From positions 1 to 48,306 of IMG/VR virus record IMGVR_UViG_3300034118_001520: DNA of 48,306 nucleotides. One strand, given 5' to 3'. Origin of the DNA: a virus. A program made the translations under genes and the position numbers. Below the pieces are notes generated by a model, which was not told the origin of the DNA, ran no database searches, and saw only the letters and a list, made by a program, of their open reading frames with translations. Within the stretch, counting starts at the first letter, position 1, and the number at the start of each line of letters is the position of its first letter. Of this stretch, positions 1-48,306 are shown piece after piece.

Positions 1-2
1 GG

Positions 3-224
3 AAGGTCAAAAAGACGAAAAAGCGCGTGCTCCGCCGGGCGACCCGTAAACCAGTGACAAAGCCAGAAAACAATGAGTCGGGCGGCACGGAGGATGAAGA
101 GTCCTGGTCGTTGCCAGCATTAAAAGACCTTCAGCCAGATTTGAGCAAAATTAACATCCCATTTTTACAGCAAAAAGCCGCCGCCCAAAAGGCAGGCCGA
201 CAAGCGACGCCCTCCCAGTTATAA
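3..224 (+). CDS. C-terminal end of an unidentified phage protein (partial)
   Basis: The reading frame is open to the left edge of the window, so only the last 73 codons are present. The visible part begins with a Lys/Arg-rich run (KVKKTKKRVLRR), passes through a Glu/Asp/Ser linker, and ends in a Gln/Ala-rich tail, TPSQL. Nothing in it identifies a family. The basic-then-acidic composition looks like a disordered C-terminal tail of a larger protein. An internal GTG at 27 could in principle start a 65-aa protein, but it has no ribosome binding site I can see. The next gene starts 56 bp downstream on the same strand. Confidence 0.55.
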   Translation, partial: KVKKTKKRVLRRATRKPVTKPENNESGGTEDEESWSLPALKDLQPDLSKINIPFLQQKAAAQKAGRQATPSQL

Positions 225-280
225 TTAACGCTCCGGCGGCATGGATGTCGCCTACAGCGTCAGTCAGGGAGGACTGCGGT

Positions 281-631
281 ATGGCGGCACGGTACAAGAA
301 TTATCACGCATTGTTGCGGCTGCTCAAGACCAAGTTTGCGGCCGGCTTCCCTGTCTCAGTCCGGCGCATGCGGATTACGGCCCGGCTTGAAGGTCGGTGC
401 TGGAAGACGGGTAAGCAGTTTCACATTCAGATCGACTCTCGACTGGATGAAAACAAAGCCATGGACGTGCTGGTCCATGAGTGGGCGCATGCACGCGCGT
501 GGAATCATCGCCTGGATTCTGCCACCACCGACGAGCAGTTTAACAAGTTATCCCATGATGCGGCGTGGGGCGTGGCGTACGCGGAGATTTATTCAGCGTA
601 TGAGCAGCACTTTACGCAAGCCTTGAAATAA
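281..631 (+). CDS. small HExxH zinc metallopeptidase-like protein
   Basis: This 116-aa protein carries VLVHEWAH at residues 63-70 followed by another His at 76, giving an HExxHxxxxxH pattern typical of small gluzincin/SprT- or ImmA-like phage peptidases. The His pair and Glu would bind and activate zinc-bound water; this is family knowledge, not shown here. The N-terminal half is basic (RLLKTKFAAGFPVSVRRMR), which could suit nucleic-acid or protein contact. I chose ATG 281 because AGGGAGG lies 8 nt upstream; an ATG at 245 in the same frame has no such site. The stop overlaps the next start (TAATG). Substrate unknown. Confidence 0.65.
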   Translation: MAARYKNYHALLRLLKTKFAAGFPVSVRRMRITARLEGRCWKTGKQFHIQIDSRLDENKAMDVLVHEWAHARAWNHRLDSATTDEQFNKLSHDAAWGVAYAEIYSAYEQHFTQALK

Positions 632-756
632 TGGGAAAATACAAGCCGTTGCCCCGCGAAGTTTTATTGGCCAAGAAATCCTGTTGTGGGCGCCGCTGTG
701 TTAATTGTCCCTATGAGCCGAAGCATGTAAAAGGCAGCACAAAGGTTCCGCCATGA
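631..756 (+). CDS. 41-aa Cys-rich microprotein (CCGxxCxxCPY motif)
   Basis: A 41-codon gene starts inside the stop of the upstream gene (TAATG) and ends inside the start of the HNH gene (ATGA), so it is translationally coupled on both sides. It reads MGKYKPLPREVLLAKKSCCG then RRCVNCPYEP and a Lys-rich tail. The four cysteines in CCG-RRC-VNC-PY match the CCGxxCxxCPY signature of small DUF5522-type proteins, probably a metal-binding knuckle. Function is not known; position suggests it works with the peptidase or the nuclease. The tight overlaps make it convincing despite its size. Confidence 0.7.
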   Translation: MGKYKPLPREVLLAKKSCCGRRCVNCPYEPKHVKGSTKVPP

Positions 757-1133
757 AAAACGTCCTGGCATGGTTGTGGCAGCGGATACCGATGTCTTGG
801 CGTCCGCGGTACATCCTTGCTCAGCGACAACGGGCTGGTGAGTGGCTTACTGTGCGGAAAGCACATCTAGCGAAAGAGCCGTGCTGCCAAGCCTGCGGGA
901 GAACGAAAAATTTAATCGTGCACCATGTGATCCCGGTGAGTTTTGATCCGAAGCGTGAACTGGACCCAGACAATTTACTGACGCTGTGCAAAGATCCTTG
1001 CCACATTGTATTCGGTCATTACATGGACTATCATTGCTGTAATTTACAAGTACGCAAGATGGTGGCTGAGTATCGTCGGGCCAAGCACCGCAAATTTTGC
1101 CTGTACAAAACGGACACGGGTTATGCTAAGTAA
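753..1133 (+). CDS. HNH endonuclease
   Basis: This 126-aa protein has the classical HNH arrangement: Cys pair at 45/48 (CQAC), the His pair in LIVHHVIP at 57-58, Asn in DPDNLLTLC at 74, and the second Cys/His group CKDPCH at 79-84 followed by GH. These would form the beta-beta-alpha-metal fold that nicks or cuts DNA using one divalent metal ion. Phages use such proteins as free-standing homing nucleases or as packaging-associated nucleases next to terminase. No intron or terminase gene is visible nearby, so neither role is settled. The start overlaps the previous stop (ATGA). Confidence 0.8.
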   Translation: MKNVLAWLWQRIPMSWRPRYILAQRQRAGEWLTVRKAHLAKEPCCQACGRTKNLIVHHVIPVSFDPKRELDPDNLLTLCKDPCHIVFGHYMDYHCCNLQVRKMVAEYRRAKHRKFCLYKTDTGYAK

Positions 1134-1170
1134 TCCGGCTGCTGATACGGTCCCTTGGCGGGGCGCGGAA

Positions 1171-1179
1171 TGCTATACT
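1171..1179 (+). promoter_or_regulatory. extended -10 promoter candidate
   Basis: TGCTATACT matches the extended -10 consensus TGnTATAAT at eight of nine positions including the variable base. It lies in the 126-bp gap before the gene starting at 1260. No good -35 box is visible 17 bp upstream, which extended -10 promoters do not need. It would drive the two paralogous genes that follow, using host sigma70-type polymerase. Confidence 0.45.
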
Positions 1180-1259
1180 GTGACTTTGCCCCCGCGTAAC
1201 TTCGTGCCGTTGCGTGTCAACCTGATATACAAACTGTAATACAATTGCGGAACAACACC

Positions 1260-2075
1260 ATGAATGCATTTTCGTTTGGGCGGTTTGTAGCAGAAAAAGT
1301 AGCCGCTGGCCCAGCCGGCGGATTAATTACCAGCGGCTCTAAGCCTCTTCAAGGCCCTAATCCAATGAGCCCCAAGCCAATGGGTTCTAAACCGTCGGCT
1401 AGCACGAACCCTAGTTTTATGCAGTCCTACGGCAATGTTTTAGACCGCTGGTATAACCCGTTTACAAAACAGCGTAATTACGAGCGCGGCGAAAAAGGTT
1501 TAATGCGGGCCGGTCAGGCTGCTATGGGTATTGGTGCTGCAGCTGGGGCTGCGGCCGGTGGTGTCGCTGCCGCCGCGCCCACGTTGGCCGCCACGCCAGT
1601 TAGCAGCCTGCCGGCGTATTTTGCCGGTAATGCCGCTGCGGCAGGCACCGTAGCCGGTGCAGGGGCCGGCGGTGCTGCTGCGACACAAAGTCCCACGGCA
1701 CAGCGAATGTTCCCGACGATGGCGAACGCGGCTTCAAGTGCGGCAAACTCTTTTAACCGATTTGCGACTGACGGGGCGATGCGGGTCAATGATCTGAAGA
1801 ACACACTATGGAAAAAATTGCCGCACTCGGCACGCGAGTTTCATGAGACGATAGAGCACCATCCTTTTGCTCAAGCCTTGGACCCCAACACGGGTATCGC
1901 AAAACACATGAACCCGGTGAACACGTCTGGTAATTTAATGGGGCTGTTGCCGCACTCCGTTACGCTGCCGTACGAAGGTATGCATGAAGGGGCGCACGGC
2001 TTACACCACACACTGCATAACTTTGTAGGCGGCGGACACGGGCACGGTGGCGTTGAGCATGCGGGTGTGCACTAG
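1260..2075 (+). CDS. glycine-zipper virion/membrane-active protein, paralogue A
   Basis: This 271-aa protein begins MNAFSFGRFVAEK, has a Pro/Ser linker, then a segment SYGNVLDRWYNPFTKQRNYE followed by a long Ala/Gly helix (GIGAAAGAAAGGVAAAAP) able to insert in a membrane, and ends His/Gly-rich. The next gene repeats the N-terminal motif and central segment almost exactly, so the pair arose by duplication. Gly/Ala-zipper proteins with this layout recur in this window (14386, 20190, 20936, 34521) and fit internal or ejected virion proteins; that is inference. I chose ATG 1260; a TTG at 1245 is possible but weaker. Confidence 0.6.
   Translation: MNAFSFGRFVAEKVAAGPAGGLITSGSKPLQGPNPMSPKPMGSKPSASTNPSFMQSYGNVLDRWYNPFTKQRNYERGEKGLMRAGQAAMGIGAAAGAAAGGVAAAAPTLAATPVSSLPAYFAGNAAAAGTVAGAGAGGAAATQSPTAQRMFPTMANAASSAANSFNRFATDGAMRVNDLKNTLWKKLPHSAREFHETIEHHPFAQALDPNTGIAKHMNPVNTSGNLMGLLPHSVTLPYEGMHEGAHGLHHTLHNFVGGGHGHGGVEHAGVH
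1413..1574 (+). repeat. duplicated segment, copy 1
   Basis: About 162 bp encoding the SYGNVLDRWYNP to AAAGGVAAA region. It is nearly identical at DNA level to 2179-2340 in the next gene, differing mostly at third codon positions. The differences are mainly silent, so the segment is under protein-level constraint or was recently homogenised. Confidence 0.8.
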
Positions 2076-2124
2076 GTTGTGAATACAGTCAATACATTTA
2101 AATTAATCGCTGGGCAGAAATAAC

Positions 2125-2751
2125 ATGCAGGCTTTTTCTTTTGGCCGTGCCCTCGGCGAAAAACTGGCTGCCGAGCCGAGTTTTTTGCGGTCTTACGGTA
2201 ATGTCTTAGACCGCTGGTATAACCCGTTTACAAAACAGCGCAATTACGAACGCGGTGAAAAGGGTTTAATGCGGGCCGGCCAAGCCGCGATGGGAATTGG
2301 AGCGGCAGCAGGTGCTGCGGCCGGTGGTGTTGCTGCGGCCCCGACGATTGCTGGCATGGGCACCGGTACGGCGGCGACTGCGGGTACTGGCGGCGTCATA
2401 GCCTCGCAAACACCCGCGGGGCAAAACCTAATGCAACGTTTGCCGGCCATGGCTCAAAACGCCGCACACACATACTCGTCGCGCGTCGAGCCGGCTCTGC
2501 GGCGAGTTGGTTACGGCCCGGGAGACGCAGCCCATGATTTATATGCGGCGGGCACGGGAAACTTTGACAGAATTAAAGGCCCGAACTGGGGCGCGGTTGG
2601 TATGAAACCGCCGTCTATGAACGCAGTCACGGGCGCCCCGAGCGGATGGACGTCTGGCTTGTATCCGACATTGCCGCGACCGACAGAGGTTGTTAAAAAC
2701 ATAGCGTCGGCTGTCCCGGCATCTTCAGTTCTTGCACAGGCTAAACTGTAA
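2125..2751 (+). CDS. glycine-zipper virion/membrane-active protein, paralogue B
   Basis: This 208-aa protein starts MQAFSFGRALGEKLAAEPSF, a clear counterpart of the upstream protein, but lacks its Pro/Ser linker, so the shared SYGNVLDRWYNP segment and Ala/Gly helix begin at about residue 20. The C-terminal third (residues 115-208) is unrelated to paralogue A and ends VPASSVLAQAKL. This mosaic of shared N-terminus and different C-terminus suggests a common docking or membrane module with variable tails. The stop overlaps the next start (TAATG). Function unknown; a virion-internal protein is my best inference. Confidence 0.6.
   Translation: MQAFSFGRALGEKLAAEPSFLRSYGNVLDRWYNPFTKQRNYERGEKGLMRAGQAAMGIGAAAGAAAGGVAAAPTIAGMGTGTAATAGTGGVIASQTPAGQNLMQRLPAMAQNAAHTYSSRVEPALRRVGYGPGDAAHDLYAAGTGNFDRIKGPNWGAVGMKPPSMNAVTGAPSGWTSGLYPTLPRPTEVVKNIASAVPASSVLAQAKL
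2179..2340 (+). repeat. duplicated segment, copy 2
   Basis: Second copy of the 162-bp segment described at 1413-1574. The two copies stand 766 bp apart in direct orientation, so homologous recombination between them would delete one gene and fuse the two. Confidence 0.8.
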
Positions 2752-2966
2752 TGGCACTTTGCCCCGCATGTGAATCCGCATTAGTCGAGATTCGCTCAAA
2801 ACACGTCTGTCCGTTTTGCCACATCATCGTCGAGACGTGCTGCGACGGCGGTGAATGTCGGCCGGCGGTAGCAGGCTGGAAAAAACTTGTCGAAGAGACG
2901 GCCCCGGCACGACAAGCGTATATGTCAAAAGTCCAGAACACCCAAGAGGAGTGCACTCGTGGCTGA
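2751..2966 (+). CDS. zinc-ribbon protein
   Basis: This 71-aa protein opens MALCPACESALVEI and continues with VCPFCHIIVETCCDGGEC. The two CPxC knuckles about 16 residues apart form a zinc ribbon, and the CCDGGEC group may bind a second metal. Such small ribbons bind nucleic acid or act as adaptor proteins; nothing decides between these. It is coupled to the upstream gene (TAATG) and its 3' end overlaps the cupin start by 8 nt. Confidence 0.6.
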   Translation: MALCPACESALVEIRSKHVCPFCHIIVETCCDGGECRPAVAGWKKLVEETAPARQAYMSKVQNTQEECTRG

Positions 2967-3360
2967 ATCTGCCAAGAAGTTTATTCTCAACGCCGAGCAG
3001 CGTGTTTATGTCGCAGAAGATTGGGGCCACGAGGATTGGATTTGGAACGGACGGTATTGCGGGAAAAAGTTGCTCATTAAAGCGGGCAAAACGACGCCAT
3101 GGTCGTATCACCGCGTTAAAGACAAAGTCCTGTACGTCGAATCTGGGAACGTTGTGTTAACATATGGCTATGACGAAAACACTGCAACGGCGTCAAATTT
3201 AACACTTGGGCCGGATGCTGCGTTTCACGTTCCGCCTGGAATGTATCACAGCATTAAGGCAACAAGTGAGGCGCGGCTGCTTGAGTTGAGCACGCACCAT
3301 AACGACAAAGACGTCTACTCCAACGGCGACCCCGCGGCTGAGGATAGCGATGAAGATTAA
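2959..3360 (+). CDS. cupin-domain protein
   Basis: This 133-aa protein has a single small beta-barrel cupin domain. KLLIKAGKTTPWSYHRVKDK (about residues 36-55) matches cupin motif 1, where His/Glu residues bind a metal, and FHVPPGMYHSIKA (about 90-102) matches motif 2. Phage cupins of this kind resemble mannose-6-phosphate isomerase-like sugar-binding proteins; the substrate here is unknown. I chose GTG 2959 because AGGAG lies 7 nt upstream, while the longer frame from 2887 starts deep inside the zinc-ribbon gene. Its 3' end overlaps the next gene by 11 nt. Confidence 0.7.
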   Translation: MAESAKKFILNAEQRVYVAEDWGHEDWIWNGRYCGKKLLIKAGKTTPWSYHRVKDKVLYVESGNVVLTYGYDENTATASNLTLGPDAAFHVPPGMYHSIKATSEARLLELSTHHNDKDVYSNGDPAAEDSDED

Positions 3361-5176
3361 GCAGATTCTTAGTCGCGGTCTTGAGAAGTATGCCGAGCCG
3401 GTAGTTCAACCGACTGCCGGTACACAACCGATCAAACCATTAGGTGCCCCGCCGGCAGGTGCTGGAAATAACGCCGCGAGTTTACCTCCCGCGGCACCCG
3501 CGCCGGCACCAGCACCAATGCCGCCTGTGCCTGCCCCAGCACCAGCACCAATGCCGCCTGTGCCTGCCCCAGCACCAGCACCTGCACCAGCGCCCGCGGC
3601 ACCCGTACCGAACGTTATGAAGCCGCCGCAGGCACCACCAACGCCTGCCCCGACACAGCCGGCTAATCAAGCCCCGCAAACGTCTCCGGCTAATGACAAG
3701 ATGCCGAAGTTAATCGAGCACGCTCAGGCGACGCTTTCTGCGGCTAAAACACCAGAAGCCAAAGCGGAAATTGAAAAACAATTAGTACCGAATGTGACAG
3801 CACAAGTTAAAGCAACCGCCACACCCGAGACGTTAGATGCGGCGAGCCGTGTCATGCAAGGCGACACCGAAGCCGCCGCACCTGCCCGCGATAACTTTAT
3901 TACAGATCAGGCCGGCGGAGATCCTACGAAAACACAAGACCCGACATGGTACGGCCAGGCCATGGGAATGTGGGACGGGTTAGGTCCGACAGGTCAGGCC
4001 GCGTTTATGGTCGGCGTGCCTGCGGCATTAATCAGTCTTTTATCGGGTGACGGGCTGATGGGGATCTTAGGCGGTCTTGGCATCGGCGCTCTTGGTGTCG
4101 GTGCCGGTGCCATGGGCATGCTTGGTGAAAACACACAGGCTGGTATGGGCCGCATGCTGGGCGACGCTGCTAATTTTTTCGGCGCTATTCCTGAAGAAGC
4201 CCGGGACTCAAGTATGTTTGCCCCCGGTGCGGACGCGGCTGTAAAGCAAAAAATTCAAGATGCTATTAAGGCGGCACCACAAGGCCAGGGTGCGGCTGTT
4301 GGTCAACGGATGCTCGACGCTGAACGGGCGAAGTTTGAGCAGTTGCGGCAACTGCACGCTACCAACCCAGAACTTGCCAATAGTTATTTAATGGGCATGC
4401 ACGGCGAATACGCGCCCAAGACCCGAGAAGAAGCCGCGGCGTTATTCGCACGCCTTCAGCAACAGTATGACGAGACGGGGCAGCAAGGCTATTTGTACAA
4501 CCAAGCATTGCAAGCCGCACAAAAAGAACGCGACGCACGACTGCAAGAAGCGAGAAGCGGCGGCAAAGGTAGCTGGGGCATGGCACTGGGCAATGCTTTC
4601 GGCGTCGACACTGATGCCGCCGCTGACGCAGCCATGCACGCTGAACTGGCTGAACGAGGATTTTTCGCGCCAACAGAAGGGAAGGAAACACGTGCCTCTA
4701 TGAACATCGCACAAAAAATTGTACTGAAACACGCTGCTTTAAAAGCCGCACGGTGTTGGGAAGGTTACGAGCCGGTTCCAGGGAAGAAGCCGTATAGCAA
4801 TAATTCGTGCCGCCCGGCTGGAAGTAAGAGCAAGAAAAAAAAGACTGAGAAGAAGGCGGCACAACCAGTATCACAATTCAGCCAAACGGCGTTCGATCGC
4901 CCGTACGCCGAAGCCGCGTTTAAGCAGCACGGAATTCACTTTAATCCAAAAAGCACTGATCAGCAGTTGTACAACCTGTACACCCGAAAAGGTACAGTGC
5001 GGCCGGGGCAAAAAATGAACCCGTTTCAATCTATGGTTGGGGCGCATCACGGTTATTTGCCACCTGCGCCGCTGCAGCCAAACATTAAGCCACAACCTGT
5101 GCAATCAACGGCCCCGGCGAACAGCGTAGCAAGCGTCACGCCGGTAAAAACAAAAGTACCCACACCGGTAAGGTAA
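3350..5176 (+). CDS. Pro/Ala-rich membrane-active virion protein candidate
   Basis: This 608-aa protein starts MKIKQILSRGLEKYAEP, has a Pro/Ala-rich segment from about residue 25 to 120 that includes a perfect 33-nt tandem repeat, then a mixed helical region. A Gly/Ala hydrophobic stretch at about 218-265 (AAFMVGVPAALISLLSG followed by GILGGLGIGALGVGAGAM) looks like one or two membrane helices. Residues 330-400 are Gln/Glu-rich coiled coil, and the C-terminus is basic (SKSKKKKTEKKA) then Pro-rich. It resembles proteins carried in the capsid and released at infection, but no family can be named. It begins 11 nt before the cupin stop. Confidence 0.6.
   Translation: MKIKQILSRGLEKYAEPVVQPTAGTQPIKPLGAPPAGAGNNAASLPPAAPAPAPAPMPPVPAPAPAPMPPVPAPAPAPAPAPAAPVPNVMKPPQAPPTPAPTQPANQAPQTSPANDKMPKLIEHAQATLSAAKTPEAKAEIEKQLVPNVTAQVKATATPETLDAASRVMQGDTEAAAPARDNFITDQAGGDPTKTQDPTWYGQAMGMWDGLGPTGQAAFMVGVPAALISLLSGDGLMGILGGLGIGALGVGAGAMGMLGENTQAGMGRMLGDAANFFGAIPEEARDSSMFAPGADAAVKQKIQDAIKAAPQGQGAAVGQRMLDAERAKFEQLRQLHATNPELANSYLMGMHGEYAPKTREEAAALFARLQQQYDETGQQGYLYNQALQAAQKERDARLQEARSGGKGSWGMALGNAFGVDTDAAADAAMHAELAERGFFAPTEGKETRASMNIAQKIVLKHAALKAARCWEGYEPVPGKKPYSNNSCRPAGSKSKKKKTEKKAAQPVSQFSQTAFDRPYAEAAFKQHGIHFNPKSTDQQLYNLYTRKGTVRPGQKMNPFQSMVGAHHGYLPPAPLQPNIKPQPVQSTAPANSVASVTPVKTKVPTPVR
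3508..3573 (+). repeat. two perfect 33-nt tandem repeats
   Basis: Two identical 33-nt units, 3508-3540 and 3541-3573, each encode an 11-residue PAPAPMPPVPA-type unit inside the Pro/Ala-rich region. A partly degenerate Ala/Pro run follows. Perfect identity suggests recent slippage and length variation in related phages. Confidence 0.85.
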
Positions 5177-5223
5177 CTTATTGCACAACCAGCCGCGATA
5201 AAAAATAGGCAAGGAACGCCGCA

Positions 5224-5937
5224 ATGCGAACAAACAACAAGTCGGTTCGAAAGGCTGAGCGAAAAGCAAAGAGGAAAGTCAAAGCAGTAGAACAACTGGA
5301 GAAACAAGACAAAAGCGCATCGCTGATTATTGAGTGGCGCAACGCCAGTCAGAAGCATGCCTGGAATACGATGAGCAAAAGCCCCATGACGTTTTTGCTA
5401 GGGTCGGCTGGCTCTGGCAAAACGTTCTTGGCTATGGCGTATGCGCTCAACGAAGTATTAAACAAGCGCCGCGAATTCATCGTGTTAACGCGGCCCATCG
5501 TTGAAGCGGGCGAGCGGCTGGGTTATCTTCCCGGCACGTTCGGCGAGAAAGTTAATCCGTACATGGCTCCGTTGTATGACACGATGGACGCTTTGATTGG
5601 TAAGTGCGGCCCCAAACGGGAAATCATCAATAAGAGCATTATGCTAGCGCCGCTGTGCTACATGCGCGGGCGAACATTCAATAACGCTATTTGCATTTTT
5701 GACGAAGCGCAGAACGCGAGCTACCAGCAACTCAAGTTATTTCTTTCGCGCTTTGGGCAGAATACCCAGGTCATTGTTACCGGTGACCCGTTTCAAAGTG
5801 ACCTGCCGTATAGCCCGCCGCCGCTGGTCGACGTCGTGGCTAGACTTCAGGATGTGGCCGGCATTAGCACGATTAAATTCACAACAAATGACGTGGTGCG
5901 CCATCCGCTTGTAGCCGCTATCTTGAAAAAGTTGTAA
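5224..5937 (+). CDS. phoH: PhoH-family P-loop ATPase
   Basis: This 237-aa protein matches the PhoH family along its length. After a basic N-terminus, Walker A is GSAGSGKT (residues 60-67), followed by TRPIVEAGERLGYLPG (89-104), EKVNPYMAPLYD, the family signature APLCYMRGRTFNNA (142-155), Walker B ICIFDEAQN (156-164), and VTGDPFQSDLP. PhoH-like proteins are RNA/DNA-linked ATPases of the helicase type and are very common in large marine and environmental phages; their role in phage is unsettled. A weak AAGGA site precedes ATG 5224. It is about 240 aa, the usual length for the phage form. Confidence 0.9.
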   Translation: MRTNNKSVRKAERKAKRKVKAVEQLEKQDKSASLIIEWRNASQKHAWNTMSKSPMTFLLGSAGSGKTFLAMAYALNEVLNKRREFIVLTRPIVEAGERLGYLPGTFGEKVNPYMAPLYDTMDALIGKCGPKREIINKSIMLAPLCYMRGRTFNNAICIFDEAQNASYQQLKLFLSRFGQNTQVIVTGDPFQSDLPYSPPPLVDVVARLQDVAGISTIKFTTNDVVRHPLVAAILKKL

Positions 5938-5944
5938 TGCCCCG

Positions 5945-5974
5945 TTGACTAGTTTGGGTGGACCGCTGTAGATT
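5945..5974 (+). promoter_or_regulatory. sigma70-like promoter candidate
   Basis: TTGACT (5945-5950), an 18-bp spacer, then TAGATT (5969-5974) give a near-consensus -35/-10 pair in the gap between the PhoH gene and the first methyltransferase. The expected start of transcription lies near 5981, about 20 nt before the ATG at 6001. It would express the methyltransferase/nuclease block by host polymerase. Confidence 0.5.
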
Positions 5975-6000
5975 ACGGCACACCCCGCAACGGAGTACAC

Positions 6001-6600
6001 ATGCGACCCAATCAGGTTGAGTGGGAGAAGGCGCAGAAATGGGAGCGCGACTGGTGGTTGAACACACCGCAGCAGTACAGTGTAGAAATTAAAAAGGGCG
6101 ACACGGTTGCCGGCTGGCTGGGTATCAAAGATTCTCCCGACCTGGCTGTGGTCGATATTGGCTGCGGGCCCTTCTCTATTCTGCAGCGCGTCCAGGTCGG
6201 GTTTGGCTGTGCGGTTGACCCGATTAATTACGGCTCTTTGGAGCTGGGCTATACGGCGGCAGCTATTTCGCGTGTGTTCTGCCGCGGGGAAGAACTCAGC
6301 GACATACTTCCTGGTGCCAAGTTTGACGAGGCATGGATCTACAACTGCTTGCAGCACGTCGAAGATCCGACTGCCGTCCTTCAGCAGTCAATCCGAGTAG
6401 CCAAACGAGTACGGCTATTTGAGTGGATTAATTTGCCGCCATACACAGGGCATTTGCACACGCTCACGGCGCCCATGCTTATGGCACCGTTCAAAGAAGC
6501 AGGCTGGCACACAGACTTCCATTTTCAAGGTGTCGCCGATGCCGATGGCCTCAACGGCGAGTTTTATGTCGGCGTCTTTAGCCGGCCGGAGCAGGCATGA
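6001..6600 (+). CDS. class I SAM-dependent methyltransferase (first of pair)
   Basis: This 199-aa protein has the Rossmann methyltransferase motif I at VVDIGCGPFSIL (residues 50-61), a plausible acidic end of strand 2 in CAVDPINYGSL, and motif IV-like EAWIYNCLQHVEDP, as in small-molecule methyltransferases of the UbiE/Methyltransf_11 type. Substrate is unknown; base modification, a capsular sugar or a small metabolite are possible. ATG 6001 follows GGAGTAC at short distance. Its last codon overlaps the start of the second methyltransferase (ATGA at 6597-6600), so both are made together. Confidence 0.75.
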   Translation: MRPNQVEWEKAQKWERDWWLNTPQQYSVEIKKGDTVAGWLGIKDSPDLAVVDIGCGPFSILQRVQVGFGCAVDPINYGSLELGYTAAAISRVFCRGEELSDILPGAKFDEAWIYNCLQHVEDPTAVLQQSIRVAKRVRLFEWINLPPYTGHLHTLTAPMLMAPFKEAGWHTDFHFQGVADADGLNGEFYVGVFSRPEQA

Positions 6601-7166
6601 CCTACACGTTCGTTACAGACGACGCTAATCCGCACCTGGGCGGCAATATCAACGAAGGCGATCCGTTTACATATTCTCCGACGACGTGGCGGTATCTCGT
6701 AGACCGGTTTGCTGTGCGGACGCTGTTGGATTTAGGCTCCGGACTGGGCTACAGTGCCCATTTTTTCTCCAAACTTGGGCCGCTAGTCGTAGCCGTCGAC
6801 GGGTTAAAAAAGAACGTCGAAATGTCAAGTTTTCCAACAATTTTACATGACATAACGCATGCCCCGCTGTACTGTGCTGTAGATTTAATTTACTGCGTCG
6901 AAGTCGTCGAGCACATTGCTGAGCCGTACGTGCCGAACTTAATGGCGACGTTTCAGGGGGCGAAGTTTGTCATGCTTTCGCACGCCGTTCCGGAGCAGGG
7001 CGGTTACCACCATGTAAACTGTAAAGACGATAAATATTGGGTTGACCAATTTAACGTTGCCGGGTTTAATATGCTTCCCGAAGACAGTGCGCGTGTGCGG
7101 CAGTACTCGGCACTTGATAGTGCCCACCACATTGCGCGGTCAGCCTTAGTATTTGCACGCAGATGA
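6597..7166 (+). CDS. class I SAM-dependent methyltransferase (second of pair)
   Basis: This 189-aa protein has motif I TLLDLGSGLGYSAHFF (residues 42-57), an acidic strand-2 end (VVAVDGLKKNVE), and motif IV LIYCVEVVEHIAEPYVPNLM. The shape is that of FkbM/Methyltransf_11-like enzymes, typical near phage glycosylation or nucleotide-modification genes. It shares its fold with the neighbouring enzyme but little sequence, so the pair probably acts on successive or different substrates rather than being a recent duplicate. It is coupled to the upstream gene by ATGA. Confidence 0.75.
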   Translation: MTYTFVTDDANPHLGGNINEGDPFTYSPTTWRYLVDRFAVRTLLDLGSGLGYSAHFFSKLGPLVVAVDGLKKNVEMSSFPTILHDITHAPLYCAVDLIYCVEVVEHIAEPYVPNLMATFQGAKFVMLSHAVPEQGGYHHVNCKDDKYWVDQFNVAGFNMLPEDSARVRQYSALDSAHHIARSALVFARR

Positions 7167-7169
7167 CTC

Positions 7170-7466
7170 ATGAGCGCCGTACCTGAACTCGACCGCTTGC
7201 TCGACGAACATGCGACCGTCAAAAAAAACAAAAGGTGGGCACAGCGAGAACGGCTGCACCGACGGGCATTTGGTTGCATGCTGCTTTGCGTACTAACGTT
7301 TTTTCCGTTGGTGTTATTCTTCGGCGACATCGGTGCTTTTATTTGCGGCGGTGTGATGTTGTTTTGCCTGGCCCCGATCCTTACGTCGGCCGTGTTTGAT
7401 TTACTGACGGTTTGTTTCACAGATCCACCGCCCCGCGATCCAACGAAACGTTACACCTACAAATAA
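7170..7466 (+). CDS. small membrane protein with two hydrophobic helices
   Basis: This 98-aa protein has a charged, basic N-terminus (VKKNKRWAQRERLHRR) of about 32 residues, then two hydrophobic segments at about 33-51 and 56-82, and a short Pro/Lys-rich tail. The positive N-terminus suggests it stays in the cytoplasm, with the two helices crossing the inner membrane. No family is recognised. It starts 3 nt after the stop of the second methyltransferase, so it is read in the same operon. Confidence 0.55.
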   Translation: MSAVPELDRLLDEHATVKKNKRWAQRERLHRRAFGCMLLCVLTFFPLVLFFGDIGAFICGGVMLFCLAPILTSAVFDLLTVCFTDPPPRDPTKRYTYK

Positions 7467-7482
7467 CCCCTGGTCGTTTTGC

Positions 7483-7983
7483 ATGGATGCAAAAAACCGG
7501 TTCACGTCGAAGGTGCTCGTGCCGCCGGTGCCAGACGTCGAGACGCTGGGGCCAAACTTTTCTAAATTGCCAGACGCGCATGTGATCGCGGCAATTGCGG
7601 AAAACATGGCGGAGAACGAGATGTTCCGCCACGGCATTATGCCTTGCGTGCCGCGGTTTGATATCGGCGTCGACCGCATCACGTACTTTGGCGACGTAAT
7701 TAAACGCGTGCAGGTTAAAGGGCAGGAAACCAAGAAACGTCGCACAGACAAGAGTTACGTATTCGACCTGCGGCGAAGTACAAACGGCGTTACGACGAGT
7801 TATCGCAAAAACGAACTAGACGCATTTATTTTTGTGCATACGGAACTACGGCTGTTTTATATTCTTCCGGCCAGTAAAATCTTGCCCGGCCAGACATCAG
7901 TGACATTCAGCGATAGTGTGCGGCAGCAATGGCAAAATGCGTGGTGGGTTTTAAAAAAGGAGCGTGAACATCATGTCAATTAA
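7483..7983 (+). CDS. PD-(D/E)XK nuclease-like protein
   Basis: This 166-aa protein shows the core of a PD-(D/E)XK nuclease: a helix with Glu (IAENMAENEMFRHGI, residues 39-52), Asp at 64 in RFDIGVDRI, then strand VIKRVQVKGQ (72-81) with Gln77-Val-Lys79, where Gln takes the (D/E) place as in several archaeal Holliday-resolvase and group-I-intron-like enzymes. The following YVFDLRRS and AFIFVHTELRLFYILPAS strands fit the same fold. Expected role is cutting DNA; whether this is for replication, defence against other phages or mobility is not shown. Confidence 0.65.
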   Translation: MDAKNRFTSKVLVPPVPDVETLGPNFSKLPDAHVIAAIAENMAENEMFRHGIMPCVPRFDIGVDRITYFGDVIKRVQVKGQETKKRRTDKSYVFDLRRSTNGVTTSYRKNELDAFIFVHTELRLFYILPASKILPGQTSVTFSDSVRQQWQNAWWVLKKEREHHVN

Positions 7984-8218
7984 AGCAACGTACGACCGGT
8001 TTGATTTAGAGCAGGCCCTCATGGCGTGCTGGCAGACGGTAGACGACCTGCAGCTCTTATCTGAGATGGTCACAGAAGACGCACTGGACACGGACAAAAT
8101 TGCCAACGCGGTAATGGGCATCGAGTTGCTGCACGAGATGCGCTGCAAAAAAACCATGGACATCTTTGAGCACGTCGTCTCGAACGGCGAATTGGATAAC
8201 GACACCGACATTGACTGA
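7973..8218 (+). CDS. small acidic helical protein
   Basis: This 81-aa protein (MSIKATYDRFDLEQALMACW...) is predicted helical and acidic, ending NDTDID. I chose ATG 7973, with AAGGAG 10 nt upstream; a GTG at 7964 in the same frame is too close to that site. It overlaps the end of the nuclease gene by 11 nt, so the two are probably co-translated. No family is recognised. Size and charge would suit a small regulator or inhibitor of its neighbour, which is speculation. Confidence 0.55.
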   Translation: MSIKATYDRFDLEQALMACWQTVDDLQLLSEMVTEDALDTDKIANAVMGIELLHEMRCKKTMDIFEHVVSNGELDNDTDID

Positions 8219-8248
8219 CTTTAACACGCTATTAAATAGGAGACCAGC

Positions 8249-8725
8249 ATGACGCTCCCGCAGTTTTTAGACCTGATGAACGCGGACTTACAGAACGAAT
8301 GGACGCATTTGCAGTTTTATCTTTATCACGCGTCATCTGTAATCGGCATCCACGCGGCCGAATACCGAGAGTTTTTCTTGGAGTCCGCCAAAGGGGAAAT
8401 GCAGCATGTCCAGCAGTTTCTAGATCGGCTGTTTGGGCTGCACTTTAATCTGCCAAATTCCAGCGGCAAACAGTTTCCGCTTTGTCGTAATACGGAGTCG
8501 GCACTGGTTGAGGCTTTAAAGCTAGAAGAAGAAGTCATCAAGAACTACGCCACGCGTCTTGCACAACTTGACGCACTGATGATCAACAACCCCATCGAGG
8601 CGACGTACTTGCGTATTTTTTATGAAGATCAGTTGCAAGATAGTTATGAAGACTGTGAGCGTATTCGACAGATTTTAGGCGATACGCTGGCGCACGCTTT
8701 CCGGGCGGTCAACTCGCGACCTTAA
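8249..8725 (+). CDS. ferritin-like diiron protein
   Basis: This 158-aa protein is a four-helix bundle with metal-ligand spacing of ferritin-like proteins: Glu17 with His20 (NEWTH), Glu50 with His53 (GEMQH), a third-helix Glu cluster at 93-95 (KLEEEVIKNY), and a fourth helix with YEDQLQDSYEDCERI (125-139). Family members oxidise and store iron or act as diiron oxygenases. In a phage this could protect DNA from iron-driven oxidation or hold iron for another enzyme. The length matches bacterioferritin-type proteins. AGGAG precedes ATG 8249. Confidence 0.7.
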   Translation: MTLPQFLDLMNADLQNEWTHLQFYLYHASSVIGIHAAEYREFFLESAKGEMQHVQQFLDRLFGLHFNLPNSSGKQFPLCRNTESALVEALKLEEEVIKNYATRLAQLDALMINNPIEATYLRIFYEDQLQDSYEDCERIRQILGDTLAHAFRAVNSRP

Positions 8726-8744
8726 CACACGAGACAGTACTGCC

Positions 8745-9005
8745 ATGGAAAACTTCAGTTGGGCCACCGCCGGAACAGTATTTGTCGTCTACATTTTGTT
8801 TGACATTTTGTACGCCCTGTACGTGATTTGCGTCAGTCGTCAGCAGGCTTTGAAAGCCAGCGGAATTAGCGCCGTGTTGTATAGTTTGGGCGCTTACGGT
8901 GTCATGAACTATCTGCACAACCCGTGGTATCTCATTCCGCTAGCGTGCGGGGCGTTTATCGGCACGTACATTGCCGTGAAATACATGAGCAACTGGCACG
9001 CATGA
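8745..9005 (+). CDS. three-helix membrane protein
   Basis: This 86-aa protein has three hydrophobic helices at about 7-28, 38-58 and 62-78, with a short polar turn ([10 protein letters not shown]) between the first two. It resembles small uncharacterised bacterial inner-membrane proteins with an [10 protein letters not shown]-like first helix, but I cannot give a function. Its stop overlaps the start of the HAD gene (ATGA), indicating coupled expression. Confidence 0.6.
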
Positions 9006-9439
9006 CGCCGTACAGGCTCACCACGATCGCTATTGATTTTGACCGCACGTTCACCAGCGACGTGGAAATGTGGCGGTATATGTTGCGGTTGTTTGTGAGC
9101 CGCGGACACACAGTGATCTGCGTGACAGGGCGTACTGATTCGCCGGCTAATAGGCTGCAACTTCTGCACGTATTTGGCGAAGACACTTTTAAACTTTTAA
9201 AGGACTGTATTTTCTGTAATCACGGTCCAAAGCGGGCAATGACGTTACAACGCGGCTACAAAATCGACATTTGGATTGACGACCTGCCGGAGGGCGTCGG
9301 TGCCACAGATCCGCGAGAGTTTAAAAAACTAGAAGATCAGTTTGACGTCTGCGAAACGCTGCCGTTATTTATGCCTAAAGCCGTAAACCCTTATACTGTC
9401 TGGGAACCGAAACTTGTGGTACCAGAGTCTCATGGATAG
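9002..9439 (+). CDS. HAD-superfamily phosphatase-like protein
   Basis: This 145-aa protein has HAD motif I at [12 protein letters not shown] (residues 9-20; Asp12 nucleophile and Asp14 acid/base), a motif II-like VTGRTD, and motif [14 protein letters not shown] with the Asp pair that holds Mg2+. Such small HAD proteins remove phosphate from nucleotides or sugars; some phage relatives are polynucleotide 3'-phosphatases, but no kinase domain is attached. ATG 9002 overlaps the previous stop and is favoured over upstream starts inside the membrane-protein gene. The 3' end overlaps the next gene by 8 nt. Confidence 0.75.
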
Positions 9440-9761
9440 TTACATCATACATGTGTCCATTTTGCTGGCTTTCGCACTTGGCTATATTCTTGGGCGCCTC
9501 GATATTATTGCGAGTCGGCTTACGGGCCCGGCTGGGCCGGTATATCAATCTCCGCTCGCGAAGCCATCGCGATCTGGACGGCCCACGCCCGTGCTGCAGC
9601 CAGACATCAGTACAATTGACATCAATGAAACAAAAGTCGTGACAAAGATTAATACAGACGGGCTGCAGAAAGCCTCGGACGTGGAGCTCGGGACAACCAC
9701 GGCAAAACAAGACACCATTAATGCCTCGGTTTCCAAACTGGCACAATTAAAGGGTAAATAA
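9432..9761 (+). CDS. single-pass membrane-anchored protein
   Basis: This 109-aa protein has one N-terminal hydrophobic helix ([18 protein letters not shown]), a Pro/Ser/Arg linker and a soluble C-terminus with a heptad-like segment ([19 protein letters not shown]). It starts within the end of the HAD gene and stops 1 nt before the actin-like gene. The layout would let it tether a partner to the inner membrane; given its place, an adaptor for the actin-like ATPase is an appealing guess without direct evidence. Confidence 0.55.
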
Positions 9762-9762
9762 A

Positions 9763-10797
9763 ATGGCCAAAGGTTTAGACGTTGGTACTTCATTCATTGT
9801 CCTGGCTTCAGACTCCGAAGCCCCCGTTAGCTACACCAGCGACGATAAGTTCGACTACGTGAAGTACAAGGAACTGCGTGACGCGTTCTTTGCCATCAAG
9901 CCGACGACCCCCGTGGCCACGAAGATGATTGAGAAAGGCCTGCAGGGCAAGTTATTCGTCAAAGACGCTGACGGCACGTTTATTCTTCTTGGGCAAGACG
10001 CTATTGAAAAAGCCATCGAGCGCAACGAGTCAGCCAAACGGCCCATGTTCCGGGGCGTTGTTTCGGCCAAGGAAAAAGACGCTCGGCGCATCCTGGCGTA
10101 CATCCTGAAAGAAGTCGTCGGCACGGCCAGCGAACCCCACGAAAAACTTGTGTTTTGCGTTCCGGCCCAGCCCGTCGACCAAGAAGACGAAGACTTTGAC
10201 GTTGGGTATCACGAAGACGTGGTTATGACCATTTTGGCCGAATGCGGGTACATGGCCCGGGCGATCAACGAAGCCGAGGCGCTGTGCTATTCCGAACTCG
10301 AGAAAGATGACTACACCGGCGTGGCACTGTCATGCGGCGCTGGCATGGTGAACTGCTGCATCATGCTCAATGGTGAGCCGACAGTCATGTTTAGCACCAC
10401 CAAATCCGGCGACTGGATTGACCGTATGGCCGCCGTCGCTACTGGTGAAAAAGACTCGGTGGTACAGGCCGAGAAAGAGCAGGGTGACTTCACGATTGGC
10501 GAACAGAACGATAATCCGGTGCTGGCTGCTGTAAGTGCGTATTACGAGCGGTTGATTGACTACACGACCAAAATGCTGGCGCACGCGATTGCTGGCCACA
10601 AGGCGTTACCCAAATTTAAAGATCCGTTGCCGGTTGTAATTGCCGGAGGGACCAGCCAGGCCAAAGGCTTTATTGACGTGTTCGCAAAAAAATTGGACGA
10701 CAACGGATTTCCATTACCAATTAAAGAAGTGCGGCACGCCAATGACCCCCTGCATGCCGTCGCGCGTGGTTGCTTAATTGCAGCCAAGATTCTCTGA
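9763..10797 (+). CDS. actin/ParM-like ATPase
   Basis: This 344-aa protein has the actin/Hsp70 fold signatures in order: phosphate-1 loop GLDVGTSFIVLA (residues 4-15), phosphate-2 loop ALSCGAGMVNCCIML (188-202), and the adenosine motif PVVIAGGTSQAKGFIDVF (from about 290). Its length fits ParM/MreB-type filament formers rather than DnaK, which has a large substrate domain absent here. Known relatives polymerise with ATP and move plasmids or phage DNA. Here it might position replicating DNA, virions or a nucleus-like compartment. A membrane-anchored protein lies directly upstream. Filament formation itself cannot be seen from sequence. Confidence 0.75.
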   Translation: MAKGLDVGTSFIVLASDSEAPVSYTSDDKFDYVKYKELRDAFFAIKPTTPVATKMIEKGLQGKLFVKDADGTFILLGQDAIEKAIERNESAKRPMFRGVVSAKEKDARRILAYILKEVVGTASEPHEKLVFCVPAQPVDQEDEDFDVGYHEDVVMTILAECGYMARAINEAEALCYSELEKDDYTGVALSCGAGMVNCCIMLNGEPTVMFSTTKSGDWIDRMAAVATGEKDSVVQAEKEQGDFTIGEQNDNPVLAAVSAYYERLIDYTTKMLAHAIAGHKALPKFKDPLPVVIAGGTSQAKGFIDVFAKKLDDNGFPLPIKEVRHANDPLHAVARGCLIAAKIL

Positions 10798-10874
10798 CGC
10801 AGGGCCGTAGACAGGCCGCAAGTCGGTCGCTACGATGGCTCCGTTGTTTTCTGCTTTGGCTACAAGGATGTTAT

Positions 10875-11336
10875 ATGGCGGCAAGAAGTAGGACGCCGTT
10901 TGACGGTATTATTATTTCGCACCTCGGGAACATCGACGGGCGACAGCCAGACAATGAAAATAAACTTGCCTATATTCAAAAAGCCCTCAAAGCCGGCTGG
11001 CATGTCTGTGTCGATGTCGTATTCCACTGCGGCACTTTTATCTTGCCCTACGACGGCGGCTTTAATCCCGCGCCACCTGCCCTGCTATCCAAGCAGCGCG
11101 TCTGGTGCCGCGCTCACGATCCGGCCACCCTGGACGCTTTATGTAACGTCAGCGCCCACTCGTTTTTAGATACGCAGGGCTTGGCGTTAACAAGTGCACA
11201 ATTTGTATGGACGCTCCCGGGGCACGAGTTAACATCTCGGTCAATTGCTGTATTTCCAGAGACAGCCGGCGAAGACTGGCTAGCACTTTACGAGCCAGCC
11301 GGCCTGTGCAGCAACGAGCCGATGCGATATATCTAA
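10875..11336 (+). CDS. glycerophosphodiesterase/PLC-like TIM-barrel protein
   Basis: This 153-aa protein begins MAARSRTPFDGIIISHLGNI, with His in the ISHLGN position where GDPD-like enzymes have ISHRG, then AGWHVCVDVVF (matching the G-x-E-x-D strand), VWCRAHDPATLDAL, and FVWTLPGHELTSRSIAVFPE. It resembles a short phage family related to glycerophosphodiester phosphodiesterases, but the Arg after His and one acidic residue of the active site are changed, so activity is uncertain. ATG 10875 has AAGGA 6-7 nt upstream. The 77 bp before it shows no feature. Confidence 0.5.
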   Translation: MAARSRTPFDGIIISHLGNIDGRQPDNENKLAYIQKALKAGWHVCVDVVFHCGTFILPYDGGFNPAPPALLSKQRVWCRAHDPATLDALCNVSAHSFLDTQGLALTSAQFVWTLPGHELTSRSIAVFPETAGEDWLALYEPAGLCSNEPMRYI

Positions 11337-11564
11337 CGTACTGACAGCCGGGCGGTAAAAGACTGCCAGCCACCGATCTTTGACAACCTATCTTTATTGC
11401 CAGCCCGATTATCGCGGCCAGGGTAATACTGTTAAAATTGAAGTGCGTCAAAAGTTAGTCGTGGTGGCCGGCTGGTTAGGGTCGTTTTTTACCGCAGGGA
11501 TGCGGCAAAGTTCGGCAGGTTCCGCGGTCAGATATAGTCGTGAGCGCGGTTGGAGGTACGGCGA

Positions 11565-11618
11565 ATGCCACACAAAGTAAATTTTACTTTTGTAAGTCGT
11601 CGTAAAACCCTGGTTTAA
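11565..11618 (+). CDS. 17-codon leader-type mini-gene
   Basis: GGAGGT (11552-11557) sits 7 nt before ATG 11565, which opens MPHKVNFTFVSRRKTLV then TAA. The stop codon lies in the loop of the hairpin 11607-11626. A strong ribosome binding site, a very short product and an overlapping hairpin followed by a terminator-like stem is the layout of a translational leader or attenuator; it could also be a true microprotein. A -10-like TATAGT at 11534 lies just upstream. The rest of the 365-bp gap (11337-11700) shows no convincing gene. Confidence 0.35.
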   Translation: MPHKVNFTFVSRRKTLV

Positions 11619-11658
11619 ATCAGGGTCGGTCTCGCGGAAGGGGATCGCGAGGGCTTTT
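11607..11658 (+). terminator. double hairpin with short U tract
   Basis: Two stems in series: ACCCTG/CAGGGT (11607-11612 with 11621-11626) and CTCGCG/CGCGAG (11631-11636 with 11646-11651), the second followed by GGCTTTT. This looks like an intrinsic terminator, or an attenuator acting on the holin-like gene that begins at 11702. Confidence 0.5.
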
Positions 11659-11701
11659 GACGCATTTAACATAAAGCAAGCAATATCAAGCGGTTATCAT
11701 C

Positions 11702-12058
11702 ATGTCTGACGAAAATTTGCACGCTATTGCCGTATTTATCAGTGCTTTCGGGGCCGCGGGCTTCGCAGGCTTGGCAACTCTTTTGCGGTTTGCCAAAAAA
11801 CTGTCTAAACTTAATGTCATCAGCTCGATGCTTAACGCCGGTTTTCTGGGGTTAGCCATCGCACTGATTTGGTATCAAAATTACTGCCGGACAGAAAATG
11901 TATACGGCCTAATTGGGATTTGCGTGCTGGCCGGCATGGGCGGCTCGACGCTAACCGATTTGGCGATTTCGTTGTTATCTGGTGCCGGTATTAAAGTCAT
12001 CATCCACCATGAACGTGATCATGAGGAGTTGCATCAACATGACAATGAACGTCCGTAA
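11702..12058 (+). CDS. LydA-type holin candidate
   Basis: This 118-aa protein has three hydrophobic helices at about 7-29, 38-58 and 68-92, with SKLNVISSMLNAGFLGLAIA and LAGMGGSTLTDLAISLL matching the arrangement of the LydA-like phage holin family, and a charged C-terminal tail (HHERDHEELHQHDNERP). Holins open the inner membrane at a set time so that lytic enzymes can pass. A small membrane gene overlaps its 3' end and several more membrane proteins follow, supporting a lysis region. No endolysin of a standard type is seen nearby; a matrixin protease is 4 kb downstream. Confidence 0.65.
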   Translation: MSDENLHAIAVFISAFGAAGFAGLATLLRFAKKLSKLNVISSMLNAGFLGLAIALIWYQNYCRTENVYGLIGICVLAGMGGSTLTDLAISLLSGAGIKVIIHHERDHEELHQHDNERP

Positions 12059-12203
12059 ACAATTGAGTGTCGCCGCGTGGGGCGCCAGTGCGTTCTGTGC
12101 GGTGTTGCTGCTGCTGTCCGCACAGGCCATGGTCAACCATTGCGTGTCCGCTGTCCACGCGTCTTCGGCCACGAGTGCTGAAGCGATCGGCGGCTCGCGT
12201 TGA
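12039..12203 (+). CDS. small single-helix membrane protein
   Basis: This 54-aa protein (MTMNVRKQLSVAAWGASAF...) has a basic start, one hydrophobic helix at about 12-32, and a short Ser/Ala tail. GAGGAG lies about 11 nt upstream of ATG 12039, inside the end of the holin-like gene, and the two genes overlap by 20 nt. The out-of-frame overlap and topology resemble antiholin or spanin partners of holins, but there is no lipobox and no coiled coil to prove it. Confidence 0.5.
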   Translation: MTMNVRKQLSVAAWGASAFCAVLLLLSAQAMVNHCVSAVHASSATSAEAIGGSR

Positions 12204-12208
12204 ATTAT

Positions 12209-12280
12209 TGCTCGGTGGCGCAACGGTAGCGCGGCGCACTGTTAATGCGATGGTTCTAGGTTCGAATCCTAGCCGAGCAG
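12209..12280 (+). tRNA. tRNA-Asn (anticodon GUU)
   Basis: A 72-nt cloverleaf can be folded: acceptor TGCTCGG with CCGAGCA, D stem GCGC/GCGC with loop AACGGTA, anticodon stem CGCA/TGCG (the fifth pair is a G-A mismatch) with loop CTGTTAA giving anticodon GTT, T stem CTAGG/CCTAG with loop TTCGAAT, and discriminator G. The CCA end is not encoded, so the host enzyme must add it. It reads codons AAC and AAU. It lies 16 bp upstream of an RNA-repair-like gene and is the only tRNA I find in the window. Confidence 0.93.
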
Positions 12281-12296
12281 CGTACAAGGAAAACCC

Positions 12297-14144
12297 ATGA
12301 ACAGCTTATTCAGTCTTGATCCGCTGTTGTGGGAAACATCGTTGGAAGATCAAACCGTGTACCAGCTTGGCAACGCCATTGGCTGGCTTGGCCGCACGGG
12401 AACAAAGACGGCTGCAAATCATTCATTATCTGGCCGCTTGTATCTGGCAAAAAGCGGATGGCTTCTGCTATCTGTGCCAAACGCGTTAGTCCGTGGATTA
12501 TTTGACGCCTTGGTGGCGCCCGGGGCAGAACTGCCGTTGGCCGGCGCGATGAATGTGCCCAACGTTGACGCAGATCTTTTGAACGCCCATATTTCTGTGA
12601 TGACTGCCGACGAAGTGCAGTCGGTGGGTGCCGATAAGATCAATGAGCGTGGCCACAACTTTGGCTACACACTTGGGCCGTTAAAAGAAATAACCGTCCG
12701 AGGCATTAGCGGCGTAAGCAAAGTTTGGGCCGTGCAAGTCTCGAGCCCCGGCTTAACCGCAATTCGCAAGAGTTACGGATTGTCGCCGCTGCCGAAGGGC
12801 CATCCGTTTCACATCACGGTCGCAGTACGAAAAAAGAACGTGCTCGGCGACAATGAGGTACGCAAAGCCGCTGCCGCGGACCCGAGCCAGGTTGTGCTCG
12901 TAAGCGGGCATTCTGGGGCCGGCAAATCTACGCTGTCAAAAGCCCTAGCCGAAAAATTAAAACTGCCGCGCGTATCGGTCGATCAAGATCCCAATTTTCA
13001 AAAGTTTCTTGACGACAATACGCCGGATAATCATTTGCCAGCCGGCTCGCCCAAAGAACAAGACTTTCGGGCACTGATGCGGCAAACGGCTATGCAAACG
13101 TTGGAGAAAAACGACGGGCCCGCCGTGGTCGAGGGTGTGCAGCTGTCGTATCTTCCGCCTGAGATTTTAAGCAAATACAAAAGGGTGCATGTAAACCCGC
13201 CTGTCGAGCAGGCGTACGAACAACGCCTTAGCCGCACAAAACAGCGGTACGAAAAAGACCCCGCAAAAAAATGGACGCCGGACGTCGAGCAAGAAAAAAA
13301 GCGTATTGCCGATCTTGTCTATAAGTTTCACACGCCCACGATTGCGGCGTATGACAAACTTCCGGGCACGCTGAAATACAAACCAGGGCAAGACCTTTCG
13401 GCCCTACTGCAAAAACTGCAAAGCCAGCAGAAACAGGCGGATCTGTTATCTGGTGGCGAAGCCGACGGCAAGGCCGATAATAAGTTTTTGAAAAAAGAAT
13501 TAACTAGGGGAACACGGCATGAGCACGAGCACACCGACAACGATCAAATCGCCAAAGAAATTGCCAAGGATCACTTGTCCGAAGACGCGGCCTACTACGA
13601 CAAGCAAGAAAAAATAGAGAAAGCCGCGCAGCCCGAAATCCTCAAAGACCTTTTAGCGGCAAAAGAACATTCGGATAACAAGCGCTACGACCACAAGGCC
13701 GCGATCATTCGGCGCTTGATGGCACAATCGCCTGATGACTGGGTAATCGACGACGCTAAGCCGAAATACAAAGGCATTACCCACCGGCCCACGAATTTCA
13801 GGCTCCACATAGATCCGACCGTTATTCCGGCTGGCGTAAAAGCCGCGGCGAACAGCGTGTATTTAAATGAACTGCGGAACTCGGTATTTGGCCGCGGTCC
13901 TTTCGCGTATGACATGCAGAAGCCTGTGTTTGAGAACATCCGTAATCACATGGCTGAAATTAAAAGACGGGGCGACTGGATGCTGCAAGCCCAGCGGAAT
14001 AATCAGTCGTATCAGGCGTTTATTAACCCGGCTTATCGCCATCAATTAGCCCTGCAGGCTTTTCACGGCAATATGCCGCAGCCATCAATCGTAGATCAAA
14101 CAATCGAGCGGTTTGGCGGCAACTTTTTAGGAACACCGCGATGA
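12297..14144 (+). CDS. 2H phosphoesterase / P-loop kinase fusion with DUF5661-like C-terminus
   Basis: This 615-aa protein joins several modules. Residues 45-178 form a 2H phosphoesterase with paired HxS/T motifs NAHIS (97-100 region, His98) and FHIT (His172), as in cyclic-phosphodiesterases that open 2',3'-cyclic phosphate on RNA. Residues 199-370 form a P-loop kinase with Walker A GHSGAGKS (204-211) and a uridine-kinase-like VVEGVQL. Residues about 388-442 match the DUF5661-type pattern (EHT...AKEIAKDHL...YYDKQEKIEK). The 2H plus kinase pair is the end-healing half of Trl1-like RNA repair; no ligase is attached. The start is 16 nt after tRNA-Asn. The kinase could instead be zeta-toxin-like. 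Confidence 0.7.
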   Translation: MNSLFSLDPLLWETSLEDQTVYQLGNAIGWLGRTGTKTAANHSLSGRLYLAKSGWLLLSVPNALVRGLFDALVAPGAELPLAGAMNVPNVDADLLNAHISVMTADEVQSVGADKINERGHNFGYTLGPLKEITVRGISGVSKVWAVQVSSPGLTAIRKSYGLSPLPKGHPFHITVAVRKKNVLGDNEVRKAAAADPSQVVLVSGHSGAGKSTLSKALAEKLKLPRVSVDQDPNFQKFLDDNTPDNHLPAGSPKEQDFRALMRQTAMQTLEKNDGPAVVEGVQLSYLPPEILSKYKRVHVNPPVEQAYEQRLSRTKQRYEKDPAKKWTPDVEQEKKRIADLVYKFHTPTIAAYDKLPGTLKYKPGQDLSALLQKLQSQQKQADLLSGGEADGKADNKFLKKELTRGTRHEHEHTDNDQIAKEIAKDHLSEDAAYYDKQEKIEKAAQPEILKDLLAAKEHSDNKRYDHKAAIIRRLMAQSPDDWVIDDAKPKYKGITHRPTNFRLHIDPTVIPAGVKAAANSVYLNELRNSVFGRGPFAYDMQKPVFENIRNHMAEIKRRGDWMLQAQRNNQSYQAFINPAYRHQLALQAFHGNMPQPSIVDQTIERFGGNFLGTPR

Positions 14145-14386
14145 GCAAAATAAACTGGCCCTGGCAGCCAAAGCCGAAACCTTCGCCGACACCAGACGTA
14201 ACGCCGGACAAGCCGTCGCCGCAATGGATGCGTGCATTGCTGCTGTTTCGTAAAATACCTATTCAGAAATTGTTCCCGGCATTGACTCTGACGTCGTTTA
14301 TTGTTTTTTTAGCTCTCAGCGGTCTGATTGCCTGGATTGTCGTAATTCTGGCTTTTGCCGTGCAGTTATTTCGAGTGTTAACGTGA
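14141..14386 (+). CDS. small membrane protein with Pro-rich N-terminus
   Basis: This 81-aa protein has a Pro/Lys-rich N-terminal 30 residues (WPWQPKPKPSPTPDVTPDKP) and one or two hydrophobic helices at about 45-79. It begins inside the end of the 2H/kinase gene (ATGA) and ends inside the start of the next (TGATG), so all three are coupled. Family not recognised; a lysis or virion-membrane role is possible. Confidence 0.55.
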   Translation: MSKINWPWQPKPKPSPTPDVTPDKPSPQWMRALLLFRKIPIQKLFPALTLTSFIVFLALSGLIAWIVVILAFAVQLFRVLT

Positions 14387-15378
14387 TGCAGCCGTCGCAC
14401 GATATTTCCGCGTGGGAACAGGTACCCAACAGGGTGGCTGCGTTGCTGCCTGTTGTGGCACACATTAAAGCCGCCCACGTTGACGCCGTAAAAGACACCG
14501 GCTTACTGAGCACCAGTTTTGTCACGTGGCGTCCGGCGACCAATACACTGACTGTGTACGCGAGTCACGACCCGAGCAGCGAAACCCAACAAAAGTACGC
14601 AGCGGCTATGCCGCAATGGTCGTGTGTATTTCAGCGTTTAGCGCCCCTGAACATTGCCGAAGAGATTGTTGTAAAAAAAGCAGGCATTACCGGTATCGCG
14701 CCAACATTTGATGCCGCACAAAACGCGCTTGGCGGGCCAACCCCTCTGACCAACGCTATTGTTACGGGCTTGGCTGCTGGCGGTCTTGGGTATGGTGCCG
14801 GCACACTGATTGAAAACTTATTCCCGGAGCGCTACTTAGAGCGCGGTAAGCTGCGAAATACGCTGGCGCTTATCGGCGGCTTGGGCGGCGTTGGCCTTGG
14901 GGCGAACAATGCGGCAGCGAATGCGCGAGCCAAAAATACAAGTTTTTTGCGTGGCTGGACAATTAAAAACTCGCAGTTTGGCGTTTACGCGCCAGAATTG
15001 AATCCGGCTATTCCCGGTGACTCGGGCATCATGGCGCCGTCGGTTAATATCCAACAATTTAACAACGCAGTTTGGAACGACGCCCGTAAAGGTTTTTATA
15101 ACGGGTTTGAAAATCACACACCGCCGGCTTATGCCGCTGCGGCAAGCGGCATGATGACTGGTTTAGGCACTGGTCTACAGTCGCCGATTATCAGGCCGTC
15201 TGATGTTATTAACGGTATCGCGTCCGCCGGCGTTGGCCTAGCCACCGCGACGATGGCCGGCAAAGCGTTGTCTGCAATGGCCGGCTTAACGCCGCTAGCC
15301 CAAGAGAAACTCCAGGACATGGGGTTATGGGGCGGAATGATGCACGCTATTGTGCCATCTATGTTAGGCATGCGCTGA
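14386..15378 (+). CDS. glycine-rich internal-virion/membrane-active protein
   Basis: This 330-aa protein has a soluble N-terminal domain (about residues 1-95) with DGE-free beta strands such as FVTWRPATNTLTVYASHD, then Gly/Ala-rich hydrophobic helices at about 125-145 (VTGLAAGGLGYGAGTLIENL), 163-180 and 250-310. The layout, a folded head plus several glycine-zipper helices, fits proteins that enter or cross the host membrane during DNA ejection. No family name can be given. ATG 14386 is chosen from the TGATG overlap; GTG 14383 is the next codon upstream. Confidence 0.55.
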   Translation: MQPSHDISAWEQVPNRVAALLPVVAHIKAAHVDAVKDTGLLSTSFVTWRPATNTLTVYASHDPSSETQQKYAAAMPQWSCVFQRLAPLNIAEEIVVKKAGITGIAPTFDAAQNALGGPTPLTNAIVTGLAAGGLGYGAGTLIENLFPERYLERGKLRNTLALIGGLGGVGLGANNAAANARAKNTSFLRGWTIKNSQFGVYAPELNPAIPGDSGIMAPSVNIQQFNNAVWNDARKGFYNGFENHTPPAYAAAASGMMTGLGTGLQSPIIRPSDVINGIASAGVGLATATMAGKALSAMAGLTPLAQEKLQDMGLWGGMMHAIVPSMLGMR

Positions 15379-15405
15379 CGTGCTTGCGAATTTGTAACTG
15401 TTAAG

Positions 15406-15428
15406 GCACAATATAGTGTTGTGCTTTT
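15406..15428 (+). terminator. intrinsic terminator candidate
   Basis: GCACAA (15406-15411) pairs with TTGTGC (15419-15424) around a 7-nt loop and is followed by a T-rich run. It lies between the stop at 15378 and the ribosome binding site of the gene at 15444. The stem is short, so termination may be partial. Confidence 0.5.
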
Positions 15429-15443
15429 ACTCTAGGAGGCTCT

Positions 15444-15818
15444 ATGTCGACACGTAAAGTAAGCGTTGATACTGTCCGCGAAGAAATGCGGATGTTAAAT
15501 GAGGCGGCCAACAACACCGCCGAAACGGGCGTTGGAAACTGGATGTCGTCTGATTTTTGGACAATGGCTGGTTCGGCTGTGGCTAATCTTGTGGCTGTGG
15601 CTGTGCTTATTGGCTGGGTCAGCAACACAACAGCTGCTGAGCTGACGCAGGCGTTGACCGCCGTCGTGGGTGCGACGCAGGTCATTGTTGTGAACGCGGC
15701 ATTGGTGTGGAAGTATCTGTCGAACCGCAATCAACTGCGGGCGACTATCCTGAGCCATCGCTACCACTATTTGGAAGCGACCACCATTGAAAAAATGCGG
15801 ATGACCGCACAGCAATAA
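15444..15818 (+). CDS. two-helix membrane protein, holin-like
   Basis: This 124-aa protein has a soluble N-terminus of about 38 residues, then two hydrophobic helices at about 40-60 and 70-88, and a basic/aromatic C-terminus (RATILSHRYHYLEATTIEKM). Small class II holins have this topology, but here the N-terminus is longer than usual. TAGGAGG precedes ATG 15444 by 5 nt. The stop is 1 nt before the next start. It may work with the upstream LydA-like protein or be a virion membrane component. Confidence 0.5.
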   Translation: MSTRKVSVDTVREEMRMLNEAANNTAETGVGNWMSSDFWTMAGSAVANLVAVAVLIGWVSNTTAAELTQALTAVVGATQVIVVNAALVWKYLSNRNQLRATILSHRYHYLEATTIEKMRMTAQQ

Positions 15819-15819
15819 C

Positions 15820-16224
15820 ATGACAAACGGAGATCTCCAAAAGCGGGTCGATGCTTCGCCGCGTTTGTCGGCACTGCGGGATCGACTTACAAACGAGTTG
15901 GTGTTTCGGGCTGACAACTCAGTTCAGTTCGACCCGCTTTTGGTACTCGCGATTATTTCGTTGATGCTGCAGATTATCTATTACTGCCGAGAGTTGCGAA
16001 AACCCGACGAGATTAAACAAGACATCAAAGACATTCGATCGTTGCCCGCCCGCAAACTAATTCGTTTGCGGCGCCGGGCAAACCTTTTGTGGCGCGACTG
16101 TTGTGCGGACAAACAGGACAGCCGGCACGACGCTAACCCTATTTTGACGGCACTTTACGAACTGGGCGAGTCGGCTGATGACGCCACGCTGGACGAATTA
16201 ATCGAACTAGCGAAAGAACAATAA
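15820..16224 (+). CDS. single-helix membrane protein with charged C-terminus
   Basis: This 134-aa protein has a hydrophobic helix at about 39-56 (FDPLLVLAIISLMLQIIYYC) between a soluble N-terminus and a long charged C-terminus rich in Arg/Lys/Asp (KQDIKDIRSLPARKLIRLRR). It is the third membrane protein in a row and is followed closely by the matrixin gene. Family unknown; a spanin-like or regulatory role in lysis can be imagined but not shown. Confidence 0.5.
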   Translation: MTNGDLQKRVDASPRLSALRDRLTNELVFRADNSVQFDPLLVLAIISLMLQIIYYCRELRKPDEIKQDIKDIRSLPARKLIRLRRRANLLWRDCCADKQDSRHDANPILTALYELGESADDATLDELIELAKEQ

Positions 16225-16236
16225 AGGTGACACAGT

Positions 16237-17058
16237 ATGGCAAGGACGCCAAAAAAACAAAAAAACGAAATTCTCTCCGCTAATGAAACACTGAAAAAAC
16301 TCTTTGACCTTGGTTACTTTGGTGAAACACCGTGGGCGAAGGTTAAGACAATTCGCGGGGCCGATTTATCGCGGGCTGTAAAAGCCTATCAGGAGTTTAA
16401 CGGCCTGGAGCCGACCGGCGCCGTTGAGCCACGCACTGCTAGTCGCATTCACAGGCCGCGATGCGGGCTACCAGATTTTAATCTGACGGCGCCTGGCGGT
16501 GCTCCGTGCAAGTGGCTGCATAAAAAGATTACGTACTATCACGACATTACGCTTCCAGGCGTAACAGACGAGCAGGTTAAAGAAGCGTACGACATTGCTT
16601 TTTCGCAGTGGGCCGAAGTTTGCGATATTGAGCCGACCCGCGTTGACGGCTCAGATAAAGCAAACATTTATGCTCGATCAGGCGTTGGCCGTGCTAGCGG
16701 ATTAGATAACAAGGGCGGCACGCTGGCCTGGAGCGAATTACCGTGCGGCGTAACTGAAAACGTGCAATTAGATCAGATGTTCGACGAGGCCGAGCCGTGG
16801 TCATTTAATATGGCCGTAGCGGTGATCTGCCACGAACTTGGGCACGCGCTTGGTTTGCCACATTTAAATTCTGGCAATTTAATGGCGCCTTATTACGATC
16901 CAAATGTAACTGGCCCACAAAAGGGCGACATTAAAGAAATTGTCAAACTATACGGTAAGCGTAAAGAAAAATACGCAATTACAAAAGACGCTGCGCCGCA
17001 TATTCACGGTACATTAGTCATTAATGGGCGGCCGTACGTGCTCGTGCCGCAAACTTGA
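16237..17058 (+). CDS. matrixin metalloprotease with cysteine-switch propeptide
   Basis: This 273-aa protein follows the plan of a matrix metalloprotease zymogen. Residues 12-72 form a peptidoglycan-binding-like helical domain ending in the cysteine switch RPRCGLPD (73-80), where Cys76 can bind the catalytic zinc and block activity. The catalytic domain carries HELGHALGLPH (199-209), the full HExxHxxGxxH of matrixins, and the Met-turn at LMAPYY (Met216). There is no signal peptide, so it would depend on holin-type release or packaging. The expected role is proteolysis of envelope or S-layer protein, or virion maturation. The start follows AAGGTGA. Confidence 0.88.
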   Translation: MARTPKKQKNEILSANETLKKLFDLGYFGETPWAKVKTIRGADLSRAVKAYQEFNGLEPTGAVEPRTASRIHRPRCGLPDFNLTAPGGAPCKWLHKKITYYHDITLPGVTDEQVKEAYDIAFSQWAEVCDIEPTRVDGSDKANIYARSGVGRASGLDNKGGTLAWSELPCGVTENVQLDQMFDEAEPWSFNMAVAVICHELGHALGLPHLNSGNLMAPYYDPNVTGPQKGDIKEIVKLYGKRKEKYAITKDAAPHIHGTLVINGRPYVLVPQT

Positions 17059-17084
17059 TAGAATAACTGTTTTGGAGGTAACCT

Positions 17085-17363
17085 ATGACTGCGTTTCAAA
17101 TAGTAGCGAGTGTAGTGTTTGTTGCTGTAATGCTGGCGGCATACCGACAGCAGATTGCGTCGTTGCTGACTAAAACTGTCGGTGCAGAGAGGGCACCGGA
17201 AGTACAGCAATCGATCGCCGTTATGCTCGTTAACGATATCGTTGCGGTTACAAACCTGCGCGATAAACTTTCTGCCGAAGACTGCCCCGAAGGCGTTGAG
17301 GCGTGCACGAATCTTCTTCGCGTTATTGTTGAGCACAAGCAACCGTCGAAAGGTGTTGTATGA
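17085..17363 (+). CDS. small membrane-anchored protein
   Basis: This 92-aa protein has a single N-terminal hydrophobic helix (FQIVASVVFVAVMLAAY) and a soluble helical C-terminus with two cysteines (EDCPEGVEACTNLL). GGAGG lies 8 nt upstream of ATG 17085. Its end overlaps the next gene by 4 nt (ATGA). No family recognised; N-in, C-out anchoring is expected. Confidence 0.5.
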   Translation: MTAFQIVASVVFVAVMLAAYRQQIASLLTKTVGAERAPEVQQSIAVMLVNDIVAVTNLRDKLSAEDCPEGVEACTNLLRVIVEHKQPSKGVV

Positions 17364-17797
17364 AAAGGTTAGTTTGGTTGGCCGGTCTAGTACTGTTGGC
17401 CTCGTTTGCTGAGCCGTATATTCGCGGCACATATCAGCAGGCGCCGGTTGTTGTCGAAGACAGCAGCACTGACAAGACTGATCCGACAATCCAAAAATTG
17501 CTTGCCGACGCTGCAGCTGCTGACAAGGCGGACGTTCGCGGCATATACAAAGCATTACGGGCTGTCGTTAATCGCGATGCCGGCAAGCGCGTCGTAACGA
17601 CCGAGCAGTGGAGCGATCTGCAGGAGAACACGCTGCAACTCGCAATCACACAGGTGAATAAGTATCCAGGATTAGATGAGGCAATTGAGCAAGTATTTTT
17701 GACCACGCTCGGAACAGACGACGTGCTGCCGGGCAACGAACAGACGCGCTCAAAGATTGTTGAAGCGTGCGACGTCATCATTAACTCGGCCAAATAA
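17360..17797 (+). CDS. exported or anchored helical protein
   Basis: This 145-aa protein begins MKRLVWLAGLVLLASFAEPY, a short signal peptide or signal anchor, followed by an acidic linker (VVVEDSSTDKTDP) and a helical domain of about 105 residues. There is no lipobox Cys. It overlaps both neighbours (ATGA before, TAATG after). Its likely site is the outer face of the inner membrane. Function unknown. Confidence 0.5.
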   Translation: MKRLVWLAGLVLLASFAEPYIRGTYQQAPVVVEDSSTDKTDPTIQKLLADAAAADKADVRGIYKALRAVVNRDAGKRVVTTEQWSDLQENTLQLAITQVNKYPGLDEAIEQVFLTTLGTDDVLPGNEQTRSKIVEACDVIINSAK

Positions 17798-17922
17798 TGC
17801 CTTCGTTGTTTACACTTTTTGTTGTAGTATGTTTAGTTGCGTGGCTTGTCCTTATACTGCGAGGACAAGAACCGCCCGTGGCCCCGCAGTATTTACGTTG
17901 TATCCAAGTAAGGAGAGAATAC

Positions 17923-18309
17923 ATGGCAGATCTTTTAACATATGCGGTTGTCGTAGCACCGCCGACCGATTCTGACGTAGTAACACGCGTTTTCTCTGTT
18001 GACGTTAACGGTGAAAACAAGGGTGCGACTTCTTTTGCTGGCAACTCGGTTGATCTCGGCACAGTAACTGTTCCGCAGAACGCTGAGGTTGTCTTAACGC
18101 TCGTCGACGTTGACGATGCGGGTAACTCGTCGGTACCGGCATTTCACCGCTTCGTAGCGGTAGACACGCTGCCGCCGGGCCAGCCTGGTGGTTTTGTGAT
18201 CACGCTGGTTGGCGAAAAAGCAGCACCGGAAGTAACGCCGGAACCGGAAGTAACGCCGGAACCGGAAGTAACGCCGGAACCGGAAGTCACCCCTGACGCT
18301 GACGCTTGA
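17923..18309 (+). CDS. beta-rich extracellular-type protein with EVTPEP repeats; possible second start at 17797
   Basis: From ATG 17923, with AAGGAG 7 nt upstream, this encodes 128 aa: a fibronectin/Ig-like beta domain (residues 1-95: DVVTRVFSVDVNG, VVLTLVDVDDAGN, FHRFVAVDTLPPG) and a tail of EVTPEP repeats. The same frame is open further upstream to ATG 17797, which overlaps the previous stop (TAATG) and would add 42 residues with a strong membrane helix (FTLFVVVCLVAWLVLIL). Both starts look usable, giving soluble and membrane-anchored forms. The Pro/Glu tail suggests a spacer across an envelope. Confidence 0.5.
   Translation: MADLLTYAVVVAPPTDSDVVTRVFSVDVNGENKGATSFAGNSVDLGTVTVPQNAEVVLTLVDVDDAGNSSVPAFHRFVAVDTLPPGQPGGFVITLVGEKAAPEVTPEPEVTPEPEVTPEPEVTPDADA
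18226..18297 (+). repeat. 18-nt tandem repeats encoding EVTPEP
   Basis: Three near-perfect 18-nt units (18226-18243, 18244-18261, 18262-18279) and a diverged fourth encode repeated Pro-Glu-Val-Thr blocks at the C-terminus of the beta-rich protein. Such repeats expand and contract by slippage and make stiff extended spacers. Confidence 0.8.
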
Positions 18310-18324
18310 TTTTGGAGAGACGCC

Positions 18325-19350
18325 ATGGCTTTCGAAGAGAAGTTGTTTGCAAACGTCTATGACGTTGTGGCAGCATATGAAGCGGGCTTTTTGGGTGCAT
18401 TATGCGATCCCGAAAAAACAGCCCAGCTTCAGGCAGAAATTGCTGCTGCGGGCGGCCTTCCCGACGGAGCCATGGCGTGCTCTACCTTTGGCCTGGAAGA
18501 CTCAGGTAAAGACAAACTCAGCCTGACGTTTCTTGAAATTCTTAAACTGTACCCGGACTGTTTGCCGGGCGGAGCACAGGGGCGCGGCGACTGCGTAAGT
18601 TGGTCGACGCGTAACGCGTGCTTAACCACGATGTGCACAGACATCACAAGTGGGCAGCCTGACGAAGTTTCAGGCCGGCTTGAGGGTGCACCCGAGGTTA
18701 GTGACGAGGCACGCTTAAACGGCGTGTTGAGCACGGAAGCATTTTATAATTGGCGCCGGCACTCCGGCGACGGTTGGTTCTGCTCTGACGCTGTTAAAGT
18801 CGCGATGAACGACAGCGGCATGTGGCTGCGAAAAAAGTATGACGAAATTGGTGTAGATCTGACCCGTTACAGTTCGCGTAACGCGGGGCTGTATGGCAAT
18901 AAAACGCCGCCGGAAGCGTGGCGGCAAATCGGCAAAGATCATCTTATCCGCACAGCGACAGTGCTTCATACATATGAAGAACTCCGCGACATGCTGGCGA
19001 ACGGTTATGGGATTAGCTCGTGCGGTAGTGAGGGCTTTGAATCAAATCGTGACGCTAATGGCGTCAGCCGCCGCACAAAACAATGGGCGCACGCGATGGC
19101 GTATATCGCTGTAGACGACCGGCCGGAAATTATTAAACTCTACAAAGAACCGCTGGTGCTGGTCCAAAATTCTTGGGGTGATTGGAACGATGGTCCGAGA
19201 ATTATTTACGGTACAAACATCAGTATTCCCGTCGGCTCATTTTGGTCGCGATGGTCGGACATCAAGAATCGCGACATGATTGCGGTGTCTGGTGCGGCCG
19301 GTTGGCCGCCTAAGAAACTCAAGAGCTACGGCGCTCGCGGCAACATTTAA
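18325..19350 (+). CDS. papain-like cysteine protease (C1 fold)
   Basis: This 341-aa protein has the papain triad in order: GGAQGRGDCVSWST (oxyanion Gln85, nucleophile Cys90), QWAHAMAYIAVDD (His256), and VLVQNSWGDWNDGP (Asn282 within the typical NSWG). There is no obvious signal peptide or inhibitory propeptide, though the first 80 residues may act as one. Papain-like enzymes cut proteins; in phage they are rare compared with lysozymes. Placed 1.3 kb after the matrixin, it suggests a second protease acting on a protein-rich envelope or on virion proteins. GGAGAG precedes ATG 18325. Confidence 0.8.
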   Translation: MAFEEKLFANVYDVVAAYEAGFLGALCDPEKTAQLQAEIAAAGGLPDGAMACSTFGLEDSGKDKLSLTFLEILKLYPDCLPGGAQGRGDCVSWSTRNACLTTMCTDITSGQPDEVSGRLEGAPEVSDEARLNGVLSTEAFYNWRRHSGDGWFCSDAVKVAMNDSGMWLRKKYDEIGVDLTRYSSRNAGLYGNKTPPEAWRQIGKDHLIRTATVLHTYEELRDMLANGYGISSCGSEGFESNRDANGVSRRTKQWAHAMAYIAVDDRPEIIKLYKEPLVLVQNSWGDWNDGPRIIYGTNISIPVGSFWSRWSDIKNRDMIAVSGAAGWPPKKLKSYGARGNI

Positions 19351-19360
19351 CGAGGTTTTT

Positions 19361-19684
19361 ATGTTTAACTGGCTTTTTTGGTTATTAAGCCTTTTTACTG
19401 CGGCGGCGCCGGCCGACCCAAACTTTGTTCCCGCAGTGGCAGCCGAGGCCGCTTATGCGTCTTTGATTCACGTCGCGCCGGATACGGCACCAAAGCCGGA
19501 CACAAAAGACTGTAAGACATGTAACGGCACAGGCCGGGTCCGATCTGGCGATGGCCAGGGTTGGACAAAATGCCCCGACTGCGAAAACCGCACGGGCATG
19601 CGGGCTATTGACGCCCCGGCGGAAAAACTAACGGCACCCGGAAAAGGCTGGCCCGCTAGAAGTGTTTCGGCTGACGCCCAGTAA
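19361..19684 (+). CDS. exported DnaJ-type zinc-finger protein
   Basis: This 107-aa protein begins with a signal-like segment (MFNWLFWLLSLFTAAAPA) and carries CKTCNGTGRVRSGDGQGWTK followed by CPDC, one CxxCxGxG repeat of the DnaJ cysteine-rich type with a second CxxC. The zinc knuckle would bind protein or support folding. I chose ATG 19361, 10 nt after the protease stop region; a longer frame from 19280 runs inside the protease gene. The neighbour suggests a helper of the exported protease, which is inference. Confidence 0.55.
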   Translation: MFNWLFWLLSLFTAAAPADPNFVPAVAAEAAYASLIHVAPDTAPKPDTKDCKTCNGTGRVRSGDGQGWTKCPDCENRTGMRAIDAPAEKLTAPGKGWPARSVSADAQ

Positions 19685-19693
19685 GGAAATTAC

Positions 19694-20188
19694 ATGTCTG
19701 TCCAGAAAATTACTGGAAAGTGTTACACTTTCCGGGGGTTAAAGTTCTACGCTCAGAACGGCTTTGTTTGTCTTCATGACGAAGACACCGGCGATTTTTT
19801 TGTGCTAACCCGCAAAGAGTTTCTTTTGCGAGCGCAGGCACTGAGCGACGAAGCCAAGCGACTGCGGCACATTGCCGCCACAAACCCGAGTAAAGCTTCC
19901 TGGCTTTCCGCGGATCGCATGGATTTACAGCAGGCTATTGATAATATGGTGGCCTGCACCCAGGAGGCCCGCGAGCAGGGAGACCGAAATGACCCTGTAG
20001 TCGACGAGTGGTTTAGGCGACATCGCCCCGGCAAAAAGAGTAAGATATCTTTGGCCAGCGGTGCTAATTTTAATACGGCACTGCCCGGTGTTTTACCGAT
20101 CGGGAAAGATACTGGAAAGCACGTAACCCCGGACTTTACTGCCGGGCAATCCGCACCAAAGAAACTGATTTTGCCGGGAGATTTTTAA
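19694..20188 (+). CDS. conserved-looking phage protein of unknown function
   Basis: This 164-aa protein has a beta-hairpin N-terminal domain (TFRGLKFYAQNGFVCLHDED), a helical middle (EFLLRAQALSDEAKRLRHIA) and a Pro/Gly-rich C-terminus ending KKLILPGDF. No motif is recognised. AAGGAAAT lies 7 nt before ATG 19694, and the next gene follows after 1 nt. The neighbourhood of virion-type proteins suggests a structural or assembly role. Confidence 0.5.
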   Translation: MSVQKITGKCYTFRGLKFYAQNGFVCLHDEDTGDFFVLTRKEFLLRAQALSDEAKRLRHIAATNPSKASWLSADRMDLQQAIDNMVACTQEAREQGDRNDPVVDEWFRRHRPGKKSKISLASGANFNTALPGVLPIGKDTGKHVTPDFTAGQSAPKKLILPGDF

Positions 20189-20189
20189 T

Positions 20190-20582
20190 ATGGACATGAC
20201 CCCTAACGAGGCTTTTCGGCTCGGGTTCATTACCCGCTGCGCCGAAGAGGGTCTAAACGGCGATCAACTACAGCAGCGCATTAAACTGGCAGCTGAGAAA
20301 AAAGCCTACATGAACTACATTTTACCGACGCTGTTACTTGGCGGTGGTATTGGGCTTGCGAGCCAGGCACCTGGCGTGACGGGTACAGCACTTGGTCTGC
20401 CAGCTGCCGCCGGGCTGGGCATAGGTGCTGGCCTTGGTTACGGCGCGGCACGGGTTACAGAACCCGACATCTCAGCCGATGACATTAAAGCTATGGAACT
20501 TGCGGACACCTACAAGATCTACGCTGCCCGGGCTAAAGCTAACCGGAAAGCACAGAAATACCGACAAAGCAGGAGCATATGA
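20190..20582 (+). CDS. glycine-zipper small protein
   Basis: This 130-aa protein has an N-terminal helix (EAFRLGFITRCAEEGLNGDQ) of a type that recurs in virion proteins of large phages, followed by a Gly/Ala-rich hydrophobic section at about 45-92 (LLLGGGIGLASQAPG and AAAGLGIGAGLGYGAARV) and a basic C-terminal helix. It could insert into membranes as two glycine-zipper helices. The stop overlaps the next start (ATGA). Probably an internal virion protein, by analogy only. Confidence 0.5.
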   Translation: MDMTPNEAFRLGFITRCAEEGLNGDQLQQRIKLAAEKKAYMNYILPTLLLGGGIGLASQAPGVTGTALGLPAAAGLGIGAGLGYGAARVTEPDISADDIKAMELADTYKIYAARAKANRKAQKYRQSRSI

Positions 20583-20932
20583 GCACGCGTAAATATCACG
20601 CAGAAGTTGGTGGCGGCCAGCACGGGCAGCATGCTCTGAATTGGCCGGGCACGATGGACGGTTTTCCGGTTATTGGTAGTGATGCTGCACTTGGAAATCT
20701 TAAGCAGGATGAGGTTGAAAATCTTGAACTGCAGTACGACTTTAAGTCAAAAATGTTTGTTTTGTGGGACGAAAAGCAAAAAGCAGAGTTTGACGAGATA
20801 AACGATAAAATAGTAAACGGCTGGTATAGGCTGCTTAAACGCAGCGACCACTGGGACGAGGAAAATAATCATTACCGCGTCTGGTTAGAGTGGTTCCAGG
20901 TATACGGAATGTTGCCAACAAAAAAGAGTTGA
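20579..20932 (+). CDS. uncharacterised Trp-rich phage protein
   Basis: This 117-aa protein reads STRKYHAEVGGGQHGQHALN at its start and ends VWLEWFQVYGMLPTKKS, with six tryptophans. The composition suggests a compact globular fold. No family with a known job is recognised. It is coupled to the gene before it by ATGA and is followed after 3 nt by another glycine-zipper protein. Confidence 0.5.
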   Translation: MSTRKYHAEVGGGQHGQHALNWPGTMDGFPVIGSDAALGNLKQDEVENLELQYDFKSKMFVLWDEKQKAEFDEINDKIVNGWYRLLKRSDHWDEENNHYRVWLEWFQVYGMLPTKKS

Positions 20933-20935
20933 TGC

Positions 20936-21958
20936 ATGACTACGAAACACGCTGAAAATTTGGCCGAGTACGCCGAAGGTGCAAAATTTAACGTAGGCGT
21001 GCCGGCCGACTCGGAAGCCGCGCGGCCGTATCACCAGCAATACGGTAAAGAGTTAATAAATAGCGCTCTCTGGGGGCTTGGGCTTGGTGCTGGTGGTACG
21101 GCACTGTATCACCTTATTAATGGTGCTGGTTCTTCGCAGTTGTCTGAGTTACAAGGACTGCTGCACAACCCGTCTCCCGAAGCGGCCCCGCAAAAAAAGC
21201 AAAAAATCAGTAAACGGAAACAAGTAGCCAAAAAACAAGAGACCAGTTGGCTGCCGAAAAATATGACGATGCCGTCATTTAAGTTAGCCGCGGATGCGTC
21301 TGCCGGCGGACTAATGGCGAACTTTCAAGAATCGCTGTCGAAAAATTTAATCCCGACGCAATTTATCCCTTCTGCCATCTGGCCGACTTTTGACCCAAAT
21401 GCACCACCGAGTCTAAATACTGCACAGCACGGCTGGCGGCAAGCCGCGAACATTATTGCGGCGATGGGCGGTGGCTACGGCGGCATGCAACTTGTTAACT
21501 CGATGTCGGCTGATAAGCGTAAAAAAGATATTGAAGACGAAGTCGAAACGGCTCGCCGTGCTTACTTTAATGCGTTAACCGGCAAAGAAGCGGCGGAACT
21601 TGACAATGTTTACGCCTGTATGAAGCAAGCCGAAGCACCACCGGCACCTCCGGGCTTTTTCTCTCGTATGTCGCAGGGGTTGGGTTTGAGCAAACCAGGC
21701 GGGCCCGGAGCACTTGAAAATGCAGGGATTGCCGCCGCACGTACCGTACAAGAAACTGGCAACAATGCGTGGACCGCCGCTTTGTTAACTGCACTTGGCA
21801 CCGGCGCACTCGGGGCAAAGTACATGTATGACCAGACAAAGTCACGCACCAAGGCGGAGAATTTAATGCGGGCACGCAACTCGAAAGCCCGCCTGCAGGA
21901 ACTGAATCAAACGCCGTACGTAGATCCGGACGCACTCGCCGCCCTTTCAGGGAGGTAA
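20936..21958 (+). CDS. glycine-rich internal-virion/membrane-active protein
   Basis: This 340-aa protein begins MTTKHAENLAEYAEGAKFN, has a Gly/Leu hydrophobic helix at about 43-62 (SALWGLGLGAGGTALYHLI), a basic region (QKKQKISKRKQVAKKQE), a second hydrophobic part near 165-185 (NIIAAMGGGYGGMQLV), and a third near 280-300 (AALLTALGTGALGAKYM). It resembles the other glycine-zipper proteins in the window in plan rather than in sequence. It lies directly before the RNA polymerase gene, which begins 4 nt after its stop. Role inferred as ejected virion protein. Confidence 0.5.
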   Translation: MTTKHAENLAEYAEGAKFNVGVPADSEAARPYHQQYGKELINSALWGLGLGAGGTALYHLINGAGSSQLSELQGLLHNPSPEAAPQKKQKISKRKQVAKKQETSWLPKNMTMPSFKLAADASAGGLMANFQESLSKNLIPTQFIPSAIWPTFDPNAPPSLNTAQHGWRQAANIIAAMGGGYGGMQLVNSMSADKRKKDIEDEVETARRAYFNALTGKEAAELDNVYACMKQAEAPPAPPGFFSRMSQGLGLSKPGGPGALENAGIAAARTVQETGNNAWTAALLTALGTGALGAKYMYDQTKSRTKAENLMRARNSKARLQELNQTPYVDPDALAALSGR

Positions 21959-21961
21959 GCC

Positions 21962-24900
21962 GTGCTGCCCTTAAACGCGCCTCAAGAACAGCCCCGCGAA
22001 TTTGGCGATGTTCCCGCTTTGCGTCAAAGCATTTTTAACAATGCTTTGCAGAGTGCACAGAGCATCGAGCCAATTAAAAACGATCTGTACACGCTGCAAT
22101 TAAACGACGTAGCGTACGACGGCCCGGAAGCGTTTACCAAAGCCGATCAAAAGCGTGCTGTGCTTACACGCGGCAACCTGTCGCGAAAACTCCGTGGCAC
22201 ATGGACGCTGACGGATAACAAGACGAATACGCCCGTCGCCAATCGGCCCGTCACGTTAGCCAGTGTGCCGTACTTAACGGACTCCGGCACATTCGTGAAC
22301 AAGGGCGTCGAATACACGCTGGCTCATCAATTACGTTTGCGTCCCGGCGTGTTTACCAGACAAAAAGACAACGGCGAGTTAGAGGCCCACGTTAACACGC
22401 TTCCAGGTAAAGGCCGTTCGCACCGGTACTACTTAGACCCGCAAACTGGTGTGTTCAAAATTCAAATTGGGCAGGCGCAGATTCCGCTGATGCCGCTTTT
22501 GAAAACTCTTGGTGTCACAGACAAACAACTGCGTGATACCTGGGGTAACGAGATCACTGCTGTCAACATGCAGCAAGGTGACGCCGGAACACTCGACAAA
22601 CTTTATCAGCGCCTTGTGTACTCGCCAGATCCGAAAGCGGATGAACTGGCGAAGATCAAGGCTATTGCCACTGAGTTCAACAAAACAGAGTTCGACGAAG
22701 AAGTCACTAGTCGAACGCTGGGCAAGCCGTACAAAAATTTAACGCCTGACGCCATTCTCGACATCACGAAAAAACTGATTGCCGTTAATCGCAAAGAGGC
22801 GGACTCGGACGATCGAGACAGCATGGCGTTTCAGTCTGTGTTCGGCCCCGAGGACCTGCTGGCAGAGCGTTTCGTTAAAGACCGCTCGGTGCTGCGGCAA
22901 CTGCTCTGGAAAGCCACGGCAAAAAAATCTTTAGACCACATTCCGACTGGCGTGTTCAATAAGTCGATTCAGGCCGCTCTTTTAGGGTCCGGCCTTGGAT
23001 CAAGTCTTGAAGAAATCAACCCGGCCGAAATCTTTGACCACCAAACGCGCGTCACCCGGCTCGGCGAAGGCGGGATCGGCAGCATGGACGCCATCCCGGC
23101 CGAATCGCGCTCGGTGCAGCCAAGCCATTTCGGATTCATTGACTATTTGCGTACGCCGGAATCTGGCAAGGTCGGCGTGGACATGCGCTTTGCCGCCGGG
23201 GCACGAAAAAGCGGGAAAAACTTACATACGTTCGTAATCCCGGTGCGGAATGCAAACACCGGGAAAACCGAATACAAAACGCCGCAAGAACTTACGGACA
23301 TGCCGCTGATGTTCCCCGGTGAAGACAAGTCAGATCTTCCGATGGTTGCGGCACTAGTTGGCGGCAAGATTAAGTATGTACCGCGGAAAGACGCACAGTA
23401 CACCGTTCCGAACATGGACAACACTTTCTCGGCACTTACAAACATGGTGCCGATGAAGTCTATGGTCAAAGGGCAGCGCGTGATCATGGGCGCTCGAATG
23501 TTTACACAGGCTTTGCCGCTCGTAAACGCCGAAGCCCCGCTCGTACAGTCTGCTACAAATGACGACGAGAACATATCGCACGAAGATCTGATCGGCGCCA
23601 AGATGGGCACGGTTAAAGCAGACGAGCCTGCCGAGGTGCTACAGGTTACACCCGACAACATTGTTCTTCGGCTGCGTGACGGTACGAAAAAGACCGTCGA
23701 CTTGTACAACGACATGCCGTTTAATCGGAAGACGTTCTGGACGCAAAAAGCAGCCGTTCAGCCCGGCGACGTGATTAAACCCGGCCAGATTATCGCCACA
23801 AGCAACTTTACCGATAAGAGCGGAGCGGCAGCCCTCGGCATGAATATGCGTGTGGCGTATGTGCCTTTCCGCGGCAAGAACTACGAAGACGCCATCGTGA
23901 TCTCGGAATCCGCGGCCAAGCGCCTAACGTCTGAGCACATGTACCAGAACGAGGCCGAGTGGGACGACAACACGCACGTCGGTAAAAAGGCGTTTGTCAG
24001 TCTGTTTCCCAGTGAGTACGACAAAAAACTGCTCGATAACTTTGACGACCAGGGCGCGATCAAAAAAGGCACGACCGTCAACTTCGGCGACCCGTTAGTG
24101 CTAGTCGCCAAAAAGAAAGAACAGGTGTACGGAAAAGTGCACCGCGGCCGGGCAGGTAGTTTCTCGAATGACACGCTGACCTGGGACCATCATTCGCCAG
24201 GTATTGTCACTGACGTCGAGCACACAAAGAAGGGCGTGTCCGTGGTTGTAAAGAGCCAGGCCCAGATGGAGTCGGGCGATAAGTTAACTGGTCGCTACGG
24301 GGATAAGGGCGTCATTGCGGAAGTTGTGCCGGATAATCAAATGCCGCACGACAAAGACGGCAACCCATTTGAAGTGCTTGTCAGCCCGCTTGGTTTAATT
24401 TCACGCGTGAACCCTGCCCAGATTATTGAAGCAGCGTTGGGTAAAGTCGCGGCTAAGACCGGTAAACCGTACAAGATCAAAGATTTCGACAGTGAGAAAG
24501 ACCTGGTCGAGTTTGCACAGCAGGAACTCGCCAAGCACGGGTTATCTGACACCGAAGAAGTTATTAACCCAGAGAGCGGCCATAAAATTCCTGGAATATT
24601 AACTGGCCAGCGGTTTTTCATGAAACTGCACCACACGGCTGAATCCAAAGGCCAGGGCCGAGCGATGGCGGGTTATACAGCCGAAGGTACACCGGCCAAA
24701 GGCGGCTCTGAGGGTGCAAAGCGTGTCGGCATGCTGGAACTGGGGGCTTTGCTTTCGCACGGTGCTGGCAAAGTAATCCGCGACGCCAAGATGGTACGTG
24801 GCCAAGCGAACCCTGAGTACTGGTCGCAATTCATGGCCGGGTATGACGCTCCGCTGCCCAAGGTTCCACACGTGTATGAGAAGTTCGTAAATCAATTAAA

Positions 24901-26335
24901 GGGTGCTGGCATCAATACTGTGCGGACTGGAACCAAGACGCACATTATGGCCATGACAGACAAAGACGCCGCGGCCCTTACAGGCGACCGGGAACTCAAG
25001 AGCGCCGAGACTGTCGATTGGAAGGGAAATCTCAAGCCCATTAAAGGCGGCTTGTTTGATGAGTCACTTACGGGCGGTCATGGCGGCAGTCGGTGGGCAA
25101 AGATTACGCTTCAAGAGCCGATGCCCAATCCCGTCATGGAAGAACCTATTCGCCGCGTCTTGGGCCTGACAGAGAAGAAATTCCTGGGGATCTTGGCCGG
25201 CCGGGAACAACTGGGTGACGCAACAGGCCCCAAGGCTATTCAACAAGCCCTGGCCAGCATTAATCTCCCTAAAGCCATCGAGCAGGCAAGGGAAGACATC
25301 AAGTCTGGTCGGAAGACAGTTCGGGATGAGGCTGTTCGGCGCCTTGGATTCCTTAAGTCAGCCGAATCGACCAATATCCATCCGAAAGACTGGATGATTA
25401 ATCAGGTTCCAGTTATTCCGCCTGCTTTCCGCCCTGTGTCGACGATGGGGCCAAAGAAGCTCCCGCTCGTAGATAACCCCAATTACCTTTACAAAGAGTT
25501 ATTTGATGCTAATTCAACACTGAAAGAAGCATCTGGGGCCTTATCAGACTATGGCGACGAGCGGCTGGCTGTTTACAACTCAATGAAGGGTGTGACTGGC
25601 TTAGGTGCTCCGACTAACCCCAAGAACGTCGAAAAGAACGTCCAGGGGTTTTTAGCCAAGATCTTCGGCGACAGTCCTAAATTCGGCACCATGCAGCGAA
25701 AACTGCTTTCGAGCACTGTTGACTTGGTCGGCCGCGCTGTCATTACGCCGAACTCTGATCTGGATATGGACGAAGTAGCCCTGCCTGAAGAGAAAGCCTG
25801 GGATATCTACAAGCCGTTTGTTATTCGCGGCCTTGTTCGTCGTGGCTTACCTCGAATGCAGGCACTCCAGGCTGTTGAAGACAAAAACAAAGCCGCCTTC
25901 GACGAATTAAACACCCAGATGAACGCTAAGCCCATTGTAATTAACCGGGCGCCCGTCTTGCACCGCTACGGCGTGATGGCATTTAAACCGCGCTTGACCA
26001 AAAATAAGGTCATGGAGGTTAACCCGGTAATCACGAAGGGGTTTGGTGCAGATTTTGACGGGGACGCTATGCAATATCACGTTCCCAGCACAAATGAGGC
26101 GGCAAAAGAAGCACTTGATAAGATGTTACCTAGTAAGAACTTGTTTAGTACGTCCAGCTTCAAGGCTCACTACGTTCCAAACAAGGATTACCAGACTGGG
26201 CTGTACCTAGCATCGAGTAGAATAAATCAACGCAGTAAACCACGCGTGTTTAAAAGCAAACTAGAGGCTGTGGCGGCTTACCGGCGCGGCGAAATCAACG
26301 TAGACACGCCCGTACACATTGTGGAAGATAAATAG
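21962..26335 (+). CDS. DNA-directed RNA polymerase, beta subunit fused to N-terminal half of beta'
   Basis: This 1457-aa protein carries multisubunit polymerase landmarks. Beta part (1 to about 1010): GDKLTGRYGDKGV (772-784), VSPLGLISRVNPAQIIE (about 807-823), and KLHHTAESKGQGRAMAGYT with the LELGALLSHGAG end of beta. Beta' part (from about 1013): ETVDWKGNLKPIKGGLFDE, VPVIPPAFRP (about 1149), NRAPVLHRYG (1328), and the catalytic FGADFDGDAMQ with Asp residues at 1364, 1366 and 1368 that hold Mg2+. The chain stops soon after GLYLASS, where normal beta' runs on. The Cys zinc ribbon usually following GLFDE is absent. GTG 21962 follows GGAGG. The rest of beta' is encoded at 27225. Confidence 0.95.
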   Translation: MLPLNAPQEQPREFGDVPALRQSIFNNALQSAQSIEPIKNDLYTLQLNDVAYDGPEAFTKADQKRAVLTRGNLSRKLRGTWTLTDNKTNTPVANRPVTLASVPYLTDSGTFVNKGVEYTLAHQLRLRPGVFTRQKDNGELEAHVNTLPGKGRSHRYYLDPQTGVFKIQIGQAQIPLMPLLKTLGVTDKQLRDTWGNEITAVNMQQGDAGTLDKLYQRLVYSPDPKADELAKIKAIATEFNKTEFDEEVTSRTLGKPYKNLTPDAILDITKKLIAVNRKEADSDDRDSMAFQSVFGPEDLLAERFVKDRSVLRQLLWKATAKKSLDHIPTGVFNKSIQAALLGSGLGSSLEEINPAEIFDHQTRVTRLGEGGIGSMDAIPAESRSVQPSHFGFIDYLRTPESGKVGVDMRFAAGARKSGKNLHTFVIPVRNANTGKTEYKTPQELTDMPLMFPGEDKSDLPMVAALVGGKIKYVPRKDAQYTVPNMDNTFSALTNMVPMKSMVKGQRVIMGARMFTQALPLVNAEAPLVQSATNDDENISHEDLIGAKMGTVKADEPAEVLQVTPDNIVLRLRDGTKKTVDLYNDMPFNRKTFWTQKAAVQPGDVIKPGQIIATSNFTDKSGAAALGMNMRVAYVPFRGKNYEDAIVISESAAKRLTSEHMYQNEAEWDDNTHVGKKAFVSLFPSEYDKKLLDNFDDQGAIKKGTTVNFGDPLVLVAKKKEQVYGKVHRGRAGSFSNDTLTWDHHSPGIVTDVEHTKKGVSVVVKSQAQMESGDKLTGRYGDKGVIAEVVPDNQMPHDKDGNPFEVLVSPLGLISRVNPAQIIEAALGKVAAKTGKPYKIKDFDSEKDLVEFAQQELAKHGLSDTEEVINPESGHKIPGILTGQRFFMKLHHTAESKGQGRAMAGYTAEGTPAKGGSEGAKRVGMLELGALLSHGAGKVIRDAKMVRGQANPEYWSQFMAGYDAPLPKVPHVYEKFVNQLKGAGINTVRTGTKTHIMAMTDKDAAALTGDRELKSAETVDWKGNLKPIKGGLFDESLTGGHGGSRWAKITLQEPMPNPVMEEPIRRVLGLTEKKFLGILAGREQLGDATGPKAIQQALASINLPKAIEQAREDIKSGRKTVRDEAVRRLGFLKSAESTNIHPKDWMINQVPVIPPAFRPVSTMGPKKLPLVDNPNYLYKELFDANSTLKEASGALSDYGDERLAVYNSMKGVTGLGAPTNPKNVEKNVQGFLAKIFGDSPKFGTMQRKLLSSTVDLVGRAVITPNSDLDMDEVALPEEKAWDIYKPFVIRGLVRRGLPRMQALQAVEDKNKAAFDELNTQMNAKPIVINRAPVLHRYGVMAFKPRLTKNKVMEVNPVITKGFGADFDGDAMQYHVPSTNEAAKEALDKMLPSKNLFSTSSFKAHYVPNKDYQTGLYLASSRINQRSKPRVFKSKLEAVAAYRRGEINVDTPVHIVEDK

Positions 26336-26351
26336 ACACAGGGAGGCTTTC

Positions 26352-26996
26352 ATGGCGATCAACCCGTATTTAATGTCGATGGCCCGCGATCAATTCGAGA
26401 AGTCGGCCGTCGTTCCGCCTGGCGGCGGTGACCCGTCTATGGGTGCAGCCCCGCCTGTTGATCCTTCTATGGGCGGTGCGCCGCCTATGGACCCGGCTGC
26501 TATGGGTGCCGTTCCACCCGCCGGCCCGGCTGCACCGGTTGATCCGGCCACCGCGATGGCTGCAATGGGAGGTGCTCCCGCCCCCGCTGCGATGCCTGCG
26601 GCTGCGCCCGCTCCCGCTGCGCCGGCCGGCGGCCAGAAGTTAAAGCCTGAGCAGATGATGCAGATGATCGATATGCGGCTGTACAACATGCAACAGCAGT
26701 TAACATCGATTATGAACGCCATGGGCGTGCAAGTCGCTCCTGAGTCGCTTGTTCTTCCTCCGGGCACGACTGGTGCCCCGCCTGCCGAATCGGCTCTCCC
26801 CGGCGGTCCTATGGCTCCGCCTCCGCCGCAAGACCCTGCCGCGGCTGGTATGCCTCCCGGTGGTATGCCTCCCGAGGCTATGCCGCCTGAGATGGCGAAA
26901 GGTGCCAACTGGAATGCCGGTCAGATTTTAGATCTGCATACCAAGGCGTCGGCGATCAAGGCGTTACGGAGGAGTTTAGAGAGCAATGCGGGTTAA
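26352..26996 (+). CDS. Pro/Ala/Met-rich protein lying between the two polymerase genes
   Basis: This 214-aa protein starts MAINPYLMSMARDQFEKSAV, has a long Pro/Ala/Gly/Met-rich region, one ordered-looking helix in the middle (PEQMMQMIDMRLYNMQQQL, about 105-123), then more low complexity (GMPPGGMPPEAMPPEMAKG) and a C-terminal helix (ASAIKALRRSLES). GGAGG sits 6 nt before ATG 26352. The MPPEA units recur in the scaffold-like protein at 37033. No family is recognised. Its place in the polymerase operon suggests a polymerase-associated or packaging adaptor protein, but this is unproven. Confidence 0.55.
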   Translation: MAINPYLMSMARDQFEKSAVVPPGGGDPSMGAAPPVDPSMGGAPPMDPAAMGAVPPAGPAAPVDPATAMAAMGGAPAPAAMPAAAPAPAAPAGGQKLKPEQMMQMIDMRLYNMQQQLTSIMNAMGVQVAPESLVLPPGTTGAPPAESALPGGPMAPPPPQDPAAAGMPPGGMPPEAMPPEMAKGANWNAGQILDLHTKASAIKALRRSLESNAG

Positions 26997-27225
26997 AACG
27001 CAATTTAACCTGCAACCAGCGGACACGCCGGCCCATAGCGTCGTAATTGAAGACGACATGGGTAATCCAATTATCGTGGCAACACAACTGACCGAGTCAA
27101 TTGTGTTTTCCACGGTAAATGACCCCGACTTCCAGTCCGTGCTTCGATCTCTCGGCATTACTAAGACTGTAAAAATAACAGAATTTAAACCCAAGCCGCT
27201 TCAAGATATTATCTGGACACCGTGA
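26986..27225 (+). CDS. small protein coupled to the polymerase beta' C-terminal gene
   Basis: This 79-aa protein (MRVKTQFNLQPADTPAHSVV...) is beta-rich and ends EFKPKPLQDIIWTP. It overlaps the previous gene by 11 nt and the beta' gene by the TGATG junction at 27223-27227, so three genes are read in tight coupling. No motif is recognised. Candidates by location are an omega-like assembly factor or a specificity factor, though it lacks any omega signature I can see. Confidence 0.5.
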   Translation: MRVKTQFNLQPADTPAHSVVIEDDMGNPIIVATQLTESIVFSTVNDPDFQSVLRSLGITKTVKITEFKPKPLQDIIWTP

Positions 27226-29108
27226 TGTTAAAAACCACGCTTGGTCAAATTCTGATTAACGACGCACTCCCGGAAGATCTGCGGGACTACGATCGTGTCT
27301 TAGATAAAAAGACGATGGGTGCCTTGGCGACAAAACTAGCCGAGCAGTACCCAGACAAATATCGAGATGTCATGAAGCGGCTGCACGACGTCGCTCACGA
27401 GTCGGCCCATACGACCGGCGGCCTGTCTTTCGGGCTCAAAGATATTAAGCAGACGCTTGCCGCTCGCCATGCCCAGATAAAGGCTCGTGCCGGTCTGCGT
27501 GCGATCATGGCGAACGGCAAATTCTCCGAAGAACAGCGAACGCAGAAGATCCTAGAACTAGCCTCAACTATTCAGCAGAAACTAGTAGAGGACGTTTATG
27601 CCGAGGCTAAAGGTAATGATAATCCTTTGATGCACCAGGTGTTGGGGTCTGGTGTCGGCAATAAATACTCGCTGAATTCGATCATTGGTGCCGACATGCA
27701 ATATGTCGACCACAAAAACGATCCGATTCCTTTGCCGGTGCTGCACAGTTACAGCCGAGGCTTAAGACCCGCCGAGTATTTTGCGGGCGCCTTCGGCGCC
27801 CGCAAGGGTGTAATTGATACTAAGACGGCTACGGCAGACGCCGGCTTTTACGGCAAGCAATTGACCCAAATGGCGCACCGCCTGCTCGTTACCGCCGACG
27901 ATGACGATGACGAAGAATGGAACAGCACAGCGAGCGAGCGTGGCTTCCCTACAGACGTCGATGACCCGGATAACGAAGGTGCCCTGCTTTCGCGACCTGC
28001 GGGGCCGTATAAACGAAACACGGTCCTGACGCCCAAAATCCTGCAAGACATTAAAAAAATGGGCGTCAAGGATATTCTTGTCCGCAGCCCGACTGTGGGC
28101 GGTCCGAGTGACGGCGGAGTTTTCGCTAAAGACGTCGGATTTCGCGAAAAGGGCCGGCTACCGCCGGCCGGTGACTACGTTGGAATTGCAGCAGTTCAGG
28201 CGCTCTCCGAGCCGGTATCGCAGGGGCAATTGTCGTCGAAGCATTCTGGCGGTGTCGGCGGTGCCGGGTCTATTTCTGGCTTCAAGGCGTTAAATGCCTT
28301 GGTACAGGTGCCGAAGACATACCCGGATGGCGCCGCTCACGCCCAGCGCGACGGCAAAGTGCAGGAGATCCGCCAAGCACCGCAAGGCGGCGTATACGTC
28401 ACCATCGACGGCGAAGAACACTACGTCGGGGCCGACCGCACTGTCGCCGTTAAAAAGGGCGACACACTTGAAGCCGGCGACGCGATTTCAGACGGCATGC
28501 CGAATCCGGCCGAGATTGTTAAGCACAAGGGTATTGGCGAGGGCCGGCGTTACTTTACGCAAGCTATGCGGCAAGTTATGAAAAACAGCGGCATGAGCCC
28601 GCACCGCCGAAATATCGAATTGCTGTCGCGAGGCATTGTGAATCATGTCCGCATGCTCGACGAATACGGCGACCACGCGCCAGAAGACGTTGTGCCGTAT
28701 TCGATGCTGGAGCGCAACTGGCAGCCGCGCCCGGGGAGCGTTGCGGGCAACCCTACAACGTTAACAGGGCATTATCTTGAGCGGCCCGTGCTGCATTATT
28801 CTATCGGCACAAAAATAAGTAAATCTGTCAACGAAAACTTAAAAAAGTACAACATCGCGAGCGTGCAGGCGCACAAAGAACCCCCACCGTTTCAGCCTGA
28901 AATGATTCGCGGAATGTCAAACATCTCACACGACCCGGACTGGATGACGCGCATGCTGGGGTCGTATCAAGAAAAAGGCCTGCTGAACAGCGTACACCGC
29001 GGTTTAACGAGCGACGCGGCCGGCAGCAGTTACGTCCCGGCTTTAGCCCGCGGCGAGCAATTTGGCGTTACAGGTGTTACAAGCGGGTGGAAGCCGGAAG
29101 GCGTTTAA
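27225..29108 (+). CDS. DNA-directed RNA polymerase, C-terminal half of beta'
   Basis: This 627-aa protein takes up beta' where the 1457-aa protein leaves off. LKTTLGQILINDALPEDL matches the bacterial TTxGRxxFNxxLPE segment. GLRPAEYFAGAFGARKGVID and TKTATADAGFYGKQLTQMAH (about 179-219) are the bridge helix, and GDYVGIAAVQALSEPVSQGQ followed by LSSKHSGG (about 316-343) is the trigger loop. The segment between them, ILVRSPTVGGPSDGGVFAKD, aligns with the usual zinc-binding part but has no cysteines. An acidic insert (DDDDDEE) lies at about 226. ATG 27225 is chosen from the TGATG overlap. Confidence 0.93.
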   Translation: MLKTTLGQILINDALPEDLRDYDRVLDKKTMGALATKLAEQYPDKYRDVMKRLHDVAHESAHTTGGLSFGLKDIKQTLAARHAQIKARAGLRAIMANGKFSEEQRTQKILELASTIQQKLVEDVYAEAKGNDNPLMHQVLGSGVGNKYSLNSIIGADMQYVDHKNDPIPLPVLHSYSRGLRPAEYFAGAFGARKGVIDTKTATADAGFYGKQLTQMAHRLLVTADDDDDEEWNSTASERGFPTDVDDPDNEGALLSRPAGPYKRNTVLTPKILQDIKKMGVKDILVRSPTVGGPSDGGVFAKDVGFREKGRLPPAGDYVGIAAVQALSEPVSQGQLSSKHSGGVGGAGSISGFKALNALVQVPKTYPDGAAHAQRDGKVQEIRQAPQGGVYVTIDGEEHYVGADRTVAVKKGDTLEAGDAISDGMPNPAEIVKHKGIGEGRRYFTQAMRQVMKNSGMSPHRRNIELLSRGIVNHVRMLDEYGDHAPEDVVPYSMLERNWQPRPGSVAGNPTTLTGHYLERPVLHYSIGTKISKSVNENLKKYNIASVQAHKEPPPFQPEMIRGMSNISHDPDWMTRMLGSYQEKGLLNSVHRGLTSDAAGSSYVPALARGEQFGVTGVTSGWKPEGV

Positions 29109-29187
29109 TGTAGGATAATAGGCTGTAACACGCTAAAGTAGTAAACAGTCAGCGTTTCGTTACGTTTAGTGCCGCATGGAGGTGGCC

Positions 29188-31581
29188 GTGTACAACAAAA
29201 GCAAAAAAGAAGCGTCGTGGCAGCACTGGCTGAAGGTAGTTAGGTCTCACGACCGCAGCCAAGTCAAACAGGCCGAAATTGGCGGCCGTGGCGATGACAC
29301 TTCTTTTGAACAGGCGTTTTCTAACCTGGCCCACGCTTACTTGCGTGACTCAGCGCCCAAATTGCTTGATCACGAAGTCGGTTTCCAATTATTGGACCGC
29401 AACCGCGAGAACACAAAAGCCGTTGGCGTATTTGCTTTTAAAGTCGGTGCCCAGTGGCTTTACGCCCCGGTATTCTTTTTAAACGGCGACTTGAAAGGGC
29501 ACGAACTCCTGTACATCAAAAATCAGGATATGTTCGTACCGCTCAAAGAAAACTGGATCAACTATTTAATCAATCGAAAGCCGAACATCCTTGGCAACGG
29601 CGTCGATCGAAATCTGTCGAATCTTGGCCAACGGCAGCCGGACTTCACGCAACTTTCCCGCAGCCCGTCAAAGTTCGGCTCGGCGCAGCCCACGCTCAAA
29701 GAGATGATGACTGCGGCCATGCCGGCATTTGCGAAATCGGCCACGATGAATACCGCCCAGGCTTTTGCCGAACTTGGCAGTGCGATCAACCTGCCGGCGT
29801 TCTTAAAAGAAGCCAGCATGCAAATGTTAAGCACGCTGGTTAACAGCTGCAAGAAAGCCCCCGAACTCGCCGAGGCCATCGACTCGTTCCACGGTTTAAA
29901 TATCGTCAAAGAGGCCGTAGCACAGGCGTCGGCTCGCGTAAGCCGCACAAAAGTGGCGAGCGTGTTGTCTGAGGCTCCCAAAACGCCAGCGGCTGAAAAG
30001 TCGCTTGAAGTCATTACGCTCGATACGACGGTGCAGACTAAGTTACCGCCGGGTCACACAGAAGAAGACCAGGAAAAACTTTTGCGGGACGGCGTGCTGA
30101 TTCTCGACAAGCGGGATCGCGACAACGTTTCGATTCCCTACCATATCCAAGTCGAGAAGCGGCTGTTTAATCCGACCGAGAGCGGTCTGTACGAAATCCT
30201 CGTCAAGCCGGGCAATATTGAACGCTGCTACGTGGCCGTATTCCCGATGGGTGCCGCCAAGCGGTCTAACTTCGTCACGGTCGTTCGCATTGACGGTAAA
30301 GCCGACTGGATTAACACACGGGCTGACCATGTTTTTGCACTTTCCCGCGTAGAGGGCGAAGAGTTTGACAAATGGTATGACGGTCTTCCGGAAGCCAAAA
30401 GCCTTCCGTCCGGTCGCTCGCGCGTAATGCTGCTTAACAAGCGCGGCGACACTACCGCCCCGGTTCGGAGCCTTCGCGAATATGGCGAAACAAATGGCTC
30501 GACGGTGTACGAAGTGCATCTCGAGGATTACACAAAGTTTCCGCCCAAGGGCAGCATTTCTCCGTGTTGCTACTCTGACCCGCTTAATTACGACAAGTAC
30601 CGCGACGGCGTGCGGCTGCATTTAAACGGTAAAAAGGGTTCGTCGCTGCGTGCCAGCATGGGCGACATCTTTGTGCCGGAAGGGTTCAAGATGCTGAAGT
30701 GCGAGCCGGGCGAAGACGACGTCGATTCGGCTGAAGGGCAGGGTGCATGCGGTTGCGGCGAAAGCAAAGATCCGCCGCTGATGCCGGGCAACCTGCTTGA
30801 CGCCCAGATGGAGTTGATGCAAAAAACATCGTCTTTAACTGTGACAAATAACGGTCACGCTGTAGAGATTCACAGCGGGCAAAAACAACTCGTTGAAAAA
30901 GAACTGTCTGAAAAGCAGGCACTGGTGTCGTTAGTACGGCAGCACGGTTTACGAGAAGAAGCCGCCCGCGACATTCTGAAACAAGCGGCTGATAAACGAA
31001 AGTTTGAGTGCCGCGTAAAATATGCCGAGCCGTACGGCAGCCCGATGATGATCAACAGTGCCCCGAACGCTCCGAGTGATCCCGGCGCGGTCATGGGCGG
31101 CGAAAGCATCATGGGCACGAGCGTTCCAACACAACTCGGTATTGACGTCGGTATGCCTGTGTCGGGCATGGCTGCTAGTCAGACGGATCGCAGCGTTTAC
31201 AACCCGAACACTGAGTTAGATCAAAAAGATTTACGCTCGGTAATCGACGCCGCTCAAAGCGGTCAACGCGAAGTATTTGACACAGCGATGATTGGCTCCA
31301 TGTTGCGAACTGTACGCGACGACGGCATGGTAGATCGCTACATGGGTGAACTGACAAAGGGCCTCGACAAACTGGGGCGCATCTTGTTTATGTTTTATTG
31401 GCATGGCGACCGGTTTGCCGATCGTTATGGCAAGGCCGACATGCCGGAACTGGAAGATTCGCTGCGTAACGCATTTGAGATGCTTGGCGACGTCATCTTG
31501 TTCCTGAAGCAAAAGACAATCGAGCCGTATCCAGAAGAAGCCAACAGCGACGTCGACTTAGGTCCCGTTGCCAACTCTTAA
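29188..31581 (+). CDS. large virion-type protein of unknown function
   Basis: This 797-aa protein follows the polymerase operon. Its first 130 residues form a mixed domain (VGVFAFKVGAQWLYAPVFFL, LLYIKNQDMFVPL), the middle (about 270-520) is beta-rich, there is a Cys cluster GACGCGE near 545, and the C-terminal 130 residues contain a helical segment ELTKGLDKLGRILFMFYWHG. GTG 29188 is chosen because GGAGGTGG lies just upstream; ATG 29176 would place the start inside that site. It is in the structural block, so a head or portal-vertex role is plausible, but I recognise no portal motif. Confidence 0.55.
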   Translation: MYNKSKKEASWQHWLKVVRSHDRSQVKQAEIGGRGDDTSFEQAFSNLAHAYLRDSAPKLLDHEVGFQLLDRNRENTKAVGVFAFKVGAQWLYAPVFFLNGDLKGHELLYIKNQDMFVPLKENWINYLINRKPNILGNGVDRNLSNLGQRQPDFTQLSRSPSKFGSAQPTLKEMMTAAMPAFAKSATMNTAQAFAELGSAINLPAFLKEASMQMLSTLVNSCKKAPELAEAIDSFHGLNIVKEAVAQASARVSRTKVASVLSEAPKTPAAEKSLEVITLDTTVQTKLPPGHTEEDQEKLLRDGVLILDKRDRDNVSIPYHIQVEKRLFNPTESGLYEILVKPGNIERCYVAVFPMGAAKRSNFVTVVRIDGKADWINTRADHVFALSRVEGEEFDKWYDGLPEAKSLPSGRSRVMLLNKRGDTTAPVRSLREYGETNGSTVYEVHLEDYTKFPPKGSISPCCYSDPLNYDKYRDGVRLHLNGKKGSSLRASMGDIFVPEGFKMLKCEPGEDDVDSAEGQGACGCGESKDPPLMPGNLLDAQMELMQKTSSLTVTNNGHAVEIHSGQKQLVEKELSEKQALVSLVRQHGLREEAARDILKQAADKRKFECRVKYAEPYGSPMMINSAPNAPSDPGAVMGGESIMGTSVPTQLGIDVGMPVSGMAASQTDRSVYNPNTELDQKDLRSVIDAAQSGQREVFDTAMIGSMLRTVRDDGMVDRYMGELTKGLDKLGRILFMFYWHGDRFADRYGKADMPELEDSLRNAFEMLGDVILFLKQKTIEPYPEEANSDVDLGPVANS

Positions 31582-31591
31582 TAGGTGAACT

Positions 31592-31975
31592 ATGCCCAGC
31601 ACAGTTTGGTCAGGCAGTAAAGAGTTTACGACGAATGCCGGGTCGGCAACGACGGTGGCCATTCCAATGCCGCATCGTGGCGTTTTAAAAGGCTACAACC
31701 TCGTCGAGGCGGCTGGTGGTGCAACAGGTAACTTCACTGCCACGCTGTATTCGAGCAAGCAGGATAAGGCGCCGAACAACGCGTTACCGGCAGACACATT
31801 CAAAGTGCTGACGTTTGACCAGGCTGCGGCTTTTAAAAACGACTTAAACGTGTCGTATCTCAATCGTGACGGCTCGCCGACTAATCCGCAGCGCTACCTG
31901 TATCTTAAAATTACGACGGCGGCAGTTAAAAACTTTGTGTTCTCTGTCACCGTAGACACGCCGACGCTGCGCTAA
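31592..31975 (+). CDS. small beta-rich virion protein
   Basis: This 127-aa protein is made of short strands (SATTVAIPMPHRGVLKGYNL, ATLYSSKQDKAP, RYLYLKITTAAVKNFVFSVT), consistent with a jelly-roll or beta-sandwich such as a head decoration or fibre-base protein. There is no signal or membrane segment. GGTGAAC precedes ATG 31592 weakly. Its stop overlaps the next start (TAATG). Function is inferred only from context. Confidence 0.5.
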   Translation: MPSTVWSGSKEFTTNAGSATTVAIPMPHRGVLKGYNLVEAAGGATGNFTATLYSSKQDKAPNNALPADTFKVLTFDQAAAFKNDLNVSYLNRDGSPTNPQRYLYLKITTAAVKNFVFSVTVDTPTLR

Positions 31976-32904
31976 TGCTAAACGCCCTTCGCGATAACCC
32001 TCGACGGTCGCCTAGTTGGCGGTGGCTGCGGGCGGTAAATATTGATGCCGGCGGGCCCAAGGCGTCTCGCAAATTAGACGGTGCGGAAGGCTTTAAGTGG
32101 GTACGCCGTGCTAGCCGGCTGAAACGGCATTTTGAGTTAGCTGGCAGCAGGCCGCAAGCATTGTACGCCCTGCATCTCCGCGACCCGGAATTGTTCTGGG
32201 CCCACTCACTGTGGGTGGAGGATAAAGCACCGTCAAAGTGGGCCGTGGAAGCCCGTGTATTAGCAGGAGAAACGGACGCCGAGATTGCTGCTAAGGTCGG
32301 CACGACGCCAGAGATTATTAACGCGTATATCAACGTATTTTTTGATGTTCGCGAAAAGATGGCCCACACCGATTATGTTGTGAATGTCGTGATGGGTGAT
32401 GCCGTTACTCGCGGATTGCAGGAACGACACTACGACTTGCTCTGGAAGTTAATGGGTTATCACGGCGGCCCGATGGTGCTAGATGCCGTCATTAACAGAT
32501 TTTGCCCGGTCAGCCGCCCGCAAAACCCTGAGAACGTCTCTGGCTTTTTCCAGGATTTTGCAATTAGTGCCATGAAGTACAAGGCGGCACTGGCGACGCT
32601 TACCGTGCAGGCCAACACGCATACACAATTACCGCTTATCGACTCGTTCGCCAAATATGTTGAAATTGAAAGAACGACAGAAAACGCTACTAAAGCGCAG
32701 GTATCCATTGTGGAGAATATCGGGGCTATGTTGACGGCCCTGCCATTCCGCGTTGGGACGAAACTGGATTCTGAAGCTATAAAAATGGTACCCTTTGATA
32801 GTGGCGCGGCAGAATTAAACAACAGCGAAATGATCATTGTGGCGACTGGTGGTAAACTAGAAAATCAGCCCCTGATCGAAAATCTGCGATTCCCGGGAGA
32901 ATAA
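31975..32904 (+). CDS. HTH-containing phage protein, small-terminase-like candidate
   Basis: This 309-aa protein has a helix-turn-helix at about residues 86-112 (ARVLAGETDAEIAAKVGTTP then EIINAYINVFFDVREKM), similar to a common phage protein placed beside terminase or head genes. The remainder is largely helical. The HTH could bind packaging-site DNA as in small terminase subunits, but no large terminase is in the window, so this stays a guess; a transcription factor is the alternative. It is coupled to the gene before it by TAATG and the next gene starts 2 nt after its stop. Confidence 0.5.
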   Translation: MLNALRDNPRRSPSWRWLRAVNIDAGGPKASRKLDGAEGFKWVRRASRLKRHFELAGSRPQALYALHLRDPELFWAHSLWVEDKAPSKWAVEARVLAGETDAEIAAKVGTTPEIINAYINVFFDVREKMAHTDYVVNVVMGDAVTRGLQERHYDLLWKLMGYHGGPMVLDAVINRFCPVSRPQNPENVSGFFQDFAISAMKYKAALATLTVQANTHTQLPLIDSFAKYVEIERTTENATKAQVSIVENIGAMLTALPFRVGTKLDSEAIKMVPFDSGAAELNNSEMIIVATGGKLENQPLIENLRFPGE

Positions 32905-32906
32905 CA

Positions 32907-34517
32907 ATGCAGACATTGAGCAAAGAAGCCGAACAAAAGTTAATTGCTGCGATTGAAAAAGCTGCAGCATTAGTCAACGAAGGGCTATCGCCAAACGCTG
33001 CAATCATTAAGAGTGCCGCCGCCGCCGATATTCCCGCGGGGCATATTAACCTTATGGTGCATGCGTACAACACAGGCCGCACCACCAAGCAACGCGAACA
33101 AGGCGAAAACACGACTGAAAAGTCGGCTGATTTCCAACTGGCTGACGCCCCCACGGTTTTAGATGCTCTGTACCCCAAGGCTGTTAAAACGTCGGCAGAA
33201 ATCGTGCGGCAAGAAATTGTATCTACGGACTACGCCGTTTCGCCTGCCGGCATGCTCGCTCGCCGCGTGGCTGAGCAGGAGAAGGCCGCAGCGGCTCAAG
33301 TGGCATTACCGGCAAAGACATATGTGCCGTATCCGCGTGACGAGCAATTCGCCGCTGAGCGGGCCTATAGCGTCAAACGTGCCGAGCAGTTGGCTGACGA
33401 GGAGCGGCGCCGCATCGCTACGGCTGCGTACTCTAAAGCCGCCGCGGCGCTTGACGGCGTAGTTGAGTATTTCCGCACTCCGGGAAACATGTCGTTCGCC
33501 GACGCTGTTCGTCAGGTTGGCTTACGTTTCGGCGACGAGGGTGTTTCGGTGCTGCACAAGGTGGCCGAAGTTTATCCTCAGTTTAAAAAGCAAGCGGCAA
33601 CGAACAACAACCACTTTGGCGATAACCCCCTGTACGCCCGCGTACAAAATGTTGTTATTCTGACGGAAGAATATGTCAAAGCGAGCGCGGACTTAAAAAA
33701 AAAGACGCCAGTAATTAGTAATAAGAAAGTAGCCACTTTTCTTACAGGTTCGGTGCTGCAGGCGCCGGTAGACTTCTCTAACGGCGTAACTTTAAAGCAA
33801 GCAGCAGGCCCGCGTGGCGGGCATTTTCCTGTATCTGCCGGGCCAGGATTACCGCCGAGTCTTGCGGCGACATTATTCGGCATTAACCCGCCTGCTCCGC
33901 CTGCACCGCCTGCACCGCCGGCAAAGCCATCTCCTAAGCCCGAAAAGCCGGAAGAGAAGAAGCCGCAGGGCAACCGTGGCGGCGGTGGCGGCGGTAATCG
34001 TGGTGGTGGCGGTGGCGGCAAGGGTGGTGCCAGCAATTACGAAAAAAACTTACAAACGTTTTTTGAGAGTGCTAACCGGCCAGTCAACACTGTTGGTGAA
34101 CAAATTGGTCTTGCTGGTGCTGCCTCGCCAGCCGGGATGGCTAAAAGCATTCTTGGCTTAGACAAAGAGCCGCGCGACATTGGTTTAAAGATGTTGAAAG
34201 AGATCTCCTCGCCCGACCACGAACTGACGCTTAAAAATATTCGCGCTCAAGCCACGCTTCACGACTTGATGCTTAATGACGACGTCATCTCTGGTTATAG
34301 CCCTCAAGAAGTAGCATTGGCGTTTAATGAAGTAGCCGACGCGGCGCCAAACGTCGTGCAGTCCCCGGCTGTCTTACGTGCCATGCTTCGGAAACGTTTA
34401 GAGGCCGGACAACTTGCCGATTTTGACGCGAAACAATTACTTGAAATGGATAAACTCAAAGCCGAGCGGGATCAAACAATGCTTTCGGCCCGCAAACTCC
34501 AAGAAGAACTTGCGTAA
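32907..34517 (+). CDS. helical virion protein with Pro- and Gly-rich linkers
   Basis: This 536-aa protein starts MQTLSKEAEQKLIAAIEKAA, a helical region, with coiled-coil character in AYSVKRAEQLADEERRRIA (about 150-170). At about 325-375 there is a Pro/Ala/Lys stretch followed by a Gly/Arg run (GGGGGGNRGGGGGGKGG), an RGG-like linker, then a second helical domain to the end. The plan suggests a flexible two-domain protein of the virion interior. No family is known to me. Two nt separate it from the upstream gene and 3 nt from the next. Confidence 0.5.
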   Translation: MQTLSKEAEQKLIAAIEKAAALVNEGLSPNAAIIKSAAAADIPAGHINLMVHAYNTGRTTKQREQGENTTEKSADFQLADAPTVLDALYPKAVKTSAEIVRQEIVSTDYAVSPAGMLARRVAEQEKAAAAQVALPAKTYVPYPRDEQFAAERAYSVKRAEQLADEERRRIATAAYSKAAAALDGVVEYFRTPGNMSFADAVRQVGLRFGDEGVSVLHKVAEVYPQFKKQAATNNNHFGDNPLYARVQNVVILTEEYVKASADLKKKTPVISNKKVATFLTGSVLQAPVDFSNGVTLKQAAGPRGGHFPVSAGPGLPPSLAATLFGINPPAPPAPPAPPAKPSPKPEKPEEKKPQGNRGGGGGGNRGGGGGGKGGASNYEKNLQTFFESANRPVNTVGEQIGLAGAASPAGMAKSILGLDKEPRDIGLKMLKEISSPDHELTLKNIRAQATLHDLMLNDDVISGYSPQEVALAFNEVADAAPNVVQSPAVLRAMLRKRLEAGQLADFDAKQLLEMDKLKAERDQTMLSARKLQEELA

Positions 34518-34520
34518 GAC

Positions 34521-35510
34521 ATGAACAACAACGACTTTGAAAAATTGGCAGGTCAGTTAGCCCGCAGCGCCGTTACTGGCGAAACACTGCCATCAAACTT
34601 AATGCAAATTAAAACCGCGTTCGTCGGTGGTGACGCCGGGCGTTATTTACTTGGCGGCCTTGGCGGGGCGGGTATCGGCGCACTCATTGGTGCGACGCAG
34701 GGCCGCAATAAGAAACGCAACGCCCTTTATTACGGCACGCTCGGCGGCCTTGGCGGCCTTGGCCTCGCCCACTTTATGAACGGCGGTAACAGCGCTGCCC
34801 CGACGCCGTCAACTACCCCGACGGCTAAAATTACACCGTCGGCTGCGCCTGCCGCTGTCAAACCAAAAGACGTACAGCGAGTAGAAACGACGCCAATGCG
34901 CGTAGCCGATAAGCCGACCGAGCAAGTTGCGCTGACAACAAACGCTGACGGCACAGTAAGCGTTGTGCCGTATAAGGGCTACAGGCCAGACGCTATTAAA
35001 CCCCACATGGAAACTGATTTATACAAACAGGGCCCGTCTCGGCATCCGTTAGCTGACGGCGTGTCGCCAAACGCCGGCGGGAGTGATTTTTTAAATTGGG
35101 TGCAAACCGGCAAAATGCCGTGGTATAAGAAATTAACCGGGCGAACGACGCAGTATCAAGACCGTTTTCGTGGTTTATTAGAGTCGTATGAACGTAAAAC
35201 TGGAAAACCGGCAACGAGCATGGCTGAACTGCGGGAGACTGGTTTATTGCCAAAAGACGATTTAGATATCTACACGAAAACACCCAGCGGCCAGCCGATT
35301 GCGATGACAAACCCGCAAGACAAAACTAACTTGCTACAAATGATTAATAGGATTCGTGAGTTTCCGGGCGGGGAAGAGTTTTATTTGAACAACGACCGCG
35401 ATATGGCAAAAACGATAGCGTGGATACAAAACACTGCGGCAGAACAAGCGCGCCAACAGGCTAGTCGTTTTGGTTACGCCGGCAGCCGTGGCGCCGTAAA
35501 TGCACGATAA
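34521..35510 (+). CDS. glycine-zipper virion protein
   Basis: This 329-aa protein starts MNNNDFEKLAGQLARSAVTG, has a Gly/Leu-rich hydrophobic helix at about 38-55 (RYLLGGLGGAGIGALIGATQ) and another at about 70-85 (YYGTLGGLGGLGLAHFM), a Pro/Thr/Ala linker, and a soluble C-terminal domain of about 190 residues (KMPWYKKLTGRTTQ, GGEEFYLNNDRDMAKTIAWI). It shares the hydrophobic glycine-zipper plan with five other proteins in the window. It could be packaged in the head and ejected. Start follows the previous stop by 3 nt. Confidence 0.5.
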   Translation: MNNNDFEKLAGQLARSAVTGETLPSNLMQIKTAFVGGDAGRYLLGGLGGAGIGALIGATQGRNKKRNALYYGTLGGLGGLGLAHFMNGGNSAAPTPSTTPTAKITPSAAPAAVKPKDVQRVETTPMRVADKPTEQVALTTNADGTVSVVPYKGYRPDAIKPHMETDLYKQGPSRHPLADGVSPNAGGSDFLNWVQTGKMPWYKKLTGRTTQYQDRFRGLLESYERKTGKPATSMAELRETGLLPKDDLDIYTKTPSGQPIAMTNPQDKTNLLQMINRIREFPGGEEFYLNNDRDMAKTIAWIQNTAAEQARQQASRFGYAGSRGAVNAR

Positions 35511-35534
35511 AATTAACGGATAAGGAACTAGCAA

Positions 35535-36989
35535 ATGAGCATGATCAAAGTTATTCAGCCGCACGCTCAAGACTTTAGTGAGCCAGTCGCGGAGATTATT
35601 AAGATCTCAAGCCGCGGCCTCATCGGTGCCGACAAGCAGGCATTCGTTAAACGAGCCGGTGCGGAGTTTGCCCATAAACTTGAAAACATTAAGTTTGCAA
35701 AAGATGAAGTTCCTGTGCACATGATCGCGATTGGTGCCACAGAGGACTACGGCCCGAACCGCAACGGCGACGGCTTTACACGAGACACATGCCGTAAAGA
35801 TCACAACACGTTTGAAAAGTTAGCCAGGTTCTATCGGGACCACGCCAACAAGAATCCGGCCAAGTCATTCGGCATCGTGAAGGCCAGTGCCTACCACGAG
35901 CCCATGCACCGAATTGAACTTGTCTGCGCGTTAAATGGCACAAAAGAAGCGGCCGATCGCAATGGCGGTTTAATTGCTGACAAAGAACTTGAGAAACTGG
36001 CCAACGGGAAAGAGATCCCGGTATCGATGGCCTGCAAAATTCCTTTCGACAAATGCTCTTCTTGCGGCAACACGGCTCGTACCCGGGCTGAGTATTGCGA
36101 CTCACCAGAGAACGGCGGGCACTGCAAGGCGGGCGGTTTAAAGCACAACATCGGTCGGGTGCTGGCGGACGGTCACGTGCTACACGCCGACAATACGAAG
36201 TGTGCGTTTTTTGACATTTCTCACGTGTTTCGCCCGGCTGACCGAATTGCGTATGTATCTGGCCGGCTTGAAAAAGCCGCTGGTACAGCCATTCTTTCTG
36301 GCGCTGAATTGGCTGAGCACCTTGGCGTCACCGCACCGATTGGATTTAACTTAGATGGTAACTCAAGCAAGCGGGCTCACGCACAGTTAGAGGCTTTAAA
36401 CTTACTTGTCCAAGCCGAAGCCACCCAGAACAGTGCTGAGTGGACCAAACTTGCCCTGGCTTCATCGCCGGAAGTACAGCCGCCTATTGATGTAAGTGCG
36501 TGCTCATTTGTTAAAATGTCAGACGTGTTGCGTGGGCTGGCTGACGCCGGTGTTATCCTGCCGCTGCGCGACTTTTTAGCACTGACTTTAAAGACAGCAA
36601 GTGAGGACCTCGTCGGGGCTGTTGCGAAAGCCCTGCCCAATATTTTTACAAAAGTTGCAAATGATCTAGACATGGCGACGCTTTTGGAGAATAATGTTTA
36701 CTACCCTTCGAGTGTGGCTCCGGCTGCTGTTAGGGTGTGGGCAGAGAAAGTAGCGCAAACCCACAGCGTATTACCGAGTAACATCGAAAAGCGTGCATAC
36801 TTAGCCGCGATTCGTAACGCTCGGTTAGATAACATTCCGTGTGAGAAACAAGCAACTGGGAACGCAGAAACAGCACTTGCGCAACATTACGCGTTGTATA
36901 AGATTGCCGCTTTCGCCGCCATTTGTGATAAATACGGAAATAACTTGTTGACAGCAAACCACTGTGTACTGCAAAATTACATCATGTAA
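35535..36989 (+). CDS. prohead protease/core protein candidate
   Basis: This 484-aa protein has an N-terminal domain typical of head maturation proteins in large phages: EDYGPNRNGDGF (about 75-86), FYRDHANKNPAKSFGIVKAS (about 99-118, candidate catalytic His), and EIPVSMACKIPFDKC (about 159-173, candidate Ser), followed by CGNTARTRAEYC, an unusual Cys pair set. The C-terminal half is helical and may act as core or scaffold. Family knowledge: such proteases cut scaffold and capsid proteins before packaging. The active site is my reading, not proven. The acidic scaffold-like gene, decoration and capsid genes follow. Confidence 0.55.
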   Translation: MSMIKVIQPHAQDFSEPVAEIIKISSRGLIGADKQAFVKRAGAEFAHKLENIKFAKDEVPVHMIAIGATEDYGPNRNGDGFTRDTCRKDHNTFEKLARFYRDHANKNPAKSFGIVKASAYHEPMHRIELVCALNGTKEAADRNGGLIADKELEKLANGKEIPVSMACKIPFDKCSSCGNTARTRAEYCDSPENGGHCKAGGLKHNIGRVLADGHVLHADNTKCAFFDISHVFRPADRIAYVSGRLEKAAGTAILSGAELAEHLGVTAPIGFNLDGNSSKRAHAQLEALNLLVQAEATQNSAEWTKLALASSPEVQPPIDVSACSFVKMSDVLRGLADAGVILPLRDFLALTLKTASEDLVGAVAKALPNIFTKVANDLDMATLLENNVYYPSSVAPAAVRVWAEKVAQTHSVLPSNIEKRAYLAAIRNARLDNIPCEKQATGNAETALAQHYALYKIAAFAAICDKYGNNLLTANHCVLQNYIM

Positions 36990-36995
36990 CGGAAA

Positions 36996-37014
36996 CTAAT
37001 CGCACAACGATTAG
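36996..37014 (+). other. intergenic RNA hairpin
   Basis: CTAATCG (36996-37002) pairs perfectly with CGATTAG (37008-37014) around a 5-nt loop. No T run follows, so it is not a normal terminator. It sits just before the AAGGAG of the scaffold-like gene and could be a processing or mRNA-stabilising site that separates protease from scaffold messages. Confidence 0.5.
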
Positions 37015-37032
37015 GCCCCAAAGGAGATAACA

Positions 37033-38421
37033 ATGGCACGGATGCAACGTTCCCTTTTCGCTCAACTCAATGCTCTTGCTGACGAAATTTCGCAGAGCAC
37101 AAAAGCCGCTGCTGAAAAAGTAGCTGGCCCCACGCCTTCTGATCCGGGCGGCTATCAGGGCGCCTCTTCGCACCCGACGACCAGCGTTGATAACAGTGTG
37201 CAGAATGCTGACACCGGTGCGCGTGCTTCCGAGTACGAGACCGACATCAAGAAGCAGCAGGGTGCGTTAGCTGTAGACAACACTCCGGAAATGTCGCAAG
37301 AGGGTCGGCAGAACGAAGTGCAGTTAAACATCAATACAAATGCCAAGTCGACCGGCGAAGATCCCGCTGCCGAAAAGGATTTCAAGGGCACGAAGGATGA
37401 CCCGGGCACATCGCATCCCGCCAAGACCAACGACGGCGAGAAGTACTCGTCGGCCTCGTTCAAGGAAGCACGCAATCACTGCGGTAACCTCGGCAACGAC
37501 ATCCTCGCGAACCTTATCAACTTTGGCACGGACAAGTTAACAAAGAAGTCTGACGACCACCTAATAGGCGGCCAAAAAAAGTTAGACGTTAATGACAACG
37601 GCAAGATCGACGGCTCGGATCTCGCTGCGCTCCGCAGCGGCAAGGCCGAAGCCGGTTCCGAAGCCGGCAGCGAAGACAGCGACGAGAAGTCCGACGCCGG
37701 TGATGAGAAGGAAGAAAAGTCCGACGCTGGCGACGAGAAAGCGGCTGCGTTTAAGGCGGGCTATGAGTTAGCCGCACACTTTGGGATGGACAAAGCCGCG
37801 GCCGAGGCTTCGGTGCGCGAGGTGTGCGCGAACACTCTCCGCGAGGCTGACGAAATGGCCGACCTGTTCATGGGTTTTTTAAGTTCAAAGCAGGCCGCCG
37901 CGGACCCGACAGAGGAAGCGTCGGAAGGTGAGGATCACAGTGCCCCGGCTGACGTTGGTTCCGGTGCGGCTCCGGCCGGCCTGGAAGAAATGCTCGGTGC
38001 TGAGGGTGGCGATCCGGCTGCGGCTGGTGGTGCTGGCATGGAAGGCGCCGGCATGGAAGGTGCTGGCCCTTCGGAAGACGAGGCTGTACAAGAACTGGCT
38101 ATGGCGCTGGAAGAACTCGGCATTCCGCCGGAAGCGCTGCTTGAGGCCATTGCTGGCGGCGAGGGCGGTGGTGCTGCAGGCGGAATGCCGCCGGAAGCCG
38201 CTGGTATGCCGCCGGAAGCCGCTGGTATGCCGCCGGAAGCCGCTGGCATGGCACCCAAGATGGCCGCTGCCAAGCGAGCCAGCGAACTGCGGTCCATTGG
38301 TGCTGCTGTAATGAATTTTAAACGTGCTGGTAAGTTCCAGGTCAAAGAGGCCCGCACCAAGCGGTCTCGGCAACTTCGGGACATCATGAAGCAGCACGTC
38401 ATCGAACTCGTAAACCGTTGA
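37033..38421 (+). CDS. acidic scaffold-like protein with an EF-hand/dockerin loop
   Basis: This 462-aa protein is strongly acidic (SEAGSEDSDEKSDAGDEKEE) and rich in Ala, Glu and Pro, as head scaffold proteins often are. A calcium-binding loop DVNDNGKIDGSD lies at residues 185-196, with Asp/Asn at positions 1, 3, 5, 9 and 12 as in EF-hand and dockerin loops. Three MPPEAAG repeats lie at about 385-405. The C-terminus is basic (KRASELRSIGAAVMNFKRAG and KEARTKRSRQLRD), suited to binding capsid protein. AAGGAG precedes ATG 37033. Place between protease and capsid genes supports a scaffold role. Confidence 0.65.
   Translation: MARMQRSLFAQLNALADEISQSTKAAAEKVAGPTPSDPGGYQGASSHPTTSVDNSVQNADTGARASEYETDIKKQQGALAVDNTPEMSQEGRQNEVQLNINTNAKSTGEDPAAEKDFKGTKDDPGTSHPAKTNDGEKYSSASFKEARNHCGNLGNDILANLINFGTDKLTKKSDDHLIGGQKKLDVNDNGKIDGSDLAALRSGKAEAGSEAGSEDSDEKSDAGDEKEEKSDAGDEKAAAFKAGYELAAHFGMDKAAAEASVREVCANTLREADEMADLFMGFLSSKQAAADPTEEASEGEDHSAPADVGSGAAPAGLEEMLGAEGGDPAAAGGAGMEGAGMEGAGPSEDEAVQELAMALEELGIPPEALLEAIAGGEGGGAAGGMPPEAAGMPPEAAGMPPEAAGMAPKMAAAKRASELRSIGAAVMNFKRAGKFQVKEARTKRSRQLRDIMKQHVIELVNR
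38185..38247 (+). repeat. three 21-nt tandem repeats encoding MPPEAAG
   Basis: Units at 38185-38205, 38206-38226 and 38227-38247 are identical except for the last base change in the third. They encode MPPEAAG three times in the scaffold-like protein. Related MPP units occur in the protein encoded at 26352. Confidence 0.85.
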
Positions 38422-38440
38422 TATACACGGAGGTTTTCTA

Positions 38441-38866
38441 ATGTCGAAAAACAATAACGCGCTTGTTCAAAACATCATCGACTACATCGGTTACTCCGAT
38501 GCGGCGATGACGAAGGCTGCTGCGGTACTGCAGGAGCGGGACGAGCAAACTGAAAAGGTCGCCCGTCTTATTCCCGAAGCCGTTCAGGCTTGCGTGGACA
38601 ACGAGCGCATCGAGCCGCACCAGAAGGAAGCGCTTGCCGCCGCCTTAAGTGACCCGGCTCGCACAATGGAACTGGTCATCAAGTTAGCGACGCATAAAAA
38701 CGCCGCTGAGTTGGCCCGTCTCGGCACGCCGGTCGCTACAAAGACTGCCGGTTATGACCCTGCGGGCAGCCTGACGAGCGGGTATGTGGGTGCCCGCGAT
38801 GGTCGCCTCAAGGCTTCTGACGTGAAGTTGTTCACGGGCCTTGGTTTGAATCCGCCCACAGCCTGA
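38441..38866 (+). CDS. small helical head protein
   Basis: This 141-aa protein is mostly helical (NNALVQNIIDYIGYSDAAMT, AVLQERDEQTEKVARLIPEA) and ends in a Gly/Ser-rich tail. ATG 38441 has GGAGG 9 nt upstream. It is between scaffold-like and decoration-like genes, with codon choice biased to C-ending codons as in the capsid gene, suggesting high expression. No motif identifies a function. Confidence 0.5.
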   Translation: MSKNNNALVQNIIDYIGYSDAAMTKAAAVLQERDEQTEKVARLIPEAVQACVDNERIEPHQKEALAAALSDPARTMELVIKLATHKNAAELARLGTPVATKTAGYDPAGSLTSGYVGARDGRLKASDVKLFTGLGLNPPTA

Positions 38867-38927
38867 GCTCGATAACGAAACCCCGGGATACAACGTCCCA
38901 AATTGACAAAGACATGGAGGTCTAACA

Positions 38928-39494
38928 ATGCCTGCTCCCGATCTGATGTTTGAACACGGCCTTGACGTAAAGAAGGGCTGGTTCGATATGGCGTCGCTCG
39001 ATTACGACGCCAAGCTCGCTGCTTCTAACGTGGTTACGTTTGCCGTACCGCGTGGTCGCGTTGTGCACGTCGATGCCGACGGTAACTTCCGTCCCGGCTG
39101 CCACGCTACTGGTGTTTCTATTTTCCTGTTAAACGGTTCGGAAGACGCTGACGTAAGCAACCCCGGCCAGACGGCTGCGAACAACTTCATGCACAAGGCG
39201 ATTTCGCCGACGGGCAAGTTGTCGGGCCTGGTGGCTACTGGTGGCTACGAGATCTCGTCGACTGAGTTTGATTCGTCGCGAACTTACGTTCCTGGCGATC
39301 TCCTCACGGCGACTGCCAGCAACTCCAATGCCGCCACAGGCGGTGTGCTTACAAATGCGTCCGTGGTTCAGTACGTGAACCCGGTTTGCGGCGTAGTGTC
39401 GAGCGGTAAGAAGAAGAACCATAACAACGTGCAGTCGCTCTCGTTCTGGTGCGTCTGGCTGCCGGCTGGTACCGCGGCGACGATCGATCCGTGA
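38928..39494 (+). CDS. capsid decoration/stabilising protein candidate
   Basis: This 188-aa protein is beta-rich with Gly and Ser (VVTFAVPRGRVVHVDADGNF, VATGGYEISSTEFDSSRTYV). It directly precedes the major capsid gene, as head decoration or stabilising proteins do in many phages. GGAGG is 7 nt before ATG 38928. Codon use (AAG over AAA, C-ending codons) resembles the capsid gene, fitting a high-copy virion protein. No direct family match is claimed. Confidence 0.6.
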   Translation: MPAPDLMFEHGLDVKKGWFDMASLDYDAKLAASNVVTFAVPRGRVVHVDADGNFRPGCHATGVSIFLLNGSEDADVSNPGQTAANNFMHKAISPTGKLSGLVATGGYEISSTEFDSSRTYVPGDLLTATASNSNAATGGVLTNASVVQYVNPVCGVVSSGKKKNHNNVQSLSFWCVWLPAGTAATIDP

Positions 39495-39502
39495 TCTAAC
39501 CC

Positions 39503-39546
39503 TTAACTAACTAATTAACTAACTAACTAAGGAACATGGAGGTTCC
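39503..39546 (+). promoter_or_regulatory. three-frame stop repeat and hairpin holding the capsid ribosome binding site
   Basis: From 39503 to 39530 the sequence is built of TAAC units (TTAACTAACTAATTAACTAA...), which place TAA stops in all three frames. Directly after it, GGAAC (39531-39535) pairs with GTTCC (39542-39546), and the loop ATGGAG contains most of the ribosome binding site of the capsid gene (ATG 39552). The element would end any read-through translation and may tune capsid translation. Confidence 0.6.
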
Positions 39547-39551
39547 AAACG

Positions 39552-40478
39552 ATGCCCACTCAGCAAGAAGTTCAACTGCTCAACGAGACTCTCTTTGAGC
39601 AACTCGATACCCCCGGCATGCAGAAGCAGGCCATTGATGCTGTTAACGACTTCACGCGCACCAAGATGCGTGAAGACGGGTTCTACCGGCGGATTATGCC
39701 GCCGCTGACCATCACCAACGACGAGCTCGACCGTCAGGTTGACACTGACAAGCCCGTCAAGGTTGTGGACAAGGAGCCCGATTCCCCGGCGGCTGTGTCG
39801 CTTCCGTTTGCGACACTCCCGATCAACTTTTACATCCGTGGCCCGCGCTACCGCGTCATGTTTGACCGGATCGTGTCGCCCCGTGCTGTGAAGGACGTCG
39901 ACGAACTCCGTACGTATGTCATCGACATCCGTCAGGTGCTCAGCGACAACATGATCAAGGACATGCTCGCCGAGGAAGACTCGAAGTTTATTGCCGCTTT
40001 CAAGGCCGTACTCCCGACGCCTGGCACCGAAGTCACGATGTCGGAAACGGTTCAGTACGAGGAAATCTCTGGTGGCATCACCCGCGAAACGCTGGTTGAC
40101 GCCCTCAAGGTTATGCCCCGTACGCCGTCGCACTTTGAAGTTGAGACCTGCCTCGTGAATAACATCACGATCAAGGAACTTCTCAAGTTCGGCCGCGACG
40201 AAATGGGTGGCGATTTCAGCCAGGACATCATCAAGAATGGCTGGGCTGAAACCAACTTCCTGAACTGCCGCTGGATCGTCACGATCAAGCGCGACCTCGT
40301 TCCGGACGATTCGCTGTTCATGTTCGCTTCGCCGAAGTTTATCGGCAAGAACTACGAGCTGGAACCCACCACGATGTACATCCGTCGTGAGGCTTACATG
40401 CTTGAGTACTTTGCCTACAACACGCAGGGTGGTTCGTTCGGTCATACGAACGGTCTGGCCCGTGTTGACTTCAAGTGA
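39552..40478 (+). CDS. major capsid protein
   Basis: This 308-aa protein is identified as the main shell protein by position after protease, scaffold and decoration genes, by size, and by sequence that fits capsid proteins of related large phages: FTRTKMREDGFYRRIMPP (about 35-52), DTDKPVKVVDKEPDSPAAVS, NFYIRGPRYRVMFDRIVSPR, and IDIRQVLSDNMIKDMLAEED. The HK97 fold is likely but cannot be proven from sequence alone. Codon use is the most strongly biased in the window (AAG, GAC and C-ending codons), as expected for the most abundant protein. Its leader carries a stop-repeat and hairpin. Confidence 0.75.
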   Translation: MPTQQEVQLLNETLFEQLDTPGMQKQAIDAVNDFTRTKMREDGFYRRIMPPLTITNDELDRQVDTDKPVKVVDKEPDSPAAVSLPFATLPINFYIRGPRYRVMFDRIVSPRAVKDVDELRTYVIDIRQVLSDNMIKDMLAEEDSKFIAAFKAVLPTPGTEVTMSETVQYEEISGGITRETLVDALKVMPRTPSHFEVETCLVNNITIKELLKFGRDEMGGDFSQDIIKNGWAETNFLNCRWIVTIKRDLVPDDSLFMFASPKFIGKNYELEPTTMYIRREAYMLEYFAYNTQGGSFGHTNGLARVDFK

Positions 40479-40510
40479 GTCGTGTAAAAACTAACCAAAG
40501 GAGCACAGAG

Positions 40511-40897
40511 ATGGATCAGATTAAACAAGCGGCTGAGCAGGCTTATGCCACGATTGTGGCTGAACTTGCTGCGCCGTATTTCTTCGAGAAACTTGCCGCC
40601 CACGGGGTTGCCCCGCGGTCGGAGCAGGAGGCCTCTGAAATGTGGTCGATTGCGAACAAGTTACATGTGCTCTACACGGCGGAACAAGAAAAGGCCGCTG
40701 CGGCGCAGGTTTCGGGACTGTCGGCTGCTAACCAGCGACTCGACGCCGTCCTCGCCGCGGCGGGCCTTTCTGGCCCGGTTGAGAAAGTGGCCGCTTTCAA
40801 GGGGGCCGCTGACGTGGCGGCAGAGCAGCCGGCGATTGCCAATGCTGTTCTGACGCTGCAAGCCGCGGCTTCCGCTGCTATGCAGAACGCATCCTGA
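40511..40897 (+). CDS. small Ala-rich helical virion protein
   Basis: This 128-aa protein is Ala/Glu-rich and helical (DQIKQAAEQAYATIVAELAA, EKAAAAQVSGLSAANQRLDA). I chose ATG 40511 because AAGGAG lies 8 nt upstream; a GTG at 40475 would overlap the capsid stop and has no site. It follows the capsid gene and may be a minor capsid or head-completion protein. No motif recognised. Confidence 0.5.
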   Translation: MDQIKQAAEQAYATIVAELAAPYFFEKLAAHGVAPRSEQEASEMWSIANKLHVLYTAEQEKAAAAQVSGLSAANQRLDAVLAAAGLSGPVEKVAAFKGAADVAAEQPAIANAVLTLQAAASAAMQNAS

Positions 40898-40915
40898 AGA
40901 ATGGAGTAATTAACA

Positions 40916-41236
40916 ATGCCAGTACCCGGTTTATACACGACAGTTAAGAACACATCGGGCGCCGCCCGCGTGTTCGGTTTCCTTGGCGCCCACGGCAAGC
41001 GGCTTGAAGCGGACGCAACCTACACGGTTGCGGGCGACCTCGTAGCTAAGCTTGGTAACGGCGGCAGGGGCAGTCAGCGACAATTCAAGGCTCTTGAAAA
41101 GGCCCTTGAGACAAACAAGATCGATATTTTAAGTTCGCCCGCTGTTTACATGCTCGACGCGACCGACAATAGCGTTGATCAGTTGCGGATCAATAACAAC
41201 ACGCTCGGCACAGTGACGCCGACGGGGTGGACTTGA
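40916..41236 (+). CDS. small virion protein after the capsid gene
   Basis: This 106-aa protein (MPVPGLYTTVKNTSGAARVF...) has a beta-rich first half with a small loop (FLGAHGKRLEADATYTVAGD) and a helical middle. Its place after the capsid gene and before a strong terminator suggests a head-decoration or head-completion protein that ends the capsid operon. The start ATG 40916 follows GGAGTAATTAACA. Confidence 0.5.
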   Translation: MPVPGLYTTVKNTSGAARVFGFLGAHGKRLEADATYTVAGDLVAKLGNGGRGSQRQFKALEKALETNKIDILSSPAVYMLDATDNSVDQLRINNNTLGTVTPTGWT

Positions 41237-41263
41237 TTAAAAAAAATCGGTTTGAATTTTTAC

Positions 41264-41293
41264 AAGGGCTGGCTGCTTAAGCGGCCAGCCCTT
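41264..41293 (+). terminator. intrinsic terminator of the capsid operon
   Basis: AAGGGCTGGC (41264-41273) pairs perfectly with GCCAGCCCTT (41284-41293) around a 10-nt loop. A short GCTGTTTGT follows, a weak T tract. It lies 28 bp after the stop at 41236. The 10-bp GC-rich stem makes it a convincing end to the capsid transcription unit. Confidence 0.75.
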
Positions 41294-41329
41294 GCTGTTT
41301 GTACACTAGAACTATACACGGAGTGATTT

Positions 41330-42337
41330 ATGGTAGTAATTGCAACGCCGACGTCGCATCCGTTAGTTCAGTGCTGCGACAACGCCAATACGCCGCAAGT
41401 TTTAAATCCCGTATCTTGTGCAATACAGAACAAGTTGCAGGCCCCGGTAACTTCGCAGAACGGGCAGCAATTGTTGTCAAAGATGCGGGCTATATCGGTT
41501 ACACAAGGCCAGTGCTCAACTGTCGAATGGCAGATGATTAACAAGGATGGCGTGCCGGTAGATTTACGGCCGTGTGGCTTTGGCGGCGTGACAGCGCCGT
41601 TATCTTTTACAGTTGTGTTGCGTTTAAAAGAACAGCTAGCCCTCGGTAATACGAATCCGGTCACGCAGGTGACAGCAACAGTGCACGACGCAGAGCACGG
41701 CATTGTCCGGGCAGCGTTGACAAAGCAAATGGTTGGTTTGCCCGGCATCTACTACGCCGAGATGGCTTTGCTTGACGTAGCAGCAGAGAATGCAGCCCAG
41801 CCGTGCGTTGTGTTTTCAAACTTGTTTTATGTCGTTATTAATCGCAGCACATTCGAAGAAGCCGGTCGTGTGGGCGGGCCCCCGAGCGTTGCAGAGATTC
41901 GACTGCACCTTCGCGACTCAAGCCCCGGCGAAAGTTTCTTGCTGGATAATCTGATGTTTGACGACGCAGAAATCGCATTGGCAATTGTGCGCCCTGTGCA
42001 ATACTGGAACGAAATCCCGCCGCCGCTCGACACGACATACAACACACAAAATTTCCCGTTCCGCTATCACTGGCTTGAAGGTATTTGTGCGAATCTGTTT
42101 TTTATGGTGGCGGAGCAGTATAGGCGTAATCAGTTGTCGTATTCTGCTGGCGGGCTGCAGGTAGACGACCAGAATAAAGAAGCAGCCTACGAACGTGCCG
42201 GCCAGGCCAGGTGGCAGGCGTATCGAGAATGGGTGCGAGCTACGAAAGCCAGCATTAACTTAGAGAGTTGCTACGGTGAAGTAACGTCGTCGTATAAGTA
42301 CAGCGCCTACACCGACGCCATCCGTATTCGTTATTAA
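41330..42337 (+). CDS. neck/tail-connector-type virion protein
   Basis: This 335-aa protein has a beta-rich N-terminal half with several cysteines and a C-terminal part SVAEIRLHLRDSSPGESFLL (about 184-203), FDDAEIALAIVRPVQYWNEI, FPFRYHWLEGICANLFFMVA, and QAYREWVRATKASINLESCY. This C-terminal pattern resembles connector or tail-completion proteins of large environmental phages, though I cannot name the family. GGAG lies 7 nt before ATG 41330. A candidate -10 TATACA at 41313 is too close to be certain. Confidence 0.55.
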   Translation: MVVIATPTSHPLVQCCDNANTPQVLNPVSCAIQNKLQAPVTSQNGQQLLSKMRAISVTQGQCSTVEWQMINKDGVPVDLRPCGFGGVTAPLSFTVVLRLKEQLALGNTNPVTQVTATVHDAEHGIVRAALTKQMVGLPGIYYAEMALLDVAAENAAQPCVVFSNLFYVVINRSTFEEAGRVGGPPSVAEIRLHLRDSSPGESFLLDNLMFDDAEIALAIVRPVQYWNEIPPPLDTTYNTQNFPFRYHWLEGICANLFFMVAEQYRRNQLSYSAGGLQVDDQNKEAAYERAGQARWQAYREWVRATKASINLESCYGEVTSSYKYSAYTDAIRIRY

Positions 42338-42398
42338 ACTATCTCATTCTGGAAACTGGAAAATTTGACGTAAGTGCTTTGTTTCCTAGCACTTTCGC

Positions 42399-42442
42399 AA
42401 TTCGCGAATTTGGAATATGTCGCTTGTCCGCAGTTCGCGAAC
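42399..42442 (+). promoter_or_regulatory. two TTCGCGAA palindromes, operator-like
   Basis: AATTCGCGAATT (42399-42410) and GTTCGCGAAC (42433-42442) are perfect palindromes sharing the TTCGCGAA core. Their centres are 33 bp apart, about three helical turns, so a dimeric regulator could sit on one face of the DNA at both. They lie 40-90 bp upstream of the promoter-like boxes of the MoxR island. Confidence 0.5.
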
Positions 42443-42450
42443 CGTGGACA

Positions 42451-42498
42451 TGTTACAGAATCGCGGTCCAAAATCTTTTTGGCATAGGTTCTGTAACA
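42451..42498 (+). promoter_or_regulatory. 10-bp inverted repeat
   Basis: TGTTACAGAA (42451-42460) and TTCTGTAACA (42489-42498) are exact reverse complements with a 28-nt spacer. The right arm overlaps the first TGGCATA-N5-TGTA box (42480-42495). It may be a regulator site or a stem in the leader RNA. Confidence 0.55.
42480..42495 (+). promoter_or_regulatory. TGGCATA-N5-TGTA box, copy 1
   Basis: TGGCATA (42480-42486), 5 nt, TGTA (42492-42495). Same spacing as copies 2 and 3, but without the CACCTAAATA block 13 nt upstream. It may be an incomplete or alternative promoter. Confidence 0.4.
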
Positions 42499-42535
42499 CC
42501 TAAATACGTGCCCAATTTCTGGCATATTCTTTGTA
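42497..42535 (+). promoter_or_regulatory. CACCTAAATA-N13-TGGCATA-N5-TGTA element, copy 2
   Basis: CACCTAAATA (42497-42506), 13 nt containing CAATTT, TGGCATA (42520-42526), TTCTT, TGTA (42532-42535). The same parts at the same spacing recur at 43313-43351. The TGGCA...TTGT part has the geometry of a sigma54 -24/-12 promoter with GT in place of GC; a promoter for the phage-encoded polymerase is the alternative. It would transcribe the gene at 42624 with an 80-90 nt leader. Confidence 0.55.
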
Positions 42536-42548
42536 GCCCAGGGCTACA
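42532..42548 (+). promoter_or_regulatory. 17-bp palindrome at the expected transcription start
   Basis: TGTAGCCC-A-GGGCTACA is a perfect 8+1+8 palindrome. Its first four bases are the TGTA of promoter-like copy 2, so a bound protein would cover the start region and repress. As RNA it would make a stem with a one-nt loop, which is not stable, so a DNA operator is the likelier reading. Confidence 0.5.
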
Positions 42549-42623
42549 TGTCAGACGCAATTGTGTTGGCACGCACATTTGCGTTTTTGGGTTTTTGTGT
42601 GCTCACAGAAGTGGAGACTACCT

Positions 42624-43172
42624 GTGAAGGCAGTGAATGACATCACGCAGTTTTTTCTGCGGGGGATGAAGAAGATGTTCGCCGAGCAACAAGAGAGTGG
42701 CAAGAAGACGCCGCTCGACGATATCAACGAGATACGGAAAAATGTCGGCGACTCGTTGCACGACAAAGATGTCAAAGACGCCATGAAGGCGGCCTTGGGG
42801 GTGAGCACCACGCTGCTGGTCACGATGACCATCCACAGCGTGCAGCAGGCTCTCAATCAGGCGGGCCGGGTGCTCGTCCGCATTGGGGACCCGGATAACG
42901 TTCCGCCGGAGAGCCGGATCGCGCCGGAGGAACTTGCGGAGAAAGCGATGGAGGCGGCCCACAAGTTGGCCGCGGTGATGAGCGTGCTTGAGGCTATGTC
43001 GATGTGCGCACTGGAACACACCGATATGGAGCACATCGTGGAGACGCTCTACGACGCGCATCTTCCGAGACTGCTGGCGGAAGAAGCCGGGGCTGCCACG
43101 CCGCCGCAGGCAAAGCCCATCAGCGGCACTGCAACGCCGCTGAACCAGAAATGGAACCCGTCGGCAAACTGA
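42624..43172 (+). CDS. helical protein, first gene of the MoxR/VWA island
   Basis: This 182-aa protein is mostly helical: TQFFLRGMKKMFAEQQESGK, a middle helix ALGVSTTLLVTMTIHSVQQA, and AEKAMEAAHKLAAVMSVLEA, with a Pro/Gly-rich tail. No family is recognised. GTG 42624 is chosen for the GGAG 8 nt upstream; a longer frame exists from 42561 but lacks a site, and ATG 42666 is a shorter option. It has its own promoter-like element upstream and a strong terminator downstream, so it forms a one-gene unit. Confidence 0.6.
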   Translation: MKAVNDITQFFLRGMKKMFAEQQESGKKTPLDDINEIRKNVGDSLHDKDVKDAMKAALGVSTTLLVTMTIHSVQQALNQAGRVLVRIGDPDNVPPESRIAPEELAEKAMEAAHKLAAVMSVLEAMSMCALEHTDMEHIVETLYDAHLPRLLAEEAGAATPPQAKPISGTATPLNQKWNPSAN

Positions 43173-43259
43173 CGCCTATGCGGCAGTTAGCGCTGCTGCC
43201 GCATTTGCGGTGCCGTGGGCGATCATCCCTAGGGTGTGTTGTTTAAAACTTTCGAGTTT

Positions 43260-43299
43260 AACACTCCGCCTGGCTACGGCCGCGCGGAGTGTTTTTTTT
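43260..43299 (+). terminator. strong intrinsic terminator
   Basis: AACACTCCGC (43260-43269) pairs perfectly with GCGGAGTGTT (43284-43293) and is followed at once by a run of eight or so T. This is a textbook rho-independent terminator closing the unit of the gene at 42624. Confidence 0.9.
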
Positions 43300-43312
43300 A
43301 GCTATTGGCGAG

Positions 43313-43351
43313 CACCTAAATAATTCGCAATTTAATGGCATATTTTTTGTA
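43313..43351 (+). promoter_or_regulatory. CACCTAAATA-N13-TGGCATA-N5-TGTA element, copy 3
   Basis: CACCTAAATA (43313-43322), 13 nt containing CAATTT, TGGCATA (43336-43342), TTTTT, TGTA (43348-43351), then CCCC. Every block and spacing equals copy 2. It lies directly after a terminator and 37 bp before the start of the MoxR-type gene, the position of a promoter. Confidence 0.6.
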
Positions 43352-43388
43352 TCCCCGGTTCTATTCATTCCCTAAGAAGGAGATGTGC

Positions 43389-44210
43389 ATGGTTGGAAAC
43401 CTGTTGCCCGGATACCACGCCCGCAAGGGTGAACTGCTGGCCGCGCGATGGCTGGCGACGATCACGGACCTGCTCCGTGCGGTTCTCCTCGTCGGAGACC
43501 CCGGCACGGGCAAGACGTTCTTTGCCGAGTGCTTTGCAAAAAGCATGAACGCAATGCATCTGTTTGTGCCGTGCCATCCATGGTTGACGGCTGAGGAGAT
43601 GCAGCAGGGTGTCGACATCGGCCAAGTGGCGGTCGGCGTTCAACAGGCTGACGACGCCTACTTGGACGGGCAACTGCTGCGTGCAGTTCGTGCCAGCCAC
43701 GAACAGAAGGTCGTGCTGGTGCTTGACGAGGTGGAAAAGGCTGGCAGTCGTTTCTACCCGCTTGTGCTGGACTTTCTTCAGCACGGTCGGGTGCCCGATG
43801 CACGACACAAAATGCATCAGGCGACTCTTCGCAATTTGTTCGTAGTTCTAACCGCGAACGAAGAAGCGGAGATTCCGGAAGCGGTTAAGCGCCGCTGCTT
43901 CCGGGTGACGATGGAGTTCTTGCCGGAGAACGTCGAGATCGATGTTCTCCGCAAGACAACGGGTGCTCCGGGAGGTGCGTGCCGGCTCGTCGTGCGAATG
44001 GCTAACACTATCCGCACGCGAGGCGAGTCTAAGCCCTCGCTGCAGGAGTTGCGTGAACTTCTGCGGGCCAGAGATCTCGTCTCGTCGATTGACGAGGCTG
44101 AGATGCTGATCGACGCGTTCTTGGTGAAGGCCAAGCGCGACCGAGAGGCGATCGTTAAGGAAATCCGCACGCCGGGTGCGGCCCTGCTTGGAGAAATCAA
44201 GCGGGTGTGA
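43389..44210 (+). CDS. MoxR/CobS-type AAA+ ATPase
   Basis: This 273-aa protein has Walker A GDPGTGKT (residues 36-43), Walker B VVLVLDEVEK (108-117, with Asp113 and Glu114), sensor 1 VVLTANEE (152-159) and an arginine finger region VKRRCFR (166-172). It is close in plan to MoxR and CobS ATPases, which remodel partner proteins together with a VWA-domain protein. The VWA partner is encoded by the next gene. ATG 43389 is chosen because AAGGAG lies 6 nt upstream; ATG 43383 overlaps that spacing. It has a promoter-like element before it and a 12-bp hairpin after it. Confidence 0.85.
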   Translation: MVGNLLPGYHARKGELLAARWLATITDLLRAVLLVGDPGTGKTFFAECFAKSMNAMHLFVPCHPWLTAEEMQQGVDIGQVAVGVQQADDAYLDGQLLRAVRASHEQKVVLVLDEVEKAGSRFYPLVLDFLQHGRVPDARHKMHQATLRNLFVVLTANEEAEIPEAVKRRCFRVTMEFLPENVEIDVLRKTTGAPGGACRLVVRMANTIRTRGESKPSLQELRELLRARDLVSSIDEAEMLIDAFLVKAKRDREAIVKEIRTPGAALLGEIKRV

Positions 44211-44220
44211 CGGTTGTTCA

Positions 44221-44254
44221 GGGGGCACGATTCTGTGGCGGGAATCGTGCCCCC
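44221..44254 (+). terminator. 12-bp hairpin between ATPase and VWA genes
   Basis: GGGGGCACGATT (44221-44232) pairs perfectly with AATCGTGCCCCC (44243-44254) around 10 nt. Only TTACCC follows, so termination may be partial, lowering VWA relative to ATPase expression, or it may be an RNA-stabilising or processing stem. Confidence 0.6.
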
Positions 44255-44279
44255 TTACCCTTACCGCCAAGGAGTTTGC

Positions 44280-45719
44280 ATGGATTTAACAATCCGGCAG
44301 GTGCAGCGTTTGCTGCATAAGTCGAGGACGAATCCGAACACCTTGGTGGCAGAGGGTGTTCGAGACATTGCCCAATTGGCAAACCACTTAGTTGGTTTGA
44401 ATATTGTGGCTGTCGGGGCTGTACACAACGGGCATCTCTGGATGTCCGTAGCAAGTAACTTCGCACCGCGCGGCACGCGGGCGATGTATGCCTACCTGGA
44501 CCCGCATCACGCCGTAGACCGCTTGTGCCGCAAGTACGGGCCCAATGCTTCTGTTAAAGACATAATTAAACAGGAGCAGCCAGCCAAGCAACCGCCGCAG
44601 CCGCCTAAGCCGGAAAGCGGCGAGGGCAGCGACGCCGATGCGGACGGCCACGAGGACGCAGATGCTGAGACTCAGGCCGAGCCCAGCACCTCAGCCAAGG
44701 ACATGGCTAAGGCCCGCGAAGCAGCCGAAGACTGGCGTGCAGACGAAGCGGCACGGCAGCGGCAAGCCGAAGCCGAGGCACAGGCCGCGGCGGCAAGAAA
44801 GAAGTTAGCAGACAATCTTGCTGCTGCTAAGGCGAAGGCTTTGGCAGAAGCGAAGAAAGCCGCCCAGAACGCCAAACGACAGCCGAGCGGTTACCGCCGT
44901 TGCGGAGCCAAACAAGCCCTTAAAAAGGCACGCCAGGCTGTGTCGTTTAGTCAGGCCGCAGAGGCGTCTGGGCCGTCGCTGGCGTCTCGGCACGCCCTGT
45001 CGAGTGCTAACGGTCGCTTGCGGGCTGTACCCGCGGCGCTGCGAAGCCAGATGGCAGAGTTGCTTAACAGGCTCGTGGGCAACACAGGAAATACCGGCGG
45101 CAACGTCGGACCGATTCCTGTGTACGACAGTCGTAGGTTGGTTAAGCGGTTGCTCGTCAAACGACCGCTACCCAACGCGCTGAAGGAGGACGTCATTTCC
45201 GGGCGACCGGTGACGTTAATCCTTCCTGATGTTTCGCCGTCTTGTGCCAAGCAGGCACAGGCCGCGTGTGACATCGCCAATGCCGCCGGGTACGCAGGAG
45301 TTAGCGGCTCCGACGTACTCGTTCTGCCACATAGCAACGGCTGCATCGAAGAACACGTCGATGCGTACATGCCGTGGTTTAATGGCAGGCCCGTTGATGT
45401 TCGCGGTACGGCGTTAAGGACGCTGTTCCGGACCATTATTACGGGCAAGTCTTCGTACAAGCTCCGCGTAGTGATCGCCGTCGGCGACCATGACGCGGTA
45501 GACATGTACGAACAACTGGCGGGATTGCGGCAGGTAACAAGGTTGATTTGGCTGCACAACGCCAGTGGTCGCCACGGCGGCCTGCGCAATCGTGTGGTCA
45601 CATCGACGCCCGAAGACTGTCCGGGGTGGGTACCGGACTCCCTTAAGAAGTTGTCGCTGATCTGGGGCTGTCACAGTCAGCGGCGCATGCTTAAAGGGCT
45701 TGCTTTAAGTCTTCGGTAA
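44280..45719 (+). CDS. VWA-domain protein with MIDAS motif (CobT/MoxR-partner type)
   Basis: This 479-aa protein has a soluble N-terminal domain (about 1-95), an Ala/Glu/Lys/Gln-rich acidic then coiled-coil region (about 100-205), and a C-terminal VWA-like domain. The metal-ion-dependent adhesion site DVSPS lies at residues 317-321 (Asp317, Ser319, Ser321), inside VTLILPDVSPSCAKQAQAAC, with RVVIAVGDHDAVDMYEQLAG as a later strand. CobT and MoxR-partner proteins have this order: acidic linker then C-terminal VWA. It should bring the ATPase to its substrate. AAGGAG precedes ATG 44280. Substrate unknown. Confidence 0.75.
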   Translation: MDLTIRQVQRLLHKSRTNPNTLVAEGVRDIAQLANHLVGLNIVAVGAVHNGHLWMSVASNFAPRGTRAMYAYLDPHHAVDRLCRKYGPNASVKDIIKQEQPAKQPPQPPKPESGEGSDADADGHEDADAETQAEPSTSAKDMAKAREAAEDWRADEAARQRQAEAEAQAAAARKKLADNLAAAKAKALAEAKKAAQNAKRQPSGYRRCGAKQALKKARQAVSFSQAAEASGPSLASRHALSSANGRLRAVPAALRSQMAELLNRLVGNTGNTGGNVGPIPVYDSRRLVKRLLVKRPLPNALKEDVISGRPVTLILPDVSPSCAKQAQAACDIANAAGYAGVSGSDVLVLPHSNGCIEEHVDAYMPWFNGRPVDVRGTALRTLFRTIITGKSSYKLRVVIAVGDHDAVDMYEQLAGLRQVTRLIWLHNASGRHGGLRNRVVTSTPEDCPGWVPDSLKKLSLIWGCHSQRRMLKGLALSLR

Positions 45720-46270
45720 ACGTGATGCACGGGCACCATTCCCGGCACGCGGTACTGAAAGGAGGTGCCTCATGACCTGGCCCTGATACAGTTCCTTTTT
45801 AAAAACCCGGGCTGCTGCTTTTTCCGTCGGCAGCTGCGGGTATTCGCAACACGCGGTAAGTGACCGCATTCGTGCGGTTGCGAACGGAAAAAACAGGCTG
45901 TCCGAATACAGCCCGGAGAAAAAAGTTAACGCCTTGTCGGGTTAACAATTTCGGGGGTAAATCACAAATAAACCCTTAGATGTCGGCTTGAGTCGGTCGG
46001 GACGTCGAAAAAAGAACGGGAGTACTACCGTTGTAATTAATTCGAAACGCCGCCCGCTCTCAACGCTCACATCACATTTGTGGCGGGGACTAGGCATTGC
46101 ATGCAGGTCAAGACAATTGCAAATGCTGTATACCCGCGTGCCGCGTGCACACTCAATTGCGTCACGTTGTGTGGCCCTTGACGGCCACATAACATGCTCC
46201 TCCCACCAAGCCACTTAGACGCTGTTTTAAAATAATAACGTCGGCTGCCACACGCGTCTGGCACTCAGCG
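45720..46270 (+). other. 550-bp gene-free region with a chain of hairpins
   Basis: No credible gene is seen. Stable stems include a GGGCTGC/GCAGCT stem near 45806-45840, a nested stem TTCGCAA/TTGCGAA (45843-45849 with 45878-45884) enclosing CCGCA-TTCG-TGCGG, GGCTGT/ACAGCC (45896-45901 with 45908-45913), and GTTGTGTGGCC with GGCCACATAAC (46166-46192, one mismatch). They may be 3' ends, processed RNA or packaging signals. The composition differs from the coding parts. Confidence 0.45.
45772..45786 (+). CDS. four-codon mini-gene with a strong ribosome binding site
   Basis: AAAGGAGGTG (45758-45767) is a near-perfect ribosome binding site followed by ATG ACC TGG CCC TGA, encoding MTWP. GGCACC (45732-45737) and GGTGCC (45764-45769) form an inverted repeat that could hide the site. 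It may be a ribosome-stalling or leader element, or a remnant of a lost gene's start. Confidence 0.3.
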   Translation: MTWP

Positions 46271-46289
46271 TCATATAAGTGTTACCGTC

Positions 46290-46420
46290 ACGACCGGGAA
46301 GACGAAAGTCGGTGGGCCGCCGCTGCCGAGTAATCGGTAGCCTTGGGATGCGTCCCAAGTGAAAAGCGTAGGGAAAATGGGGCTGGACGGATCATAGTAC
46401 CGCCTAGCCCCATTTTTTTA
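46290..46420 (+). ncRNA. structured small RNA candidate ending in an intrinsic terminator
   Basis: Four consecutive stems fill about 130 nt: GAC-GAAA-GTC (46301-46310, extended by ACC/GGT), GCTGCCGA-GTAA-TCGGTAGC (46322-46341), CTTGGGA-TGCG-TCCCAAG (46342-46359), and the terminator AAATGGGGCT/AGCCCCATTT (46375-46384 with 46406-46415) with a further inner stem and a T run. The first two loops are GNRA and the third is UNCG, the loops favoured in functional RNA. The -10-like TATAAG at 46274 lies at the right distance for a start near 46286. No known RNA family is recognised. Confidence 0.65.
46375..46419 (+). terminator. intrinsic terminator of the small RNA candidate
   Basis: AAATGGGGCT (46375-46384) pairs with AGCCCCATTT (46406-46415); the interior adds CGG/CCG (46388-46390 with 46400-46402). 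The downstream arm merges into a run of T up to 46419. This is a complete rho-independent terminator. Confidence 0.9.
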
Positions 46421-46463
46421 GATATCAGCGGTATGTGTAAAATGTAGAATGGCTGGACGTTTG

Positions 46464-46500
46464 GTGCGGAACGCATCAAAAAAGTTATGTCATTCCGCAC
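46464..46500 (+). promoter_or_regulatory. inverted repeat enclosing a start codon
   Basis: GTGCGGAA (46464-46471) and TTCCGCAC (46493-46500) are perfect reverse complements. The 21-nt loop holds the ATG at 46487, and no Shine-Dalgarno sequence is present before it. The stem may present or hide the start, so translation of the next gene may be controlled by it, or the true start may be ATG 46511. Confidence 0.45.
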
Positions 46501-47752
46501 AGGTTATCAAATGACCCAACAGCGCGTCTTCCCGTTCCGCCGAATCTCAGTCGACCACATGGTTCGCGGCGTAACGCGTGTGTGGTGGCAATTAGAGCCG
46601 TTATTTAATGACCCCGGCCCGTATACGTTTCAACTTCAGTTCGGCCACACCGGTCTTCGCGACACACCTGATTGGAAAGATATCGGCAATCCTGTCGTCA
46701 ATACATACACGGCAGCAGATGCCGCGTGGCGCGAGGGCGGGTACGATATTCTGTCGCATTACCGAGTTAAATTAACAACTTCTGTCGGCGTATACGTTTC
46801 GCAGGCGGCCAACTGCTACGGCGACCTGACAGAAAAAGACTGGCTCCTTGCACGTGAGATCATGCGTAAAGAGCAACTGCGTAACAGGCTTGTATCTGTT
46901 CCGGGCTACCTAATTAAACCTTATCGCTACGGAAAGCCGTGCAAACGTTGCCGTGATCAGTTGACCCAAGAAATTACAGACGCCAACTGTGACATCTGTA
47001 GCGGCACAGGGTTTGAAATTGGGTTCCATCCACCGCTTGGCCTACAGTGCTGGGATCTATCACCCGAAATTATTCAAGAAGACGTAAACAATGAAGTAAA
47101 GGGCTCGACGCGAGAGAACGCGTATGTCACTGCCCGTGTAATTGGTTTTCCGGCACTCAATAAAAACGATATATGGGTAAACGGTGCTAGTGACGAGCGC
47201 TGGCGGGTAGAGACAATACAGGTGGCGGCGAGCATTCGCGGAGTTCCAATTGTTTATTCTGTCAAAATGGGTTTAGTGCCTTTTAATAACTCGGTGTACA
47301 GTTTAGAGGTCGGCGGCGAGCCTGAATCACGACCCGGCCCGACGCTACCTGTGAAAGGTTGTGGTGCCATCGCTATCGACCACAATTACGGCGGACAAGA
47401 AAATTTAATATACACCGCAAGCATCGACGGGTGCCCGATAATTGGTGCCTCTGTGTACGTGTTTACGCGTGCCGTGTTTGACGATGCAGAAACAGACACT
47501 CCGCGAAACTTGGCAGTAGCGGGCACAACTACTCGAGCAAATGGCCGATGGACTGAGTCTTTAAAACTAGACCCAGGCGAGTACGCTATCTTATTTGAGA
47601 AGTTAGGCGAGTATGGGCCGGATGTAGCGTACATAGAAGTGACCGTGCCAGCGTTACCGCAAATGGCGCCCGCAGCCGCACCGTCACCACGCCCTAACAT
47701 TAAACCATTAAATAACAGCAAAGACCGTACGAACGGATTCTGGGATATCTAA
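46487..47752 (+). CDS. virion neck/tail-type protein with zinc knuckle and CnaB-like C-terminal domain
   Basis: This 421-aa protein has a beta-rich N-terminal domain (YTFQLQFGHTGLRDTPDWKD), a four-Cys zinc knuckle CKRC...CDIC (Cys152, 155, 168, 171) followed by SGTGFEIGFHPP, a middle domain, and a C-terminal region (about 305-395: IDGCPIIGASVYVFTRAVFD, RWTESLKLDPGEYAILFEKL) like carboxypeptidase-regulatory/CnaB Ig-like folds used on virion surfaces. The zinc-knuckle pattern occurs in connector proteins of large phages. Start is uncertain: ATG 46487 lies in a hairpin loop, ATG 46511 is the alternative. The stop overlaps the next start (TAATG). Confidence 0.6.
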   Translation: MSFRTGYQMTQQRVFPFRRISVDHMVRGVTRVWWQLEPLFNDPGPYTFQLQFGHTGLRDTPDWKDIGNPVVNTYTAADAAWREGGYDILSHYRVKLTTSVGVYVSQAANCYGDLTEKDWLLAREIMRKEQLRNRLVSVPGYLIKPYRYGKPCKRCRDQLTQEITDANCDICSGTGFEIGFHPPLGLQCWDLSPEIIQEDVNNEVKGSTRENAYVTARVIGFPALNKNDIWVNGASDERWRVETIQVAASIRGVPIVYSVKMGLVPFNNSVYSLEVGGEPESRPGPTLPVKGCGAIAIDHNYGGQENLIYTASIDGCPIIGASVYVFTRAVFDDAETDTPRNLAVAGTTTRANGRWTESLKLDPGEYAILFEKLGEYGPDVAYIEVTVPALPQMAPAAAPSPRPNIKPLNNSKDRTNGFWDI

Positions 47753-47892
47753 TGTTTCTTGATAAGATTAAACTCACGTCGCCGATAGTGTTTAACGATA
47801 AAAAACTGCAACTCTGGCCGCGGTTACAACTTATTGAAAAGAGAGAAGCCCGTGAGCGACTGCCCGCAAAACCAAAACCCGCCGGAAGTTGA
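47752..47892 (+). CDS. 46-aa basic microprotein
   Basis: A 46-codon gene starts inside the previous stop (TAATG) and overlaps the next gene by 41 nt in another frame. It reads MFLDKIKLTSPIVFNDKKLQ then LWPRLQLIEKREARERLPAK and a Lys/Pro tail. No family is known. The coupling and overlap suggest it is real; it may be a small tail-assembly or chaperone-like protein. Confidence 0.4.
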   Translation: MFLDKIKLTSPIVFNDKKLQLWPRLQLIEKREARERLPAKPKPAGS

Positions 47893-48306
47893 AGACCTGT
47901 TTCCGGAAGGCAGCGAGACCGAAAACCGCCTGCCGAAAGTGAGTGCCTTGTGCTCGTACGGCATGCGCCCCCACGTTATGACCGGTTTTCTTCGACAACT
48001 GCTTATCGGGCATTTCGCAGACACCGACAATATCGACGACCCGAAACTCCGGCAGCAACTGCAAGAATTAAATGATTGGAAACCGGCCGAAAACGATACG
48101 TACGAAAAGGTATACGGCCCTATCCTTATTGAGAGCATTACACGCTGGGTGCCGAATCAAATAGACAAACGACCCGCAATACTTATTAAACGAAACGGGT
48201 GGAAGTGGCAAAAACAAGGTATTGGTGACATTACAAGTACCAATGCTTATACTGGAAGCACGTCGTATGCGGGTTTATGGGACGGCAGCCACACATTGTT
48301 CTGCCT
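47852..48306 (+). CDS. tail/neck-type virion protein (partial, runs off the window)
   Basis: The frame opens at GTG 47852 with a weak AGAGAG site and is open to the window edge, giving at least 151 residues. It starts VSDCPQNQNPPEVEDLFPEG, an acidic Pro-rich start, followed by SYGMRPHVMTGFLRQLLIGH, a helical domain, and IDKRPAILIKRNGWKWQKQG with GSTSYAGLWDGSHTLFC, a beta-rich region. This resembles tail-completion or tail-tube-terminator proteins of phages, but no family is certain. It overlaps the 46-aa gene by 41 nt. Confidence 0.55.
   Translation, partial: MSDCPQNQNPPEVEDLFPEGSETENRLPKVSALCSYGMRPHVMTGFLRQLLIGHFADTDNIDDPKLRQQLQELNDWKPAENDTYEKVYGPILIESITRWVPNQIDKRPAILIKRNGWKWQKQGIGDITSTNAYTGSTSYAGLWDGSHTLFC

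What the first reader, a model, noticed from the sequence alone, without database searches (positions are those of the whole stretch)
21962..29108. A phage multisubunit RNA polymerase with an unusual fuse-and-split architecture
Beta is fused to the N-terminal half of beta', and beta' is then split at a clean domain border: the first chain ends soon after GLYLASS, and the second opens with TTLGQILINDALPED, a segment that in bacterial beta' follows closely. Natural beta::beta' fusions are known in Helicobacter and Wolbachia, and split beta/beta' chains in phiKZ-like phages; a fusion combined with this split point is different from both as far as I know. Catalytic DFDGD, bridge helix and trigger loop are kept, so it should be active.
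Basis: partly seen in the sequence, partly recalled or inferred. Interest (0 to 1): 0.9.

Follow-up and report, generated by a model that had tools for sequence, protein, structure and literature searches.

The report
Phage RNA polymerase, fused then split
A large group of mostly uncultured phages carries its own version of the cell's main transcription enzyme, with its two big subunits joined into one chain and that chain then cut at a different place, and it probably packs this enzyme into the virus particle together with its own start-site factor.

Summary
Window 21962-26335 encodes one 1457-aa chain, beta joined to the N-terminal part of beta'; 27225-29108 encodes the rest of beta' (bridge helix, trigger loop). 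It is no frameshift: among 125 distinct full-length phage homologues counted, 125 have beta joined to the start of beta' in one ORF and 97 have this two-chain form; so do cultured Salmonella phage Arash and Vibrio phage D69. Another 19 are single-chain beta-beta' enzymes. With bacteria as outgroup the two-chain phages form one clade (100/100), so the shortest history is one fusion, then one split. The split falls in the inter-domain linker that also breaks in cyanobacteria (about 10-20 residues away) and, per PMC7598289, phiKZ-type phages; the combination is what is unusual. Alpha and omega were not detected in 29 of 29 records, but a divergent sigma-like protein was in 28 of 29. In Arash virions chain 1 has the most spectra, and chain 2 and this sigma were found too (PMC10585845). 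Best reading: an alpha- and omega-free, sigma-dependent, probably virion-packaged RNA polymerase. Activity, sigma function and packaging in the window's own phage are inferred.

The parts
21950..21956 (+). ribosome-binding site (GGGAGGT) of chain 1
   Evidence: read directly
21962..26335 (+). chain 1: beta fused to the N-terminal, active-site part of beta' (1457 aa)
   Evidence: model of residues 342-1457
21962..24916 (+). beta part of chain 1 (about residues 1-985)
   Evidence: PDB beta alignments end at about 982-1003; border approximate
24917..26332 (+). beta' N-terminal part of chain 1 (about residues 986-1457), without the first zinc-binding domain
26051..26065 (+). active-site DFDGD (residues 1364-1368)
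26319..26996 (+). intervening ORF rich in Pro/Ala/Gly, 225 aa from a TTG (ATG possible downstream), function unknown
   Evidence: homologue in 11 of 11 window-clade loci examined
26986..27225 (+). intervening ORF, 79 aa, function unknown; its stop overlaps the ATG of chain 2
   Evidence: homologue in 11 of 11 window-clade loci examined
27225..29108 (+). chain 2: C-terminal part of beta' (GTG at 27222 also possible)
   Evidence: model
27768..27875 (+). bridge helix (chain 2 residues 183-218, GTG numbering)
28182..28253 (+). trigger-loop region (chain 2 residues 321-344, GTG numbering)
29176..31581 (+). homologue of Arash virion protein Gp218
   Evidence: profile match E 4.9e-73; Gp218 in Arash virions
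31975..32904 (+). homologue of Arash Gp219 (annotated hypothetical)
   Evidence: profile match E 3e-17
32907..34517 (+). homologue of Arash virion protein Gp220 (and weakly Gp221)
   Evidence: profile match E 2.6e-63

Best explanation
This is a bacterial-type DNA-dependent RNA polymerase reduced to two polypeptides. Chain 1 carries beta and the active-site half of beta', so both halves of the catalytic double barrel lie in one polypeptide; chain 2 carries the bridge helix, trigger loop and the rest of beta'. The two chains assemble without being rejoined. The beta-beta' fusion stands in for the alpha dimer that brings the subunits together in bacteria, because the family encodes no recognisable alpha or omega. 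A divergent sigma-like protein encoded elsewhere in the genome directs promoter recognition, and core plus sigma travel in the virion and are injected to start phage transcription. The lineage first joined beta to beta' and later broke beta' in a linker between domains. Shown here by computation: the architecture, its recurrence, the two-chain clade, the motifs, the lack of recognisable alpha and omega, the sigma-like gene. Shown by others for the relative Arash: both chains and its sigma-like protein detected in purified virions. Inferred: activity, sigma function, packaging in the window's phage, early-gene role, alpha replacement.
For: Architecture in 125 of 125 (fusion) and 97 of 125 (two-chain) distinct full-length phage sequences. 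Two-chain clade 100/100 and phages against bacteria 100/100. Catalytic residues kept in 11 of 11 aligned phages (Asp triad, beta Lys1065 and Lys1073, beta' His936). Confident models that match beta (Z 32-38) and beta' (Z 28-31) chains. Alpha PF01000 in 0 of 29 records (control 13 of 14) and omega PF01192 in 0 of 29 (control 14 of 14). Sigma-like profile in 28 of 29 records; Sigma70_r3 above its gathering score in 4 of 4 proteins tested, Arash Gp10 among them. Arash virions: Gp206 3516 spectra, the most of any protein, Gp216 1210, Gp10 467.
Against: No activity data. The Arash authors allow that abundant enzymes were carried over into the particle preparation, whose 116 proteins include ribonucleotide reductases. 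The sigma-like protein is only weakly similar to known sigmas (hhalign probability 71.8%, E 3.5e-5; best PDB match 2.5e-5), and Sigma70_r2 was found in 3 of 19 records only, none of the 16 IMG/VR ones. Most records searched for alpha and omega are of unknown completeness. Trigger-loop Arg933 is Ser. The sigma gene lies outside the window. The two chains were not modelled as a complex, and chain 2 matches have rmsd 6.8-8.9.
Confidence: 0.65

Rival explanations
1. The same two-chain enzyme is not a virion polymerase: it is made during infection and transcribes middle or late genes, and the Arash virion signal is carry-over.
For: The Arash authors name this possibility, and their list holds clearly non-structural enzymes. 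A sigma-like partner suits a promoter-switching role as well. Arash and D69 have another, more canonical sigma.
Against: Gp206 has more spectra than the major capsid protein (3516 against 1333), and the second Arash sigma Gp196 is not named anywhere in the paper's main text, by a term search. The genes sit directly upstream of homologues of Arash virion proteins.
Confidence: 0.3
2. The two-chain form is older, and the single-chain phages arose by re-fusion.
For: L299-type single chains lack most of the linker, as a joining deletion might leave. Support for the deepest phage nodes is weak (35-39 bootstrap), and in the 104-taxon FastTree the two-chain clade had support of only 0.148.
Against: Bacteria other than the cyanobacterial group have an unsplit beta', so re-fusion needs extra steps; six single-chain seeds (L313, L314, L315, L319, L325, L327) keep a continuous linker; the two-chain phages form one clade.
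Confidence: 0.15
3. The chains are rejoined after translation by trans-splicing, so the mature enzyme is one chain.
For: Relatives carry inteins in the RNAP genes, and L208 has an apparent split intein that breaks chain 1.
Against: Neither the end of chain 1 nor the start of chain 2 in the window matches an intein model in Pfam or NCBIfam, and the aligned ends in relatives are short and unlike intein ends.
Confidence: 0.02
4. Frameshift, assembly error or decayed gene.
For: None found for the window's break; L305 against L306 does look like such an error inside beta.
Against: The break recurs at one place in independent contigs and in cultured phages; the pieces are 0.5-5.9 kb apart in 104 of 105 split cases, always on one strand; active-site residues are kept.
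Confidence: 0.01

Closest known systems
Salmonella phage Arash Gp206 + Gp216 (OQ632216, PMC10585845) and Vibrio phages D69, D181, D148
   Same: beta fused to beta'N, separate beta'C, homologous downstream genes (Arash, D69), sigma-like protein (Arash, D69)
   Different: about 31-32% identity over chain 1; second zinc site kept (Arash, D69); annotated as beta and beta' or as hypothetical; D181 has chain 1 broken by a homing endonuclease gene, and D148 looks the same by its hit row
Fused rpoB-rpoC of Helicobacter and Wolbachia relatives (NCBIfam PRK09603, PRK14844; host names recalled)
   Same: beta joined to beta' in one ORF
   Different: beta' unsplit there; the window scores far below the curated cut-offs (319.7 of 5372 and 270.7 of 4632 bits)
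phiKZ/AR9-type jumbo-phage RNAPs
   Same: beta' split after the barrel domain, no alpha or omega, a virion form (PMC7598289)
   Different: beta also split and not fused to beta'; no sigma in that phage group (PMC7824862, passages)
Cyanobacterial RpoC1/RpoC2
   Same: beta' split in the same linker
   Different: not fused to beta; border about 10-20 residues further along
mReC phages (PMC7481178)
   Same: phage beta and beta' alignable with bacterial ones, forming a clade apart from cells
   Different: fusion or split of mReC enzymes is not mentioned in the text seen; overlap with this lineage unverified
crAss-like and YonO-type single-polypeptide RNAPs
   Same: both barrels in one phage polypeptide
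   Different: much more divergent; per PMC7481178 the crAss enzyme is not recognised by the cellular beta and beta' profiles

Membership tests
Multisubunit (two-barrel) DNA-dependent RNA polymerase | beta and beta' homology over both barrels, Asp triad, basic residues of the beta barrel, bridge helix and trigger loop | tested here: met
Multisubunit (two-barrel) DNA-dependent RNA polymerase | template-directed RNA synthesis | not testable with these tools
   needs an assay
Multisubunit (two-barrel) DNA-dependent RNA polymerase | alpha and omega subunits, as in cellular enzymes | tested here: not met
   0 of 29 records for PF01000 and for PF01192; many records of unknown completeness; very divergent forms could be missed
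Fused rpoBC (NCBIfam PRK09603, PRK14844) | one uninterrupted beta-beta' chain above the family cut-off | tested here: not met
   two ORFs; scores far below the cut-offs
phiKZ-type jumbo-phage RNAP | separate, split beta chains not fused to beta' | tested here: not met
   beta is whole and fused to beta'N in chain 1
phiKZ-type jumbo-phage RNAP | beta' split after the barrel domain | tested here: met
   position of the phiKZ split taken from PMC7598289, not aligned here
mReC lineage | place inside the mReC clade of the RNAP tree | not tested
   the list of mReC contigs is in supplementary files that could not be opened
mReC lineage | Gp23-type capsid PF07068, reported for 8 mReC capsids | tested here: inconclusive
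   0 of 29 records, but no control genome rang either
Sigma-70 family (accessory protein of the lineage) | sigma-70 regions 2, 3 and 4 | tested here: inconclusive
   region 3 above cut-off in 4 of 4 proteins; region 4 above cut-off in 1 of these 4 and below it in 2; region 2 only below cut-off, in Arash Gp10; hhalign 71.8%
Virion RNA polymerase | present in the particle | not testable with these tools
   mass-spectrometric detection published for Arash only

The most novel reading that the evidence does not exclude
One phage lineage carries a complete transcription system in its virions: a bacterial-type core of one or two polypeptides with its own sigma and no alpha or omega, in which beta-beta' fusion replaced the alpha-dimer scaffold, and in which the border between chains then moved (one, two or three chains, with inteins and an apparent split intein cutting chain 1 in some members). 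It would be a natural series showing how chain borders in a universal enzyme move while the fold stays.
Probability: 0.4. Interest if true: 0.85.

Novelty: new variant of a known kind. Interest (0 to 1): 0.7.

Why it matters
The two large RNA polymerase subunits are among the most conserved proteins in life and their chain borders rarely move. Here one lineage shows single-chain, fused-and-split and re-split forms, so the order of events can be read from a tree. That bears on whether split phage polymerases are primitive remnants, as PMC7824862 proposes for phiKZ-type enzymes, or derived: in this family the split looks derived. A core of one or two chains without alpha or omega, plus a small sigma, would also make a very compact bacterial-type transcription system for the laboratory.

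Tried and rejected
Frameshift, assembly error or pseudogene: rejected by recurrence. Split intein at the beta' border: no intein model matches the window chains. Relatives in bacterial genomes with the chain 2 profile: none of 213 pattern matches was confirmed. Sigma by Pfam Sigma70_r2: 3 of 19 records, none of the window's clade; region 4 then rang in 15 of 24 records, over the cut-off in 5, and led to the profile. Gp23 capsid as a link to mReC: no hit, control silent. phiKZ: none of the five genes of its 50-99 kb stretch that I inspected holds a DxDGD motif, so its split was not aligned here. OR844998, OR846602, MT836236 and MT838503 are filed as phage but carry bacterial-type unfused RNAP; the first three served as bacterial rows, the fourth was left out. 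Lack of cysteine as a mark of injected polymerases: one literature search gave nothing. In the structural look at the chain 1 model all 50 rows shown are beta-type chains over its first 650 residues or so; the beta'N half is not covered there and rests on sequence. In the residue table the Actinomadura row also shows gaps at the first zinc site, unlike the other three bacterial rows; I did not find out why.

Counting rules: of 306 loci scored, a locus was counted only with at least 80% of all profile columns and over 60% of each of three regions; bacteria, four remote phages and phiKZ were set aside, leaving 163 loci and 125 distinct sequences. Loci known to repeat earlier contigs (L070-L113, L150-L219) were left out, and with them the contigs that only those lists brought in, such as L208, L211 and L213-L219. 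Loci were fetched by similarity to this family, so the shares are not abundances.
Full report
OBSERVATION. Chain 1 (21962-26335, 1457 aa) matches beta families and then N-terminal families of beta'; chain 2 (27222 or 27225 to 29108) matches beta' domain 5. On the NCBIfam model of a fused beta/beta' enzyme (PRK09603) the best stretch of chain 1 runs to position 1942 and that of chain 2 starts at 1945; on the rpoC model TIGR02386 the ends are 534 and 547. The break is close to lossless. Chain 1 has a good ribosome-binding site before its GTG; the ATG of chain 2 overlaps the stop of a small preceding ORF. Two small ORFs lie between the chains, with homologues in 11 of 11 window-clade loci examined.

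HOW COMMON IT IS. The first scan of IMG/VR gave 55 loci. In 46 of them the second chain is a separate ORF downstream, in 9 the contig ends first, and in none are the two joined. Cultured relatives are few: of 50,697 phage records four hold a place that covers at least 80% of chain 1, namely Salmonella phage Arash and Vibrio phages D69, D181 and D148. In Arash and D69 the fusion is one ORF and beta'C a separate one; in D181 the fusion chain is itself broken by a homing endonuclease gene, and D148 looks the same by its hit row. Searches with two single-chain relatives and one more two-chain relative put the same four phages at the top; other rows with high coverage there are bacterial-type enzymes. 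Further scans brought in more distant groups. After removal of partial loci and identical sequences 125 distinct phage enzymes remain: 97 two-chain, 19 single-chain, 9 others. Of the 9, three (L247, L248, L260) are cut again about 100 profile positions into beta', giving three chains; six (L004, L058, L251, L305, L316, L328) have an extra break inside beta. In all 125 the end of beta and the start of beta' lie in one ORF. L305 and L306 look like one phage type with and without a stop, so a sequence error is likely there.

WHERE THE SPLIT LIES. Single-chain phages such as L313, L315, L319 and L327 run through a linker ending in TTVGR or a similar motif, as bacteria do; the window and other two-chain phages break just before it. 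The cyanobacterial border lies about 10-20 residues further along, and that of phage YerA41 roughly 50; YerA41's relative Carin-5 has an unsplit beta'. This linker has therefore been broken more than once, and the split point alone is not new. PMC7598289 (passages and section 7 read) says that phiKZ-type beta' breaks after the barrel domain, at the place used by cyanobacteria; I did not align phiKZ.

ORDER OF EVENTS. A tree of 42 sequences and 1587 columns under a site-heterogeneous model gives phages against bacteria 100/100 and the two-chain phages as one clade 100/100, while single-chain phages form a weakly resolved grade (bootstrap 35-39 at the deep nodes). Two quicker IQ-TREE runs agree on the two-chain clade. 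FastTree with 104 taxa found the same grouping but with support of only 0.148 for the two-chain clade. With bacteria as outgroup one fusion at the base and one later split is the shortest history. Branches are long and several rows have odd composition, so the root inside the phages is not firm. The L299 group lacks most of the linker, which could also mark a re-fusion.

ANATOMY. In 11 of 11 aligned phages the three aspartates, beta Arg678, Lys1065, Lys1073 and Arg1106 and beta' Arg352, Arg425 and His936 are kept (positions counted on the Salmonella proteins). In the window Arg933 of the trigger loop is Ser and Asn458 is Gly. The first beta' zinc domain is missing in 11 of 11 phages; three of the four bacterial rows show it. 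The second zinc site is kept in 8 of 11 (Arash, D69, L271, L292 and four single-chain phages) and lost in the window, L014 and L140. The window's enzyme has no cysteine in 2085 residues, where the composition of the other window ORFs used would give about 25. Models of chain 1 residues 342-1457 and of chain 2 have mean pLDDT 82 and 83. The first matches beta chains with Z 32-38 and rmsd 3.2-4.5 over its first 650 residues or so; the second matches beta' chains with Z 28-31 but rmsd 6.8-8.9, so domain orientation is uncertain. The chains were not modelled together.

PARTNERS. The alpha family PF01000 and the omega family PF01192 were found in 0 of 29 records, with working controls (13 of 14 and 14 of 14); completeness of most records is unknown. 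A sigma-like protein (open frames of about 240-340 aa) is in 28 of 29, missing only from a 92-kb single-chain record. It matches Sigma-70 region 3 above the gathering score in 4 of 4 proteins tested; its best PDB match is SigA of 8h3v at E 2.5e-5. Its Arash orthologue is Gp10. In G001 and G002, whose RNAP is 100% identical to the window's over both chains, the gene lies some 36 kb or more from the RNAP genes, beyond what corresponds to the window. Arash and D69 also carry a second, more canonical sigma.

VIRION EVIDENCE. PMC10585845 (passages read) reports 116 proteins in Arash particles. Gp206, the fusion chain, has the most spectra (3516; 128 unique peptides), Gp216 has 1210, Gp10 467, the major capsid protein 1333. 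Divided by lengths of 1525, 606 and 234 aa the first three are 2.3, 2.0 and 2.0 spectra per residue, which fits similar amounts but is a crude measure. The authors allow that abundant enzymes were carried over. The passages seen call Gp206 'subunit beta' and Gp216 'beta'' and mention neither fusion nor split. The window's genes downstream of chain 2 are homologues of Arash Gp218 and Gp220, both found in virions.

INSERTS. Many relatives carry in-frame inserts of about 150-525 aa in the RNAP chains, at conserved motifs such as the beta barrel, the DFDGD motif, the bridge helix and the trigger loop. Most look like inteins; L146 passes the Pfam intein cut-off and L217 and L218 match NCBIfam intein models, while the inserts of L139 and L141 and one in L225 and L226 do not look like inteins. 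L208 has an apparent split intein: 98 residues at the end of one ORF and 42 at the start of the next; the C-terminal part passes its NCBIfam cut-off (22.4 over 15.6 bits) and the N-terminal part stays below (20.7 under 24.5).

LITERATURE. Searches of the held open-access library listed no paper that I could recognise as describing fused-and-split or full-length single-chain beta-beta' phage enzymes of this kind; most listings were not opened, and subscription papers were not searched. PMC7481178 (parts 1-3 of 6 plus passages) describes the mReC phages; its filter (hits to both COGs, at least 800 aa, NADxDGD) could admit some fused chains, so overlap is possible and unverified. PMC7824862 (12 of 42 places) states that no sigma is found in phiKZ-group phages and argues that their split enzymes are ancient.

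VERDICT. A real, conserved and probably functional fused-and-split RNA polymerase; undescribed as an architecture as far as these searches go; a variant of a known kind of enzyme; most interesting as one member of a series from one to three chains with its own sigma.

Noticed in passing
L015, L031, L036, L037, L058, L142, L143, L146, L194, L195, L211, L213, L214, L217-L219, L222-L225: In-frame, mostly intein-like inserts in the RNAP chains of many relatives, often at the most conserved motifs, up to several per enzyme.
   Followed up: partly
L208:1-2490 and 4404-6164: Apparent natural split intein that breaks chain 1 inside beta, with about 1.9 kb between the halves; L214/L216 look similar.
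   Followed up: partly
window 21962-26335 and 27225-29108: The two chains hold no cysteine in 2085 residues; the median is also 0 in the two locus groups nearest the window, against 4-6 in other phage groups and 12 in bacteria. Unexplained.
   Followed up: partly
L247, L248, L260: Three-chain relatives in which the fused chain is cut again about 100 positions into beta', not at the native beta/beta' border.
   Followed up: partly
L288:7972-10680: beta' continuous across the usual split site; the ORF begins with what looks like an intein end joined at the DFDGD motif; the rest of the enzyme was not found on the locus.
   Followed up: partly
window 9763-10797: Actin-like protein of the Volactin family (PF25216, E 1.9e-61); no homologue among the phage loci examined.
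   Followed up: no
window 12297-14144; L127, L204: 2H phosphoesterase plus P-loop ATPase-like protein; in L127/L204 a homologue of part of it is fused to the C-terminus of chain 2.
   Followed up: partly
L336-L341: Contigs of 118-276 kb with more distant RNAP in separate pieces and beta as its own ORF.
   Followed up: no
window 12209-12281: tRNA-Asn(GTT), the only tRNA found in the window.
   Followed up: no
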